A stretch of DNA of 64,000 nt from the NCBI GenBank assembly GCA_037893245.1, contig JBAIAA010000441.1, positions 62,001 to 126,000 on the forward strand. Direction: 5' to 3'. The translations under genes and the position numbers were made by a program. The notes under the pieces are model-generated. The model worked only from the letters and a program-made list of their open reading frames with translations. It ran no database searches and had not been told where the DNA came from. This document shows positions 1-64,000 of the stretch, piece by piece. The stretch is from Crossaster papposus. Its lineage: Eukaryota; Echinodermata; Asteroidea; Velatida; Solasteridae. The number at the start of each line of letters is the position of its first letter. The first letter of the stretch is position 1.

Positions 1-227
1 GGTTTACGTGGGCGACGAGGAACCGTTTCCTGTTAAAGAAGGGAAGGTTGGTTGCACCAAGGTTTTTGTTTTGCCTGAGCGAGGTTTTAACAATGAACCT
101 TTGTGAAAAATAATCCTGTGTCTGGGTTCAGTATATAAAATAAAATCCCGGTGCGAACTGGTGAACATCGACCCCATCCCCCAACCCTGTCATTATTACA
201 CAGTAATGGCCAGTTATTCCCTAATTT
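1..227. other. Presumed upstream intron sequence of the CDCA7-like gene
   Basis: No coding exon is recognisable here. The first exon that can be supported starts at 731 with an AG acceptor and is in frame with the zinc-finger exons, so this stretch is most simply intron of that gene, whose 5' end lies outside the window. Confidence 0.4.
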
Positions 228-594
228 GTGGAGTGTCGTGGCCGAGCGGTTAAGAACTCGGTTTTTCTGTTCCGCAGAGCGTGAGTTCGAGTCCCGGTGT
301 CGACACGTGTGTCCTTAAGCAAGGCAATTAAACCACTATTGCTTCGTCCTTCGGATGGGACGTAAAGTTGTAGGTCCCGTGTGTTGTATAATTTATAATG
401 TGACTTGTGTGTATATATCTTTCCAAATATAAAATTGTATAATGCACGTAAAAGAACCCAGAACACTTATCGCTAAGAGAAGGGGTTTGCCCCGGTGTTC
501 CTGGCTGACACAGCCTCTGTCTACGGGTTTCTTCTGGCTTACGAGCTACAGTGCCTTGAGCGCTTTTGAAGGATCCTTGGTTTCATTACCAGAA

Positions 595-633
<39 letters not shown>

Positions 634-645
634 TCTGAATCAATA
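228..645 (+). mobile_element. Full-length tRNA-derived SINE with AAT tail
   Basis: The head, about 233-305, resembles a class II (Leu/Ser-type) tRNA. It has an A box (TGGCCGAGCGG) and a B box (GTTCGAGTCCC), the internal RNA polymerase III promoter. A body of about 300 bp follows, including the block near 535-590 (GCTTACGAGCTACAGT), which recurs in the SINE at 34255-34545. It ends in about 15 AAT triplets (595-632). The region just after the B box does not fold as a real tRNA gene, so this is a SINE and not a functional tRNA. It lies in an intron of the CDCA7-like gene. Confidence 0.85.
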
Positions 646-730
646 AAATCAATAAAAAGTTTGTGAATTCACCAACCTTTCTAGTCTGTTGACGTGTCAC
701 CAATGTCTTTTTGATACCCATTCCTCGCAG

Positions 731-2989
731 AAACTGATCATCAAGTTTGGCCCGACGTTCAAGAAATCGTCCCTGGACTCCGGCAATGATTCAGACTCGG
801 ATTTTGAGGTTTACGAAGATGACGCTGAAGATGCGCCGACACCGACGAAACGGCGCCGGCTGACGGGGCGCCTTCGGGAGGCCGTGAAGCGACCCGAGGA
901 CATCACGGAGGAAGAGCTGCGTATGGTGGCCGAGTGCGTCAGGGACAAGAAGTACAATGCTGAAGTGGTAGGTCGGAGGTCAACAAGTGCCATGGTCCAG
1001 TAGGGAGTGGTGCTTGTGTTCTTGGGTAGGACACTTTACTGCATTTGTCTCTCTCAAGGGACAAGTACAATGCTAAAGTGGTAGGTCGGAGGTCAATTAG
1101 CGCCATGGTCCAGTTGGGATCACTGTGCTTGTGTTCATGGGCAAGATACTTTACTACATTTACCACTGTCTCTCGAGGGACTAGAACAATGCTGAAGTGG
1201 TGGGTTAGGGGTCATCAAACACCATGGTCCTGTGGGGAACGTGATGCTTGTGTTCTTGGGCAAGACACTTTACTACAATTGCCTCAATCAAATAGGAGTC
1301 AAATTTTAATTTGATACCAGAAAAGTGTTTTAAGCTGGCTGGCCATGGTTTAACGGTCGCTTAAACATACCCACGTGTTGGGCTCTCGACCAATAGGAAT
1401 GGCTAAACTGTCTTTTTTGGTATTTTTGAATTGCTTTTGCAAATGTCACTGTTTTTTTAGGGCACAACTTGTCACCAGTGTCGCCAGAAGACCATTGATA
1501 TGAAAACCATCTGTCGCTACGATGGCTGTGCCGGGGTCAGAGGTCAGTTCTGCGGGCCATGTCTGCGAAACCGCTACGGTGAAGATGCAAAGACCGCCTT
1601 GCTGAATCCGGTAAGGAAAGATCTATCGCGAGGGTTACGCAATGCTTCTATAGACAATCGCAGAAACGTAGCCCCATTTGTTTGTGTTACTATAGATGAA
1701 TCAAAAGGCGATTTTTTTTTTTTTCCTTTGTCGTTATTGGCGCTTTTAAACTTCGCACACTCCCACCCCCCACCCCCACCCACTCACCCAGTTATGTTTT
1801 GACCGGCAATCGTGGACGGGGTATTGTCCGACCGTCTTCCCTCTTTTGTTTATACTCTAACGTTTTCGGATGATCGCCATAGGATTTGTACACGAGAAAA
1901 GATCGTGGACGTTGTGTCAATCGTGGACCCATTGTTTGACTCCCAATTCTTTTGTCCGACGACCACGATTGTCGGTCAATACAAACGCATCCCCACCCTC
2001 TCTATCCTCTCTCGTCATGTATGGTTCTTTTTGGCTATCCGTTCCGTTTTGTCAGGACTGGATCTGCCCACCGTGCCGGGGCATCTGCAACTGTAGCTTC
2101 TGTCGCAAGAAGCAAGGGCGTCACGCCACGGGCATTCTCATCCACCTAGCTAGGGGGAGTGGCTACTCTAGCGTCAAGGATTACCTGGAAAAGTACGTAG
2201 GTATCACTAAAAGGAACAAGGATGGTTCTCGAACCACGTGTCTCGCCTACCCTATTTTTATAATTTGACCTCCAATGACCATTGCCCTTTGACACAACCA
2301 CCATTTAAAAGGTTAAAGATTACATGATTACGAGACGATACCGATGTGGTTGGCTGGGTTTTGAACGAGTATGTTTAAAACTGGCTCGTTGTTCTGGGCA
2401 CGTTGATGCCCCAGCCGATCGCAAAGGGCATTAACGATGTTCAGGCCCATGAGCCTGGGGCAAATTTCACGGAGCTGCTAAGCACACAAATTTGCTTAGC
2501 ATGAAAATTTGTCCTTGGTAAAAACAAGGGTGGAGACCAAATTTTCACGGGATCTTTATTGTTTTTGATTGATAATCAGCTGGTTTTTTGCTTAGCATGA
2601 AAAACACGTAGAATTTTGGCTGATAACTTGTTTTTAATGAGCAAGACTTTTTTGTGCTAAGCAAATTGTTGTGCTTAGCAACTCTGTGAAATTAGCCACT
2701 GGTTGAAACATACTTGTTTAATATCGGCCAACCGCATTTTTACTTTTTCCCTTTACTCATAAATACCTTTCGGTCAAAAAGTTTAAACAAGCCAAAAGTT
2801 TTCCCAACCTTTTTTGCTAAACAATTTTACCTTGTGTTTTGGGGAGCATTCTTCCATAATGTATCTTATGCTAAATATTTTGGCTCTTTTTTGTTTAATC
2901 AGATTTTCGAGGACTTAAAGACAGGCCAATACCTTGACTTCAACTGCTGCAGAATACTCAGGGTCAAAGGTAAAAGGTCAAGACATTGA
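731..2989 (+). CDS. CDCA7: CDCA7-like zinc-finger protein, 3' part
   Basis: Three exons are well supported: 731-967 (79 codons), 1461-1610 (50 codons) and 2056-2196 (47 codons). All start and end in phase 0 with AG acceptors and GT donors (GTAGGT, GTAAGG, GTAGGT). The first encodes an acidic, then basic segment ending in [19 protein letters not shown]. The next two encode the zf-4CXXC_R1 domain: [41 protein letters not shown] and [11 protein letters not shown], nearly colinear with vertebrate CDCA7/CDCA7L. In vertebrates the family is nuclear and recruits the remodeller HELLS to chromatin, supporting DNA methylation. A possible last exon, 2903-2989, opens in the right phase after TTTAATCAG and ends at TGA; its sequence is not recognisable and it is tentative. 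The 5' exons lie outside the window or were not seen. The donor at 968 is duplicated downstream (see 940-1230). Confidence 0.9.
940..1230 (+). repeat. Tandem repeat that copies the exon end and splice donor of CDCA7
   Basis: The last bases of the 731-967 exon plus the start of the intron recur: AAGTG/GTAGGTCGG at 968 and again at 1081, then a weaker GAAGTG/GTGGGT at 1200. Spacings are 113 and 119 bp. Copies 2 and 3 lack the full exon but keep about 20 bp of exon end and a donor-like site. They also carry CTTGTGTTCTTGGGCAAG-type sequence typical of a SINE body. The first donor keeps the reading frame to the next exon. Confidence 0.75.
1330..1425. repeat. Dispersed repeat fragment (CGACCAATAGGAATG)
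   Basis: The stretch with CTCGACCAATAGGAATGGCTAAACTGTC, 1386-1412, recurs near 49650-49680 on the same strand and in reverse complement near 20846-20920, each time next to a GTTTAA-rich flank. It is an old interspersed repeat of unknown class. Confidence 0.5.
2455..2698. mobile_element. Palindromic MITE of the GGGCCAATTTCATAGAGCTGC family
   Basis: The element opens with GGGGCAAATTTCACGGAGC and closes with CTCTGTGAAATTAGCC, imperfect terminal inverted repeats. Inside are several TGCTTAGCA blocks and a central CTTTATTGTTTTTGATTG. At least five more copies or fragments occur in the window (19395, 29808, 33515, 37748, 39594, 51711), making it the most frequent such family here after the TTAA elements. 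It is about 245 bp, non-coding and probably non-autonomous. The superfamily is not clear because no clean target duplication is visible. Confidence 0.75.
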
Positions 2990-3473
2990 CCTGCATTATA
3001 AAAAAATATAGAATCAAAACAAACATTTAAAATTTGCAAACTCAATGTAAATGTCTTCCATATTAAAAGTTCTCAGAGCCAGGCGTCTTTCGTCGTTTCT
3101 AAGATCATGGAATTTTGTTTGAAAGTGGATTTTATTTTAAAATTGATACTTAGATCTCCTTTTGTAAATAGCCAACCAATTTGGATTCTGGTAATTTTTG
3201 GCAATGGATTAAAGTCTTCAAAATGCTTTTTTAACAACGACTTGAGGCAGATGATAAAACTAAAAAAAAAAATTAATTAATCAAAAATAAATTGAAGATT
3301 TGGCTTCGATAGACTTTACTATTGGAGGATGATATTTTTTAATGTTATGGGTATTATTTTATGTTGGTTTGGTCAGAGAGGCTAACAATATCTGTGCGTG
3401 CTTTTAATTGTTGAAATCTACTTGAAGCTCTTCCCCGAATCAAAATAGTCGATCAGAATGGTGTAAACATTGT
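2990..3473. other. AT-rich sequence, no gene seen
   Basis: The sequence after the tentative CDCA7 stop is AT-rich. I see no conserved ORF, no RNA gene and no repeat with a second copy in the window. Confidence 0.5.
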
Positions 3474-3757
3474 TAATTTGATGCTAAAAGCATGGAATTT
3501 GGCACAAAGTCATGATATATGTCATAAGAACGATATTTGGCTATAGGGTCATCGCATATTTGACCTGGGGAAAAAATATAGGTAGAATAACATGTAATGG
3601 CAGCCATTTTTAAAATTTTGAAAATTAAAAAAAATGGTTTGTTATCTTAACTATATTTTTTTTCAAAGGACGAATCTGCGATGGCCCTATTAGCAAATAT
3701 CTTTCACCTGACATACTCCGATTGTGTGCCAAATTCCATGCTTTTATAATTTAAATA
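3474..3757. mobile_element. Foldback element with long imperfect arms
   Basis: The left arm (TAAAAGCATGGAATTTGG, then ATATTTGGC and GGGTCATCGCA) is mirrored by the right arm (TGCGATGGCCCTATTAG, then CCAAATTCCATGCTTTTA). The arms are about 80 bp around a centre of about 120 bp. A relative of the left arm (GGAAACTTGGCACACAGTCA) lies in intron 1 of all three secreted-protein genes, near 7160, 12529 and 15467. Confidence 0.7.
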
Positions 3758-4436
3758 GCCATTTTTTTTCTTACCATTCTTGCCCGACTATGGTAATTGA
3801 ACTTCATTTGAATATTGTTCTTCCACATCTGTGAAAATTGTTTTTTTCAAAATGCTGATTCCATTCAACTTGCATGTATTGATCCAAAAGTCTAACAGCT
3901 TCCCCGCATCATATCTTGGATTGTTGTCTATATTTTGTTCTATTGTCAAAAAAGGAAAATTATTTGCAATGTTGCTTGGATTTTTACTTTTGGTATTGAG
4001 AACAAAGAAGACTTTCGAAAAGGGAAAAGTCTTTGTCAAAGTTGGTGCTTGTACATACAGTTTTATTGTCATCTTTAAAAAGTTTTGTAAAATTTTTGAG
4101 AAAAGTTACAATATTTCAAGAATGTTGTTGTTTGTTGTCTCGCATGAACGAAGTTAAGAAAAAAATATGCAATCACTATTTCTGTACGTAGTCCGTCCAT
4201 TATGTACATGTACGTAGTCCGTATGTACCTGCCATTTTGGTTACAAATTAAAAAAATTGGTCTCGTTGGAAAACTTGAAGTCGAATTACAATCAACCATG
4301 GGTCGTGCATGCAATAATGTAACCTTTATATGTTGGCCATGGCAACGGCAAAGTAATGAGGTCAAAGGTCATTCGGGGTCAAGTTGTAAAAGAGGCTCGC
4401 ATTGTAAAATTGGTCTGTTTGAAAACTTGAAGTTCA
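3758..4436. other. AT-rich intergenic sequence
   Basis: There are short ORFs on both strands but no recognisable protein. GGTCAAAGGTCATTCGGGGTC at 4359-4380 resembles the nuclear-receptor half-site-rich repeats seen elsewhere in the window. Confidence 0.4.
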
Positions 4437-4833
4437 ATAAGCCATTTGCGCGTGACCCCGAGTTAAATTTGAATAACATCTGGTACACTGACTTGCTCAC
4501 ACAGCTTGGCACAGTTTAACTTTAAATTCTCCAGACCAAAGACGCTGTTGCTATATCACGTGATTCGGGGCAAGCCTTATGCGTCATACGCTAGCAACCC
4601 CCAGCTCTGGAATGGTCTGGTGTCTTTTTGCCATTCTCACCCATTGTAAACAATGTTTTGGTGCTGAGCGTCTCTTACGTAACTATGCAAAAGCTTGCCC
4701 CGAATCACGTGATATAGTAACAGTGTCTTTGGTCTGGAGAATTTAAAGTCAAACTTTGCCAAGCTGTGTGAACAAGTCAGTGTACCAGATATTATTTAAA
4801 TTTAACTCGGGGTCACGCGCAAATAGCTTATTG
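4437..4833. mobile_element. Long inverted-repeat (foldback) element
   Basis: Arm 4437-4580 (ATTTGCGCGTGACCCCGAGT, TCTCCAGACCAAAGAC, ATATCACGTGATTCGGGGC) is repeated in reverse complement at 4692-4833, with a spacer of about 110 bp containing TTGGTGCTGAGCGTCTCTTA. A second copy near 38980-39400 is split by a TTAA-type insertion in exactly this spacer, so the copy here shows the empty site. Confidence 0.85.
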
Positions 4834-5944
4834 CAAGCTAACTTGGGTCATAGATGCAATATTTAATCTAGCATAATATGGTAATACTAGGGTCAAAGGT
4901 CATGAGGTCAAGTTGTAAAATAGGGTAATTATGGACTTGTGGTTCGAGAACCATCTTTGTTTTTATATTCTGATGGTTGTATTGATGCGTAATCAACAAG
5001 ATTTCAACAAAGCGAAGCAATGTAAAATATTACGGGAGCCCTTGCGCAATGTAGTTTAACTGCATGTCGCAAGGCTCTTGTATTGTCATGTGATTGTCAT
5101 GTGTTAGCGAGTCGCCTCAACCGCCACAGATTAATCAATATAATTTTATATATATGCAACTATTTGTTAAACAATTTATATTGAATTTTAATGTTTAAAT
5201 TATATTTTAATTTAGAATTTTAATTGTTTTGTCTTTTTGCATGTTAAATATTTTTAATGAATTGATTAACTATAATTAAAATCATAAACTAAAATTAGTT
5301 TGGAGCAATTTTTGTATTTTCTTTTGAAACTTTATTTTTATTTTAGACTTAAATGGATAGACCAACATAATAGGGTCTTTTTGAATCTCTGGCTTGGTTT
5401 CATCTTTGGCTTAAGGCGATTTTAGGCTTCCAACTGCCGGAACTCCAGCTATAGGTTTTGGCGCCTGTTGTGCTTCAGAAACACTCAATCGGTTAATATT
5501 ATATTTAAAAGTTTGAATATTTCCATGTGCTTACGATTTTTATTTGCTTGTCTGCGATTCAGTTGTCGGTGGCGAAGCCGAGACGAAGCAAAGGCTTGGA
5601 AAACACCCATACTGTTTATTGAATACGGCCATGTTGCATCCCTCAATATTGCTGCAGCATGGGTTTAAGTAACCAGTTCGCGCCGGGATTATTTCGAAAT
5701 TGACCGATCAGAGATGGATTCAGGCCGGCATCTGTGGGCAGCACACCCCGATATTTCAGGCCTTGTGGTTTATATATCCGTGGAATCGGCCTTTGTGCTT
5801 TTGGAAACAAACAAAATGCAGAAATTAAAATAGCGATGTCGCGTCGGTTGGTTGGGTTTCCCCTTGCGTGTATGTATAATTGATGAGTTTAATAATTGCA
5901 TGCGCATAGCAATAGTAAACACACAATAATAGAACCATATTCGC
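4834..5944. other. Intergenic, AT-rich; no gene recognised
   Basis: A very AT-rich block lies at about 5120-5350. Position 5671 carries a partial end of the CCAGTTCGCGCCGG TTAA-element family (TAACCAGTTCGCGCCGGG). No exon of a known protein is visible. Confidence 0.4.
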
Positions 5945-6279
5945 AGGGTCGCTGCATTTTATTTAGAGGCTATTAACTTTAACAATTAACTTTTTAGGTA
6001 GTTATAATTCATTGGTTATGTATACATGAATAAATAACGACCAGCCTGCGATGTAAAATATTATAAGCTAGATTATTTCATCTGCGCTACAGCACAAACC
6101 CCATAAAACAATCCATACAAAATTAATTTCAACAGTGTTCCAAAATAAATATTGTTTGTCTCTGAAGTAATACTTTCAAAGCAATGTCTTTTTGGCTATG
6201 CATTTTACTACAATAGTCGGACAATTATTTAAAAAGTATTTTTTTTACAATCGTACCAGTTTACCTTGAAATCTTGTGT

Positions 6280-6302
6280 GGGGGGGGGGGGGGGGGGGGG
6301 GG
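6280..6302 (+). repeat. Poly-G tract (23 G)
   Basis: This is an uninterrupted G run upstream of gene 1. Long G or C runs recur through the window, for example at 15703, 20016, 20060, 30264, 55353 and 56554. Confidence 0.9.
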
Positions 6303-6660
6303 TGGTTCTGTGTGTTTACTGCCCGAAATAATTTAGCATGCGATATTTTGAAACAAAAAATCGATCTGTTGAAGCATGTAATGAAAAATGTATGCAAAAC
6401 ACGGGCATGTTCGATGCAAAACAAAAGGCCTTCAACTCCAGATAATAATTCGTCTGCATAATTTGAAATAATTTATGGGCCTAATTTATATGGGATGACA
6501 TTTTTAATAATGCTATATAATTAAAACAGCCTTGAAATTACCATCGCTTTAACAACTTCCATATCATACATAATATGCTATATAAATTGCATTATCGCAA
6601 TAGCCTCTTTGGTCCGAACCTGGTCGGATATTGCCTAGTCGATTAGCGGTTTCTTTAGCC

Positions 6661-9600
6661 ATGCTTCCGACGGTCTTGGTGTGTTTGCTGCTAGCTAGCG
6701 GGGTGAGCGGTAATTGGGAAGACAAGAGCCACGACCCGGACAACACGCACCTGGTAAATATACCCATGTACATGTAGTAAACTTTACCCCAATGGCTATT
6801 TCTGTCGCACATGAAGCAAGACATAAGACGGGAGAATCCCCCCTCCCCCTCCCCCACTCCCCTCTCTTCCCCTTCTCCCCCACTCCTCTGTGGTGGTCAT
6901 TGTGCTTGCGAAATGTTTTGGTTTCTCAGGAAATGGTTTTATGTTTTTAGGGGGGTGTGCGTTCGGTAATAGTAGTCTAGAGAGTGTATGGGTATGGGAG
7001 ACTAAGGGGGGAGTCCGTCGGTCCTATCTCTTGCTGGGTATATCCTGTTAAGTCCGTCACAAGACCCGTCACATGATCAAAAACCACCTCCCCCCAAAAA
7101 GCCAGCACTGAGTCGGGCAGAATTGTGTACTGGCATTAATCAATTGAGTTATAAAATTATGGAAACTTGGCACACAGTCATAGCATAATATGTCGTGATG
7201 AAGATATTTGACGAAGGGGCCAGGGTTGAATTGTCGGTCCATTGGCGATGTGTGCTGCAAATAAAAACACTGCTGTCGGCGTGTAGTATACTTTTTCCGC
7301 TGTGACCCTAGCCTTTTGACAAGGCCTCGTGACTCTGGCTAAGCGGCTGAGATGAGTCTAGATACCCGGGGTGAACGCGCGACCGAGTGACGAATGTCAC
7401 GAGGCCTTTTGCAATGTAGGTTTCACTGCTCGGCATGAATTATTCATAGTACATATTAGCATGTCAATACGCCCAATCAGAACGGCGATCTCCCAGTTGG
7501 CTTCGTTCGTGATTCGTTCAATATCAAAGCATGTAAGAAAAGGTAAAAAAACCGTAAATAAATGTTGCTTCTGAGTTGAATATATGAATGATAAATACAA
7601 GATATCACATTTAAATCTATTTTACATGCAAAATTTCAATAAATTAGGAAGCAACTAATGATTTGAGCTAAATATTGTAAGTGACATGATTGGACATTCC
7701 CTGTTTGTAAAATGAACTAATCCAACTCAAATATAAGCTGACGTCACGCAGAGATACGTTCGCTGATTGGACGCTACCATATAGGTAGCGATTCAAGTTG
7801 GAAACAAAGGTTAACATAAGAAATCCAAACCAGATTGATAAAGGCCACTTGTCTGGGCAATTCGCACTGACGTCACTCAGGTTTTCGCGATTAGTCTCTT
7901 TTTAGTCGCTCGGCGTCTATCAGACATGTGGCCTTGTTTAAAGGCTACTGTGACCCGGGTTCGAATCCCGCCTGGGCCAATACGTGGATCGGGTTTTCAG
8001 TCCCAGTCAGTTTCCCTAAAATATAATTCTGAGGTTCCCCCCCCCCCCCCCCACCTTTAAAGCTGTGAATATCTTCTACCAAAGGACCCAACTGGAAATA
8101 AGTCGTAAGAATTTCGTGGGTCATCCCGGTAAATTGCCAAATAAATCAAGGTCCAAACTATAATAATTATTTGTATCCATCCACAGGGGTTTAAATTATA
8201 CAACCTCGAGTGCAACGCCGATGGAACGTCATGCTTCAAATCGTACAAAATGAACATATATGGATCAGAGGTTCAACGTACGTATACTATTTAGGGCATA
8301 ACAGGGTGAAGGCCCGGTCATTACTGCGTGATAACGCACCGGGTTGGGGGATGACCACTGGTAATGGACCGAGCCGAACTTAGTTCTATTACCAGCGGTC
8401 ACCCCAACCCGTCCGTTACCACGCAGTGAATGACCGGGTCCTCACCCAATTCCCTTTAATAAATACCTTTTTTGTTTAGGGAGTAAACAGTGAATTTGCC
8501 CCAATTTTGTTAAGCCTGGGTCATTACTTACAAAAAAATGCCCTCCACGTGGTCGAGTCTCGACCAATCAGAAGCTATCAAGGACTCGACTGAAAACACC
8601 ACTCTCCAAAAGAGTGAGTACGTACTAGAATAATGCAAAAATCTCACATTTTCCAGAAAACTTCACATATAACAAGAGCCCTAGTGAGGTGTCCTTGACT
8701 GGGCATGCAGAATGGGGCGACGCGGCGATGAGCCTAAATCAAGGTAAGGGAACACATTTATAGACGTACCCTAGACGTACATATGGACGTACATTAGTGA
8801 TAGTTGCTCAACAAAGTTTGTGTATAGACCTACTGTTTACTCTTGTATACCGCCCTCTTTTGACCGCACTGGGTGAAACTTCAACACGGCCATCTTGGAA
8901 ATGCACACGCACACAAATTGTCTTAAGTTCTGTGTCGGTTATTCATTGCATTACCCGATTGTGACAACAATTATAATTTAATTTGCACTCTCGGACCTAG
9001 AAGCATATTTTCCTTCATCCGAAATTTGCTTTACCAAAAAGCATATGTTTAAAGCAAAATTAGGGAGCTCATGTTTTTTGAGGTACATTTGGGGTACAAG
9101 GTGCACCCGGGTGGCAATAATTTTTCCTGCAGGTAGGTTGGTACATAGCGTACATCTATTAGCCAATCAGGTACATAGTGTACATCTATTAGCCAATCAG
9201 AACACAGATGGTGTTGAAGTCATCGATGATGTTAGACTTGTCTGGGATCTGACTAGGGTTAGGGGTTAGGGGTTAGGGGTTAGGGGTTAGGGGTTAGGGT
9301 TAGGGTTAGGGTTAGGGTTAGGGGTTAGGGTTAGGGTTGTTCCAGACAACTCTAACATCATCGATGGCGTCAACACCATCTGTGTTCTAATTGGCTAATG
9401 TACTAACCTACCTGCAGAAAAAATTAACGCACCCGGGTGGCAAGGTAATACTGAGGCCTCGTAATTATAACTTTTCACTTTAATATGATAATTTATGTAA
9501 ATGGGGCCGTTGAGGCGGAAGTGAATTGCGGTCCCATGGAAAATGTGAAGGGCTGGGTCCAAAGTCTATTGTTCTTGTCGTTTCCCAGAGAACGAGGAAC

Positions 9601-9869
9601 AGTTTCGCATTTGCTATGAATACGAGCTCTTCCATGACTTGAACAACGTACCACCACAGGACAACCACAAGGTGATGAAGTGTCTGGAAAACTCCTTTGA
9701 AGGGATTACCGTGCCGCCCGAGTGCGTCAGGCCTGTCGCCTTGAAAACAGTCTACATCCAGTCTGGCGACAGTGAAATGCGAGGAGCGCAAGTGCTGTAC
9801 TGCGCAGGCGTTGAAAAGGTTGACAAGGGGCTGAAAGGATTACCGTCAAAAGCTATAAATAAGGCATGA
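6661..9869 (+). CDS. Unknown secreted six-cysteine protein, copy 1 (183 aa)
   Basis: I do not recognise this family. Four exons join in phase: 6661-6753 (93 nt), 8187-8277 (91), 8657-8743 (87) and 9589-9869 (281), with intron phases 0, 1 and 1. Donors are GTAAAT, GTACGT and GTAAGG; acceptors are CCACAG, TTCCAG and CCCAG. The same four exons stay open in two neighbouring copies, which strongly supports the model. Residues 1-17 (MLPTVLVCLLLASGVSG) form a signal peptide with the mature start near NWED. The mature part has six cysteines (ECNADGTSC, RICYEYE, MKCLEN, PPECV, LYCAG), suggesting three disulfides, and one N-glycosylation site (NFT) in exon 3. There is no membrane segment. An extracellular or body-fluid role is inferred. 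The introns hold a SINE shared by all copies plus copy-specific transposons. Confidence 0.85.
7309..7947. mobile_element. 639-bp DNA transposon with 9-bp target duplication
   Basis: Flanks are CTGTGACCC at 7300-7308 and again at 7948-7956. The ends are inverted: TAGCCTTTTGACAAGGCC at the left, and the right end reads TAGCCTTTAAACAAGGCC in reverse complement. Units 2 and 3 have the uninterrupted sequence (CCGCTGTGACCCGGGTTCG near 12662 and 15606), so the insertion came after the duplication. It lies in a SINE within intron 1 of gene 1. No transposase is present. The 9-bp duplication would suit Mutator-like or Merlin-like elements; the superfamily is not settled. Confidence 0.9.
7957..8070 (+). 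mobile_element. SINE remnant in intron 1 of copy 1
   Basis: GGGTTCGAATCCCGCCTGG (B box) is followed by a GGATCGGGTTTTCAGTCCC-type body. The same SINE is at the matching place in copies 2 (12640-12800) and 3 (15580-15780), so it predates the triplication. Its head was split by the 7309-7947 insertion. Its poly-C run, 8037-8052, is 16 C. Confidence 0.8.
8290..8460. mobile_element. Palindromic element in intron 2 of copies 1 and 2
   Basis: ACAGGGTGAAGGCCCGGTCATT at the left is mirrored by AATGACCGGGTCCTCACCC at the right, with inner arms GATAACG and CGTTACCACGC and a central GGTGACC-like core. A shortened relative is at 13005-13130 in unit 2. Unit 3 has unrelated sequence here, so the insertion may predate the split of units 1 and 2, or intron 2 of unit 3 may have been replaced. 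Confidence 0.7.
9117..9429. mobile_element. Foldback element with TTAGGG-type core, copy 1
   Basis: The arms are inverted repeats of about 100 bp. The left arm has CCTGCAGGTAGGTTGGTAC, ATTAGCCAATCAGAACACAG and CATCGATGATGTTAGA. The right arm has CTAACATCATCGATGG, TTCTAATTGGCTAAT and CCTACCTGCAG. Between them, about 9252-9338, is an array of TTAGGG and TTAGGGG. Flanks are direct repeats GCACCCGGGTGGCA at 9103-9116 and 9430-9443. Units 2 and 3 lack it (near 13700 and 17090). It lies in intron 3 of gene 1. A related element is at 11429-11804 in the opposite core orientation. Confidence 0.88.
9252..9338 (+). repeat. Interstitial telomere-like array (TTAGGG/TTAGGGG)
   Basis: About 13 units of mixed TTAGGG and TTAGGGG form the loop of the foldback element around it. 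TTAGGG is the usual animal telomere repeat. The array lies inside a gene intron, so it is interstitial and carried by the element. Confidence 0.9.
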
Positions 9870-10110
9870 CGTAATGGGTTTTTGTTTGGAACGTGTAGTC
9901 TCGCTTCAAGATGTTTAATATTTGAAAATCGGTAAGTTTGTTCTACATGAAAATGTGCCCGGCGGTATGCGCACGCATCGTGTTTTGCATAAAGTGTGGT
10001 TTAGGAGTGACGTCACAGGTCAGATCGCCTTTGAATTATGTGACCTTTCTGTACTTCTTAACCAAAGTGAATTTGTGCAAAACACGATTCGTGCATATAG
10101 GCCTACACGT

Positions 10111-10911
10111 CGTCACCGTTTTCACGAAGAGGCGAATTTCATGAAAAATCGTCTATTTATCGAAATTATTTTTTTTGATGAAAACGATTAAATATTGCAA
10201 TTTCTACAACCTGGTGAAGTTATACATCCACAAAATCATTAAAATCACAATTAACCTAATTAACTAATGGGCGAATTGGTCCTCAAGTGCCCTTTTGCGT
10301 TTTCACGAAGAGGCAAATTCGAAATAGCGTTGACTTCAACGTGTTTATGAAGGGCACTTTGGTGCGCGTAGTCACTTTAGCGTTTTCACGAAGAGGCGAA
10401 TTGGGCGAATTGGTCGCGAAGTGGCTTTTAGCGTTTTCACGAAGAGGCAAATTCGAAATAGCGTTGACTTCAACGTGTTTATGAAGGGCACTTTGGTGCG
10501 CTTAGTCACTTTAGCGTTTTCACGAAGAGGCGAATTGGGCGAATTGGTCGCGAAGTGGCTTTTATCGTTTTCACGAAGAGACAAATTGGGGGCGCAATGG
10601 GAAAATGTATACATTCTGACTCTCACAGCCACGGGCGAATTTGCTAATGTATCGTTTTTTTCGTTTTCACGAAGAGGCAATTCTATTAATTGATTAATTC
10701 TGCAAAACTAATCACCTATTTTTCTTAACGTTTGCTATATTTAAGAAGATTGAAATCTCTTCTTTCCCATGATACCTTAATCTTGTATATTCTATGAATA
10801 TTTATGTTTCAAACTGCCAAACGAAAAAAGGACAAACTTTACAAGCGATTATCTCGAAAGTTTGTTCAGACCGTGAAAGGCTCAATTTGCCTCTTCGTGA
10901 AAACGGTGACG
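10111..10911. mobile_element. 801-bp element, 4-bp (ACGT) duplication, internal minisatellite
   Basis: The left end, CGTCACCGTTTTCACGAAGA, is the reverse complement of the right end, TCTTCGTGAAAACGGTGACG at 10892-10911 (within TTGCCTCTTCGTG...). The flanks are ACGT at 10107-10110 and 10912-10915. In unit 2 the same place reads GCACACACACGTATGTGCC (14353-14371) with a single ACGT, the empty site. Inside, 10292-10680, the terminal motif CGTTTTCACGAAGAGGC recurs six or more times in a repeat of about 130-bp units. No transposase ORF is visible. It lies in the 3' flank of gene 1. Confidence 0.88.
10292..10680 (+). repeat. Minisatellite built on the element's own terminal motif
   Basis: GCGTTTTCACGAAGAGGC appears near 10297, 10379, 10430, 10513, 10564 and 10661. 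Longer blocks (AAATTCGAAATAGCGTTGAC and the GGGCACTTTGGTGCGC part) occur twice, about 134 bp apart. ORFs on both strands here reflect the repeat and are not genes. Confidence 0.85.
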
Positions 10912-11428
10912 ACGTATGTGTCACCGTGAGCGACTCACGCACTGCAACATTGGTTTCATGCTTGATACGGATTTGTGTTCCATTTTTCTTAGAATGTACA
11001 CGATGAAATACCTAAAGTAGCATACTTTTAGAAAATTTATAATCTGACTCTGAAAAAACACGAAATGGTATTGCATAGATATTCTTTATTTTATGTTATC
11101 AGAGATTTCGTGTTATTATTTGTTTAGATTTTATGGAAAACGATTCACCGACGGCAGTCAACATTTTATTTAGCCTACATTTTATTTAGAGGAAATTAAA
11201 GGAAACATGTAGGGCCTACTAAGTTGTTTTCGGCTTAAATCAATAAAGTTTAATGTGGACAGCAACATTATGTGTGTGGTTGTGTTTATTTTCTGTAATA
11301 TATTTTCTGTAATGTTCTGTGTGTTTACTGCGCGAAAGAATTTAGCATTCGAGGTTTTGAAACAAAAAAATCGATCGGTTGAAGCAAAAATGTATACAAA
11401 ACACGACGCGTGCGCATTACGCCGGGCA

Positions 11429-11609
11429 GCGATAATTTATTTCTGCAGGTAGGTTGGTACATTAGCCAATCAGAACACAGATGGTGTTGACGTTATCGAT
11501 GATGTTAGAGTTGTTATTATTATTATTATTATTATTTTATTCATGGGACAACCCTAACCCTAACCCCTAACCCTAACCCCTAACCCTAACCCCTAACCCT
11601 AACCCTAAC

Positions 11610-11640
<31 letters not shown>

Positions 11641-11804
11641 CCCTAACCCTAACCCTAACCCTAACCCTAACCCTAACCCTAACCCCTAACCCTAGTCAGA
11701 TCCCAGACAAGTCTAACATCATCGATGACTTCAACACCATCTTTGTTCTGATTGGCTAATAATTGTACACTATGTACCAACCTACCTGCAGAACAAATTA
11801 TCGC
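11429..11804. mobile_element. Foldback element with TTAGGG-type core, copy 2
   Basis: The ends are GCGATAATTTATTTCTGCAGG and, in reverse complement, GGCGATAATTTGTTCTGCAGG. The arms match those at 9117-9429. The flank CGCCGGGCA is at 11420-11428 and 11805-11813, a 9-bp duplication. Unit 1 at the equivalent place (about 6405) reads AACACGGGCATGTTCGATGC without the element. An ATT microsatellite (11514-11537) and a CCCTAA/CCCCTAA array (11550-11695) fill the loop. Confidence 0.88.
11550..11695 (-). repeat. Interstitial telomere-like array (CCCTAA/CCCCTAA)
   Basis: About 23 units of CCCTAA with scattered CCCCTAA form the loop of the foldback element. The array is longer than that in the sister element, 146 against 87 bp, and reads in the opposite direction. 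Confidence 0.9.
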
Positions 11805-12083
11805 CGCCGGGCATGTTCGACGTAAAACAAAAGGCCTTCAACTACAGATAATAATTCGTCTGCATATTTGAAATAATTTATGGGCCTATAATTTATATGG
11901 GATGAGATTTTTAATAATGCTATATAATTAAAACAGCTTTGAAATTACCATCACTTTAATAACTAGCTCCATATCATACATAATATGCTACGTGGTTTGC
12001 TTTATCGCATTAGCCTGTTTGGTCCCAACTTGGGCGGATAATAGGCCTATATAGTCGATTGGCGGTTTGTTTAATCTGTAGCG

Positions 12084-14136
12084 ATGCTTCCGATGGTCTT
12101 AGCGTGTTTGCTGCTAGCCAGCGGAGTGAGCGGTAATTGGGAAGACAAGAGCCACTCTCCGGACAACTCGCACCTGGTAAATATACATGTACTAAACTTT
12201 ACCCCAATGGCTATTTCTGTCGCACATGAAGCATGAATTGGGACGGGGAGAACCCCCCTTCCCCTTCTTTGGTCATTGTGCTTGCGGAATGTTGTGGTTT
12301 CTCAGGAATTCTTTTTAGGTTTTTAGGTGGGTGTGCGTTCGGTAATAGTAGTCTAGACAGTGTATGGGTATGGGAGACTAAGGGAGGAGTCCGCCTGCCC
12401 TATCTCTTGCTGGGTATATCCTGTCAAGTCCGTCACAAGACCCGTCAATCAAAAACCACCCCAAAATAGCCAGCACTGAGTCGGGCAGATTTGTGTAAGC
12501 ATTACTCAATTGAATTAAAAAATTATGGAAACTTGGTACACAGTCATAGCATGCATCGTGATGAAGATATTTGGCGATCGCTGAATTGTCGGTCCATTGG
12601 CGATGTGTGCTGCAAATCAAAAACCCTGCGGTCGGCGTGTAATATACTTTTCCGCCTTCTACCGCTGTGACCCGGGTTCGAATCCCGCCTGGACCAATAC
12701 GTGGATCGGGTTCAGTTCCGAGTCTGTGGGTTTTCTCTCAAAAGTAATTCTGAGATTTTCCCCCACCTCTAAAGCTGTAATATCTTCTACTAATGGACCC
12801 AACTGGAAATAAGTCGTAGGAATTTCGTGGGTCATCCCGGTATATTGCCAAATTGCCAAAAGTCCAAACTATAACAATTATTTTTCCCCAACAGGGGTTT
12901 ATAATGTACAACCTCGAGTGCAACGCCGATGGAACGTCATGCTTCAATTCGTACCAAGTGAACATGTGGGGATCAGAGGTTCAACGTACGTATACTATTT
13001 AGGGCATAACAGGGTGAAGAGTGGACCCGGTCATTACTGCGTGATAACGGACAGGGGGATGACCGCTGGTAATGGACCGCGAGCCGAATTATCACGCAGT
13101 GAATGACCGGGTCCTCACCCTGCTGATCTCTTTAATAAATACCTTTTTGTTTAGGGAATAAACAGTGAGTTTGCTCCAATTTGTTTAAGCCTGGGCCATT
13201 ACTACAAAATAATGCCCTCTACGTGATCGAGTATCGACCAATCAGAAGCCACCAAGGACTGAAAACACCACTCTCCAAAAGAGTGAGTACCTAGAATAAT
13301 ACAAAAATCTCACATTTTCCAGAAAACTTCACATATAACAAGAGCCCCAGTGAGTTGTTCTTGTCTGCGCATGGAGAATTGGGTGACGTGGCGATGAGCC
13401 TAATACAAGGTAATGGAACTAATTTATAAACGTATAATAGTAATAGTTGCTTAACAAAGTTTGTGTAGACCTACTGTTACTCTTGTATACCGCCCTCTGT
13501 TGACCGCACTGGGTGAAACTTCAACACGGCCATCTTGGAAATGCATACACACACAAATGATCTTCAGTTTGGTGTCGGTTATTCATTGCATTACCCGATC
13601 GTGACAACAATAATATAATTCATTTTGCATTTCCTTCATCAACATTTGCTTTACCCCTATGTTTAAAGCAAATTTAGTAGGGCGCTCACGTTATTTGGGG
13701 TACATCCAAGGTTACTGAGGTAGGCCTCGTAATTATACCTTTTCACTCTTATAGGATAATTTATGTAAATGAGGTGGTTTAGGCGGAAGTGAATTGCAGT
13801 CCTATTGAAAATGTGCCGGGTCCAAACTCCAAAGTCTATTTTGGTTCTTGTCATTTCCCAGAGAACGAGGAACAGGTTCGCGTTTGCGTTGGGTATGAGC
13901 TCTTCTATGACTTGAATAACGTCCAGGGCTACCGCAAGATGCGGAAGTGCCTGGAAAACACCTTCGAAGGGATTACCGTGCCGCCCGAGTGCGTCAAGCC
14001 TGTCGCCTTGAAAACAGTCTACATCGAGGCCGGCGACCATGAAATGCGAGGAGCGGAGGTGCTGTTCTGCGCAGGCGTTGAAAAGGTTGACAAGGAGCTG
14101 AAAGGATTGCCGTCAAAATCTATAATTAATGCATGA
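12084..14136 (+). CDS. Unknown secreted six-cysteine protein, copy 2 (181 aa)
   Basis: Exons are 12084-12176, 12895-12985, 13323-13409 and 13862-14136, with the same phases (0, 1, 1) as copy 1 and no stop or frameshift. The signal peptide is MLPMVLACLLLASGVSG. The six mature cysteines and the NFT glycosylation site are kept. Exons 2 and 3 differ most from copy 1: KSYKMNIYGSEV becomes NSYQVNMWGSEV and SEVSLTGHAEWGDAA becomes SELFLSAHGELGDVA. The second half of exon 4 is almost unchanged (EGITVPPECV, PVALKTVYI). The exon 3 donor is GTAATG instead of GTAAGG, still a usable GT. Function is unknown. Confidence 0.85.
12640..12800 (+). mobile_element. SINE remnant in intron 1 of copy 2
   Basis: The sequence GCTGTGACCCGGGTTCGAAT, with the B box, and the body are homologous to 7957-8070 and 15580-15780. 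This copy shows the uninterrupted target of the 7309-7947 transposon. The poly-C run here, 12760-12764, is only 5 C. Confidence 0.8.
13005..13130. mobile_element. Shortened palindromic element in intron 2 of copy 2
   Basis: This is a relative of 8290-8460, keeping both ends (ACAGGGTGAAG and AATGACCGGGTCCTCACCC) but with a smaller centre. Confidence 0.65.
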
Positions 14137-15028
14137 CGTAATGGGCTTTTGTTTGGAACGTGTAGTCTCCCTTTAAGATTATGAAAATCAGTAAGTTTGT
14201 TCTATATGAGAATGTGCCCGGCGGTATGCGCACGCATCGTGTTTTGCACAAAGTGTGGTCTAGGAGTGACGTCGCAGGTCAGATCGCCTTTGAATGATGT
14301 GACCTTTGATGTACTTCTTAACCAAAATGAATTTGTGCAAAACACGATTCGTGCACACACACGTATGTGCCACCGTGAGCGACTCACGCACTACAACATT
14401 GGTTTCATGCTTGATACGGATTTTGTGTTCCATTTTTCTTAGAATGTACACGATGAAACACCTAAATTAGCATATTTTTAGAAAGTTTATACATGTACTT
14501 TGACTCTGAACAAAAATGAAATGGCAATGTAATTGATATTCTTTATTTTATGTTATCAGAGATTTTGTTTTATTATTTGTTCGGATTTTGTGGAAAACGA
14601 ATCACCGACAGCAGTCAACATTTTATTTAGCCTATACATTTTATTTAGAGGCAATTAAATTTAACAATTAACTTTTTAATAGTTATAATTCACTGGTTGT
14701 GTATACATGAATAAATAACGATCAGCCTGCAATGTAAAATATTATAAGCTAGATTATTTCATCTGCGCTACAGCACAAACCCCTTCAACTCCAGATAATA
14801 CAAATTCGTCTGCATATTTAAAAGAATTGATGGGCCTAATTTATATGAGATGAGTTTTGTATAATGCTATATAATTCAAACTGTCTGGAAATTACCATCA
14901 CTTTAACAACATCCATGTCATACATAATATGCAATGTGGTTTGCTTCATCGCATTAGCCTCTTTGGTTCCAACTTGGGCGGATTAATAGGCCTATATAGT
15001 CGATTGGCGGTTTGTTTAATCTGTAGCG

Positions 15029-15701
15029 ATGCTTCCGACGGTCTTGGTGTGTTTGCTGCTAGCTGGCGGGGTGAGCGGCAATTGGGAAGACAAGAGCCAC
15101 TCCCCGGACAACTCGCACCTGGTAAATATACATGTACTAAACTTTACCCTAATGGTTATTATTTTCTGTCGCATTTAAAGCAAGAAATGGGACGGGGAGA
15201 CTCCCCTTCTTTGGTCATTGTGCTTGCGGAATGTTGTGGTTTCTCAGGAATTCTGTTTAGGTTTGTAGGGTGGTGTGCGTTCGGTAATAGTAGTCTAGAC
15301 AGTGTATGGGTATGGGAAACTAAGGGAGGAGTCCGCCTGTCCTATCTCTTGCTGGGTATATCCTGTCAAGTCCGTCACAAGACCCGTCACTCAAAAACCA
15401 CCCCCAAAAGCCAGCACTGAGTCGGGCAGAATTGTGTAAGCATTACTCAATTGAATCATAAAATTATGGAAACTTGGCACACAGTTATAGCCTATATATG
15501 TCGTGATGAAGATATTTTGCGATCGCTGAAATGTCGGTCTATTGCCGATGTGTGCTGCAACTCAAAAATTCTGCGGTCGGCGTGTAGTATACTTTTTCGC
15601 CTTCTACCGCTGTGACCCGGGTTCGAATCCCGCCTGGACCAATACGTGGATCGGGTTCAGTCCCGAGTCTGTGGGTTTTCCCTAAAATATAATTCTGAGG
15701 T

Positions 15702-15742
<41 letters not shown>

Positions 15743-17524
15743 ACCTTTGAAGCGGTTAATATCTTCTACCAAAAGATCCAACTAGAAATAAGTCGTAAGA
15801 ATTTCGTGGGTCATTCCGGTAAATTGCCAAATAAATTAGGGTCCAAACTATAACAATATTTTTCCCCACAGGGTTTTAACTTTTACAACCTTGAATGCAA
15901 CGCCGATGGAACGTCATGCTTCAAATCCTACACATTGACCATGGGCCTAATCGGAAGAGAGATTCGTGCGTATATACTGTTTTGCATTTCATTTTATTCT
16001 TGTTTGCTCTGGGTATAAAGTTGGCTCAATAACGTATAGCCTTTATTCACGCTTTGTACGTATTAAATGCGCCGTATTTTGGGCCACATGAGGGCGCTGT
16101 AAGACGCCATTTTCTGGAAGTAGTTTATTGAAGTAGTTTTAGTAACTTTACTTTTATCTAAAGATTGATTATTAGAAAAAAAATATGTTGGAGCTGTAAG
16201 AATATTTAAACTGACGTGAATTATCTTCTAATCTCTTTTAATAATACCCCCAAATACCGTGAAAACAGCGCCCTCTACGTTCAATATTCAATATACGGCC
16301 TATTGAAATCGAGGTAAACTCTTCAGTTTTGAAATTTTTGAAAAGAAACAATTGCATTAAAATACAAGTTACTTGCAAATTATCTAACACCAGTGTTATT
16401 TGTTGAATAGCCTACACTTTAACAAACTCCTGAGTCAGATTTGACCCGGAAAAGCATCGAAATCTCTAGTCTTTTTCCGAGTCAAATATGACATTTTCGG
16501 GGTCCAAATTATCTAGAAACAAGTCAATTTGACCCGGAAACGTGTCATTTTCAACCCAAGAAGTGTCATTTCGACCAGGAAAAGGACCGTGTGCAGATTT
16601 TGATGCTTTTCCGAGTCAATCTCCAAAAGAGTGAGTAGGCACTACCTAGAATAATAAAAAAAAATAACATTTTCCAGAAAACGTCACATATAAGAAGAGC
16701 CCTAGTGAGTTGTCCTTGACTGAGCATGCAGAATGGGGTGACGTGGCGATGAACCTAAAACAAGGTAAGGGAACTAATTGATAAACGTACATTAGTTATA
16801 GTTACTTAACAAAGTTTGTGTAGACCTACTGTTACTCTTGTATACCGCCCTCTGTTGACCGCACTGGGTGAAACTTCAACACGGCCATCTTGGAAATGCA
16901 CACGCACACAAATTATCTTTAGTTCTGTGTCGGTTATTTATTGCATTACCCGATCGTGATAACAAATTATAATTCAATTCGCACTATCGGACCACGAAGC
17001 ATTTCCTTCACCAACATTTGCTTTACCTGAAAGCATATGTTTAAAGCAAATTTAGTAGGGCGCTCACGTTATTTGGGGTACATCCAAGGTTACTAAAGTA
17101 GGCGTCATAATTATAGCTTTTCACTCTAATATGATAATTTATGTAAATGAGGCCGTTTAGGCGGAAGTGAATTGCAGTCCCATTGAAAATGTGCAGGGCC
17201 GGGTCTAAACTTCAAAGTCTTTGTTCTTGTCATTTCCTAGAGAACGAGGAACAGGTTCGCATTTGCGTTGAATACGAGCTCTTCTACGACTTGAATAACG
17301 TCCAAGACTACCGCAAGATGAAGAAGTGTCTAGAAAACACCTTCGAGGGGATTACCGTGCCGCCCGAATGCGTCACGCCTGTCGCCTTGAAAACAGTCTA
17401 CATCCAGTCTGGCGACAGTGAAATGCGAGGAGCGGAAGTGTTGTACTGCGCAGGCGTTGAAAAGGTTGACAAGGTTGACAAGGGGCCGAAAGGATTACCG
17501 TCAAAAGCTATAATTAATGCATGA
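15029..17524 (+). CDS. Unknown secreted six-cysteine protein, copy 3 (185 aa)
   Basis: Exons are 15029-15121, 15872-15965, 16678-16764 and 17241-17524, phases 0, 1 and 1. Exon 2 is one codon longer than in the other copies and its end is quite different (SYTLTMGLIGREI in place of SYKMNIYGSEV), with donor GTGCGT. The signal peptide is MLPTVLVCLLLAGGVSG. The glycosylation site is NVT. Six mature cysteines are kept. Exon 4 contains a 9-bp tandem duplication giving VDKVDK. Exon 4 is closest to copy 1 in its last third (QSGDSEMRGAEVLYCAG). The protein is unrecognised; it is presumably secreted, with function unknown. Confidence 0.85.
15580..15780 (+). mobile_element. SINE remnant with 40-C run in intron 1 of copy 3
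   Basis: This is the same SINE as in copies 1 and 2. Its internal C run, 15703-15742, is 40 C, against 16 and 5 in the paralogues. Confidence 0.85.
15985..16615. other. Unit-3-specific intron 2 sequence
   Basis: This stretch replaces the intron 2 sequence shared by copies 1 and 2. GTCAAATTTGACCCGGAAAAG-type motifs (TTGACCCGGAAA, TTTTCCGAGTCAA) recur at about 16437-16620 on both strands. No ORF of note. Whether it is an insertion or a replacement cannot be told from this window alone. Confidence 0.5.
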
Positions 17525-18123
17525 CGTAATGGGTTTTTGTTTGGAACGTGTAGTCTCGCTTCAAAAAGTTTAATATTTGAGTAATATTTGAGTAATCGGT
17601 AAGTTTGTTCTATATAAAATGTGCCCGGCGTTATGCGCACGCGTCGTGTTTTGCACAAAGTGTGGTTAAATAGTGACGTCGCAGGTCAGATCGCCTTTTA
17701 ATTATGTGACCTTTGATGGGTACTTCTTAACCAAAATGAATTTGTGAAAAACAAAATGTGTGCACGTACATACACGTACACGCAAGCGGCTCACGCACTA
17801 CAACATTGGTTTCATGCATGCTTGATACGGACTTGTGTTCCATTTTCTTAGAATGTGCACGATGAAAATACCTAGAGTAGCATACATTTAGAAAGTTTAT
17901 ACTCTGACTCTGAGGGAAAAAAACCCCGAAATGGCATTGTATAGATATTATTTATTTTATGTTATCAGAGACTTCGTTTTATTATTTGTTTGGATTTTGT
18001 GGAAAACGATTCACCGACAACAGTACGTCAAGAACCCATGCGTACAGAATGAGAAAGAATTTTATGTTGCTCAATATATTTACCATAGAGTCCGAACACA
18101 AGGGTAGTGTGGTTAATATGTTC

Positions 18124-18480
18124 CTTAAAGGTAGGATACACTATTGGCAGATATCAAAAATATTTACTACCAAATTATTAAGAAATATCTTACTCATTTG
18201 AAAGTAAATAATGATTCTACGCATCCAGCATTTTTTTTGCACTAGATATCCTGTAATTATTGAGAAAAATTGAATTTTATAAAATCAAATCGCGAAAAAA
18301 CGGGTGGGAGGGGGGTTGAAGTCAAATAAATTCGCACGTCAAAATTTTTCGCACGGACACAAAATTTCGCAGTCCAAAAAGCACTATAGTCAATGTTTTA
18401 TGAGTAGTTTTACTATCATTGATATTTGAAACTAAGAAAAACGCAATTTTTACCTTAAAAAAAAAAAAAAAAAAAAAAAA
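18124..18480 (+). mobile_element. Truncated TTAA element, family A (AGGTAGGATACACC)
   Basis: The left end CTTAAAGGTAGGATACACTA and the following CAGATATC...ACTACCAAATTATTAAGAAATATC match the left halves of the complete copies at 26442, 39033 and 60000. The right part runs into an A-tract (about 18455-18480) and no matching right end is seen. Confidence 0.75.
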
Positions 18481-18561
18481 AGATTTTCAAAGGGGGGGCG
18501 TTCGCAACCGTCGCCCCCCCATCTGACGGGCCTGGCCAGGTAGTGTAGTTAATATGTTTCT

Positions 18562-18836
18562 TTAACATCCGTAGTACCGGCAACGGGCGTCGCCTTCCCT
18601 CAGGCACAGCACGGCGCACTGGACCCGTGTCAACCCGGAGTAGCTTCCAATGGAGTGACCGGCCAACGCGCGGTGCTCTTGGGCCGCGTTCGACTTCGCC
18701 CTGCTACCGACAGGCTGAGGTACACACGACGGACGGTTGCTGCTAGTGCTACGCACGCCGCAATCGCCACCAATAAAATGCTGGCATATTTAAAGACCGA
18801 CAACCCTCCAAAAACCCATTTCTCCCTGGTTCCCAA
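18562..18836 (-). pseudogene. Possible PAN/apple-like exon with a frame break
   Basis: Reading minus, one frame begins MGTREKWVFGG and has a hydrophobic stretch (SILLVAIAACVALAA) that could be a signal or anchor. The adjacent frame holds RALAGHSIGSYSG, then C..LC, then ARCRYYGC and a stop. This spacing resembles a PAN/apple domain start (LxGH...CxxxCLxxxxC). The two useful parts are in different frames. A GTACTA site within CRYY could be a donor, leaving an incomplete exon. It may be a broken gene, a fragment of a multi-exon gene, or chance. I see no further exon on the minus side. Confidence 0.3.
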
Positions 18837-18989
18837 ACGTGGCTGTTATCAATGAATGTAGACTTATGCAATATAGATTTGGGAACAGTAATGACGCATG
18901 ACTTTATCGGGGTACAGTGACGGACGCATACACGAAAACATCTTAACAAGCAAGTGAAAATATTCGTTTTTACTCTAGCGTTCATCCTA

Positions 18990-21470
18990 CGCGCAGTGTT
19001 GACATGACGATAACCGTACGGTTTACCATTAACCTCTCTCTATAATCAGAATAGATGGGAAGTTACTAAAAACTAACCAGTGTAGCGTTCTTGTTCTTGA
19101 ATTATCAAGATACTAAATTCGGTGCAAATTCGGGAAATCGTACGCCAAATTTAATTTATTTTTAACGACTGTATGCACTTATCAATTGCCAAACGAAAAT
19201 AAACCAATGTATCTTTAATTTACAAATTAATATGCACATTTCGTGATATCGTCCGGGGAAATCTACATTAAATTGTGATGAGTTTAATATTGAAAATCGA
19301 TGCGCACAGCAGAATCAGTTCGTTTAGCTTACACTTGTATGCAAATGTCACACGCGACCGTTTGATTAGCCACCATTTTATCCTCGCGCCTGCCCTGGGG
19401 CCATTTTCATAAAACCGGTAAGCAACAAACCCCCCCCCCCCCCCCAGGATTCTGATGCTAAGCAAATGTTTGTGCTTACATGTTTTATGAAATTGGTTGC
19501 CTATAGCCACTATTGACCCAGCTCACGAGCGGGTGTCTAGGTGTGCACTACCCTAATTGAAGGGAACATTTCTACCCGAGCTCATTAGCATGAAATGTGC
19601 CCCCCCCCCCCCACTATATATTTTTTAATATAGTGGGGTTGTGTTAATATAGCCTAGGATCAACTCCCTGTTATTTTTTAGCTTCAATCTGAGGGCAGAG
19701 TTGTTAAAATTACGGTTGCAAAATGGGTCCTAATTGCCCTAGAACGTGGAGGGATGCCATTTGTAAAATGGCTGCTTGCAGGATCGGGAAGTATCACTTT
19801 TGGGAGGTGAGTTTGTTTTGGTGTGAATATTAAACAATGTAATTGGTTAACCCACTAAAAATAGAAAGGAATGAAAAGATAAAGACCAAGACAATAATCT
19901 GATTGTTGTTTGAGACGTTACCAGGACAATTAAATTTAAAAAAAGATACAAATTACGGGGAAATTGATACAAAGATAGTATATCCCCTAACATTTGACTA
20001 AAGGGGGGTGGGGTTGGGGGGGGGGGGGGGGGGGGGGGGGGGGTTCCACATGTAGTACACCCCCCCCCCCCCCCCCCCCCCTCCTATACGCATAATGCCA
20101 GAAAGAACATTTTTCTAACAGGCTACCTAATAATTAATTCGAAAATGATTATATAAAATGTGTTTTAAATGTTAAAACAAGGCTCATAACTTCAAATATT
20201 GGTATTTAACCAGAACAATGAATAACATCGCTCCCTAGTCTACAAGGTTAGCGAAACGTGAAGCTGCATATTACTTGTGCATTATTAAAGACATCCTTGT
20301 ACGGCTGCGGTCTGCGATCGCTACGTCAAGGCCAGGTAGTGTGGTTAATATGATCCTTTAACATCCCCACTGCACGGGCAGGAAACCATGTCTCGCTTGA
20401 TCGCCTATGCAGATATTTACTTCGGTGTGGCTAATTACACTGAAACCACCGCACGTAAACAAATTAGTTAATTGGTGGGGAAGGCCACCAGCCAATTCTT
20501 AGACTTTGAGTTTCACGCGTCATTAAACAAAATAACTAATTACATGTACGCGCATATACTAAACTGATGAATCGACATTATAAGTGTGCAGTCAGTGACT
20601 ACTCGTGAAAAGTTAAAAGTCCAAACATAAAACTGATAGTCTAAATTCAATACTCGATGTGTTTAATTTACCAGTTTAATGGTTCAAATCCCATCTTTTA
20701 AAGAGAAGTCATTGACATGACCGCACACTTATAACGGCCTTCCGTACGTATGTACCTTATCATGTGATCACACGGCACCACTTCTCTATAGCTAGATTAC
20801 GCACTTTGACACTATCTGATATTCATAAATACCTGGGACATTTTAGGCATTCCTATTGGTCGAGAGCCCGTCACGTGGCCGGTATTAAACGGACGATAAA
20901 GACATGGCTGGAAGTGTTTAAAACCAGCTGGCAACAATTTGAACAAAGGTTCAATGACGTCGATGCCGTCTTTGCTAACTGCTCATTCAATGGCAACGTC
21001 GTCGTCAACTTAAAACACTGACACATGACACTTAGCAAAAATTTGCCAATATTTATCGATGATTTGGTCCAAAAATGAGTGTATTTTGCCAATCAGTTGT
21101 GAGCAAGTGTATGTACGTCGCGTGTGTAGACGTACTGTCCCACGATCGCGCATTATACCCGTCCCCAGTGCTCACTTTATTTCCAACCGTACCTCGTCTC
21201 CAATAGTAAGAGCGGGTAGTGTTGAGCGCGTACAGCTCGACACCCTATGAACGAGGTTGCCAATGGCAGTAATAGTCTGGTTCATAGTAAATACGCTTTA
21301 TTGCATGTATTATGTAGAGCGACAGAGGCGGAAACATGTCATTTGACACACACAGAATGGCGAAACACCGAAAATTACTTGCGACAATTTTCCGTAATTT
21401 TCGGGGCTTTTGGGGCTGAATTTTACAAAAAAGTATTTATGAATGGGAAACAAATTGTGTTCAGTCGGTA
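18990..21470. other. Intergenic sequence with repeat fragments
   Basis: A partial GGGCCAATTTC-family MITE lies at 19395-19500, interrupted by a C run. A near-palindrome of 28 G (20016-20043) and 22 C (20060-20081) is separated by 16 bp. A 36-bp motif with GGTAGTGTGGTTAATATG (about 20333) also occurs near 18103 and 18540. No conserved ORF is recognised. Confidence 0.5.
20016..20081. repeat. G28 / C22 inverted homopolymer pair
   Basis: A G run at 20016-20043 faces a C run at 20060-20081 across TTCCACATGTAGTACA. It could form a G:C hairpin or, on one strand, a four-stranded G structure. Exact run lengths should be treated with caution because such tracts are hard to sequence. Confidence 0.8.
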
Positions 21471-21474
21471 TTAA

Positions 21475-21589
21475 TCACTCTGTTTAATACCGCTTGGAGT
21501 CTGGGTGCTGATAATTACCCTCGCCTTTGGCTCGGGTAGTTGTCAGCACCCAAACTCCAAGCGGTATTAAACAGAGTGATTAAAACCTC
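21475..21589. mobile_element. 115-bp TTAA palindrome, family E
   Basis: TTAA at 21471-21474 and 21590-21593 flank the ends TCACTCTGTTTAATACCGC and GCGGTATTAAACAGAGTGA. The arms are about 45 bp and almost perfect. The loop holds CCCTCGCCTTTGGCTCGGG. Pyrimidine ends plus TTAA fit a piggyBac-like non-autonomous element. Confidence 0.85.
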
Positions 21590-21593
21590 TCAA

Positions 21594-24058
21594 ACACACA
21601 TTTATTCCCTTAGTAAAACGAACTTGGCGCAACGTACGTTGTGGCAACATAATGTTTTAGCTGGGGGAGAGGGGGCGGGGTGTATATGTTCAACTCACAT
21701 TTCTGTATATATTTTTGTCAGTACTTACTTGGTACTTGGTTGGTCGGTTTTCTCTTGAAAATATCCTCTTTGGGAAATTAGGCTATAGTAGGAGATCGGC
21801 TGACGACCAGGTAGGTAATTCTGCTCACAGCCGGAGACTGGTGCAGCTGTAGTTTAACAGAACTGCAGTCTTAATTCTCTTGAGCAATATCGTTTGCTTG
21901 AACGCACAAGTTCAGCCGACCAATCCTCTTCATCATAGCGTTTAGGTGACCAATCAGCACGAGTCAGAGAGCTGTCGCTGAACCGTCATGCGTGCGGTGA
22001 ATTTCCCACGAAAAGACCTTATACGTGTCCAAAGAGTCAATTGACGGTTGAATATTGTGCCCAAAATGTCTAAGGGTATAAGAAAACAGCGCTACGACCA
22101 TGTTATATTTTACATAGCGTTACTTAGGAGAATAAACTTAAACGAACTCACCGTATGTAACTTTAACGTTTATTGTCAACTACAGACTGCCATCTTAGAA
22201 CTCGCTTATAGTTTTATCCCGTGTAGTTCATGTCATTAGAAATGTAAAAACAAAAATACCTTAACTGTTTTCATTTCCTCGTAATTTTTTCGAATACGTC
22301 ATATTTTGTGTGCGTCTTATTTTGTGACGGACTTGTTATAAATCTTTAATTTAAACTCGGAAACTTGTAACCAATCATAACACGCCCGCGGCGCGTGCCC
22401 GTGAGCGATCTCTTTATTTTTGTCCGACGAATTTCCCATCATGCACCTTGGAATTCAAGATGGCGACCTCCGGGGTGTCAGTGTGCAATGATCGTCCGGC
22501 GTGACGTGGCTTTGCAAAGTTAATCGTGAATTTCACCTTTTGATCAAGCTTAAAATTCGAACAACTACCTGAAGTTGATTTGTTTTTATGAGTCATACTA
22601 GATCTCGCTGATTTACGGTTGACTTTGCATTTGATGTTTTGTCGGCTGTAACACGAAGTGAAACAGCTCTGAGCTGAAATTGCGCATCCTTGTGTAAATG
22701 GTCCGTGATAAAACAAAGTGTACATGGTCTATCGTATAATTGTATATTCACCCATACCATAGCCCAGGTTGGACTCCTCCGTTGTGTATAACGCGACGGA
22801 GTCCAGGGTATCAATGTATCCTGCCATAGCGTAAAGTTTTACAACAACTTTTTTTTCATATTTTTACCTGATGAAGGAAGCCGAAATCTCGCTTATGTCC
22901 TCCTTGTATCTGGAATTACAGATCGTCATAGGTTATTAAAAGTTAATGTGTCTTTGAGCTACTTATTTACAGAAAATAAATTCACGCTTTTGGACGTGAA
23001 CATCATGTACGAATTTCCGACGTGCGTGCGCGGGTACCCGGCGTGCACGCGCAAGGCCGGCTCATCGGTCGTAGGCCGTTAGAAAGTCAAAATGCTTCTA
23101 TTTAAACCACAATTAATTTCCTGGGTTGAAATTTTGACCCGAAATACCCTATATTATACCTTAACCAACCACTAAACCTAAGCCACACCCCACCCTAATT
23201 TTTGAGTAATTTGAGTAAAATTCATAAATCTATTTCGTGAAAATTCTTGTGGACACCTTTTTATCTATACTGAAATTAACCTGTGAAGACCTTATGAGTC
23301 CCATTGTCCCCATTGTGTTCAGGTCCCCACAGGGTACCGAATTTAGAAACAAAATGCCTAATGTAAGTTGGAGTCTTTGATGGGACCGGCTAATTGCGAG
23401 TTCTTTTCACATCAGAGCGGATGGATAGGCTCTTCAAATCCTTTTACCTCAGTCAGACGTAAAATTCTCCCGGAGTTTACAAACCATACCTATTTCCTTG
23501 CGAACGAAATCGGCGGAAATGGACTTTCTTCCTTTTGTGTTTGGTTTGTTCAACAATAGAGGTTGATGGTTCAACTTGAAACGTAAACAAAAACGGTTGA
23601 ACGACCTGGAGGCCACTTCGCATGCGTTCCAATCATTGACCTCGTGACCCCAAGCGCCATTGGTCAATCCGGTTCGTTTAGGTCACGTCACTTCAACTTG
23701 AACCGCGAGTACAACGTGTATACATACAAACGAAGCCAATGAAACCACACACCGTTTTCTAAACCCTAGCTACGTCCACGTGCGGCTTCGTTCATGCAAA
23801 ATAAAAAATGGTGATGGACTGGTGATGGAGCCTGAGATGGACCTAAGCTGGGGTTTGGAAAACGGTCTAGTTAACACGCTTTTAGTTAATGCTGGTTTGG
23901 CCAATGAGCGCTTGTAATATAAGTGGCGCGTGCGCGTGTACGACGAAGTCACTTTAACAGGATTAGGTAGGTATGCACGCGCCGAGAGTGACAGTCTTAA
24001 AACTGGTTGCACACTTTGGACACACGTGCATAATACGAAAGGACATTGTATAGCAAGG
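21594..24058. other. Region upstream of the GABA-B receptor gene
   Basis: No coding exon is recognised. It should include the promoter and 5' UTR of the gene starting at 24059. TAATATAAGTGG at about 23915 is a TATA-like candidate, but this is inference only. A dispersed repeat at 23090-23310 (TTCTATTTAAACCAC, ACCCTATATTATACC, TTCTTGTGGACACC) recurs at 25495-25735 in intron 1. Confidence 0.45.
23090..23310 (+). repeat. Dispersed repeat, copy 1 of 2
   Basis: The sequence is homologous over about 220 bp to 25495-25735 (shared CCTGGGTT, ACCCTATATTATACC, AAATCTATTTCGT, AATTCTTGTGGA, GACTCCCATTGTCCCC-type blocks). The class is not known; no terminal repeats were seen. Confidence 0.7.
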
Positions 24059-27000
24059 ATGGTGACTGCCCACGGACAACTCCCCTTCGCACTCACCACG
24101 ACCCTCGCCTTCTTGTCTCTCATCACCACGGGGGCCTCGTGCCTCACCAACGTCACCCTGGGTGGCCTGTTCAGCTTCGGGGGTGCTGGAAGTGGGACGG
24201 ACTGGGACGGCGGTGCGATCCTGCAGGCCACGCTGATGGCTCTGCAACACGTGAACGGGGACCCTACCGTGTTACCGAGATACCGCCTGTCGCTGGACGT
24301 TAAAAATTCTAAGGTAAGATTTGTTGATGTACAATATATATCATATTCCGTTTCTAAAATAGCGTCACGGTCGCAACATTATTGGCAGATTGGGGGTAGG
24401 AATAAAAATGTGCCTTGGCCGGTTTAAATCAAGCAATTTGATAAAAATGGCCCAAATGGTAAAAATGTCATGCGCACATGTGCCGTCGGGGCTTAACTAT
24501 AGAATGCAGGGCCCATGCAGGACCCACTGACAAATCAAGGTTTTATTTACCCTATGACATATAATGGAGTGGCCCTGTATTATATGGGTATTGGGGTTAT
24601 AGGGTTAGTCCATTCTATGTCCTAGGGTAAATAAAGTCGAGAGTTGTCAGTGGGCCCTGCATTCTATAATTGCTCCCATGAGACTAGAGGTTCCAGCCGT
24701 CAGTCGCTAGGCAGCGGATGTAATTCATATTCAACAACAATGCATAATATTGAATAATACAATACACGAGTGAAAATTATGAATTGAAAATCATTTGCCT
24801 GGCTATCGCCTATCGGCCACCATGGCCGGTTTGGAGCTGAAACCGAAAACATTTTGTACAAAACCTTACGTATGCACATGCCAACAGACTATTATGAGTA
24901 CGGGGCGGGTAATTCTGAACAAATATCCGATAAATTCAGCAAAATGATAACGAACTTCAGGCGGAGAGAGCTACCAATCCACACACACTCCCATTGCTTT
25001 TCTAAGGAAATAAATTTATGTTTAAAGGGATCGTATACGTTTGGTAATTGGAACCCGCTGTTTGTTTTAACCCTATATAGTTATAGATATATACCATAAA
25101 ACTAACCTGTAAAAAAATCATTTCAAAAGGTGGCCGCAATTTTGAGATATTGCCGAAAATCTGGAGCGGTTATGTCAACGCAGGAAGAATAATCTGCATT
25201 GGAATACACAATCTGAGAAAGGGCACTGCATTAACGCTTCTCAGATTTAAATTGTTGGGGATAAAAAGTGATATCTTTTCCATAACCGCAGTACTTCGAA
25301 GTGAAAAGTTTCTAAAAATGCATTATACTATCCAAAGATGCGGTACTTCTTAGCAAGTAAGTTTGCATTTACATTAATTTTTGGAGTAATTACCAAACGT
25401 ATACGATCCCTTTAAGTTCTGTGGAGAAAATACACACATCGTACCCCCATATTCCATTTTGTTCTCTTTGCTCTCGTGTACAAAATGGTTAAAAAGTCGA
25501 GCACCTTTTAAAAAATGCTCCTATTTCAACCACAAATAACTTCCTGGGTTAAAGTTTTCACCCAATATACCCTATATTATACCCTAACCCAAACACTAAC
25601 CCTAACCCACATCCTAACACTAGTTTGAGTAAAATTCAAAAATCTATTTCGTAAAAATTCTTGTGGAGACCTATTTATCTATAGAAATTACCCTCCTTTT
25701 GACTCCCATTGTCCCCATTTACAATTGAATCATCAATAAAAAAATGTATCCGCCCATCTTTTTCTGGACTTGACATTCCGAAAAAGCCAATTTGTCGGAA
25801 GAAATTTCCAGCATGACCTTGCTAACGAGATCTCACGACCAATGAAACTATTGGCGCATTTACCATTAAATTAATGGAGTGCGCTCGGGCAGTGGACATA
25901 ATGTGCATTTTTGCCCGCGTCTCGTAGTTTATTTATTTTCACTAATGGACGAGTAACAAAAAAGGAATCTGCAAATGGGTTTTTTGTTTTCCGAGAAAAC
26001 AATTCGAAAAGTTCTTAAAAAGCATTTTAAATGCTTTTAAAGGTAATGTATACCATTTGCAAAAAAAATCATCGTGCTCTGGTTTTCAAGAAACGTTTGT
26101 AGCAATTTCCAACGATTGCCGCCGGCAATCGTTGGAGAAACTCTGCACCCAATTTATTAAATTCAGTTAGTCCACATTTTTATTTGCAATAATGGTTACA
26201 CGCCCGTGTATGGGTGCAAGCCAAGTAGTCTGTTTTCCTAAACCTGATCATTCCCTGACGTGTATAAATTGCTGTTTCGTCTGAAGGAAGTCAAGAAACC
26301 AGACTAGAACAATATACAAAACAAATCTTGATTTTTCCAGCATCATGAACCACGACATGTTATTACATTATTTCCTATAATATATATATCCCCTAACTCA
26401 TCTTTTTTCGAAAATTGCAACAAAAGCAAATGGTGTATTAAAGGTAGGATACAATATTTGCAGATATCTTTTACCCAAACAAAATCCAACTAAATTATTA
26501 AGAAATATCTTACTTATTTGAAAGTAAATAATGATTCTAGACATTCAGCAAAATGATTGCGCAAGATATCCTGTAATTGTTCTGAATTTGTTTTTTTATA
26601 AACATTTTATACACAATTATACGGCGATCGCGAAAAAAACCAAGAACAACATAAAAACTACTTCCTGACGCCGGATGAAAACAAACGCCGTTTTTCTTAT
26701 TTTCTCAGCATCCATGATTGTAAAACTTCGGACGGGTCAGTTAAAAAACAATATTTACTATAAAATACAACCCCCCAAATTCCCCCAAATTCAGCCATTC
26801 ATGATAATTCAAGCATACCATTACCAATGGTGTATCCCACCTTTAACCACCTTTAACGTGAATGTAGGAAGCACCTGTGTTACGTTTCACGTGCTATTCA
26901 CTGCCTTGTTTAACCTTGGACAAAATACTCATATGCGACAGTAGTAAATATTGAATTATTATTTTTCTTAACAAATTTAAAATTCCTAGCTGCCAGACAG

Positions 27001-30000
27001 TATAAACAATTTGAATTGTGCACAAAATTAATTTCAAAGCTCTTTTTTTTTCATGAGTCGCTGACGGGAAAAGTCGAAATAAATCAAATAAATTCGTGAG
27101 GAGAAGAAAGAATTTGTTTTATGTGGAAGAGCAACGAGGGTACAAATCACTTTGGTGCACAGTGCAATTTTCTTTGTTCTGTACGGCGCCTGTACACATT
27201 TTGAATGTTATTAAATTATAGCGTAGGGCGCACACTGAATTGCACAGGCGAAAGTGAGAAAATGGAAAACAAAATGACAGATTAATAATTTAACACCCCC
27301 TCCCAGGCACACACAACAATAATGGGGGTAATAGGTCTAGTAGGTCGAATGTAGGTCTTGTTTTGGGTGTAAAATAAAGAGAAAGCAGAACAAAACGAAA
27401 CAAAAACAAAGAGACACGAGTTCAATGTAGGGTCTTCACCTTGGTTAAGTTTTGTGGGGATACGAGTTTGTTTTCTATTGAAAGTCCTTGTGCAAAAAAA
27501 CACCGTGTACAATGTCTATGGGATTTGGGTGTAAACAAGAAGGAAAGAAAAAAGAAGAACAACAAATCAGAACAAAAACAAAGCTTTTTTTCGCAACTTG
27601 CGGAAAAGCAAACAAAAACCACCCGGATATGTGTGATCTTGGAAAATCCTTCACATAGTGATCCTAAACCTGATCATTCCCTGACGTGTATAAATTGCTG
27701 TTTCGTCTGAAGGAAGTCAAGAAACCAGACTACAAAAATATACAAAAAAAATCTTGGTTTTTTTTTAGCATCTATGAACCACGACATGTTATTACATTAT
27801 TTTCTATAATATATATATCCCCTAACTCATCTATTTTCGATACAGCAAAAGCAAATGGTGTATTAAAGGTAGGGTACAATATTTGCAGATATCTTTTACT
27901 AAAAAAGTAAAAAACAACTAAATTATTAAGAAATATCTTACTTATTTGAAAGTAAATAATGATTCTAGAGATTCAGCAAAATGATTGCGCAAGATATCTT
28001 GTAATTGTTCTGAATTTGTTTTTTTATAAACATTTTATACAACAAAAAAATCCCATTCGCCAGAAGGCGATCGCAAAAACAAAACCAAGAACAACATAAA
28101 AACCGCTTCATGACGCCGGATGAAAACAAACGCCGTTTTTCTTGCTTTTCTCAGCATCCATGATTGTAAAACTTCGGACGGGTCAGTTAACCCTTTGCAC
28201 TCAGCCCCGCGCTACAACTGACTTATAAGTCCCTTAAAAGCTCCTGGGGGTCCAAATATTCCCCAAAATATAGCCCTATTTGTAAGGTTTTCAATGATAC
28301 ATAATTATATGGGATTTGTACACTGCAAATGATATTTGTATATACAAACTATAGCAACACGTACAAAATCTTCGAAAACAGGCCTGAGTTTAAAGGGTTA
28401 AAAAACAATGTTTAATATAACCCCCCCCCCCCAAAAAAAAAAAATTCAGCCATTCATGATAATTCAAGCATGTAATTACTAATGGTGTATCCTACCTTTA
28501 ACCGCCTACGTGAATGCACGAAGCTCCGGTGTTACGTTTCACGTGCTATTCACTGCCTTGTTTAACCTTCGACAAAAGACTCATTATGCGACGGTAGTAA
28601 ATATTGAATTATTATTTTTCTCAACACATTTAAAATTCCTAGCTGCCAGACAGGATAAATACATTGAATTTGGCAAGAAATGAATTTCAAAGCTTTTTAT
28701 TTTTGCCATGAGTCGCTGACGGGAAAAATCGAAATAAATTGAAAAATTCGTGAGGAGAAGAAAGAATTTTTTTGTTTGGTGAAAGAGCAATGAGAGTACA
28801 ACTTGAACAAATGACTTTGGTGCACAGTGCATTTTTCTTTGTTGTGTATACGGTGCCTGTACACATTTTGAATGTTATTAAATTATAGCGTAGGGCGCAC
28901 ATGAGAAAATGGAAAACGAAATGACAGATTAATAATTTAACACCCCCTCCCAATCACACATAACAACAATGGGGGTAAAGTACGGTCTAGTAGGTCGAAG
29001 GTAGGTCTTGTTTTTCGGTGTAAAATAAAGAGAAAGCAGAACGAAACGAAACAAAACAAAGAGACACGAGTTCAATGTAGGGTCTTCACCTGGGTTTAGT
29101 TTTGTGGGGATACGAGTTTGTTTTCTATTGAAAGTGCTTGTGGAAAAAAAAACGTGTACAATGTCTATGGGATTTGGGTGTAAACAAGAAAGAAAGAAAG
29201 AAAAAGAAGAAAAGAAAAATCAGAACAAAAACAAAGTTTTTTTCGCAACTTGCGGAAAAGCAAACAAAGATCTTGGAAAACCCTTCACATAGTGAAATTT
29301 GTTGTTGTCATCAATTCCACGGCTAAAACACATGATAGTCTGACAGAAAAAAAATCCACATTACCCAGCGTTACGCGTCCTTCAATTTAATGTCCTTCCC
29401 ATGTGACCGAGAATCGTTCTAATAATTAAAAAAAGCGTAAGCTGCATGTATGATTACGCCCCTTCCCAATAAACACGTTTCTCATTGCTATTCTCTTGCA
29501 AAAGCACTTCATCTTTAACTAAAAAACATAATAGTCTGACAGAAAAAAATCCATATAACCCAGCGTTACGCGTCCTTTAATTTAATGTCCTTTCTGTGAC
29601 CGAGAATCGTTCTAATAATTAAAAAAACGTAAGCTGCATGTATGATTACGCCCCTTCTCAATAAACACAATACTTGGTAGTTAAAAAAAAAACGTATGTG
29701 GGAATCGTATCATGCCAAAACCCTCAAAACGATTCCCCACTTTTAAATCGTCTATTTTTAATCATAACTCAATATAGCATAGCGCGACCTTACGCCGTTT
29801 TCGTAGCAGGGGCCAATTTCATAGAGCTGCTAAGCACAAAAATTTGCTTAGCACAAAAAAAGTCTTGCTTATTAAAAACAGGTTACCAGCCATGATTCTA
29901 CGTGTTTTTCATGGTAAGCCAAAAACCAGCTGATCAATCCAAAACAATAAAGATCACGTGAAAATTTGGTCTGTAACTTTGTTTTTGCCAAGGACAAGGA

Positions 30001-33000
30001 CAAAGAAAAACAATCACAGCTCCCTGGGTATCATACAGCTCAATGCTGCCGTTTAGGTGCAAAGTTAAAACCATCCCCGCCTTCACAGGTACCCATTTCA
30101 CTCCTGGATGGGTAGAAGCAATGAGTGTATACCCAGGACGATATGTGGCAGAGGGGTACCCCCTATACATTATACACACTCAACACAATTGTCTAACACA
30201 TCCCCTCTTGAAACCTAAAAAGAATTCCTGAGATTCCGGGAACACAATGGTCAACACAATAGAGGGGGGGGGGGGGGGGGGGGGGTTATCTGCCACATAT
30301 CGTGCTTCATATGAATGAGTGGCAAGTGTCTTGCCCAACGGCACACGCACCGTAGTCCGGACTTGAACCCACGATCTGCAGAATTACTCACAGACTATTA
30401 ATGCTCCAGTCCAGACCCCGAGGTCAGGGCACTACACACTTTGCCAATAAGCAATAACCCTCTCGTCACTTATAACCCTTCTCTAACTCCAACAATAATT
30501 TTGTCCTGGCTGTACAGTGCCGTGCCGGTGAAGGAATGAAGGGCTTCGTGGACCTCATCAACGAAGAGCCCACCAAGCTGATGATCCTGGGGGCTAGCTG
30601 CTCCGTGGTCTCGCAACCCGTGGCAGAGACGGGTCAACACTGGAACCTAGTGCAGGTAAGTCCGAACGCCGGAGATAATAAGAAAACAACTAATAGGAAA
30701 GCTCGATCGGAAACCGCTGGTTTACCAGCGGTTGACTCGTGGAGTACGTTGCACCTGCGTTCCTCGGCATACGATGGTGTTAATGTTTACTCGGTCCAGC
30801 ATGTATGGATCAGTAGTACGAATAGACCCCTTGCATCTGACGTCACACCCGAGGACACGTTCTCCTGTGATACACAATGAGTAACTATAGGGTGAGTCAA
30901 AAAGAAAGTGACGTCTGAACGACCTTTTAGCTTATCATACTATAATTCGAGCAACGTTTGTCTGTCTGTCTGTCTGTCTGTTTGTTTCGCTACTCCTCCC
31001 AAGTCCTTGGTCCGATCTCGCCCAAACTTGGTGGGTGGATGTAAGTTCACCCCAGAATTGCCCTTGAGGGGTTCATTTTTGGAAAGGTCAAGGTCACTGG
31101 GGTCAAAGGTCAAATGTTCGTTTTTCGCTACTACTCCCAAGTCCTTGGTCCGATCTCGCCCAAACTTACGGGTACGGGTACGTCACCCCATCCCAGAATT
31201 GCCCTTGAGGGGTTCATTTTTGGAAAGGTCAAGGTCACTGGGGTCAAAGGTCAAATGTTCGTTTTTCGCTACTACTCCCAAGTCCTTGGTCCGATCTCGC
31301 CCAAACTTACGGGTACGGGTACGTCACCCCATCCCAGAATTGCCCTTGAGGGGTTCATTTTTGGAAAGGTCAAGGTCACTGGGGTCAAAGGTCAAATGTT
31401 CGTTTTTCGCTACTACTCCCAAGTCCTTGGTCCGATCTCGCCCAAACTTACGGGTACGGGTACGTCACCCCATCCCAGAATTGCCCTTGAGGGGTTCATT
31501 TTTGGAAAGGTCAAGGTCACTGGGGTCAAAGGTCAAATGTTCGTTTTTCGCTACTACTCCCAAGTCCTTGGTCCGATCTCGCCCAAACTTACGGGTACGG
31601 GTACGTCACCCCATCCCAGAATTGCCCTTGAGGGGTTCATTTTTGGAAAGGTCAAGGTCACTGGGGTCAAAGGTCAAATGTTCGTTTTTCGCTACTCCTC
31701 CCAAGTCCTTGGTCCGATCTCGCCCAAACTTACGGGTACGGGTACGTCACCCCATCCCCAACTTCCCTTCTTCCGGTCATATTATTACACCCACGGGTAC
31801 TTTTGACTAGTTTTACAAAAAGCGTGTAAACAATTATCTGACAAATTGGAATGTTACAATTAGTGACTTGAAATGAAAAACGAAATAGCCGGGGGAATCC
31901 CATACCATGAACACACAGACGTGAATGGGTGAATTTGGGGGTTGTATTTTATAGTAAATATCGTTTAACTAACCAGTTCAAAGTTTTACAATCATGGATG
32001 CCGAGAAAAGCAAGAAAAACAGCGTTCATTTTCAACTGGCGTCAGGCAGTTCTTATGTTGTTCTTGGGTTTTTTCGCGATCGCCATCTTGCGATCATTTT
32101 GCTGGATGCCTACAATCATTATTTTCTTTCAAATGAGTAAGATATTTCTTAAATAATTCGGGTTTGATACTTGGGAAAAACTCAAGGTGTCATTTCTAGA
32201 CGTAGGGTGATTGGTTTTTTTAAATCATCAAAAATAGGTTGACATTTCAAGTGCTATTTTTGCAGTGCAAAATCGATCAAACGTGACACCAAATGTACGA
32301 TACAGTATACGCTGCACCCACCAAATGTTTCCTATATAGACTAACTATAATGGAGAAATGGATGAGGGTGTTTTCGACAAAATGTTAGACGATGAAACCT
32401 AAAAACCAAAAGGCTAAACATGACACACTGTTTGCTTGTGAGAAGATGCATGTCTTTTATCGACAGAAACTTCCTGCCAGTCGACAAATTATGTTTGCAC
32501 TTCCGACTGAGTGCTGCGCTGCGGCGGCCCGCAAACTACACTGACATGCCCCCCCCCCCCCCCTTGAGATCATTGAGCACATCACCAACTCGATATCACG
32601 AGCGCATTATACCGAGGGATTACTTACGTCGCGTTTGGTCACGCGGCAGCTGATATGACAAAACGTCTACACAAGAACGATGACTTGAGTACCATTATGC
32701 ACTTTAAATATACAATGTTAATGACGTGGAAAACTAATGTGAAATTGACTTACTTTATTATTAGTCTTAATTATTAATGGAGCGTGTTCTGAGGTACATG
32801 GCTAAACAAATTGTCTGCTAATCACCATATCCTTAAAAAGTGCACTTTCATGAAAAATTTACGAACTCTCGCATTCAATTTCGTCCGGGATTGAGAATAT
32901 TGAGTCTTTACTGATCAAGAACTAACAAAGTCTGGTTCCCTGACCCGACTTCAGACTAAACAAAACAATAGTTTATCAGATGACGGGGATTTATTCCGAT

Positions 33001-36000
33001 CTTGTATAATTTGTTTTATACAACAAATATCCGTCATTTGATTGGTGGATCGTTGGTCACGTGCACTAAATTGTTCAAAAAGAAAGACACTTAATTCCGT
33101 GTAGCGGTTCTCGATTTGTCTTCTTTTTTAAAGGTAGGATACGCCATCTGCAGCGCGCGGATATGCATGATACGCACACGCATTTGCTAAGAATTCGTTT
33201 CGGTTTTGGGCGTATCGGCTTCGGAAACGCACTGTATAGAATACAAACGCAGATTTGCAAATAGCCTTACAAAAGCCGTACAAAATGTTGAGGTTTCTAT
33301 AGGTTTTTGAGCACAAACATGAATGCGCCCAGCTCGCATCACTTTGTATATCGAGACAGTGCTCTAGTAATTCAATACAGCTCTATATGACCAAACCATA
33401 ATTACGTTACAAGTGCATGCAATTCTCTCGGAAATCGTCAATCCTCGCCAATCCTCGCCTGCAAATCTGAACTAACAAAAAACACAGAACAAAGGTATCT
33501 AGGCGGACCACCTTGGGCCAATTTCATAGAGCTGCTAAGCACAAAAATGTGCTTAGCATGAACATTTTGTTCTTGGCAAAAACAAGGTTACAGACCAAAT
33601 TTTCACGTGATCTTTATTGTTTTTGATTGATAATCAGCTTTTTTTTTTGCTTAGCATGAACAAAAGTAGAATTTTGGCTGGTAATCTGTTTTTAATGAGC
33701 AAGACTTTTTGTGCTAAGTAGAATTTTGTGCTTGGCAGCTCTATAAAATTAGCCCCTGCACCCAACGAGAAATGGCTATATACATTTATTCTGTGTTCCT
33801 GATCCTCTATGGTTGCACGAGCCGCAAGCAAACGGCGTGTTTTTTTCCCGCGTGATTGCCAATCCAATTTCGCGCAGCGTTAAATACATCCTTTCAAAAT
33901 GTCAATAACAATTTGCCGGTGGTGCTCTTTTGTGACATTGAACGGAAAATTATATCTTCTCGCTTTTCCCCCATCCTCGATAGTCCCCAGATGGGCTCAA
34001 GATATGCACTGTCGTAAATCATGGGGGTTTAGGAGATGCAACCCCCCAAGCTACTGACTATAAGAATGAACCCAATATGTCCCTTCCCCTGTTTGCGCAC
34101 TCTAATGGTATTCGGCTGGGGGGGGGGGGAACCATGCAATTATGTTTTCGTTATCTTTTCGTATACCTGATGAATTATTCTGACTCGCCGCAGGCAGATT
34201 TTATTTATGTTTTGCCTAGTACCAGTAGTCCGACACTGTTTTCGCTCGTGCACTTGTGGAGTCAGGTTCGCGCAGCGGTACTTTTCTCGCCTTTCACCGC
34301 TGTGACCCGGGTTCGAATCCGGCCTGGGCCCATAATGTGGTTTGGGTTTTCAGTCCCTGTCTGATTCCGTGGGTTTTCCCCAAGGATATTCTTCTGGGTT
34401 TTTTCTCCCACCTCTAGAACTGTACCTTCTTTTCATTGTCTTCTTACCAGTGAAGGTTTCTTCAGGCTTACGAGCTACAGTCCATAGGGCGCTTTTAAGG
34501 GATCATTGGTTTAATTTATACCAGAAAGAATTAATATTAATTTGGCTAACGGACTACAACTAAACTTAACCCTTCTATTAATAAAAAGGGCTAAAGTGCT
34601 GTGCGTGAAGACGGCAGAGAAAAGTTGACAACAAAATGATTCAGACTCCTGTGAAAATTTGCCTTTTTTGACGGATGAGGACGGATTTCATAAAAATCGA
34701 ATAAAATCGAAAATGGTACATTACGGAGACATCTCCATAGAGACGTGCACACAAATTGTCTTTCTTCACTGTAACCTAACCCGTTTTTACCTAGAGCTTT
34801 TCCCACGAAATATCAAATTTATGCATTTTTGACCCCACTCTATCAATATAGACTGTAAAAAAACACTAAAATATAGTTTGTTAAGGTAGCTGGAGACTTA
34901 GGGAGACACTGAAAATGTCTCCCTAAGTGTCAATGTCTCCCAACTATACCTAAAAACTTACGCTAATTTGTCTCCCGAAGGTGCGCATTGTGATAGTACG
35001 AGTGATACAGGCAGCTATCAAGTGCTGTTAGGCATTATTAAAGTCAACTTACAAGAGAAAGTCACTACACTCTGAATGAGAATGTGACAATTTCACTTAA
35101 AATAAAAACCACAGTGAAAACCGCTAAAAAGAAAATGCCAACTTCACTCTGAAATATACAGGGTGTCTCCAAAAAAATTACAAAGCTCATTCAGGTGATC
35201 GTAACTGCCTAAATACGTGTTGGATTCGAATAATTCAAACGACAAAATAAAATAAAATTTGTTGGCTATAATGTAAAGAAAACCGCGTTTGATTCAGTTC
35301 AGTAATCACGGATAAATGAGCTATTACGTAAAAGTAGTCAAAGAACACTTCCATCCAAGTTTGCTTATATATTGAGTGATTTAGACAGCACAGACAAGAA
35401 ATTAGTCAATACTTCTTTCAAAGATAGCACTCCCTTTTTTCTTCTCTTTTTTCTTTTTATCTAAATAATAATCCAGGTGTTAACCAAGTTTTACATAATA
35501 TTGCACATAAAAGTTATCAAGATAATTGAATTAAACAGTGCTGGCTATTATTGAAAAGGGAAAGAGTAAGTAACCACCTCCACAAAAGAAAATCTGTGTA
35601 CATTTGTAATACACAAACTTGAATGGAAGTGTTCTTTGACTACTGTTACGTAATCGCTCATTTCTCCGTAATTACTGAACCGAATCAATCGCGGTTTTCT
35701 TTAAATTTTAGCCAACTAATTTGACTTTATGTTGTTGTTTGAATTTTTCTATTCCGACACTTATTTAGGGAGTTACGATCACCTAAAGATGCGTTGTAAA
35801 TTGTTGTACAGCTGTACACACATACAGCCACAAAATCGAAAGGATTACGGCTTTTTTCCAAGAGCCACATGAGTTTTAAATCTTTTACATTTATACCGAA
35901 TGCTAATCACGAAGCGCATTAGTCAGTACCACCAATACAAGAGCTGTGAAGAACTGTAGTAGACAAGCTGGATTGAGAGCAGCGAAGGTTTCAGTGATCT

Positions 36001-39000
36001 GTGTACCCAAGATGGCGGACATTATTTTAGGCCCCTCCGGAACTTGCATTTAACGTGCATAAAATTGGAAGTAGTCATTCAGTGCATGAAGCAGTATAAA
36101 TGATAAAAACATTGTATACGTTATTGTATGTGGAAGTGGGCTTATCATTTCCAATTTTATTGCTGTCCAGGGATGTACATCATTTTTCGTTCAGGGTTTT
36201 AATTTGTAGCCGCCATCTTGGAAATTTTCGCCCAAATGCACATGCACTAAATTAAGTGTTCGTAATCGGTAACCCAAGAGTGACTGTTCACTGGTCACTC
36301 GAGAACAGGGTTTCAAATACAGCGTAATCCTTGTCCCAACGGGCACCTTTCATCCGAGTTTACAATCTTGGTGGCAGCGGTGGGATCTCGGCTGAAGCAA
36401 TTTACTGAGATTAAACTGCGCTGTACTGGAAAGAAGGAGAACAAGAATTACAGACTGCAAATCCCGAGATCCAATTTGGATCCATTCCGGAGGGAATTGA
36501 TATTGATTTACGAGCCTGACAGGGGTTGGGAATTATTCAAACGGAGGCGGATTATCAGGGTAGGCGATGTATCTTCGTCGCCCCAGCAACGTTTACAAAA
36601 GGAGTCTAGTGAACTGAAGAAAATAGGAGGGTAAACCCCCGAGGAATTAAAGAAACAGATAGAATTATTCTATTTTGGGGTAAATGGTCCGCTAAAGGTC
36701 ACAATTAAACCAGACTCCAGCGTTGTGCAAACAATTACGTTTAACTATAGGGGAAAATTTCAGAAATGTGAAGCACATACAATTATTGCTTAGCATGATA
36801 ATTCTTACTTTACAGAAAAACAGGGTTACAAAGAACATTTTCAGGTGATGTTTATTGTTTGTGACATTCAGCTGGTTTTTGCTTAGCATAAAAAGCACAT
36901 GAAGATTTGGCTGGTACGTTCGACGTAACCTGTTTCTCCTTCAAGTTTAGCGTCAGAGGATACAATCTTTCCTCCACTTTTTTATTAATTGAAGTTTTCC
37001 TTGTATCTGGTTGAATCAACAAAAGAAATTCAATGGTAGATGCAGTTAATTGTGGTTTTGTCCAGATGTCGGCCAGCTCCACGTCGGATGTCCTATCCTT
37101 CAAGGAGCGGTTTCCCTACTTCTTCCGGACGAATCCGGCCCAGTCCGGGTTGAACACGCCCCGGATTGCCATCATGAAAGAGTACGGGTGGAAGCGCGTA
37201 GCCATCATACACGAAAGCAACGGGGTCTACACAAGCGTACGTCATGCTTAATTGTTTTCTCTTTTCAACATTTCACGTGGTTTGTTTGTTTAACAACACC
37301 TGAACAAATCCACGTCATCTGATTGGTGAATCGTTGATCTCATGTTATACAAATATTGAATGCTTCGAGTGGTGTAGTACTCAACATTCGAGTTGATCCA
37401 TGGAGCATTCTGTTGTCCCGAGGTGAAGCCGATGGAAAATCGAATGCTCCATGGATCACCGAGTTTTACAACACTATATGAGATCAAGCATTCAATATTC
37501 AGTATAAAGCATTCAAGATTATAGTTTTGAAACACCTCGATGCAGTCAATATTTAACCCTAATCACTATGCCTCCTTTCCAGGCGATGAACAAATTGTCG
37601 GAGGAGTTGACACTGCACAACCTTACTCTGGTGGCTAAAGAGTCCTTTACGGCTGGAGAAACGCCTACGGTCCAACTCAAGAACCTTATGGTTCGTGGTT
37701 CAATATAATCTTTGATAAACTTGCAGTTGTGCTTATCTTGTATATAGGTGCCATTGTCATGAAGGTGCTATAAGCACAAACATTTACTTAGCGTGAACAT
37801 TCTTTCGTGGCAAAAACAGGGTTACAAAGCAAATGTTCAGGTGATGTATATTGTTTGTGACTATAGTGTTCAGCTGAATTTTGCTTAGCATGAAAAGCAC
37901 TTGGAGTTTTGGCTGGTAACCTAGGGCCAATTTCATGGAGCTAGAACTAACATGAATATATTTTCTTGTCATAGCCGGGGTTTAACCAAGTACCAGGAGA
38001 TGTATATTGCCTGGAGTAGTTTTCACTCAGAAAAAAACCATTCCACTCGTTTTGGAGTGGTATCTTGTTTTTTACCCTTTGGCATTTGGGCAGTGGTTAT
38101 TATTGGCACTTGTTCGTAACAGTTAGACAGTATGCAAATCGAGTGTTTATTCTGCTCGGCAAGTTATACATACGGAGCCCGGGAACGGACATGGTGACAG
38201 TTTTTTTGTATCTCGATCCCACGACTTAATATCTTGTTCCCATGACTTAATTATCTCGTTCCCACGACTTAATTATCTCGTTCCCACGACTTAATATCTC
38301 GTTCCCACGGCTTAATATATAACCCTAACCCTAACCCCTAGGATGAAACCTCACTTACCAAACGGAACCATAGGGATGTAAAACGTCGAGCTTGCTTAGC
38401 CATGTTGAGAATATGTCGTGGGAACGAGATAATTAAGTCATGGGAACGAGATAAACAAAAACTTTCACTATGTCCGTTCCCGGGCTCTGTACCTACATAA
38501 GTTGTGGACCAACTTTTAAAAAAATGAAACATACAGGACGATATCAGAATTTGTTCTATTTGTGGGCAGCACTGTATTATTTCGGTTCTGCGTGAAGACA
38601 AATTGGATAATGGGAAACATATTTTCTTAGGCTTATGTGCATCTGTTCGCTGTATAGGGAGCACTTGACAATGGATTAAAGTACAGAGAAGATTAAACTT
38701 GTATCGTTCATATTTTCTGAAATAACACACTCTGTTTATCCAGAAGCGTGCGTGAGGGGTATTTTGGTGAAAACAAAACACGTTCCTCTTTCGAAGGCCT
38801 TCCCCAGCGATGTATATACTAGACAACCTCTGATTTGTACTTTCTTTTCTGTCTCGAAGGATAAAGATGCTCGTATTATTGTATCAAGCGCGTACACAGA
38901 GGGGTACAAGCGGATGTTTTGTGAAGTGAGTCATGATATATAAAATTAACCCGAAAATGTAGGACTCCAATACACGTTTTTGTGCTATTCTCATCTATTG

Positions 39001-42000
39001 TGAACATTGTATTGGTGCTGAGCGTCTCTTAAAGGTAGGATACACCATTTGCAGATATCGAAAATATCTAGGCATCCAGCAAAATGATTGCGCTAGATAT
39101 CCTGTAATTATTCTGAAAAATATAATTTTATAAAGAAAAAATCGCGATCGCCGGACAAAAATAATATAAGAATAACTGCTAGACGCAGGTTGAAAACAAA
39201 CGCTGTTTTTCGTGCTTTTGTCGGCATCAATTACTGTAAAACTTCGGACAGGTCAGTAAAACGATATTTACTATAAAATACAACCCCCCAAATCTCCCCA
39301 TTCATGACAATTCAAGCAATTACCAATGGTGTATCTTATCTTTAAGTAACTATGCAAGAGCTTGCCTCGAATCACGTGATATAACAGTCTCTTTGGTCTG
39401 AAGAATTCGAAGCTAATGCCAAACATTTGTGATTGTAAATTCGGTACCCTGTATTGGAAATCCGTGTACCGATGGGGTTCGAGATGACGACTTTCACGCG
39501 GTCCACCTCGTTTTCAATAATGTCATCAAACCTATGTATGCAGTAACACGTTAAGCTGCTAATCATCATACGAAAGAAGAAGTACCGATTCCAGGGCCAA
39601 TTTCATAAAACGTGTAAGCACCACAATTTGCTTAGCATGAACATTCTTCCTTAGAAAAAAACCCAGGGTTATAAACCAACATTTCCGTTTATGTTTATTG
39701 TTTGTGACTGTATTCAGCTGGTTTTTTGCTTTGAATGAAAAGCATGTGGAGTTTTGGCTAATAACCTGTTTTTACTGAGCAAGACTTTTGTTGTGCTAAG
39801 CAAATTTGTGTGCTTACATGTTTTATGAAATTAGCCCCTGATGTTGTTCAAATTTAAATCGCAAATGCCTTATTTCTTTAGTATATTCCCGTTTTATAGG
39901 CGTACCGCCTGGGAATGTACGGCCCCAGGTATGTGTGGATGATAGACAGCTGGAACAGCCTGGATTGGTGGAGAAATGTCACGTGGCTGGGTTGCTCCGA
40001 GCAACAGATGTACGAGGTTGTCAAGAATAACGTGGGCACGGTGTTTCTGGATCTGCGCACGGACAACGAGCGAACTGTTTCCGGACTGGTAGGAAATATT
40101 CGTCCCCAGGGCGTTGGAGCATTGGCACAAATCTGTTATATCGTTTGTCTTTGCATGTGAGAATGTAAGGGTGATGTCGCATTTGCTCCGCGACAGCAAC
40201 CATTTTATTCCAATCCCAAATAACAAAATCAACAAAAACACAATAATATTAAGAAAACCTTTTTCTAAACATTGATTTTTAAATAGATTTTAAAATAATA
40301 AACTCTCTAATTTCCAAAGAGTAAATTTTTTTTGTTTTTTGTGAAAATCACACTGAAGGAAAAAAACAGCATTTCAGTGGAATTCGATGGGATTTCGATC
40401 TGTTTCGAGTGATTTTTTCACTCCAAAACGTCAGGTTCCTAGTTACAGACTGTGGATGTGAATTCTCACTCGATTGGAGTGCATTTTCACTCTTTGAAAA
40501 TTAAGAGAGAATCATCGTTTTCTAGACCTGACATACGTACAAATAGATTACGTGTATATTGTATTTTTGTTGGCGAAAATGTGGAAATACTTGTGGCATA
40601 TATATAGCAGAAATAAACCGAAATAATACCTATGTCAGTTCTCGCTTAAAAAGAATTATGTTCTTCGTCATTCAACTAAGAGCGCTACTTCAATACCAAT
40701 TACTCCCGGCCTTGCATGAATAGCGGTTCCCGTTGATCTATTGTAATGATGATCGTTTTTAGAATTAGCATTTCATTTTCAGGTCTACCCCGAGAGTAAA
40801 CCATTAATTATTGTGCCACTAGAGAAATTAGCTATGGTCGCTAATTACCGCCATGGATCAACCCATCGATTACAAAAGTTCAGCCTATCAGTTCGGTTGA
40901 TTTGCTAATTATTAGTGAAGACGATTGCCATGAGTCCTTTCTCTACTATTATGTTTGTACTCACCGCTCATGGTTAAGTGTATGTGTCTGTGCGTTTAGG
41001 GGGTTGCAGTCGGAAAAGTGCTTGCGCATTACTAATAATAATATCTTGGATTTATATAGCGCTTTTCACACCCGAAGGGCATCTCAAAGCGCTTCCAACA
41101 TTATTACCCCTGGTCACTGGGCCATTTTCAATCCTTAAACCATCTCAGCTCCCTGGGGAGTATACAGCCAGTGCTGCAATATATGCGCTACTAGGCTAAA
41201 TCAATCACAATAACCATATCTGCCCTCACAGGTACCCATTTTACCCCTGGGTGGAGAGAAGCAATTATAGTTAAGTGTCTTGCTCAGGGACACAAGTGTC
41301 ACGACCGGGACTCGAACCCACACTCTGCTGAACAGAAACACAAGAGCTTGAGTTCGGTGTTCTTATCCACTCGGCCACGGCACCCATACGAATTAGGAGT
41401 GGGACGTTCATAATTCAAAATGGTTGTGCGATGTCTCATTCGAAAGCTCCTAGTGCCGTTAATAAATGGAAAATGTACCTTTTAGCCATTTTCTACGCCA
41501 AAGGCGTTACCTAACCTACCTGTATGTAATGACACTATAGGTTGTAATGTACTGTCCAAGTGGAGACGTATCGAAGGTCCGATTCCTTATTACTCCAACG
41601 CCTCATTAGTCCGATGTCGGACCTATGAGGCATCGGACCTAGGTGTCGGAGCTATGATGTGTCGGAGCTATGAGTTGTCGGAGCTATGAGTTGTCGGAGC
41701 TATGGACCGTTCTTTCATTCTTTCAATATTCACCATAATAAATGTCATTAATATTTATTTACTGTCTTACTTTCTGCTTTATGTCACCATGGCGTGATAA
41801 TTGACCTAAATAACAAGATGACACTCATGGAGCGCCGTAAACTGTGATAACAAAACTTTTTTTGTTGTTTTGTTTGTTCATTTGAACCCAGACTGCAAGT
41901 GAGTACCAGCAAGCCTACGCCTCCTACACGGGAGGTTTCCCGTACCCGGGCGAGGACTTTGGCCCGTTTGGCTATGACTCGGTCTGGGCCGTGGCGCTGG

Positions 42001-42557
42001 CCTTGCACCACGTGGCGGAGAGCCTGGCTGCCGAGAACTCCTCGGTTGGGATCGAGGACTTCGACTACGAAAACACCCACGGTCTCCGGGAGAGACTGGT
42101 GGCGGCGCTGTCCGACTTGCAGTTCCAAGGAATCACGGTGTGGCTTAAAATTAATAGATACAACAATTGCTTTAATTTGTTGTAATTTTCACAAAATTGA
42201 TGAATTTGTTGGGGTCAAGTATTGTTACACTGACTTGTTTGCTGGGGAAAACCAAGAAAACAATCCGTTTCTTGTAGTCTGGTTCCCAGACCCCATTTAA
42301 GACGAAACGGGGCAATTTATAAACGCCTTGGAATTGTACGATCAGGGAACCAGTCTAGCTAGCTTGTACCCGGCGTTCATATCGGTTGCTAACAAAATAC
42401 GAACTAACTAAATAATGGTAAATTGGTATTTGAAAGAAGCTAGTTTTTCCAACGCTGATCAGCCGACCAGCGCTGGAAATGTTCAAATAAAAAAATAGTC
42501 TTTCATTTATTATGTACACGAAACCACCTCAAAAAAAGGTGAATAACACACACAATC

Positions 42558-42591
<34 letters not shown>

Positions 42592-45500
42592 ATCTCTTCC
42601 ATAATTCTCTGTAGGGCTCTGTATCCTTCGATGAGTCCGGTAATCGCCTGGCGCCCTTCAAAATCGAACAGCTATTGGGTAAGAGTGAGATACGTCCACT
42701 TTAAGTCATACTTGAGTCTAGGTTCCATACCAAGTTCGGGTTATACCAAAACGAGTTGTAGCGAAATAGTTTGAAACTAAACGTCCCAAAGTGATTGCTA
42801 CACCGATAGTATTTCAAAATTGAGAACAAATCATAGTTACGTTGAGCACATTCTCGCGATGTTAAAGAGTGACAAACCACTTGAAGTTGTACTTTTTTAT
42901 GCTCTTTAATTAAAACAGTGGAAGTTTAAAGTCGAATGAATGAATGAACAACCATTAAAAAGGATGCAAACTTCACTCCAAAAAAGTGAACAACAAATCG
43001 AAAAGAGGTGCCCGCCACCTTTTCAAATGTCTATTTTTGTATCCCTTCACGTTTTAGGGAGTTGATCCCAAGATAAAAGTCGTCGAATCTTGTTGTGCAG
43101 ATATGCGCAGTTTGAATACCGATCCTTTTTTGTTCCCCATCAGATGGCGACGAGGTGACCGTTGGTCTGTATTTGCAAGAGGAAGGGCTACAATGGAGCA
43201 AGACAGAGCGACTTGTATTCACAGGTAAAACATTATAGAAATAAAAACCGTACATCACGTCAAAAACAATTTTATTTCCCCCCTTACTGATTTCCCGTCT
43301 GTATATTTATTGAAATCTCGGCAAGAACTACAGGCATGTTCTGTTGATTTCAGTTGTTTAGTGTGGACAAAAAACCCGAAAATGACGCTTTTGTTAGCAT
43401 TTTTAAAGCAAGCTTGTAATAAAACGGCCACTTAATATTTGCCTCTTCAATCCACGAGTATTTACAATTCCATTGGGTCGTTTTAATTATACTATTGTTT
43501 AGTATAGACATTATCTGGTGCGTTCCCTCGAGGTTTTTGCCTTGAATTAAAAACCTCTTATCTGAAAATGATTCATTGCTTTGCAATTACTTCACCTTCG
43601 GGATGAGTTGCCTCGCAATTTAAAAACCCTGACGTTTTTGTTTATCTGTTAAAATCCCGCTCAAAGTGCCTTTTCTTGCGCGGTTTTCATGGCGCCATTT
43701 TGTTTATTTTGTTTTGTGTGTGTGTGTTGGTTTTTTTTTTTTTTGGTTTTTTGTTGGTGTTTTTTTTTTTTGGGGGGGGGCCGTTACACTCGGGGGTTAC
43801 AATAGAGCAGTGAAGCCACGGCTCATGGGTGGCGAATTAAAAAGAGTTGTAACGAGTCATTCGGTCAAGAACTCAGTTTCTTCATTAACTTGCTTTGTTC
43901 CAGGGGGTGTCACTCCTACAGACGGCCCGGTTCGAGATAATGTCTTCATTGGCATCGATGCGGTGACGTTCGTTAGCTTCACAGTGCTAGCTGTAGTTGG
44001 CATGGGTGGGACAGTACTGTTTCTGGTCATTAACATCAGTAACAGAACCAAAAGGTATACTCATTTATTTCTCCTTTTTGGTTTTTCCCTTTTATTTTAC
44101 TGTTTCTGTGTTATATTTTTAACCAAACCCAATCTTGAAATATTGTTGAGAGTGAAATTTGTTTTGACTAAAAACGTCACGCAAGCCTGCGTCCGATTTA
44201 ATATAAACCTGTTGATTTTGTTGTTGTTGTGTGATTTGCTTTTTTTCGCAGAGTAATCAAATTGTCGTGTCCTAACGTGAACAACGTGATAGCCGTGGGC
44301 TGCTTTATGTGTTACCTGGACGTGGTCGTTGCTGGGCTGGACCAAAACATGGTGTCTGAAAAGTTCGGCAATTCCGTCTGCTTGGTAAAACATTCACACG
44401 TCGAATTTGTTAACACTAACTGAAATTTAGTTTTGCAAAGTTTCGCTTCCCGTTGGTTTTGGTGGGTAAAATTTGCAGTCATGAAGCCCCCATCTTTTTG
44501 GTCTCTCGGTCACTTCATTTGAATGAGGGGATTCACACAGTTTCCTTTGTTGTTGGCAGTTGAAGTCATTACCCCCCCTCCCTCTATATAGTTCATTGTT
44601 TCACCACACAGGCCCAGGTCTGGATTTTACCCATCGCTTTCTCCCTGGCGTTTGGCGGGCTCTTTGCCAAGACCTGGCGAGTCCATGTCATCTTCAGCAA
44701 CAAGACCAAGAGAACCAAGGTATGCCTCACGCTAACGTTTGCCTTGCAGCAAAATTTGCTTATAATAAAATTATTATTTGGCTCTGCGAACTGATTTGTC
44801 AGCCAAACGTCATACAATGTAATTCCTGTAATACTGACTCTGTTGCTGAATAATGCTTAGCGATTAAATTTGTCTAGCAGTGATTCGACTGAAGCATCTC
44901 CATGATATAGTTCCCAAGCAAACAAAAGAACAAGATTTCAGTCATTCATTCGAAGGATCGTGTCAACAATTTAGTTTTCTCCTATATACTTGGTATGTTG
45001 TTTTATAAAAGATTGTGGACTACCATCTCTTTGCCATCATTGGCGTTGTTGTTGCTGTTGACGTCATCATCATCTCCGCCTGGACAGCCAGTGATCCCAG
45101 CCGATCGGTCCACACCACCCTCCCCGACCAGGTAGGGCCTGCGACACTGACACTGATGTTGGTGGCAGAAGTGGGATCGAATGAATTCATGTATACTGTG
45201 GTAAAGAAACCACCTGCTGCCTGCCTGGATCCAAGCGCTTTAAAACGTCTAACATTTGAAAGCTATGTTATCTTCTACAAAATAGGACTGAAACTGCACA
45301 TAACGACAGTCTTTTAGTAGAAAACCGATCGTATGTTGGCATTTTTCACGTAAACAAATATAGTGAGCGTCGAGCGGTCAACAAATTACATTTTATATTA
45401 GTCCTAAATTTGCAGTGTTTTCAATATGTTGTCAATGGGAATGCTTTATTTTCTTTCACAAATACCCATTTATTGCCCTTGATCCGATGGGACCAGTCGT

Positions 45501-47361
45501 GATGCAAAAGAAATGCCAAACAAAATATGGATTTTTGACACGTTGTATAGAACCTATACATTGTGCCCGGATGTGGTGTATTTTTGTAAAATCCGGAAAG
45601 ATTTGGAAGTCACCTTACACGCTCTATAGTTGTACATAAATTGTTTTGAAATCTATAGCAGATCACAAAACATTCATGAGAAACAAAAAAGAACTATTTC
45701 GGGCAGGTATTACTATTAGACAAAATTACAATCTGTACGTTTATTTCAATCAAAATAGATCTAAGATGGAAATCTAAAATGAACACGAACAAAACTTATC
45801 CATCCTTTTTTTAACCAAAGCTCGATACGAACGCCGACAAGATCATAGTCCGTGTAGTAGACAAGTGTGACTCGCCCGACTCGCCCCATTTCCTCTGGAT
45901 AGGCCTCATTCTCTGTTGGAAGGGAATCCTGCTTATATACGGGGCCTTTCTGGCGTGGGAAACGAGGTGAGAGAAACTAATCTTTGAAGAAAATAGTCAT
46001 TATTATTATTATTTGTATTATATTTACAATGAGCACCTTCGGGGGACATTTTAGCGTATTTTTTAGATGGTTGGGAGACATTGGACTTAGGGAGACATTT
46101 TAGTGTCTCCCTAATTCCCCAGCTACCTTAAAACACGATATTTTTGTTTTTTTTATATTTTTGATTGATTTAGTAGGGTCCAAAATGCTTAAATATGAAA
46201 TTTAGTAAAAAAAAGCTCTAGGTTAAAACGGGTTAGGTTACAATAAAGAATGAAAAATGCTCTGTACGTCTCTATGGAGATGTCTCCCAAATGCCCCATT
46301 TTCGTGCATTGATTTATTTGTTCCATTGCACGGCACGGACGCACAGCAAAAAAATGTTATGTTCAATATGGTTCTATTCAACGGCGGTGAATAGAGCTTC
46401 CATTGCACATTCGAGCTCCACGTCCATTTTAAGTGCAGATACAAACTCAAACTCGCACACATTTTGCAGGAAAGTGACCATGCCTCAACTGAACGACTCC
46501 AAGTACATCGCGGTGGCCATCTACAACGTGGCTGTTCCAAGCATCATCGTTGCACCTCTGGTCACCTTCATCAGCAGCGACATGCCCGGCACGTCTTACG
46601 TCCTCACGGCGTCATGCATCATCTTCGGCACGACTGTCACCAACTGTTTGATCTTTATTCCGAAGGTGAGCGCCACAGACGAATCCCAAACGTAGCACTG
46701 AAACCGAAGCTACACATGTATATAGCTATATCCCAATGCTAATTAAAACCCTGGAAGATGCACCCCACATTATAATGACCCGGGTATTATGTTGGCCCTA
46801 AAGGGACTAGTACGCAGATCTGCGTGTCCTTCCAGAGCCACCATAACCGGGCACTCCAAGGGGAGACTCCAAAAGTTAAGGCAGTTTGTATTACTCCCAA
46901 AAGAACGAATTGGGCTTTTTTTTTCAAACACCTAATGATGCTAGACACTGTTTTTTTTTAAAAGTACATTCAACTTATAATTTCTCGTCAGATTATTGCC
47001 CTGAGACAGCAGAAAAAAGATGGAACCCCCGAGGACCAACGCCAGTATTCGATACACAATCAAGTAGCACCGGCTCAGGACAGATCACCTACGTCAACTG
47101 GCGGCGCTGATGACCATGTTGATAGGGAGAAAGACAGAGAGATAATGGAGCTAAAAATTAGCCTAAAAAAGGTAACCAAGGGAAAATGGATCTAGAATCA
47201 TAAGCCATACTCATAGGTATCCCCGACTATTTAAACTGTGAAATATGTGAATTAGTCTGTGTTTGTTTTTCCTGTCTGTCTGTCTGTCTAATATCCAGAA
47301 AGAAGAGGAAGTTGACAGGCTGAAGGAGCTATTGAAGCAGACTCAACGCCCGGAGGGATGA
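24059..47361 (+). CDS. GABBR2: GABA-B receptor subunit 2-like class C GPCR (804 aa, 17 exons)
   Basis: Exons: 24059-24313, 30518-30655, 37066-37236, 37583-37690, 38860-38925, 39900-40088, 41892-42137, 42615-42678, 43144-43224, 43904-44054, 44252-44384, 44612-44719, 45012-45131, 45821-45966, 46470-46665, 46992-47171 and 47299-47361 (TGA). They sum to 2415 nt with consistent phases. Residues 1 to about 28 form a signal peptide, and about 30-440 the Venus flytrap (GWKRVAIIHESN, DARIIVSSAYTEG, GYDSVWAVALALHHVAE). Seven membrane segments follow, about 450-720. LFAKTWRVHVIF at TM3, FLAWETR at TM5 and PQLNDSKYIAVAIYNVAV at TM6 match GABBR2 more than GABBR1. The tail has a short heptad region (about 770-800: IMELKISLKK, EEEVDRLKELLKQ) that could form the receptor coiled coil. 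The protein is shorter than human GABBR2 (941 aa), mainly in the tail. In vertebrates subunit 2 couples to Gi/o and does not bind GABA itself; ligand binding here is untested. An in-frame ATG at 23930 exists, but 24059 gives the signal peptide. Confidence 0.93.
24498..24669. mobile_element. Foldback element in intron 1, loop TAGGGTTAG
   Basis: TATAGAATGCAGGGCCCATG at the left is mirrored by GTGGGCCCTGCATTCTATA at the right, and CACTGACAA, TTTACCCTATGACAT and GACATAG-type blocks are also mirrored. The centre is GGGTATTGGGGTTATAGGGTTAG, telomere-like. Confidence 0.75.
25026..25411. mobile_element. 386-bp TTAA element, family D
   Basis: TTAA at 25022-25025 and 25412-25415 flank the ends AGGGATCGTATACGTTTGG and CCAAACGTATACGATCCCT, perfect over about 22 bp. 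Purine ends with TTAA fit a Kolobok-like non-autonomous element. It lies in intron 1 of the GABA-B receptor gene. Confidence 0.88.
25495..25735 (+). repeat. Dispersed repeat, copy 2 of 2
   Basis: This is the partner of 23090-23310. It includes a short CCCTAACCC-rich stretch (about 25578-25610). Confidence 0.7.
26237..27662 (+). repeat. Segmental tandem duplication, copy A (about 1.43 kb)
   Basis: The unit starts CCTAAACCTGATCATTCCCTG and ends CTTCACATAGTGAT. The next unit, 27663-29296, repeats it in order, including a family-A TTAA element, TTCGGACGGGTCAGTTAA, the GCCAGACAG...GAGTCGCTGACGGGAAAA block and the GAAAGAAAAAAG block. It lies in GABA-B receptor intron 1. Confidence 0.9.
26442..26842 (+). 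mobile_element. TTAA element, family A, complete copy
   Basis: TTAA at 26438-26441 and 26843-26846; ends AGGTAGGATACAATATTTGC and GGTGTATCCCACCT. About 401 bp, with no ORF of transposase size. The purine ends fit Kolobok. Confidence 0.85.
27867..28497 (+). mobile_element. TTAA element, family A, carrying a nested element
   Basis: TTAA at 27863-27866 and 28498-28501. This is the paralogue of 26442-26842 by segmental duplication, enlarged by the 28191-28397 insertion. Confidence 0.85.
28191..28397. mobile_element. 207-bp TTAA element, family C (CCCTTTGCACTCAG)
   Basis: TTAA at 28187-28190 and 28398-28401. The left end is CCCTTTGCACTCAGCC; the right end in reverse complement is CCCTTTAAACTCAGGCC. 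The paralogous copy A reads GGTCAGTTAAAAAACAA at 26736-26752 with one TTAA, an exact empty site. The CCC start plus TTAA is typical of piggyBac-type elements. Confidence 0.92.
29328..29670 (+). repeat. 198-bp tandem duplication
   Basis: GATAGTCTGACAGAAAAAAA...CCCAGCGTTACGCGTCC...CCCCTTCCCAATAAACAC (from 29331) recurs from 29529 with small differences. Confidence 0.85.
29808..30000. mobile_element. 5' half of a GGGCCAATTTC-family MITE
   Basis: The left end GGGGCCAATTTCATAGAGC and the AGCCAAAAACCAGCTGA and ATAAAGATCACGTGAAAA blocks match the complete copies. The right end is replaced by a SINE. Confidence 0.75.
30015..30440 (-). mobile_element. tRNA-derived SINE, split by a nested element
   Basis: On the minus strand the head near 30435-30330 has a B box (TGGGTTCAAGTCCGG), followed by CGTGTGCCGTTGGGCAAGAC. 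The body ends near AGCTCCCTGGG (30018). It is interrupted at 30128-30313. Confidence 0.8.
30128..30313. mobile_element. 186-bp element with 8-bp duplication, nested in a SINE
   Basis: AATGAGTG at 30120-30127 and 30314-30321. The inverted ends share ACGATATGTGGCAGA. It includes a 22-G run (30264-30285). An 8-bp duplication is usual for hAT-like elements, but the ends do not show a clear hAT signature. Confidence 0.8.
30958..30980 (+). repeat. (TGTC)n microsatellite
   Basis: Six tetranucleotide units directly precede the 141-bp array. Confidence 0.85.
30980..31770 (+). repeat. 141-bp minisatellite array in GABA-B receptor intron 2
   Basis: Units begin near 30980, 31121, 31262, 31403, 31544 and 31685 (TTTTTCGCTACTACTCCC). 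The four inner units are nearly identical; the first and last are more divergent and the last is cut short. 141 is a multiple of three and the unit has no stop in two frames, so long ORFs appear (47-residue repeats) with no other sign of coding. Each unit contains AAAGGTCAAGGTCACTGGGG and then GGGTCAAAGGTCA. Confidence 0.93.
31771..33514. other. GABA-B receptor intron 2, repeat fragments
   Basis: A truncated family-A TTAA element in reverse orientation lies near 31990-32160 (GCGATCGCCATC and AATGAGTAAGATATTTCTTAA). A left end of family A is at 33132 (TTAAAGGTAGGATACGCC). There is a 15-C run near 32550. No exon is seen. Confidence 0.5.
33515..33758. mobile_element. GGGCCAATTTC-family MITE, complete copy
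   Basis: The ends are GGGCCAATTTCATAGAGC and CTCTATAAAATTAGCCCC. Colinear with 2455-2698. Confidence 0.8.
34255..34545 (+). mobile_element. tRNA-derived SINE
   Basis: The head has TTCGCGCAGCGGTACTTTTC and a B box GGGTTCGAATCC. The body CAGTCCCTGTCTGATTCCGT is shared with the SINE at 49796-50085. The 3' part GGCTTACGAGCTACAGT is shared with the SINE at 228-645. Confidence 0.85.
34590..34990. repeat. Dispersed repeat with GGAGACATT-type inverted ends, copy 1
   Basis: The sequence GGAGACATCTCCATAGAGAC...TAACCTAACCCGTTTT...AGCTGGAGACTTAGGGAGAC is repeated in reverse complement at 46060-46290. Short palindromes of AGGGAGACA and TGTCTCCCT cluster at 34898-34975. Possibly a DNA element; class unclear. 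Confidence 0.7.
35178..35800. mobile_element. Long inverted-repeat element in intron 2
   Basis: Left arm 35178-35370 (AGGTGATCGTAACTGCC, AAAACCGCG, TAGTCAAAGAACACTTCCAT) is mirrored at 35610-35800 (ATGGAAGTGTTCTTTGACTA, GCGGTTTTCT, AGTTACGATCACCT). TACAGGGTGTCTCCAAAA just before the left arm resembles Tc1/mariner ends, and TA is the expected target. No transposase is present. Confidence 0.8.
35810..36660 (+). mobile_element. Remnant of an LTR retrotransposon: LTR, primer site, short gag-like ORF
   Basis: TGGTGGCAGCGGTGGGAT at 36370-36387 would pair for 18 bases with the 3' end of a tRNA-Leu (ATCCCACCGCTGCCACCA), the usual minus-strand primer site of Ty3-like elements. The LTR would end just before it (near 36363) and contains a TATA-like CAGTATAAATGAT near 36091. 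Its start is not certain. An 88-codon basic ORF, 36368-36634, overlaps the primer site and may be the beginning of a gag-like gene. No protease, reverse transcriptase or second LTR is seen, so the copy is truncated. Confidence 0.6.
37348..37505. mobile_element. Palindromic element between exons 3 and 4 of the GABA-B gene
   Basis: Outer arms are ATATTGAATGCTT and CAAGCATTCAATATT; inner arms GATCCATGGAGCATTC and GAATGCTCCATGGATC. The loop contains CCCGAGGTGAAGCCGA, close to the loop motif of the element at 21475-21589. Confidence 0.8.
37748..37945. mobile_element. Degenerate GGGCCAATTTC-family MITE
   Basis: Partial match to the family (AGCACAAACATTTACTTAGC, ATTTTGCTTAGCATGAAAAG), followed at 37923 by the start of another copy (AGGGCCAATTTCATGGAGC). 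A further fragment lies at about 36780-36915. Confidence 0.6.
38175..38487. mobile_element. Foldback element with ATCTCGTTCCCACGACTTAAT repeats
   Basis: The ends GAGCCCGGGAACGGACAT and TGTCCGTTCCCGGGCTC are inverted. Five direct copies of about 23 bp (TCTCGTTCCCACGACTTAAT and variants) are in the left half and two inverted copies in the right. The centre has CCCTAACCCTAACCCC (38322-38338). Confidence 0.85.
38980..39405. mobile_element. Second copy of the 4437-4833 foldback, split by a TTAA element
   Basis: TTGGTGCTGAGCGTCTC before 39029 and AGTAACTATGCAAGAGCTTG after 39345 are contiguous in the copy at about 4660-4697. Only the right-hand arm is present in full. Confidence 0.8.
39033..39341 (+). 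mobile_element. 309-bp TTAA element, family A, nested
   Basis: TTAA at 39029-39032 and 39342-39345, with ends AGGTAGGATACACCATTTGC and GGTGTATCTTATCT. It sits in the foldback above. At the equivalent empty site the sequence is GTCTCTTACGTAACTATG, close to TTAA with one difference. Confidence 0.88.
39594..39838. mobile_element. GGGCCAATTTC-family MITE, complete copy
   Basis: The ends are GGGCCAATTTCATAAAACG and TTTTATGAAATTAGCCCC. Colinear with the other copies. Confidence 0.8.
41028..41387 (-). mobile_element. tRNA-derived SINE, reverse orientation
   Basis: On minus the head has TGGCCGAGTGG (A box) and GGGTTCGAGTCCCGG (B box). The body has GTCCCTGAGCAAGACACTT, and the tail reads GCGCTATATAAATCCAAGAT then TATTATTA. 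It lies in GABA-B receptor intron 6. Confidence 0.88.
41590..41706 (+). repeat. 17-bp tandem repeat (GTCGGAGCTATGAGTT)
   Basis: About five copies of a TGTCGGAGCTATGAG-type unit follow a palindromic TCCGATGTCGGACCTATGAG stretch. Confidence 0.85.
42560..42591 (+). repeat. (TTG)n microsatellite near exon 8 acceptor
   Basis: About ten GTT units, ending 24 bp before the exon 8 start at 42615. Confidence 0.9.
46040..46295. repeat. Dispersed repeat with GGAGACATT-type ends, copy 2
   Basis: Reverse complement of 34590-34990 (TTAGGGAGACATTTTAGTGT, AGCTCTAGGTTAAAACGGGT, TCTCTATGGAGATGTCTCC). Confidence 0.75.
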
Positions 47362-48030
47362 GCTGGTTATTACTGTCCAGTAATATAAACTTCGACGAGC
47401 CGCACTTCGAGGTTCACCACCGCACACGCCAGATGCAGCACTCTTGAGGGCGCCCTTTCACTTCACAAAGAACACCTCCTGTTAATTGGCACACTTCCAG
47501 ACGGACGCGCGCGGCTCTTTTCGGCTCACTCGACGCATTTAGGGATGGTGTAAAGACGAGTCAAGTCGTGCAGATGAGATAGTCAGTTTGCTCATCAGTC
47601 CTGTGCTTAGAAGTCCTATGTTTAAGACCATCCCTCAAAACACTCTAGAGGGCGCACTCGTACTACTTTGCAGCCGCGGAAGACACTTAATACTAACCCG
47701 TGTCAGTTGCAGTTCGCAATATTTTTTCAGCAGCTGGGTGGTGCGTGAATGTATATTAATGAGAAAGAACAATGCCAACTCAGCTACATTAAAAGTAGGA
47801 TACACCATTGGTAATTAATCCCTACCAGCCTAGTTGGTAAAGAGGAAAGCTATAGATGGTAATGGAAAGGTGTCTGGTTCAAATTCGGCTATCGTTTTCT
47901 TTTCTTTTTCCAATGTTCTTGTGGGTTACTTTAACCATAGAGCAAGGCTGAAGGAAAAACCGGGTTGGATTCATAAGTGCTTTGAAAAATACAACAAGAA
48001 CCGCTACACGAGTTAGTTAATAGAGACTTC
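47362..48030. other. 3' flank of the GABA-B receptor gene
   Basis: This should hold the 3' UTR; no clear AATAAA signal could be chosen. A small remnant of a family-A TTAA element (TTAAAAGTAGGATACACC) is at about 47789. Confidence 0.45.
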
Positions 48031-48863
48031 GGCCGTGTCCGAAACGGGTGTCTAGATTCTACGGCTAGGTCTATTGTCTACGGCGGCCATTTTGTAGCGC
48101 TGTCAGAAATGCCGTCTAGAGCTACAGCTACGGCTACAACGTCACAAAAAAACTAGCCGTAAAAGAAGTTGTCTAGCTCAGGCAAAACAAAATGGCGGCA
48201 GCACTAACGTTACTGCGCAATAGCCCTAGCCTTGTTGCCATTTTGTGATTGGACAATTAACGACGTTCGTTTGCTGATGATGCAGTGTTTTCATATCTCC
48301 AGTGAGCGCGGTAGCTCAGCATGCATGCTTTCTAATTCCACACATCATGCGGTATCCAGAGCTGCACCATATAGAAAACTAAAAAGACAAAGTACCACGC
48401 GTACCGGTCTCAAACGGTCCGCTTTTCGATATATGGAACGGCACCTCGCAATCACTATCATTAATTAATTGCACAGTTGATGAGTTGCCCGTCTACGTCT
48501 GCATTAGCCGAACGGCGTTATTTGTCCAATCACAAAATGGCAACAAGGCTACGACTATTGCGCAGTCTAACGTTAATTTTGGAGCAAATTCTAGTTTATT
48601 TGTCAATGATAGTGCATTGAATTGAAACTAACAGATCGACAAATACGTCAATATCATCAGGTATTTCGTCTGGCTGTAAACAAACATTGCGTAACATCTA
48701 GCAGACGATAATTTTTGTAAATTCTTACATCGTAATTTTGCAAACACTAATTCAAGCATCGCTTGGGGGCGCAATAACTAGCCGTAGGCTCTACCGTAGC
48801 CGCGTCCGAATTCCATTTGCCTTAGCGCCTACGTAGCTCTAGACACCCGTTTGGGACACGGCC
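48031..48863. mobile_element. 833-bp DNA element with long inverted ends
   Basis: The ends GGCCGTGTCCGAAACGGGTG and CACCCGTTTGGGACACGGCC match over about 26 bp. An inner inverted pair (TGCGCAATAGCCCTAGCC at 48214 and GGCTACGACTATTGCGCA near 48550; TTGTGATTGGACAA and TTGTCCAATCACAA) adds further symmetry. No transposase. Possible duplication TTC at the flanks, not certain. Confidence 0.85.
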
Positions 48864-49786
48864 TTCCTTGCGCAGCACCTCACTGACACGCCCCTCCCCC
48901 GGAGTATTTACAGGATGAAGTTTTACTGATTATTTTGAACGCCTGCATTGGTTTTAAATAGTGATATTAGGCATTTCGTCTGATGTTATTTTTTTCAAAA
49001 GCGAGAAATTGGATTTAATGCAAACCAGAAAAGAGTCCTAGATCGATGGACGTTATTTTGTTAACGTTGCCACCCGACATCTAGTCTTTGGGCAAGACGT
49101 TGCTTAATTCGCAGCCACGAGAGGGCGCTATCGCGACAAACCATCATCATTCGCCATCCTGTCCGCAACAACGTCTTGTGTCGCGCGTACTTGAGTAAGT
49201 AATCGAACATGGTATATGTTATCATGATCATCACTTAATTAAGCACGAGCAATTACTACCAATGAGTCCGTATTCCATAGTCTGATATTAATGCTACACC
49301 AGCGAACCACATTTGTATTCCCATTCATAAATAATATAGTTTTAGGCCTTATTTTGTGCGACTCTTCTTCAAAATGCAATGAGACATGACTACCTAGATT
49401 ACGGATTGAAGTTTTGGGGAAATTTAAGGCATCCGTCTATTTTTAAGATTGTTAATCTGTTGTAAATTGGCGAGAGCCGCTCGTTCACTGCACAAACCAA
49501 TGAGGCTGCCATGTTTGTTTGGCGTACCCTGATATGATAAAGGTCTATTAACATACAGACTCATTGGTAGTATTGCGCATGCCGTGTGCTGTTTGAACCA
49601 ATGAAAGGGTCATGTTTTATCGGCCGTTTAATCATACTCGCGTTTAATCATCCCGACCAATAGGAATGACTAAACTGTCTCTGGTCTTTATGAATAAAGT
49701 TTAAATGAATGCACCAAAAACCACTGGTTCGAATGTTTTTTATATAATAACACATAGTATTACATATAATACTTTGTGTCTTTTCT
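48864..49786. other. Intergenic, no gene recognised
   Basis: Dispersed CGACCAATAGGAATG repeat near 49655. No ORF resembling a known protein. Confidence 0.45.
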
Positions 49787-49795
49787 CGGGTCCTG

Positions 49796-50085
49796 GGGGG
49801 AGTCGGGTTGGTGTAGCGGTTCTTTCCTCGCCTTCCACCACTATGACCCGGGTTCGAATCCGGCCTGGGCCAATATGTGGATTGGGTTTTCAGTCCCTGC
49901 CTGACTCCGTGGGTTTTTTTTCCAGGATATTCTTCTGGGGTTTTCCTCCCACCTCTAAAACTGTAACTTCTTCACATTAATTGTTGAATGAAATAAAAAA
50001 TTGTTGAATGAAATTTGTTCCCGCCGTGAATATGGCCATTGATGCTGGTACGGCGTTAAACCCTAAAAACTCACTCACTCACTTT
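49796..50085 (+). mobile_element. Complete 290-bp tRNA-derived SINE with target duplication
   Basis: The head contains TTGGTGTAGCGGTTC and a B box GGGTTCGAATCC. The body has TCAGTCCCTGCCTGACTCCG and GGTACGGCGTTAAACCC, and the tail is (ACTC)n. CGGGTCCTG at 49787-49795 and 50086-50094 is the target-site duplication, which suggests a recent insertion. Confidence 0.92.
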
Positions 50086-50486
50086 CGGGTCCTGTTACTT
50101 TCAAAAAAAATTCATAAGATATTTTTGCCGTTGGTATAGGACATTTTGATTTGATTTATTTCCAAGCATCATTTTTACAGAAATGAATCATTAAATTATA
50201 TAGCATAAATTAAATAGTGTAATGATGATGATTGGAGGAGGCTGACCGAAAGCCGAAGCTTTTACGAGGCCAGGCCACCGTGAATAAAACATTAAATGTA
50301 CATTAGAATTAAAACCAAAAAGGAAAAACGAATAGGCCTAAGCTTGACGTGTAATGAGCTATTTTATGCAGAAAATACAGAGTTATTACAGAAATAGTAA
50401 TGCAGCGGACCACACCCATGTCAATTATGGGGGAAGGAAGGAGGGGCGGTCCTCTAGTTAAAGCGGACGAGCATTCAACAAAATGT

Positions 50487-50637
50487 GACCCAGCGCGAGT
50501 AAATGAGACACTTTGAGGCAAAAATAAAAATTGAGATTTTGATTTTATCATTTAAAGCTTATTTAGCTTTAAATGATGAAATCAAAATCTCAATTTTCAT
50601 TTTTGCCTCAAAGTGTCTCATTTACTCGCGCTGGGTC
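50487..50637. repeat. Nearly perfect 151-bp hairpin
   Basis: Arm 50487-50559 (GACCCAGCGCGAGTAAATGA ... CATTTAAAGCT) is reverse-complemented in 50565-50637 with about one mismatch, around a 5-base loop (TATTT). TTAA-like or other target duplications are not evident. It is intergenic between the GABA-B receptor and the minus-strand GPCR. Confidence 0.95.
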
Positions 50638-51710
50638 GCAAATATGCTAGTATTGGCTATGTATGTATATTGACGACTATCTCCTGAATATAATTTTACA
50701 AGACTACACTTATTACATTAAATGCACAGTATTCCGGCACGTAGTACAATAAAATGGCACAGCAATACAACATGACATGGATATGCCAACACATGGCTAG
50801 CTGTACTCTACACGATGTACATACGCACGGACACGGTACAATCTGACAATACAAAATCAATAATGAAATACACGGTCGCGAAAAGTCACAATTATCTCAC
50901 AAAAATATCAAACGAATTACAACATTACTCACTCGGAGTTTCAATGATGGTTACCCTCTCACATGGTTTACATTTGGAGCTTGGCCAGAGCCATGCTCCC
51001 TAGAAAATCGAGATAATTTCTAGACCTAATTTATGTTGGTCTTCTCTGTTTGAAGCCCACAGAAGAAAACTTGCTACAAGTTGCCTTTGCGCGGGAAGCA
51101 CAAAGGTCACCTTATGTGTTTTATGAAAACATGCAAATCACTTGCAAAACTTTTAGGCATACACAAACAGAGGGCGCACTAGGTCTCCCTACACTAACGC
51201 AGAAATAATATTGGTTGTTGTCACTACTATTAAATTCCATAGTAGATATTTCAAACCAAAATTTATATACAATTCTTGAATCTATATTTCTTAAGATGTT
51301 TTTCTTTTCTTCTCCAAACTGTAGTGTCTTGGCTTTCAAAGTTGCGTTTTATTCCTCCTGACGAAGGCTCGTACTTTGTCACACTGAACCAGTGTGAACG
51401 ACCCGTCACTTCGGCTAGTTCATAAGATGCAAAAATCACCTCCAATCAGATTGAAACATAAAGCATTTGCAGTGCCAAATTGTCCAGGCTCTTCTTACAC
51501 TGTTATTTCAACAATACGACATTCTAACACCCCCCCCTCTAAAGTTAAGTGCTTAAAAAGAAATCTGTATGTAAATATCGATTTTATTAATTAAAAATAA
51601 AATTTAAGAAAAACGCATTCATAACTTTTGCCGAGAACAGTGAACAATATTTGAATACGTGCAGTTAACAAAGTACATGTGTATATAAACATAGAGGCTG
51701 TTCAGAACTG
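50638..51710. other. Intergenic, no gene recognised
   Basis: Only short, unconvincing ORFs and no clear repeat with a partner in this window. Confidence 0.4.
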
Positions 51711-51961
51711 GGGCCAATTTCATAGAGCTGCTTAAGCACAAAAAATTGCTTAAGCACAAAACATTCTTGCTTAGTAAAACCAGCTTACCAGCCACAACTC
51801 CATGCATGTGATGTATATTGTTTGTGATTGGTACTTAGCTGTTGGTAGCTTAGCATAACAATCGCATGACATTTTGTCTTCTTACCTGATTTATTAAGCA
51901 AAGGTTTTTATTGTGCTTAAGTAAATTTGTGTGCTTAAGCATGTCTATGAAATTAGCCCCA
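51711..51961. mobile_element. GGGCCAATTTC-family MITE, well preserved copy
   Basis: The ends CTGGGGCCAATTTCATAGAGC and GTCTATGAAATTAGCCCCAG form a nearly perfect inverted pair of about 20 bp or more. In this copy the inner motif is TGCTTAAGCAC in place of TGCTAAGCAC. Confidence 0.85.
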
Positions 51962-52979
51962 GGCAAAAACGGTTCAAGTTTGTAACGGTCGGCCGAATGC
52001 GAATCATTGTTTTTTTTCTCTTCAAAATGGCATCCGAATAGATAAAGGGTTGAGAACCTCCCACAATTCTTTCAATAATGCAATAAAGATGTAATTGCAA
52101 TCACGTCTGCAGACGACTTTTGCATTCAGCTCCGTCGATACGGTGCAAGGGTAGATATTGGAAATTGGAAATTTGAAACCACGACTTTACGGGATTTTTT
52201 TCAGTCCGATTTTATTTAAAACAATTCTAATTCGTGGCTCCGGATTATTTTTTTAAGGGAAGTAAAGTCCGAGATTCTTATAGCCTATACATCCTATTTT
52301 AATGTAGTTTGGGAAATAAATTTGCCGGTAGGATTTGGCCCGGCATTTTGTGCTCAAAATTCATGTCTACGCCTATGCGTATTATACAACGTGGCGGTAT
52401 TTATAACTTACACGTTGAGCTTCACGTTGAGAATTCCATTGGTTTATAAAAGACACAGGTTGATTTCTGATGAACTTTTGTTAGTTTTTTGCCTGTTCAG
52501 TTCTGCTCAGCTTAGAACCTGCAGGGGGCCGGGGTGAGGAAAATGCCGAATTCAGTGATTACGACTGTGCGTTGGTGCGAGTGACGTTTTGTGATGGCCG
52601 CAAGTGCATGTAAATCGTACCGGTATACATGTAATTATTATTGTGTACGTTTTCCGAATCCCAGCTTCATCTCCGTTGTGGCTTCGTTCGTGCAGTTTGG
52701 CAATGGTGTTAAAGCCAAAGACGGAGCCTAAGCCAGTGATTTGGAAAATGGTCAGTGGTGTACGGAATGACGGCGGACGCGAAGAGCAGCAGATTCTGTC
52801 ATGATAGCACTTTACTGCAGTATTAGAGTAAAGTGTGCATAAGCTTTCAAAGATATACAACTATTTTTAATTTTTTTCAATCTTTGATATCTGCCGGTTT
52901 TTTTGTATCAAGAAAATTGCGTCATAACGTCAACCCTCTTTCGAAAGTCGGACCTATTCTCGAAATGGATCCGAGAGTT
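51962..52979. other. Downstream flank of the minus-strand GPCR
   Basis: Would include the GPCR 3' UTR. No other gene recognised. Confidence 0.4.
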
Positions 52980-54212
52980 TTAACCCATGCGTGACAGAAC
53001 GCGCTGGAGGAAAGCCGATTTCATGGGTATCTTGGAGAATCTACACAGGATGATAGAGCGTATGACTATCTTGAAGTCTGGGTGCCGGGCCGTGTAAATC
53101 ACGGGGTTTATGCAGCTGTTGCCGACCAAAATTGCCCCGGCAAACGGGACCACTTTGTAGGACTTGCCCCCGAGTAGAGTCACTAATACCGGATAGGTAC
53201 CGCAGCATACCACGAAGAAGAAGACGACGAGAAACAAACTCAGATTGATGTCGATGTTTTGACGAAATTTTCGCCCAGCTCGAGCTAGCTGTCTGTCGGC
53301 GCTGGACCGTGTCGGAAGAGGGAAGGAGGGCAAAAATCTGCGTACACCTGCCCAGGATAAGTTTGAAGCAGGCACCGGCGGCTGGCTGCGTTCTGGAACT
53401 TCTTCATGGACTGGTTGATGTGGCTCAGTGGGCCGTGAAGCGGGGCTCATGTCTCCCCCAACGACGGATAGGGGCTGCTCGGGAATGGCGTTGATTCTAC
53501 CGACGTGTTGCCTCACCGTATATAAAATAACCGCATAACTAGCGAAGGTTACAACGAAAGCAATCAAACATACTAGAAAAGTTATGATTCTAAAGGATAG
53601 ACCGGTGCCCTCTACTGTCGGGATGAAGGTACATGTGCTTATTTGTTCATCGTATCCATACGAGCGAAATTCATACCTGACAGCGAATAAGAGGCTTGTC
53701 GCGAAGGGAATGATCCAAGTTGTAGCGGCCAGAGCGGCCAGCCAGCGGCGGTTAAACAGCCATACCCGACGGCTGCGGTGTTTCCTTCGAGTGATGAAGG
53801 CTCGGTAAACGGCGAAGATTGTGATATTGTTCATGCTAGTCCACATGCACACGAGGATCAGGAATCCCTGAACTTTGCAGAGACTCTCTGAAACCAGCAG
53901 GTCTTCCTTGCTGTCGCTTAGCACCGCCAGGATCAAGATGGGAATATTCAGGCACGTGAGGAGGTCCGCTACGGCCAAGTTGACCACAAAGACGTTAGTG
54001 GTCGTACGGGGTTTACGGGACAGAACAACGGCCAGCAGGACGGAGCTGTTGCCCACCACTCCCACCAACAAGATAAGACTGTACAGCGCTGCCAACAACT
54101 GCTTTTCGACAAAGCTGTCGTACACCGACGACACCGGCACGCCTGCTTTGGTCGTAGCGATGTCTTCCATCATGGGGTTTTTCAGTTTAATTTCTTTGAT
54201 TTGTTTGGTCAC
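52980..54212 (-). CDS. Rhodopsin-family (class A) orphan GPCR, single exon, 410 aa
   Basis: This is one uninterrupted reading frame of 411 codons with seven hydrophobic segments. Landmarks: GN at 54-55 (TM1), NLAVAD at 78-83 (TM2), Cys112 and Cys194 for the extracellular disulfide (SLCKVQG, STCTFIP), W156 (TM4), CCGTYP at 356-361 (TM6) and NSCINPVIY at 375-383 (TM7). The DRY position is changed to YRA (136-138), keeping only the arginine. The third inner loop is long, about 230-330, and rich in Pro and Ser. The SCTF and NSCINP motifs resemble the melatonin-receptor/moody-like group, but the ligand is unknown. Intronless class A genes are common in echinoderms and amphioxus. M1 is taken as the start; M14 or M15 is an alternative. 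It should act at the cell surface through G proteins. Confidence 0.9.
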   Translation of the reverse strand: MTKQIKEIKLKNPMMEDIATTKAGVPVSSVYDSFVEKQLLAALYSLILLVGVVGNSSVLLAVVLSRKPRTTTNVFVVNLAVADLLTCLNIPILILAVLSDSKEDLLVSESLCKVQGFLILVCMWTSMNNITIFAVYRAFITRRKHRSRRVWLFNRRWLAALAATTWIIPFATSLLFAVRYEFRSYGYDEQISTCTFIPTVEGTGLSFRIITFLVCLIAFVVTFASYAVILYTVRQHVGRINAIPEQPLSVVGGDMSPASRPTEPHQPVHEEVPERSQPPVPASNLSWAGVRRFLPSFPLPTRSSADRQLARAGRKFRQNIDINLSLFLVVFFFVVCCGTYPVLVTLLGGKSYKVVPFAGAILVGNSCINPVIYTARHPDFKIVIRSIILCRFSKIPMKSAFLQRVLSRMG

Positions 54213-54957
54213 TTGGACGTATAGTCATCTGCTTCTACCTGTTTGTTTCAACTTTGTTGGGTGTTACACTCCGTTTTATACAGGGGAGCAGAATGATTGG
54301 CGCCACCAACGTTGGAAGTTATCCCATGTCCCTCTGTTTGCCTTGTCCACTATTAAGAAAGGGGTGTGCAAAATACTGACTTAAGAAATACCCTTTTAGA
54401 ATTAAACTCGGAACTCTTTCTTGTTTCTGCAAACGTTTGTTGCATACCAAGTTCGTTATTCAAGTCTAAAAAAAAAAACATTCTACAAAAGAATTGGCTT
54501 TTGTTCGTTCCGTTTGCAGTAAATCAGCAGTGAATCCTACAACCGCGTTATTGATGCACTTACTGTGTCCATGTAGTAGAATATTCAACGACACCCATTA
54601 TAATTCACCCCCCAAAATGATCTATTCCCTTTCAACACTTCGTTTTTCCCTTTAAATGAAATTCTAAGATCTCCGTAGTAGTTTAACGGAAACCCGTCAG
54701 TTCAACATGACGGGGCTTTTATTGGCCAAGAGTGGCGGGATTTTGCTTGATGGACAAAGCAAGCAAACGCACAAACAGCCTAGGGCTTCGCTCGGTCCAA
54801 CCGCCCAAAGTTATCCGCTGAACGAAACTGCGCTTTGAGCTCTGATTGGATTGAATTTTGTGAAGGTTGCCAGTTGATCCGCGGACCAGCTGCGCTGCGT
54901 GCAATTCATGGTACGCTACCTAGAATGCCGTGTGTTTCCTTCACATAATATTGGAGT
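54213..54957. other. Upstream flank of the GPCR gene
   Basis: Would contain its promoter. No clear site was chosen, and there is no other gene. Confidence 0.4.
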
Positions 54958-55295
54958 GCCGTAGCCTCGTGGTCTGGAGCATTGAATTTGTGATCTGTAG
55001 GTAAAACTGCAAGTTGTGGGTTCGAATCCGGGCTGTGACTATGGTACGTGTGCCCTTGGACAAGGCACTTTGTCACTCAATTCTTCTCCCCACCCTTACC
55101 CATGCAGGAGTACAATTATTGGTACATGGTATCAGAGACGGTTTTATTGTGGTTGATTTAGCTGCTTTATGCCAAAGGGCAGCATCGAGCTGTATAATTC
55201 CAAGGGAAATGAGATTATATTTGGAATGTTTTGTGGGCCCAATCGCTCAGCGCTTCCCAGCACCAAGTACAATGGGCGGTGAGCACTGACGTATG
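54958..55295 (+). mobile_element. tRNA-derived SINE, degenerate
   Basis: The head contains TAGCCTCGTGGTCTGG and a B box GGGTTCGAATCCGG, then GTGCCCTTGGACAAGGCACTT. The body ends near CGCTCAGCGCTTCCCAGCAC. It is the same general type as 30015-30440. Confidence 0.75.
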
Positions 55296-55352
55296 ACAAG
55301 CCAAACATAGGGGCATGAGATCACTCCTATAACGTTGGTGGCGCCTGCGATA

Positions 55353-55367
55353 CCCCCCCCCCCCCCC
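55353..55367 (+). repeat. Poly-C tract (15 C)
   Basis: A C run within a C-rich stretch, downstream of the SINE. Confidence 0.85.
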
Positions 55368-55739
55368 ACCTCCCCCCGGCCAAGCTGCTCGCGGCCCGTG
55401 ATTTTTTCTCGTACCACTAACGCGTCAGATCGGCTAATTTTATTCCGCAGAACGACTTCGTCCCTTTTGATACCTTTTTCCATAAGACCCTATCTGGATG
55501 AGATTATTAACCAATAATTTTGGTTAATAATAGAAAAGGGTATAAAAGTCGTGTATACGAATTTACTTGGAACTGTATCCATTTATTTTGGTGAATTATG
55601 GCTGTCAACGTCGTTGGTCTTCATACGTTTCGCGCGTATCAAAATCGATTCGAATTGAAGGGCGCGCTTTGGTCTCCATTCAAGTCGCCCCGTTCCAATG
55701 AAACGGCCGATCTGAAGCGTTAGTGGTACGGAAGAAAAA

Positions 55740-55880
55740 ATCGTGCGCGGCCCAGTCCCAAACCGCGCCCCAGTCCCAACCCCGCGCCCCTGCAGTCCCA
55801 ACCCCGGCGCCTCAGTCCCAAGCCCGCGCCCCAGTCCCAAGCCCGCGCCCCTGCAGTCCCCCGCGCCCCAGTTCCAATAA
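55740..55880 (+). repeat. GC-rich minisatellite (GCGCCCCAGTCCCAA)
   Basis: About seven imperfect units of 16-20 bp: CGCGCCCCAGTCCCAACCC, with CCTGCAGTCCC in some. Glycine-rich (minus) and proline-rich (plus) ORFs across it come from the repeat. Confidence 0.88.
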
Positions 55881-56550
55881 CCGATCAAGTTGCGACACAG
55901 GTGCTCTAATCAGCCCGCGTGTCCTTCGCGACTAATGAAACTCTACTTAGGTTGCTCGCCGGCTCTCATATCTATATCTATCCAGCTTGATGGGGATTTG
56001 ATTGGATTACTAAATCAGAACGTAACGCCAACGGGCTGTCCTTCATCAGGGGAAGGCAGTCCGCTACGGTTGTTGATGAGTATGAGGTGGGCGTTCTTTC
56101 AGTTTGACACACGTACGTCTAAAAAAAAATTTTTTACCTATAATTTGGTTTAGTAATCAGACTCTCTCATGCACCAAAGGGTTGCCTATAGGGAAGGTAG
56201 CCCGCTCTCAGAAGTATTGTTGATGAGCTAGACGTTGTTTTGTCACACGTCAGACTTTTCAGCTAATCAGGTATTTATTTATTTATTTATTTTTTGTGGG
56301 GGGAGGTATAATTTACCTAACAAACTTTGACTCCAGCAAGCGCGTAGCACGAAGCCAATTACGCCGTGTGTTCAGGTGGCCCGCTTAACCAAGCACAATA
56401 TTGGATTCGACTGATTTCTGGCCAATTTTTGTTCTAGAAATGAATAATATATGTACATGTATATCAATACTACCCATTTCCAGGAGTTTCCAAAACTTTT
56501 TCCAAAACTTTGCTCAGCAACCGAAGGGTGGGGTAAGGCTAGGGGTAGGT

Positions 56551-56595
<45 letters not shown>

Positions 56596-57902
56596 GGAGG
56601 TGGTCAACTCCCGCAACCATCCTATATACCCCCCTCTATTATTACCGGGAGCCGCGAACTGGAGGGTTTGTAAAGAAGGTTGTAAGCCGTGCAAAAGATT
56701 GACAGCTTGCAATATGTGATTACTGTGACATTTTTATGAAATTGTGGCCCAAAAGTGCTCTATTTTGCAACGGAGTAGATGCGTCATTTTTCAAGAAGGT
56801 GGTGGGCCACAGGACTATAGGTGACCTGTCACCACAAAATGAGAGTAAAGTCGCACAATGTGATTTGGAGATATGGCCATCCAAAGTCAAAATATGAAGG
56901 GGTGATCAATTTTGAGATTTTGCGTAATTTGGAAAGTCCACCTCTACATATTCCTATTTTTTGGGTGCAATCAGATGATCGAAAACCTCTTAAATTACGT
57001 GATTTTGAGTAGTGTTTGCGTGAGTTAGTGTTTGGATTAAAGTCCATCAGTGGTCTAATTAACATGGTAATTAAATATGCAAATTAGGTCTTCGTAACTG
57101 TCCCACGTTTTCGAAATTGTGATATTATGTTGATTATACAATAGTTTGTATGTGTGGGAAGTTTCAAGAAAAATAATGATTAGAACATAGTCGTTGCTAT
57201 GCTCAACCGAATCTTACTTGTCCTATTTTTGCAATCTTTTGTGTGTTTTGTTTCGGATGTTTATAATGGCCTTTATCATGCTGGGGAAAAAATCCCGCTG
57301 GCCGCCGGACTTTGACAAAGAAGTCGGGCTACCACAATAGTTCTCCGAACCCCAGCTTCGGATTTCATAATCAATCAATAACGCAAACGAAACCACATGC
57401 AGACGAATCTCGGGTTTGAAAAACGGCCCGTGTCAAAAAATAGAACCAACAGAGGGCGCGCCTCATGTCAACTTATTTCTCAGAGGGGTAATTTCGTACA
57501 CCATCGGCGTAGGTTTCTCCATGGTTTCTCTCTCTTAATTCCGTCACAGAAAAGGTTTGCAATTGCAAAAGGTCTTTAATTCGACTGAATGAATGTACTT
57601 ACACGGAAAAGTATTTTGGACTATTTGTCACATTTTATAAAGTAGGCCCAACCAAATCAAAATGCTACAGACGACGATATGCGCTAAAAAAGTTCGCAAA
57701 ATAGGCCACCGCCACGGGCGCGTATGCAGCACTCGCGCACGTGGGCGATTGTAATGTTTATCATGGTTTATGTAACTCCAGGCTCCATGAATCATGGCAT
57801 GATGTAACTAAATGTTACGGGGAGGAAAGAAAACGTAACTAAGTTAAACCATGGAGCACGCAGCCTAGGGCCAGCTAAGCTAAGCCTAAGGAGGTCTGGG
57901 GC
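55881..57902. other. Intergenic, no gene recognised
   Basis: Holds a 40-G run at 56554-56593 and an ATTT microsatellite near 56275-56290. Short ORFs have no recognisable protein. Confidence 0.45.
56554..56593 (+). repeat. Poly-G tract (40 G)
   Basis: An uninterrupted G run. ORFs reading poly-Gly or poly-Pro through it are not genes. Confidence 0.9.
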
Positions 57903-58345
57903 CGAATTCATGTTATATTAAATAAGCACAACAAATTGCTTAACCCTAACCCCCTCACTGCTTTTTCTAGAAAGTATCCTGAATCTGCCACAGTCCACCA
58001 ATTTTGGTTTGCAAAAACTGCTGGTGTCCTGAGTCCATCAGACTCCACCAGTATGCATTCTGGAGATATCCCGAGTCTATCAATAATCCATCACATCAGC
58101 AAAAGTTGATGGACTCTGGCGGATTCAGGATTTGGTGGCATACAAAAAATTGCACTGTGTTTCTCCATAGAGTCCATCACAGTCCATCACCTAAATTTCT
58201 GAATCCTGAATACATCATCAAACTCCTGCAGTAACGCTAGGCTTAAAATCCTCAATCCATCACACCCAGTTTGTTTAATATGGAGGTATCCTGAATCCAC
58301 TAAAATCCTCCAAAACAGGAAATGGATTTTGATGGACTCATCATG
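57903..58345. repeat. Degenerate GAGTCCATCA-rich repeat
   Basis: TGATGGACTC, GAGTCCATCA, CCTGAATCC and AATCCATCACA variants recur about a dozen times on both strands. A similar style of degenerate repeat (TGCAGGATTGAGG) occurs at 63040-63235. The start (57903) is a fragment of the GGGCCAATTTC-type MITE. Confidence 0.55.
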
Positions 58346-58540
58346 GTGGTTAGGGTTAATATCACAAAAGCATCTTGCTCAGTACACGGGTTGTAATTAC
58401 CATCCAAAACTACAGTACTTCATGCAAGGCAAAAACCAGCTGAATACCAGTCACAAACAATAAACATAACATTTGATTTGTTTGCCAAGTTAGAAAAAAG
58501 GCCGGAAAGAATGTAGTAATCCTGACGCAACTTCAGCGGT

Positions 58541-58622
58541 TGTGTAAAAAGAATAAAGAGTGTAAAAAGAGTCGAGAAAGGTGTGTAAAAAGAATAAAGG
58601 GTGTAAAAAGAGTCGAGAAAGG
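58541..58622 (+). repeat. 41-bp tandem duplication
   Basis: The unit TGTGTAAAAAGAATAAAG...GAGAAAGG occurs at 58541 and again at 58582 with one difference. Confidence 0.85.
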
Positions 58623-59995
58623 TTTTCTCAGTATTTCTAAACAAAATTGGAATTGCTTCTCAGTCCTAGATTCAGGTCTTTTCAACATTTTTGCACTGAT
58701 CTTATGATTGACCTGGCTTTATTGGAGATGATTCATGAAGACAAAAAAACCTATTGACCAGTAATCCAGTATTGTCCAATGGACCTAATTTACTTGCAAC
58801 CCTTCAGGGTGTTTTGGCTAGAAACCCTGCCAGACGCAACAGATTGCATACTTTGTCACATTGACTTGTGTGCAGAGTCCAGCAAGGTCAAGCAGTCACC
58901 ACAGATGCACTGTGCTGGATCTGGCAGGGTTAGGGTTAAAATTAATGTTCTTGACTCTCAATATACCTGAAGTGGCGTCAGATCTACTACATTCTTTCCG
59001 AAATATGTATTTAGTTTTCAGGTTCGACTGCCATTGCCAACTGGTTTTAGCTCCGTGCCTTGTCTCCCCCATCTCATTCCTGTGATGTCGTTTTCCTTCT
59101 CGGACAAGGCAGGCACTTCATCACTGCCAACGTAAGCTGGAAGTCACCTAAACCTTATTTCATGTTTTGAAATTATGCGACTTCTTGTGGCTTAAGCTAG
59201 TGGCAGAGTTGTAATAATGACTTGAGTCAATCACTCAAAAACTGAGTCACAGACTGACCATTTTTGGCAACTCGACTCGAGTCCCATTGGGACAAATGAC
59301 TGGACTCGACTTAGGCCAAAAAAACCCAAAACATGTTTAGCGTCATGCCTTTTTATTTAAAGGAAGGAGGAGGCCCTTTTTTTTTTTCTTTTTTTTTTCT
59401 TTAAAATGGTCGCCTGACACATCTTAATTCGAGTCATGTAGTGAACATGTCACACCCTATCTTCCAATTTAAAATTAAAACATGGTTCACCCACGATTAA
59501 AAATCAAAATTCATGTGGGTTGATCATGTATGCACCGTACACAACTACACGTCACACCCTAGCCCTCCTATTAGAAACAAAATATTTCCAGAGCATGTAC
59601 ACACATGATTCTAAAGTCTAAAATACGATCTTCAAATTTTTTTAATTTTGTTTTAATTTTTGTTTTAATTTTTTATTTTTTTTTACCAAAATGGTCAAAT
59701 TTATCATTTTTTTTAAAAAGAAAAAAAAAGAAAAAAGGAGGCGGCCCCCAAAAAGGAAGCGGGCGGTGACGCTAAAGATGGTTTTTTTTTTATTTGGCCT
59801 TAAGTCACTGCAGGCAATTGACTCAACTCGACCCAACTCGAGTGAAGGCTGTTACACTAAAGACCTCCCTCCTAAAAAAGGCCAACTTTGTGAAAATGAT
59901 ATTGCTCATGAATATGGAAATTTGCTATAGCATTAATTAAAAAAGAGAAAAACTTTAAAATTAGCCTTAAATATGGCAAAACTAAAATTATAAAT
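58623..59995. other. Upstream of the first visible MRE11 exon
   Basis: AT-rich sequence, with ACTCGAGTC motifs scattered at 59220-59330 and 59810-59840. No MRE11 5' exon could be identified here. Confidence 0.4.
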
Positions 59996-59999
59996 TTAA

Positions 60000-60342
60000 A
60001 GGTATGATATACCATTTGCAGATACGGAACATTCTTACTACCGAGTTATTAGGAAATATTGTACTTTTTCGAAAGTAAATAATGATTGTAGGCATTCAGC
60101 AAAATGTGCTAGATATCCAATAATTGCTCAGAAAAATTGAATTTTTTATAAAAAACAACATTAATAGAACCACTGCCCGACGCCGGTTGGAAACGAACGT
60201 TGTTTTTCTTGCTTTTCTCAACATCCACGATTATAAAACTTCAGACAGGTCAGTTAAACAATATTTACTATAAAATACAACCCCCAAATCAAATCCACCC
60301 ATTCATGATAATTCAAGCAATTACCAATGGTGTATCCTACCT
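60000..60342 (+). mobile_element. TTAA element, family A, complete
   Basis: TTAA at 59996-59999 and 60343-60346; ends AGGTATGATATACCATTTGC and GGTGTATCCTACCT. 343 bp, just upstream of the MRE11 exon. Confidence 0.87.
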
Positions 60343-60413
60343 TTAAATGGGACACAAAGTTGCATTTGTCAAGGATTGTAATACAAATAATATTATATTT
60401 GGTGGCCCGTTAA

Positions 60414-60659
60414 CCAGTTCGCATTGGATGCTGTGTACACATGTAAAGTTTTTCTTGAATTCAAAATGGATGACCGATAAACGCGTCACGAGCAAGGCCG
60501 TAAATATCTGTCAGCGACCGGCTCGCAGCGTGCAAGGCCGGAAAAATCAGGGTGTGCTACCCACAGATGTCCGCCTGAACCCGTCTCGAATCGAGGTTCG
60601 TGAAAAACAATCGCGCACTAAGTCCCGGTCAATGTCGAAATACACCTGACGCAAACTGG
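60414..60659. mobile_element. TTAA element, family B (CCAGTTCGC)
   Basis: TTAA at 60410-60413 and 60660-60663. The ends are CCAGTTCGCATTGG and GCAAACTGG. The body (AAAATGGATGACCGATAAAC, GTCACGAGCAAGGCCG, CTGAACCCG) matches the copies at 61330 and 62718. Pyrimidine ends fit piggyBac. Confidence 0.85.
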
Positions 60660-60818
60660 TTAATGCCAAATTGTTTTCAGCTTTGGGTTTGTCTGGATCC
60701 TTTTGACTGTCTGGTGCAAATTGGTTAAAAAAAATCTCTGAAAATTATTTACAAAATTAAAAACTTTGAAATGCTACAGGTAGTTTTACGAAATTATAAA
60801 TGTTTTCTTTTGTTTTAG

Positions 60819-63800
60819 GGATGACGATGAAGATGGTGACAATACTATCAAGATTATGGTTGGTGAGTTTGTACATTTTTGTTACTTTTTACTTAAGCTG
60901 ATCTGCGTGTAATTATGTAAAAGGGTAAGAGTTCCGTAGATGGACACCACTTATTCACTACATGTACATTAAACTAAGGTAGGATACACCATTTGCATAT
61001 ATCGAAAAATGTTACTACCGAATTATAAAGAAAATATCTTATTTATTTGAATGTAACAAATTGTAGGCATCCAGCAAAAGGATTGCGCTAGATATCCTGT
61101 AATTGTTCCGAAAAATTAAATTTCATTGAAAAAAGAAAAAAAAACAAACATAAGAACCACGGCCAGACGCAAGTTGAAAATGAACACCGTTTTTCTTGCT
61201 TTCCTCGGCATCCATGATGGTAAAACTTTGGACAGATCAGGTAAACGATATTTACTATAAAATACAACCCCCCAAATCCACCCTTTTATGATAATTCAAG
61301 CAATTACTAATGGTGTATCCTACCTTTAAACAGTTTGCGCCGTATATAAACGCCAAGTATTCCCCAGATTCAAAATGGATGACGCATAAACACGTCACGA
61401 GCGAGGCCAGAAATGTCTGTCAGCACGAGCAAGGCCTGAAATGCGTCGGTGTGCTTCCCGGCCTGAACCCGCCTCTGATCGAGTTTCGTTAAAAATAATC
61501 TCGCGCGTCGGCTCGGTGATGTTTAAATAATTCCGGCGCGAACTGGTTAACAAAAAACAAAACAAAAACATAATTTCTAAGCCAATGTCTTTAATACAGA
61601 ATGTAATTTAAAATTATCAGGGTTTTTCAAATGATAATATTTGACCTTTTCTTTTTTGGAAAACAAGCGACGGATTGCCATGTGGGTTACGCAGAGAAAG
61701 ACGGGATTAGACACAGTGATTCTCTGAATACGTTTGAGGAGATCTTGCAGCATGCCAAACGAAACCAGGTACCACCAAACACTTTGTTTTGTTTTTCCAA
61801 CAGAGGTCTTTTATATGTATTTGGAAAAGCATAAAATAGCAAATTGTCAACTTTGGCATTTTACCCATAGAAACCACCCTTAACAATCATCTTCCAATCA
61901 CAACCTGTATGTATGTATGTATGTATGTGCTTCCCGGTACTATCGGCCTGAACCCGCCTCGGAGCGACTTTCGTTAAAAATAATACCGTGTGTCGGCTCG
62001 GTGATGTTAAAATAATCCCCGGGTGAACTGGTTAAATGGGGCGTAACCTTTTCATGCAAATTCGACCATTCAAATAGGCATAGCGTCTTCACGCAGTCAA
62101 CTACCCATTCAGCAGTCGCGCTGGCCTGCGTTGCATATCTAATTGGCGCTGTTTCACAAAGAAATTTCATGCAAGTGCGTGTATTACGTGTTGATAATGG
62201 CAGTTCTGCAAGCGCTGATTGGCTCTCTAGTAAAGCCTGCGAAGAGATATGGAAAAAGACAACCCGCTGGATGCAATTTGCAAAGACCAGTGTGCGATCT
62301 AGGGAGCTGGACTATAAATCGTGTCGTTAGCGGGCGAACTGTCGAATACACTGGTCTTTGGCAATGACTAACATAGGCCATGTTCGAATTACTTGGCTGC
62401 GGCTTAAAATTATGCACAAGTCTATTGTAGCGGCTGCGGCCACATCTCATAGACTCGTGCGTAATAATTAGCCGCAGCCATACCAACGCCGCAGGTTTTA
62501 AACTGTTAATCTTTTACCTTTGACACAGGTTGACATGATCCTACTGGGAGGTGACCTCTTCCATGAGAACAAACCCTCCAGGAAGGCCCTTCATGGTGTC
62601 ATGGCGTTGATCCGCAAATACTGCATGGGGGATCGACCGGTACAGCTTCAGTTCATGAGCGACCAGAGCTTGAACTTTGCTGCCAATCCGTAAGATTAGT
62701 TTTTTCCTTTTTTTTAACCAGTTCGCGCCGGAGGACGTATATACACGCACAGCTTTCCCCAGATTCAAAACGGATGATGCATAAACACGTCATGAGCAAG
62801 GCCGGAAATGTCTTTCAGCAGCGAGCAAGGCCAGAAATGTCTGTCAGCAGCGTGCAAGGCCGGAAATGCGTGGGTGTGTTTAATTCCCTGGTACCATCGG
62901 CCTGAACCCGCCTCGAATCAAGTTTTGTTAAAAATAAATCCCCGCCTCGGCTCGGTGATGTTAAAATAATCCCGGCGCTAACTGGTTAAATGAATAAATG
63001 TTAACCCTAACCATCCCAAATCCGCAGAAACCCTCTTTGTAAATTGCTGGGTTTTGCAGGATTGAGGGTACTTGGAAGTTAATGCATCGGAGGAATTTGC
63101 AGGATTGAGGGCGTTTGGGATTTTTGCCACTGGAGGATAATGCAGGATCCAGGTCATAAGGCCCAAACTAATGTTGGATGATTTTGCAGGATTGAGGTTA
63201 ATACTTGGGTATTTATCCAAATGGGGATTTTAGAGGATGGAGGTTATTTGTTGCATATATTGATGAGTTCATTTGACCATCGACAGGTTTCCCGTCGTTA
63301 ACTATGAAGACCCAAACATCAACGTCGAAATACCCGTTTTCTCCATCCATGGTAACCATGACGATCCAGCAGGGGTAAGCTTCTAAATTTGTGTTTGTCT
63401 CTGCAAGGTCGCTGTCATCGATTTTATCCCATAATTTCCATCAAAAATGAAAACCCTGCTCTCTTTCCACAAATTTAGCCCTGCAGATATCCATCATGGT
63501 GTCATCATTATCTCCTTGATCATGTCCAAAAAGTTAAAAATTGATTTTAGTTCCGTTATATGAATGGGTCCTAAACTCCACAATTGCTGAATCTACCATT
63601 AGGGGATCAAGATTAAAATATTGAGTTGCGGCCTAAACTAATAAAATTGCGACTGCTTTTTTCTTTTCCTTCTTTGTTGCTTACAACTAGCTTGGCAATC
63701 TTTGTGCCTTGGACATATTGAGCGTGTCAGGACTGGTCAACTATTTCGGGAAGTGCAACTCACTGGAAAGCATCGACGTGACGCCACTCTTGATCCAGAA

Positions 63801-63832
63801 GGGTACAACAAGGCTATCACTGTACGGAATAG
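60819..63832 (+). CDS. MRE11: MRE11 double-strand break repair nuclease, N-terminal part
   Basis: Exons 60819-60862, 61668-61768, 62529-62689, 63287-63374 and 63691-63832 join in phase (donors GTGAGT, GTACCA, GTAAGA, GTAAGC, GTGGGT). They encode about 178 residues colinear with human MRE11 residues 10-190. Nuclease motif I is VATDCHVG, motif [16 protein letters not shown] and motif [14 protein letters not shown]. Other landmarks are [10 protein letters not shown] and LCALDILS. All metal-binding residues visible here are kept. MRE11 is a Mn-dependent 3'-5' exonuclease and endonuclease that works with RAD50 and NBN in break repair and telomere upkeep. The first exon starts with the third base of a codon; if the missing bases are AT, the start Met would be split by the intron. 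That earlier exon was not found. The C-terminal half lies beyond the window. The introns hold three or more TTAA elements. Confidence 0.95.
60977..61325 (+). mobile_element. TTAA element, family A
   Basis: The left end CTAAGGTAGGATACACCA has a mutated TTAA (ACTAA). The right end GGTGTATCCTACCT meets TTAA at 61326-61329, which is also the left target of the next element. It lies in MRE11 intron 1 as annotated. Confidence 0.83.
61330..61546. mobile_element. TTAA element, family B, abutting family A
   Basis: TTAA at 61326-61329 and 61547-61550; ends ACAGTTTGCGCC and GGCGCGAACTGG. It shares the left TTAA with the family-A element. Confidence 0.83.
61905..61927 (+). repeat. (GTAT)n microsatellite
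   Basis: Five to six GTAT units precede a truncated family-B element. Confidence 0.85.
61928..62034. mobile_element. TTAA element, family B, 3' half only
   Basis: CGGCCTGAACCCGCC to GGTGAACTGGTTAA matches the right half of the complete copies. The left half is absent. Confidence 0.75.
62360..62500. repeat. Imperfect palindrome in MRE11 intron 2
   Basis: GGCTGCGGCTTAAAATTATGC is mirrored by GCGTAATAATTAGCCGCAGCC, with a central GCGGCTGCGGCC. The element class is unknown. Confidence 0.65.
62718..62985. mobile_element. 268-bp TTAA element, family B, complete
   Basis: TTAA at 62714-62717 and 62986-62989; ends CCAGTTCGCGCCGG and CCGGCGCTAACTGG. Inside are three tandem GAGCAAGGCCGGAAATGTC-type units of about 34-37 bp. 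Confidence 0.9.
63040..63235 (+). repeat. Degenerate TGCAGGATTGAGG repeat
   Basis: TTTGCAGGATTGAGG appears at about 63054, 63099 and 63183 with looser variants between. Located in MRE11 intron 3. Confidence 0.65.
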
Positions 63833-64000
63833 GTGGGTGCGATTGGGATAAGGTGGGCTAATATGGGTACAACAAGGCTGTCACTGTATGGTATAAGGTG
63901 GGTGCGATTGGGATAAGGTGGGTGCGATTGGGATAAGGTGGGTGCGATTGGGATAAGGTGGGTGCGATTGGGATAAGGTGGGTGTGATTGGGATAAGGTG
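63825..64000 (+). repeat. 20-bp minisatellite seeded on the MRE11 splice donor
   Basis: The unit GGTGGGTGCGATTGGGATAA starts at the donor of the last visible exon (G/GTGGGT at 63833). An extended copy of the exon end (GGGTACAACAAGGCTGTCAC, 63867-63886) is followed by the same donor-like TAAGGTGGGTG. At least five units then run to the window edge, so each unit carries a GTGGGT donor-like site. Confidence 0.9.

Follow-up and report, generated by a model that had tools for sequence, protein, structure and literature searches.

What are the three adjacent genes for a small secreted cysteine-rich protein found near one end of the 64 kb window (the whole stretch of DNA analysed here), is each of them maintained, and do they belong to a wider family with a recognisable role? 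The sections below consider the structure of the trio, its relatives in the same genome and the rates at which these genes have changed, and weigh possible functions where the relevant evidence arises.

Structure and maintenance of the tandem trio

Self-BLAST of positions 5000–19500 resolved 5955–18024 into three head-to-tail homologous units, agreeing with the three tandem copies that the first-pass annotation had placed at 5945–18020. Each unit contained one intact four-exon gene with GT/AG at all junctions and intron phases of 0, 1 and 1, so that the intact four-exon frames and identical phases also proposed there were recovered in all three genes. The units, exons and one divergent intron are as follows.

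5955..11200 (+), tandem unit A, from self-BLAST blocks 5955–6102/14637–14783, 6402–7300/11808–12655 and 10912–11200/14361–14659
6661..6753 (+), gene A exon 1, signal peptide and start of the mature chain, ending in phase 0
8187..8277 (+), gene A exon 2, Cys1, Cys2 and the putative variable loop, ending in phase 1
8657..8743 (+), gene A exon 3, NFT sequon, phase 1-1
9589..9869 (+), gene A exon 4, last four cysteines, tail and stop
11201..14659 (+), tandem unit B from self-BLAST, start approximate
12084..12176 (+), gene B exon 1
12895..12985 (+), gene B exon 2
13323..13409 (+), gene B exon 3
13862..14136 (+), gene B exon 4
14637..18024 (+), tandem unit C, from self-BLAST
15029..15121 (+), gene C exon 1
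15872..15965 (+), gene C exon 2, 94 nt, 3' end unlike A and B
15966..16677 (+), gene C intron 2, largely without similarity to its counterpart in A and B
16678..16764 (+), gene C exon 3, NVT sequon
17241..17524 (+), gene C exon 4, tail with a three-residue insertion

Inserts in introns 1 and 3 and downstream of the gene account for the greater length of unit A; they include telomere-like TTAGGG repeats within inverted repeats. At 9107–9437 (intron 3 of gene A) and 11437–11811 (3' of gene A), inverted-repeat arms flank (TTAGGG)n/(CCCTAA)n tracts, and both have the appearance of a mobile element that carries telomeric repeats. A separate 134-base tandem repeat (10268–10587; 2.4 copies, 95 %) is built around the motif CGTTTTCACGAAGAGGC. 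No fourth copy was found in the 64 kb window by tblastn, and protein searches of the genome returned only the last exons of these three genes on the 2.34 Mb contig that holds the window (C441, positions 62001–126000).

The encoded proteins are 183 (A), 181 (B) and 185 (C) amino acids long, with B and C sharing 78 and 82 % identity with A, respectively. All three begin with a hydrophobic leader ending in GVSG, with cleavage placed by eye, and each carries six mature cysteines and a single sequon (NFT in A and B, NVT in C), as counted with cleavage set at residue 17 and N-K-S-P left out. Initially, each copy had been read as having a signal peptide, six cysteines in the mature chain and one N-glycosylation site; all three features were thus found, the first of them by eye.

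Intact frames had also been taken as an argument that all three copies are functional, and a test based on intron indels supported this. The absence of stops was the weaker evidence, as 11–32 % of simulated neutral lineages at 5–10 % divergence were likewise stop-free. From the indels in introns 1 and 3 whose length is not a multiple of three, 7.6 (A/B), 8.4 (A/C) and 3.8 (B/C) coding frameshifts were predicted, and none was observed (P0 of 0.0005, 0.0002 and 0.023, respectively, for pairs that are not independent). Every coding length change was in frame: two residues in exon 4 of A, three in the tail of C and a net one codon in exon 2 of C. That the intron indel rate predicts frameshifts and none was seen indicates selection to keep the frames of the trio, which neutral copies would hardly have retained.

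The copies nonetheless have a mosaic history. For introns 1 and 3 the closest pair is B/C (91 and 93 %, respectively), yet in intron 2 it is A and B that match (93 %), with C at 47–53 % to either over a forced alignment; in C, exon 2 has 3 nt more than in A and B and a 3' end unrelated to theirs. That B and C are closest in the outer introns while C differs at the end of exon 2 and in intron 2 points to replacement of this segment, which may have occurred either in C or in the lineage of A and B.

Relatives across the genome

Last-exon matches elsewhere in the genome ruled out a purely local family confined to the trio. Taken together, protein searches of the 1.02 Gb assembly with an E limit of 1 identified 36 places with a family last exon, spread over 15 contigs and arrayed on several of them, in keeping with the earlier suggestion that more copies might lie outside the array. 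These comprised seven each on C704 and C690, four on C95, three each on C441 and C211, two each on C1040 and C133, and one each on C89, C231, C268, C35, C206, C96, C195 and C955. As the search scores best candidates only, 36 is a lower bound; the later two of the genome searches gave no additional place. Three pairs of contigs may be alternative haplotypes, being 86–99 % (C690/C704), 95–99 % (C955/C195) and 88–94 % (C211/C1040, the least sure) identical over 0.9–5.5 kb; dropping one of each putative pair leaves about 26 places, a figure that is a judgement where 36 is a count. Exon 4 could be read in 33 of the 36 places, 32 of which retained all four of its cysteines, and it was identical in three copies on C704 and four on C690. 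A decayed member at C96:1634285-1634464 (minus strand) has an early stop and has lost two exon-4 cysteines, including the first, which is replaced. Five solo family-like copies of exon 1 lie on the minus strand of C704, opposite to the family genes, and three of them contain a stop (e.g. L031:7068-7160).

Twelve further gene models were built from fetched loci, giving 15 with the trio. All 15 have four exons in phases 0/1/1, but relatives' exons were chosen by expected phase and similar length, so that for these 12 the agreement is partly by construction and is evidence for the existence of similar open exons in the expected phases. GT/AG was present at all junctions in 14 models, the exception being an exon-2 acceptor without AG in C1040b. 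Six cysteines were invariant in all 15, the last three spaced Cys-x13-Cys-x25-Cys, and the invariant columns of the 15-row alignment were C40, C47, C99, C122, N125, P133, C136, P139, L160 and C162 (numbering of A). The fifth cysteine is preceded by VPxxC in 13 models, APxxC in C231 and IPxxC in C1040b. An extra cysteine at position 50, forming C-x2-C in exon 2, was present in all 12 relatives and in none of the three window genes. After the cut at residue 17, 11 of the 12 relatives had seven cysteines and C268 had nine, possibly including one in the signal peptide. About 20 residues follow the last cysteine in the trio, two in 10 of the 12 relatives and approximately five to nine in C231 and C35.

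Eight representatives shared only 25–37 % mutual identity. In the tree the three window genes grouped with full support, whilst deeper forks were weak and long branches met. All 15 proteins are acidic (pI 4.2–5.3, charge −7 to −16) with masses of 16–19 kDa, and beta strands were predicted for the family by Chou-Fasman only. Taken from sequence comparison, the trio would be a young tandem expansion within an old, fast-changing family scattered across the genome.

The first-pass annotation had called the family unrecognised, and this held for Pfam-A and NCBIfam (15 proteins), PHROGs (three proteins) and PDB profiles. For the 15 proteins, Pfam-A and NCBIfam gave single-member matches at chance level, the best being Polysacc_synt_2 (0.022) and blaVMB (0.038); the Pfam scan was run at E up to 10 with five weak families listed, and HMMER filters discard the majority of matches beyond about 0.1. 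Profile searches of PDB sequences returned weak matches only (PLK4, best at 0.27; PLA2G6, 0.62; Pandonodin, 2.1), and these and the Pfam and NCBIfam matches were taken as chance. So was the match of all three window proteins to phrog_34590, a family of unknown function, over about 25 residues (best E 0.012). Phage, viral and prokaryote collections yielded no relatives, with part of these searches using exon 4 of gene C only. A literature search that included six short family motif strings found no description of the family among the papers listed, nor is it described in the accessible portions of PMC13228809, PMC10448888, PMC9759900, PMC8467561, PMC6280359 or PMC5457136. The family may well already be among public echinoderm annotations as unnamed proteins, in which case it is less new.

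Rates of change and possible roles

Seven recent paralogue pairs displayed dN/dS of 0.47–1.07 (NG86, own script), with bootstrap intervals that included 1 in six of the seven; Biopython gave 0.43–0.80 for the three window pairs, in which dN (0.099–0.122) was about as high as intron divergence (0.07–0.18). By region, the seven pairs gave 0.32 for the signal peptide, 0.83 for residues 18–31, 0.29 for the exon-2 core, 2.03 for the exon-2 loop (49–61), 1.05 for exon 3, 0.47 and 0.55 for exon 4 and 1.24 for the tail. One loop thus looks hypervariable. As its limits were set post hoc, with four windows tried after the pattern had been seen, we treat as a lead rather than a result the dN/dS of 2.45 for residues 51–61 in five independent pairs (95 % interval 0.94–14.8; bootstrap share at or below 1, 0.036; Fisher versus rest, 0.062) and of 3.29 in seven non-independent pairs (0.001; Fisher 0.0015), against 0.74 and 0.60, respectively, for the rest of the mature chain. 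For residues 49–61 the five independent pairs gave 1.91 (0.107; Fisher 0.094), and omission of the window pair lowered the estimates to 2.10 for 51–61 (0.063; Fisher 0.13) and 1.55 for 49–61 (0.169; Fisher 0.23). Residues 62–80 carried no signal (0.91).

Weak constraint is also compatible with the values below 1 seen across most of the protein. Redundant secreted proteins with an ordinary role (e.g. digestive or mucus bulk) and a drifting copy number could yield dN/dS of 0.47–1.07 through relaxed constraint, and the decayed relative on C96 is what such drift might leave; we consider this unlikely, as frames have been kept despite the intron indel rate and the six cysteines are conserved in every one of the 15 models.

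Lineage-specific proteins of immunity, venom and gamete recognition have earlier come to light in expanded families of secreted cysteine proteins whose function was unknown. The fixed cysteines, the acidic secreted scaffold, the perhaps variable loop and the open frames in arrays led us to read the present family as binding or recognition proteins. Our preferred reading, held tentatively, is that they are soluble secreted binding proteins of coelomic fluid or mucus, in which a disulfide scaffold presents surfaces that recognise foreign or symbiont molecules. The six cysteines would form three disulfides holding a mostly beta-strand domain, and the stretch after the position of the third cysteine, at the end of exon 2, would be a surface loop that differs between copies. 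With an odd cysteine present in 11 of the 12 relatives, seven-cysteine members may be disulfide-linked dimers, and its absence from the window trio suggests that these would be monomeric. Diversification could have proceeded by duplication, segment replacement and loop substitution. Among roles, we would place defence first and conspecific or gamete signalling second, a ranking drawn from sequence features; nothing points to immunity in particular. The first-pass annotation had named immunity, reproduction or secretion as frequent companions of such local amplification, and one of these may apply here. The fuller proposal, of an unrecognised echinoderm recognition system with a fixed disulfide scaffold and one hypervariable loop, duplicated and segment-replaced, with dimeric seven-cysteine and monomeric six-cysteine branches, is improbable as a whole.

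Waterborne or gamete signalling proteins that diverge under sexual or species-recognition selection would share the fast divergence and secretion signal seen here, and ependymin-related proteins of the crown-of-thorns starfish are sex-biased and proposed as a conspecific signal in the part of PMC9759900 available. Starfish ependymin-related proteins are likewise secreted, expanded and fast-evolving (PMC9759900, PMC6280359, both in part), but none of the 15 family proteins had the Pfam ependymin model among the five weak families listed, and signalling seems possible though on the unlikely side. A role as TIMP-like matrix or protease-regulating proteins in connective-tissue remodelling would suit a secreted, multi-copy family, given that up to 45 TIMP and TIMP-like genes occur in some echinoderm species and that these, including tensilin, are similarly many-copy, secreted and cysteine-rich (PMC8467561, from the sections available). 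The hallmarks given in the same sections are an N-terminal C-x-C and 10–12 conserved cysteines; here the C-x-C is missing, the first conserved cysteine lies 22–25 residues into the mature chain, 14 of 15 proteins have six or seven mature cysteines and one has nine, and no TIMP/NTR model was among the Pfam matches of the 15, which makes this role distinctly unlikely.

Tandem genes for secreted cysteine proteins with dN/dS close to 1 are likewise a pattern of toxin families, and this is what the trio shares with secreted defensive toxins or venom components. No toxin family was included among the weak Pfam and PDB matches and there is no link to spines or glands, so that we regard such a role as very improbable. 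The crown-of-thorns spine protein oki.111.24 is also a secreted cysteine-rich orphan without a recognised domain, but by its description in the accessible portion of PMC10448888 it is set apart by 18 mature cysteines, compared with six or seven in 14 of 15 proteins here and nine in one. Sea urchin IL17 (35 genes) is another expanded secreted echinoderm family (PMC5457136, in the part available), and no IL17 was among the Pfam matches of the present family, a comparison made at Pfam level only. In a further comparison, all 15 family proteins are acidic and lack a net positive charge. Cationic antimicrobial peptides carry such a charge. The family is now mapped within a single genome, with gene models, a loop hypothesis open to testing and a natural experiment in cysteine loss (six versus seven), and expression and binding tests can target named genes.

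Other features of the window and assembly

The trio is neighboured by a zf-4CXXC_R1 gene at 1461–2265, which we take to be CDCA7-like. Inverted repeat arms about 27 kb apart (2509–2701 and 29807–29997) are 89–91 % complementary, and a 141-base tandem repeat at 30985–31758 (5.5 copies, 97 %) leaves two plus-strand frames open. Pieces of a class C receptor were detected as 7tm_3 at 46237–46692 and, below cut-off, ANF_receptor at 23918–24424, and a single open frame on the minus strand at 52983–54224 encodes a rhodopsin-type receptor (Pfam 7tm_1, E 4e-30). Elsewhere in the assembly, contig C1841 (16,330 bases) carries mitochondrial cox1 in which AAA is read as Asn (table 9) and TGA as Trp; the AAA-encoded Asn residues presumably fall at conserved Asn positions. 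Echinoderms and flatworms share table 9, and the cox1 protein resembles that of echinoderms, from which the animal is very probably an echinoderm. On contig C8 (over 5.2 Mb), cox1 frames at 5208663–5210009 and 2872001–2873343 are open under the standard code, and this contig is probably from a bacterial symbiont or contaminant.
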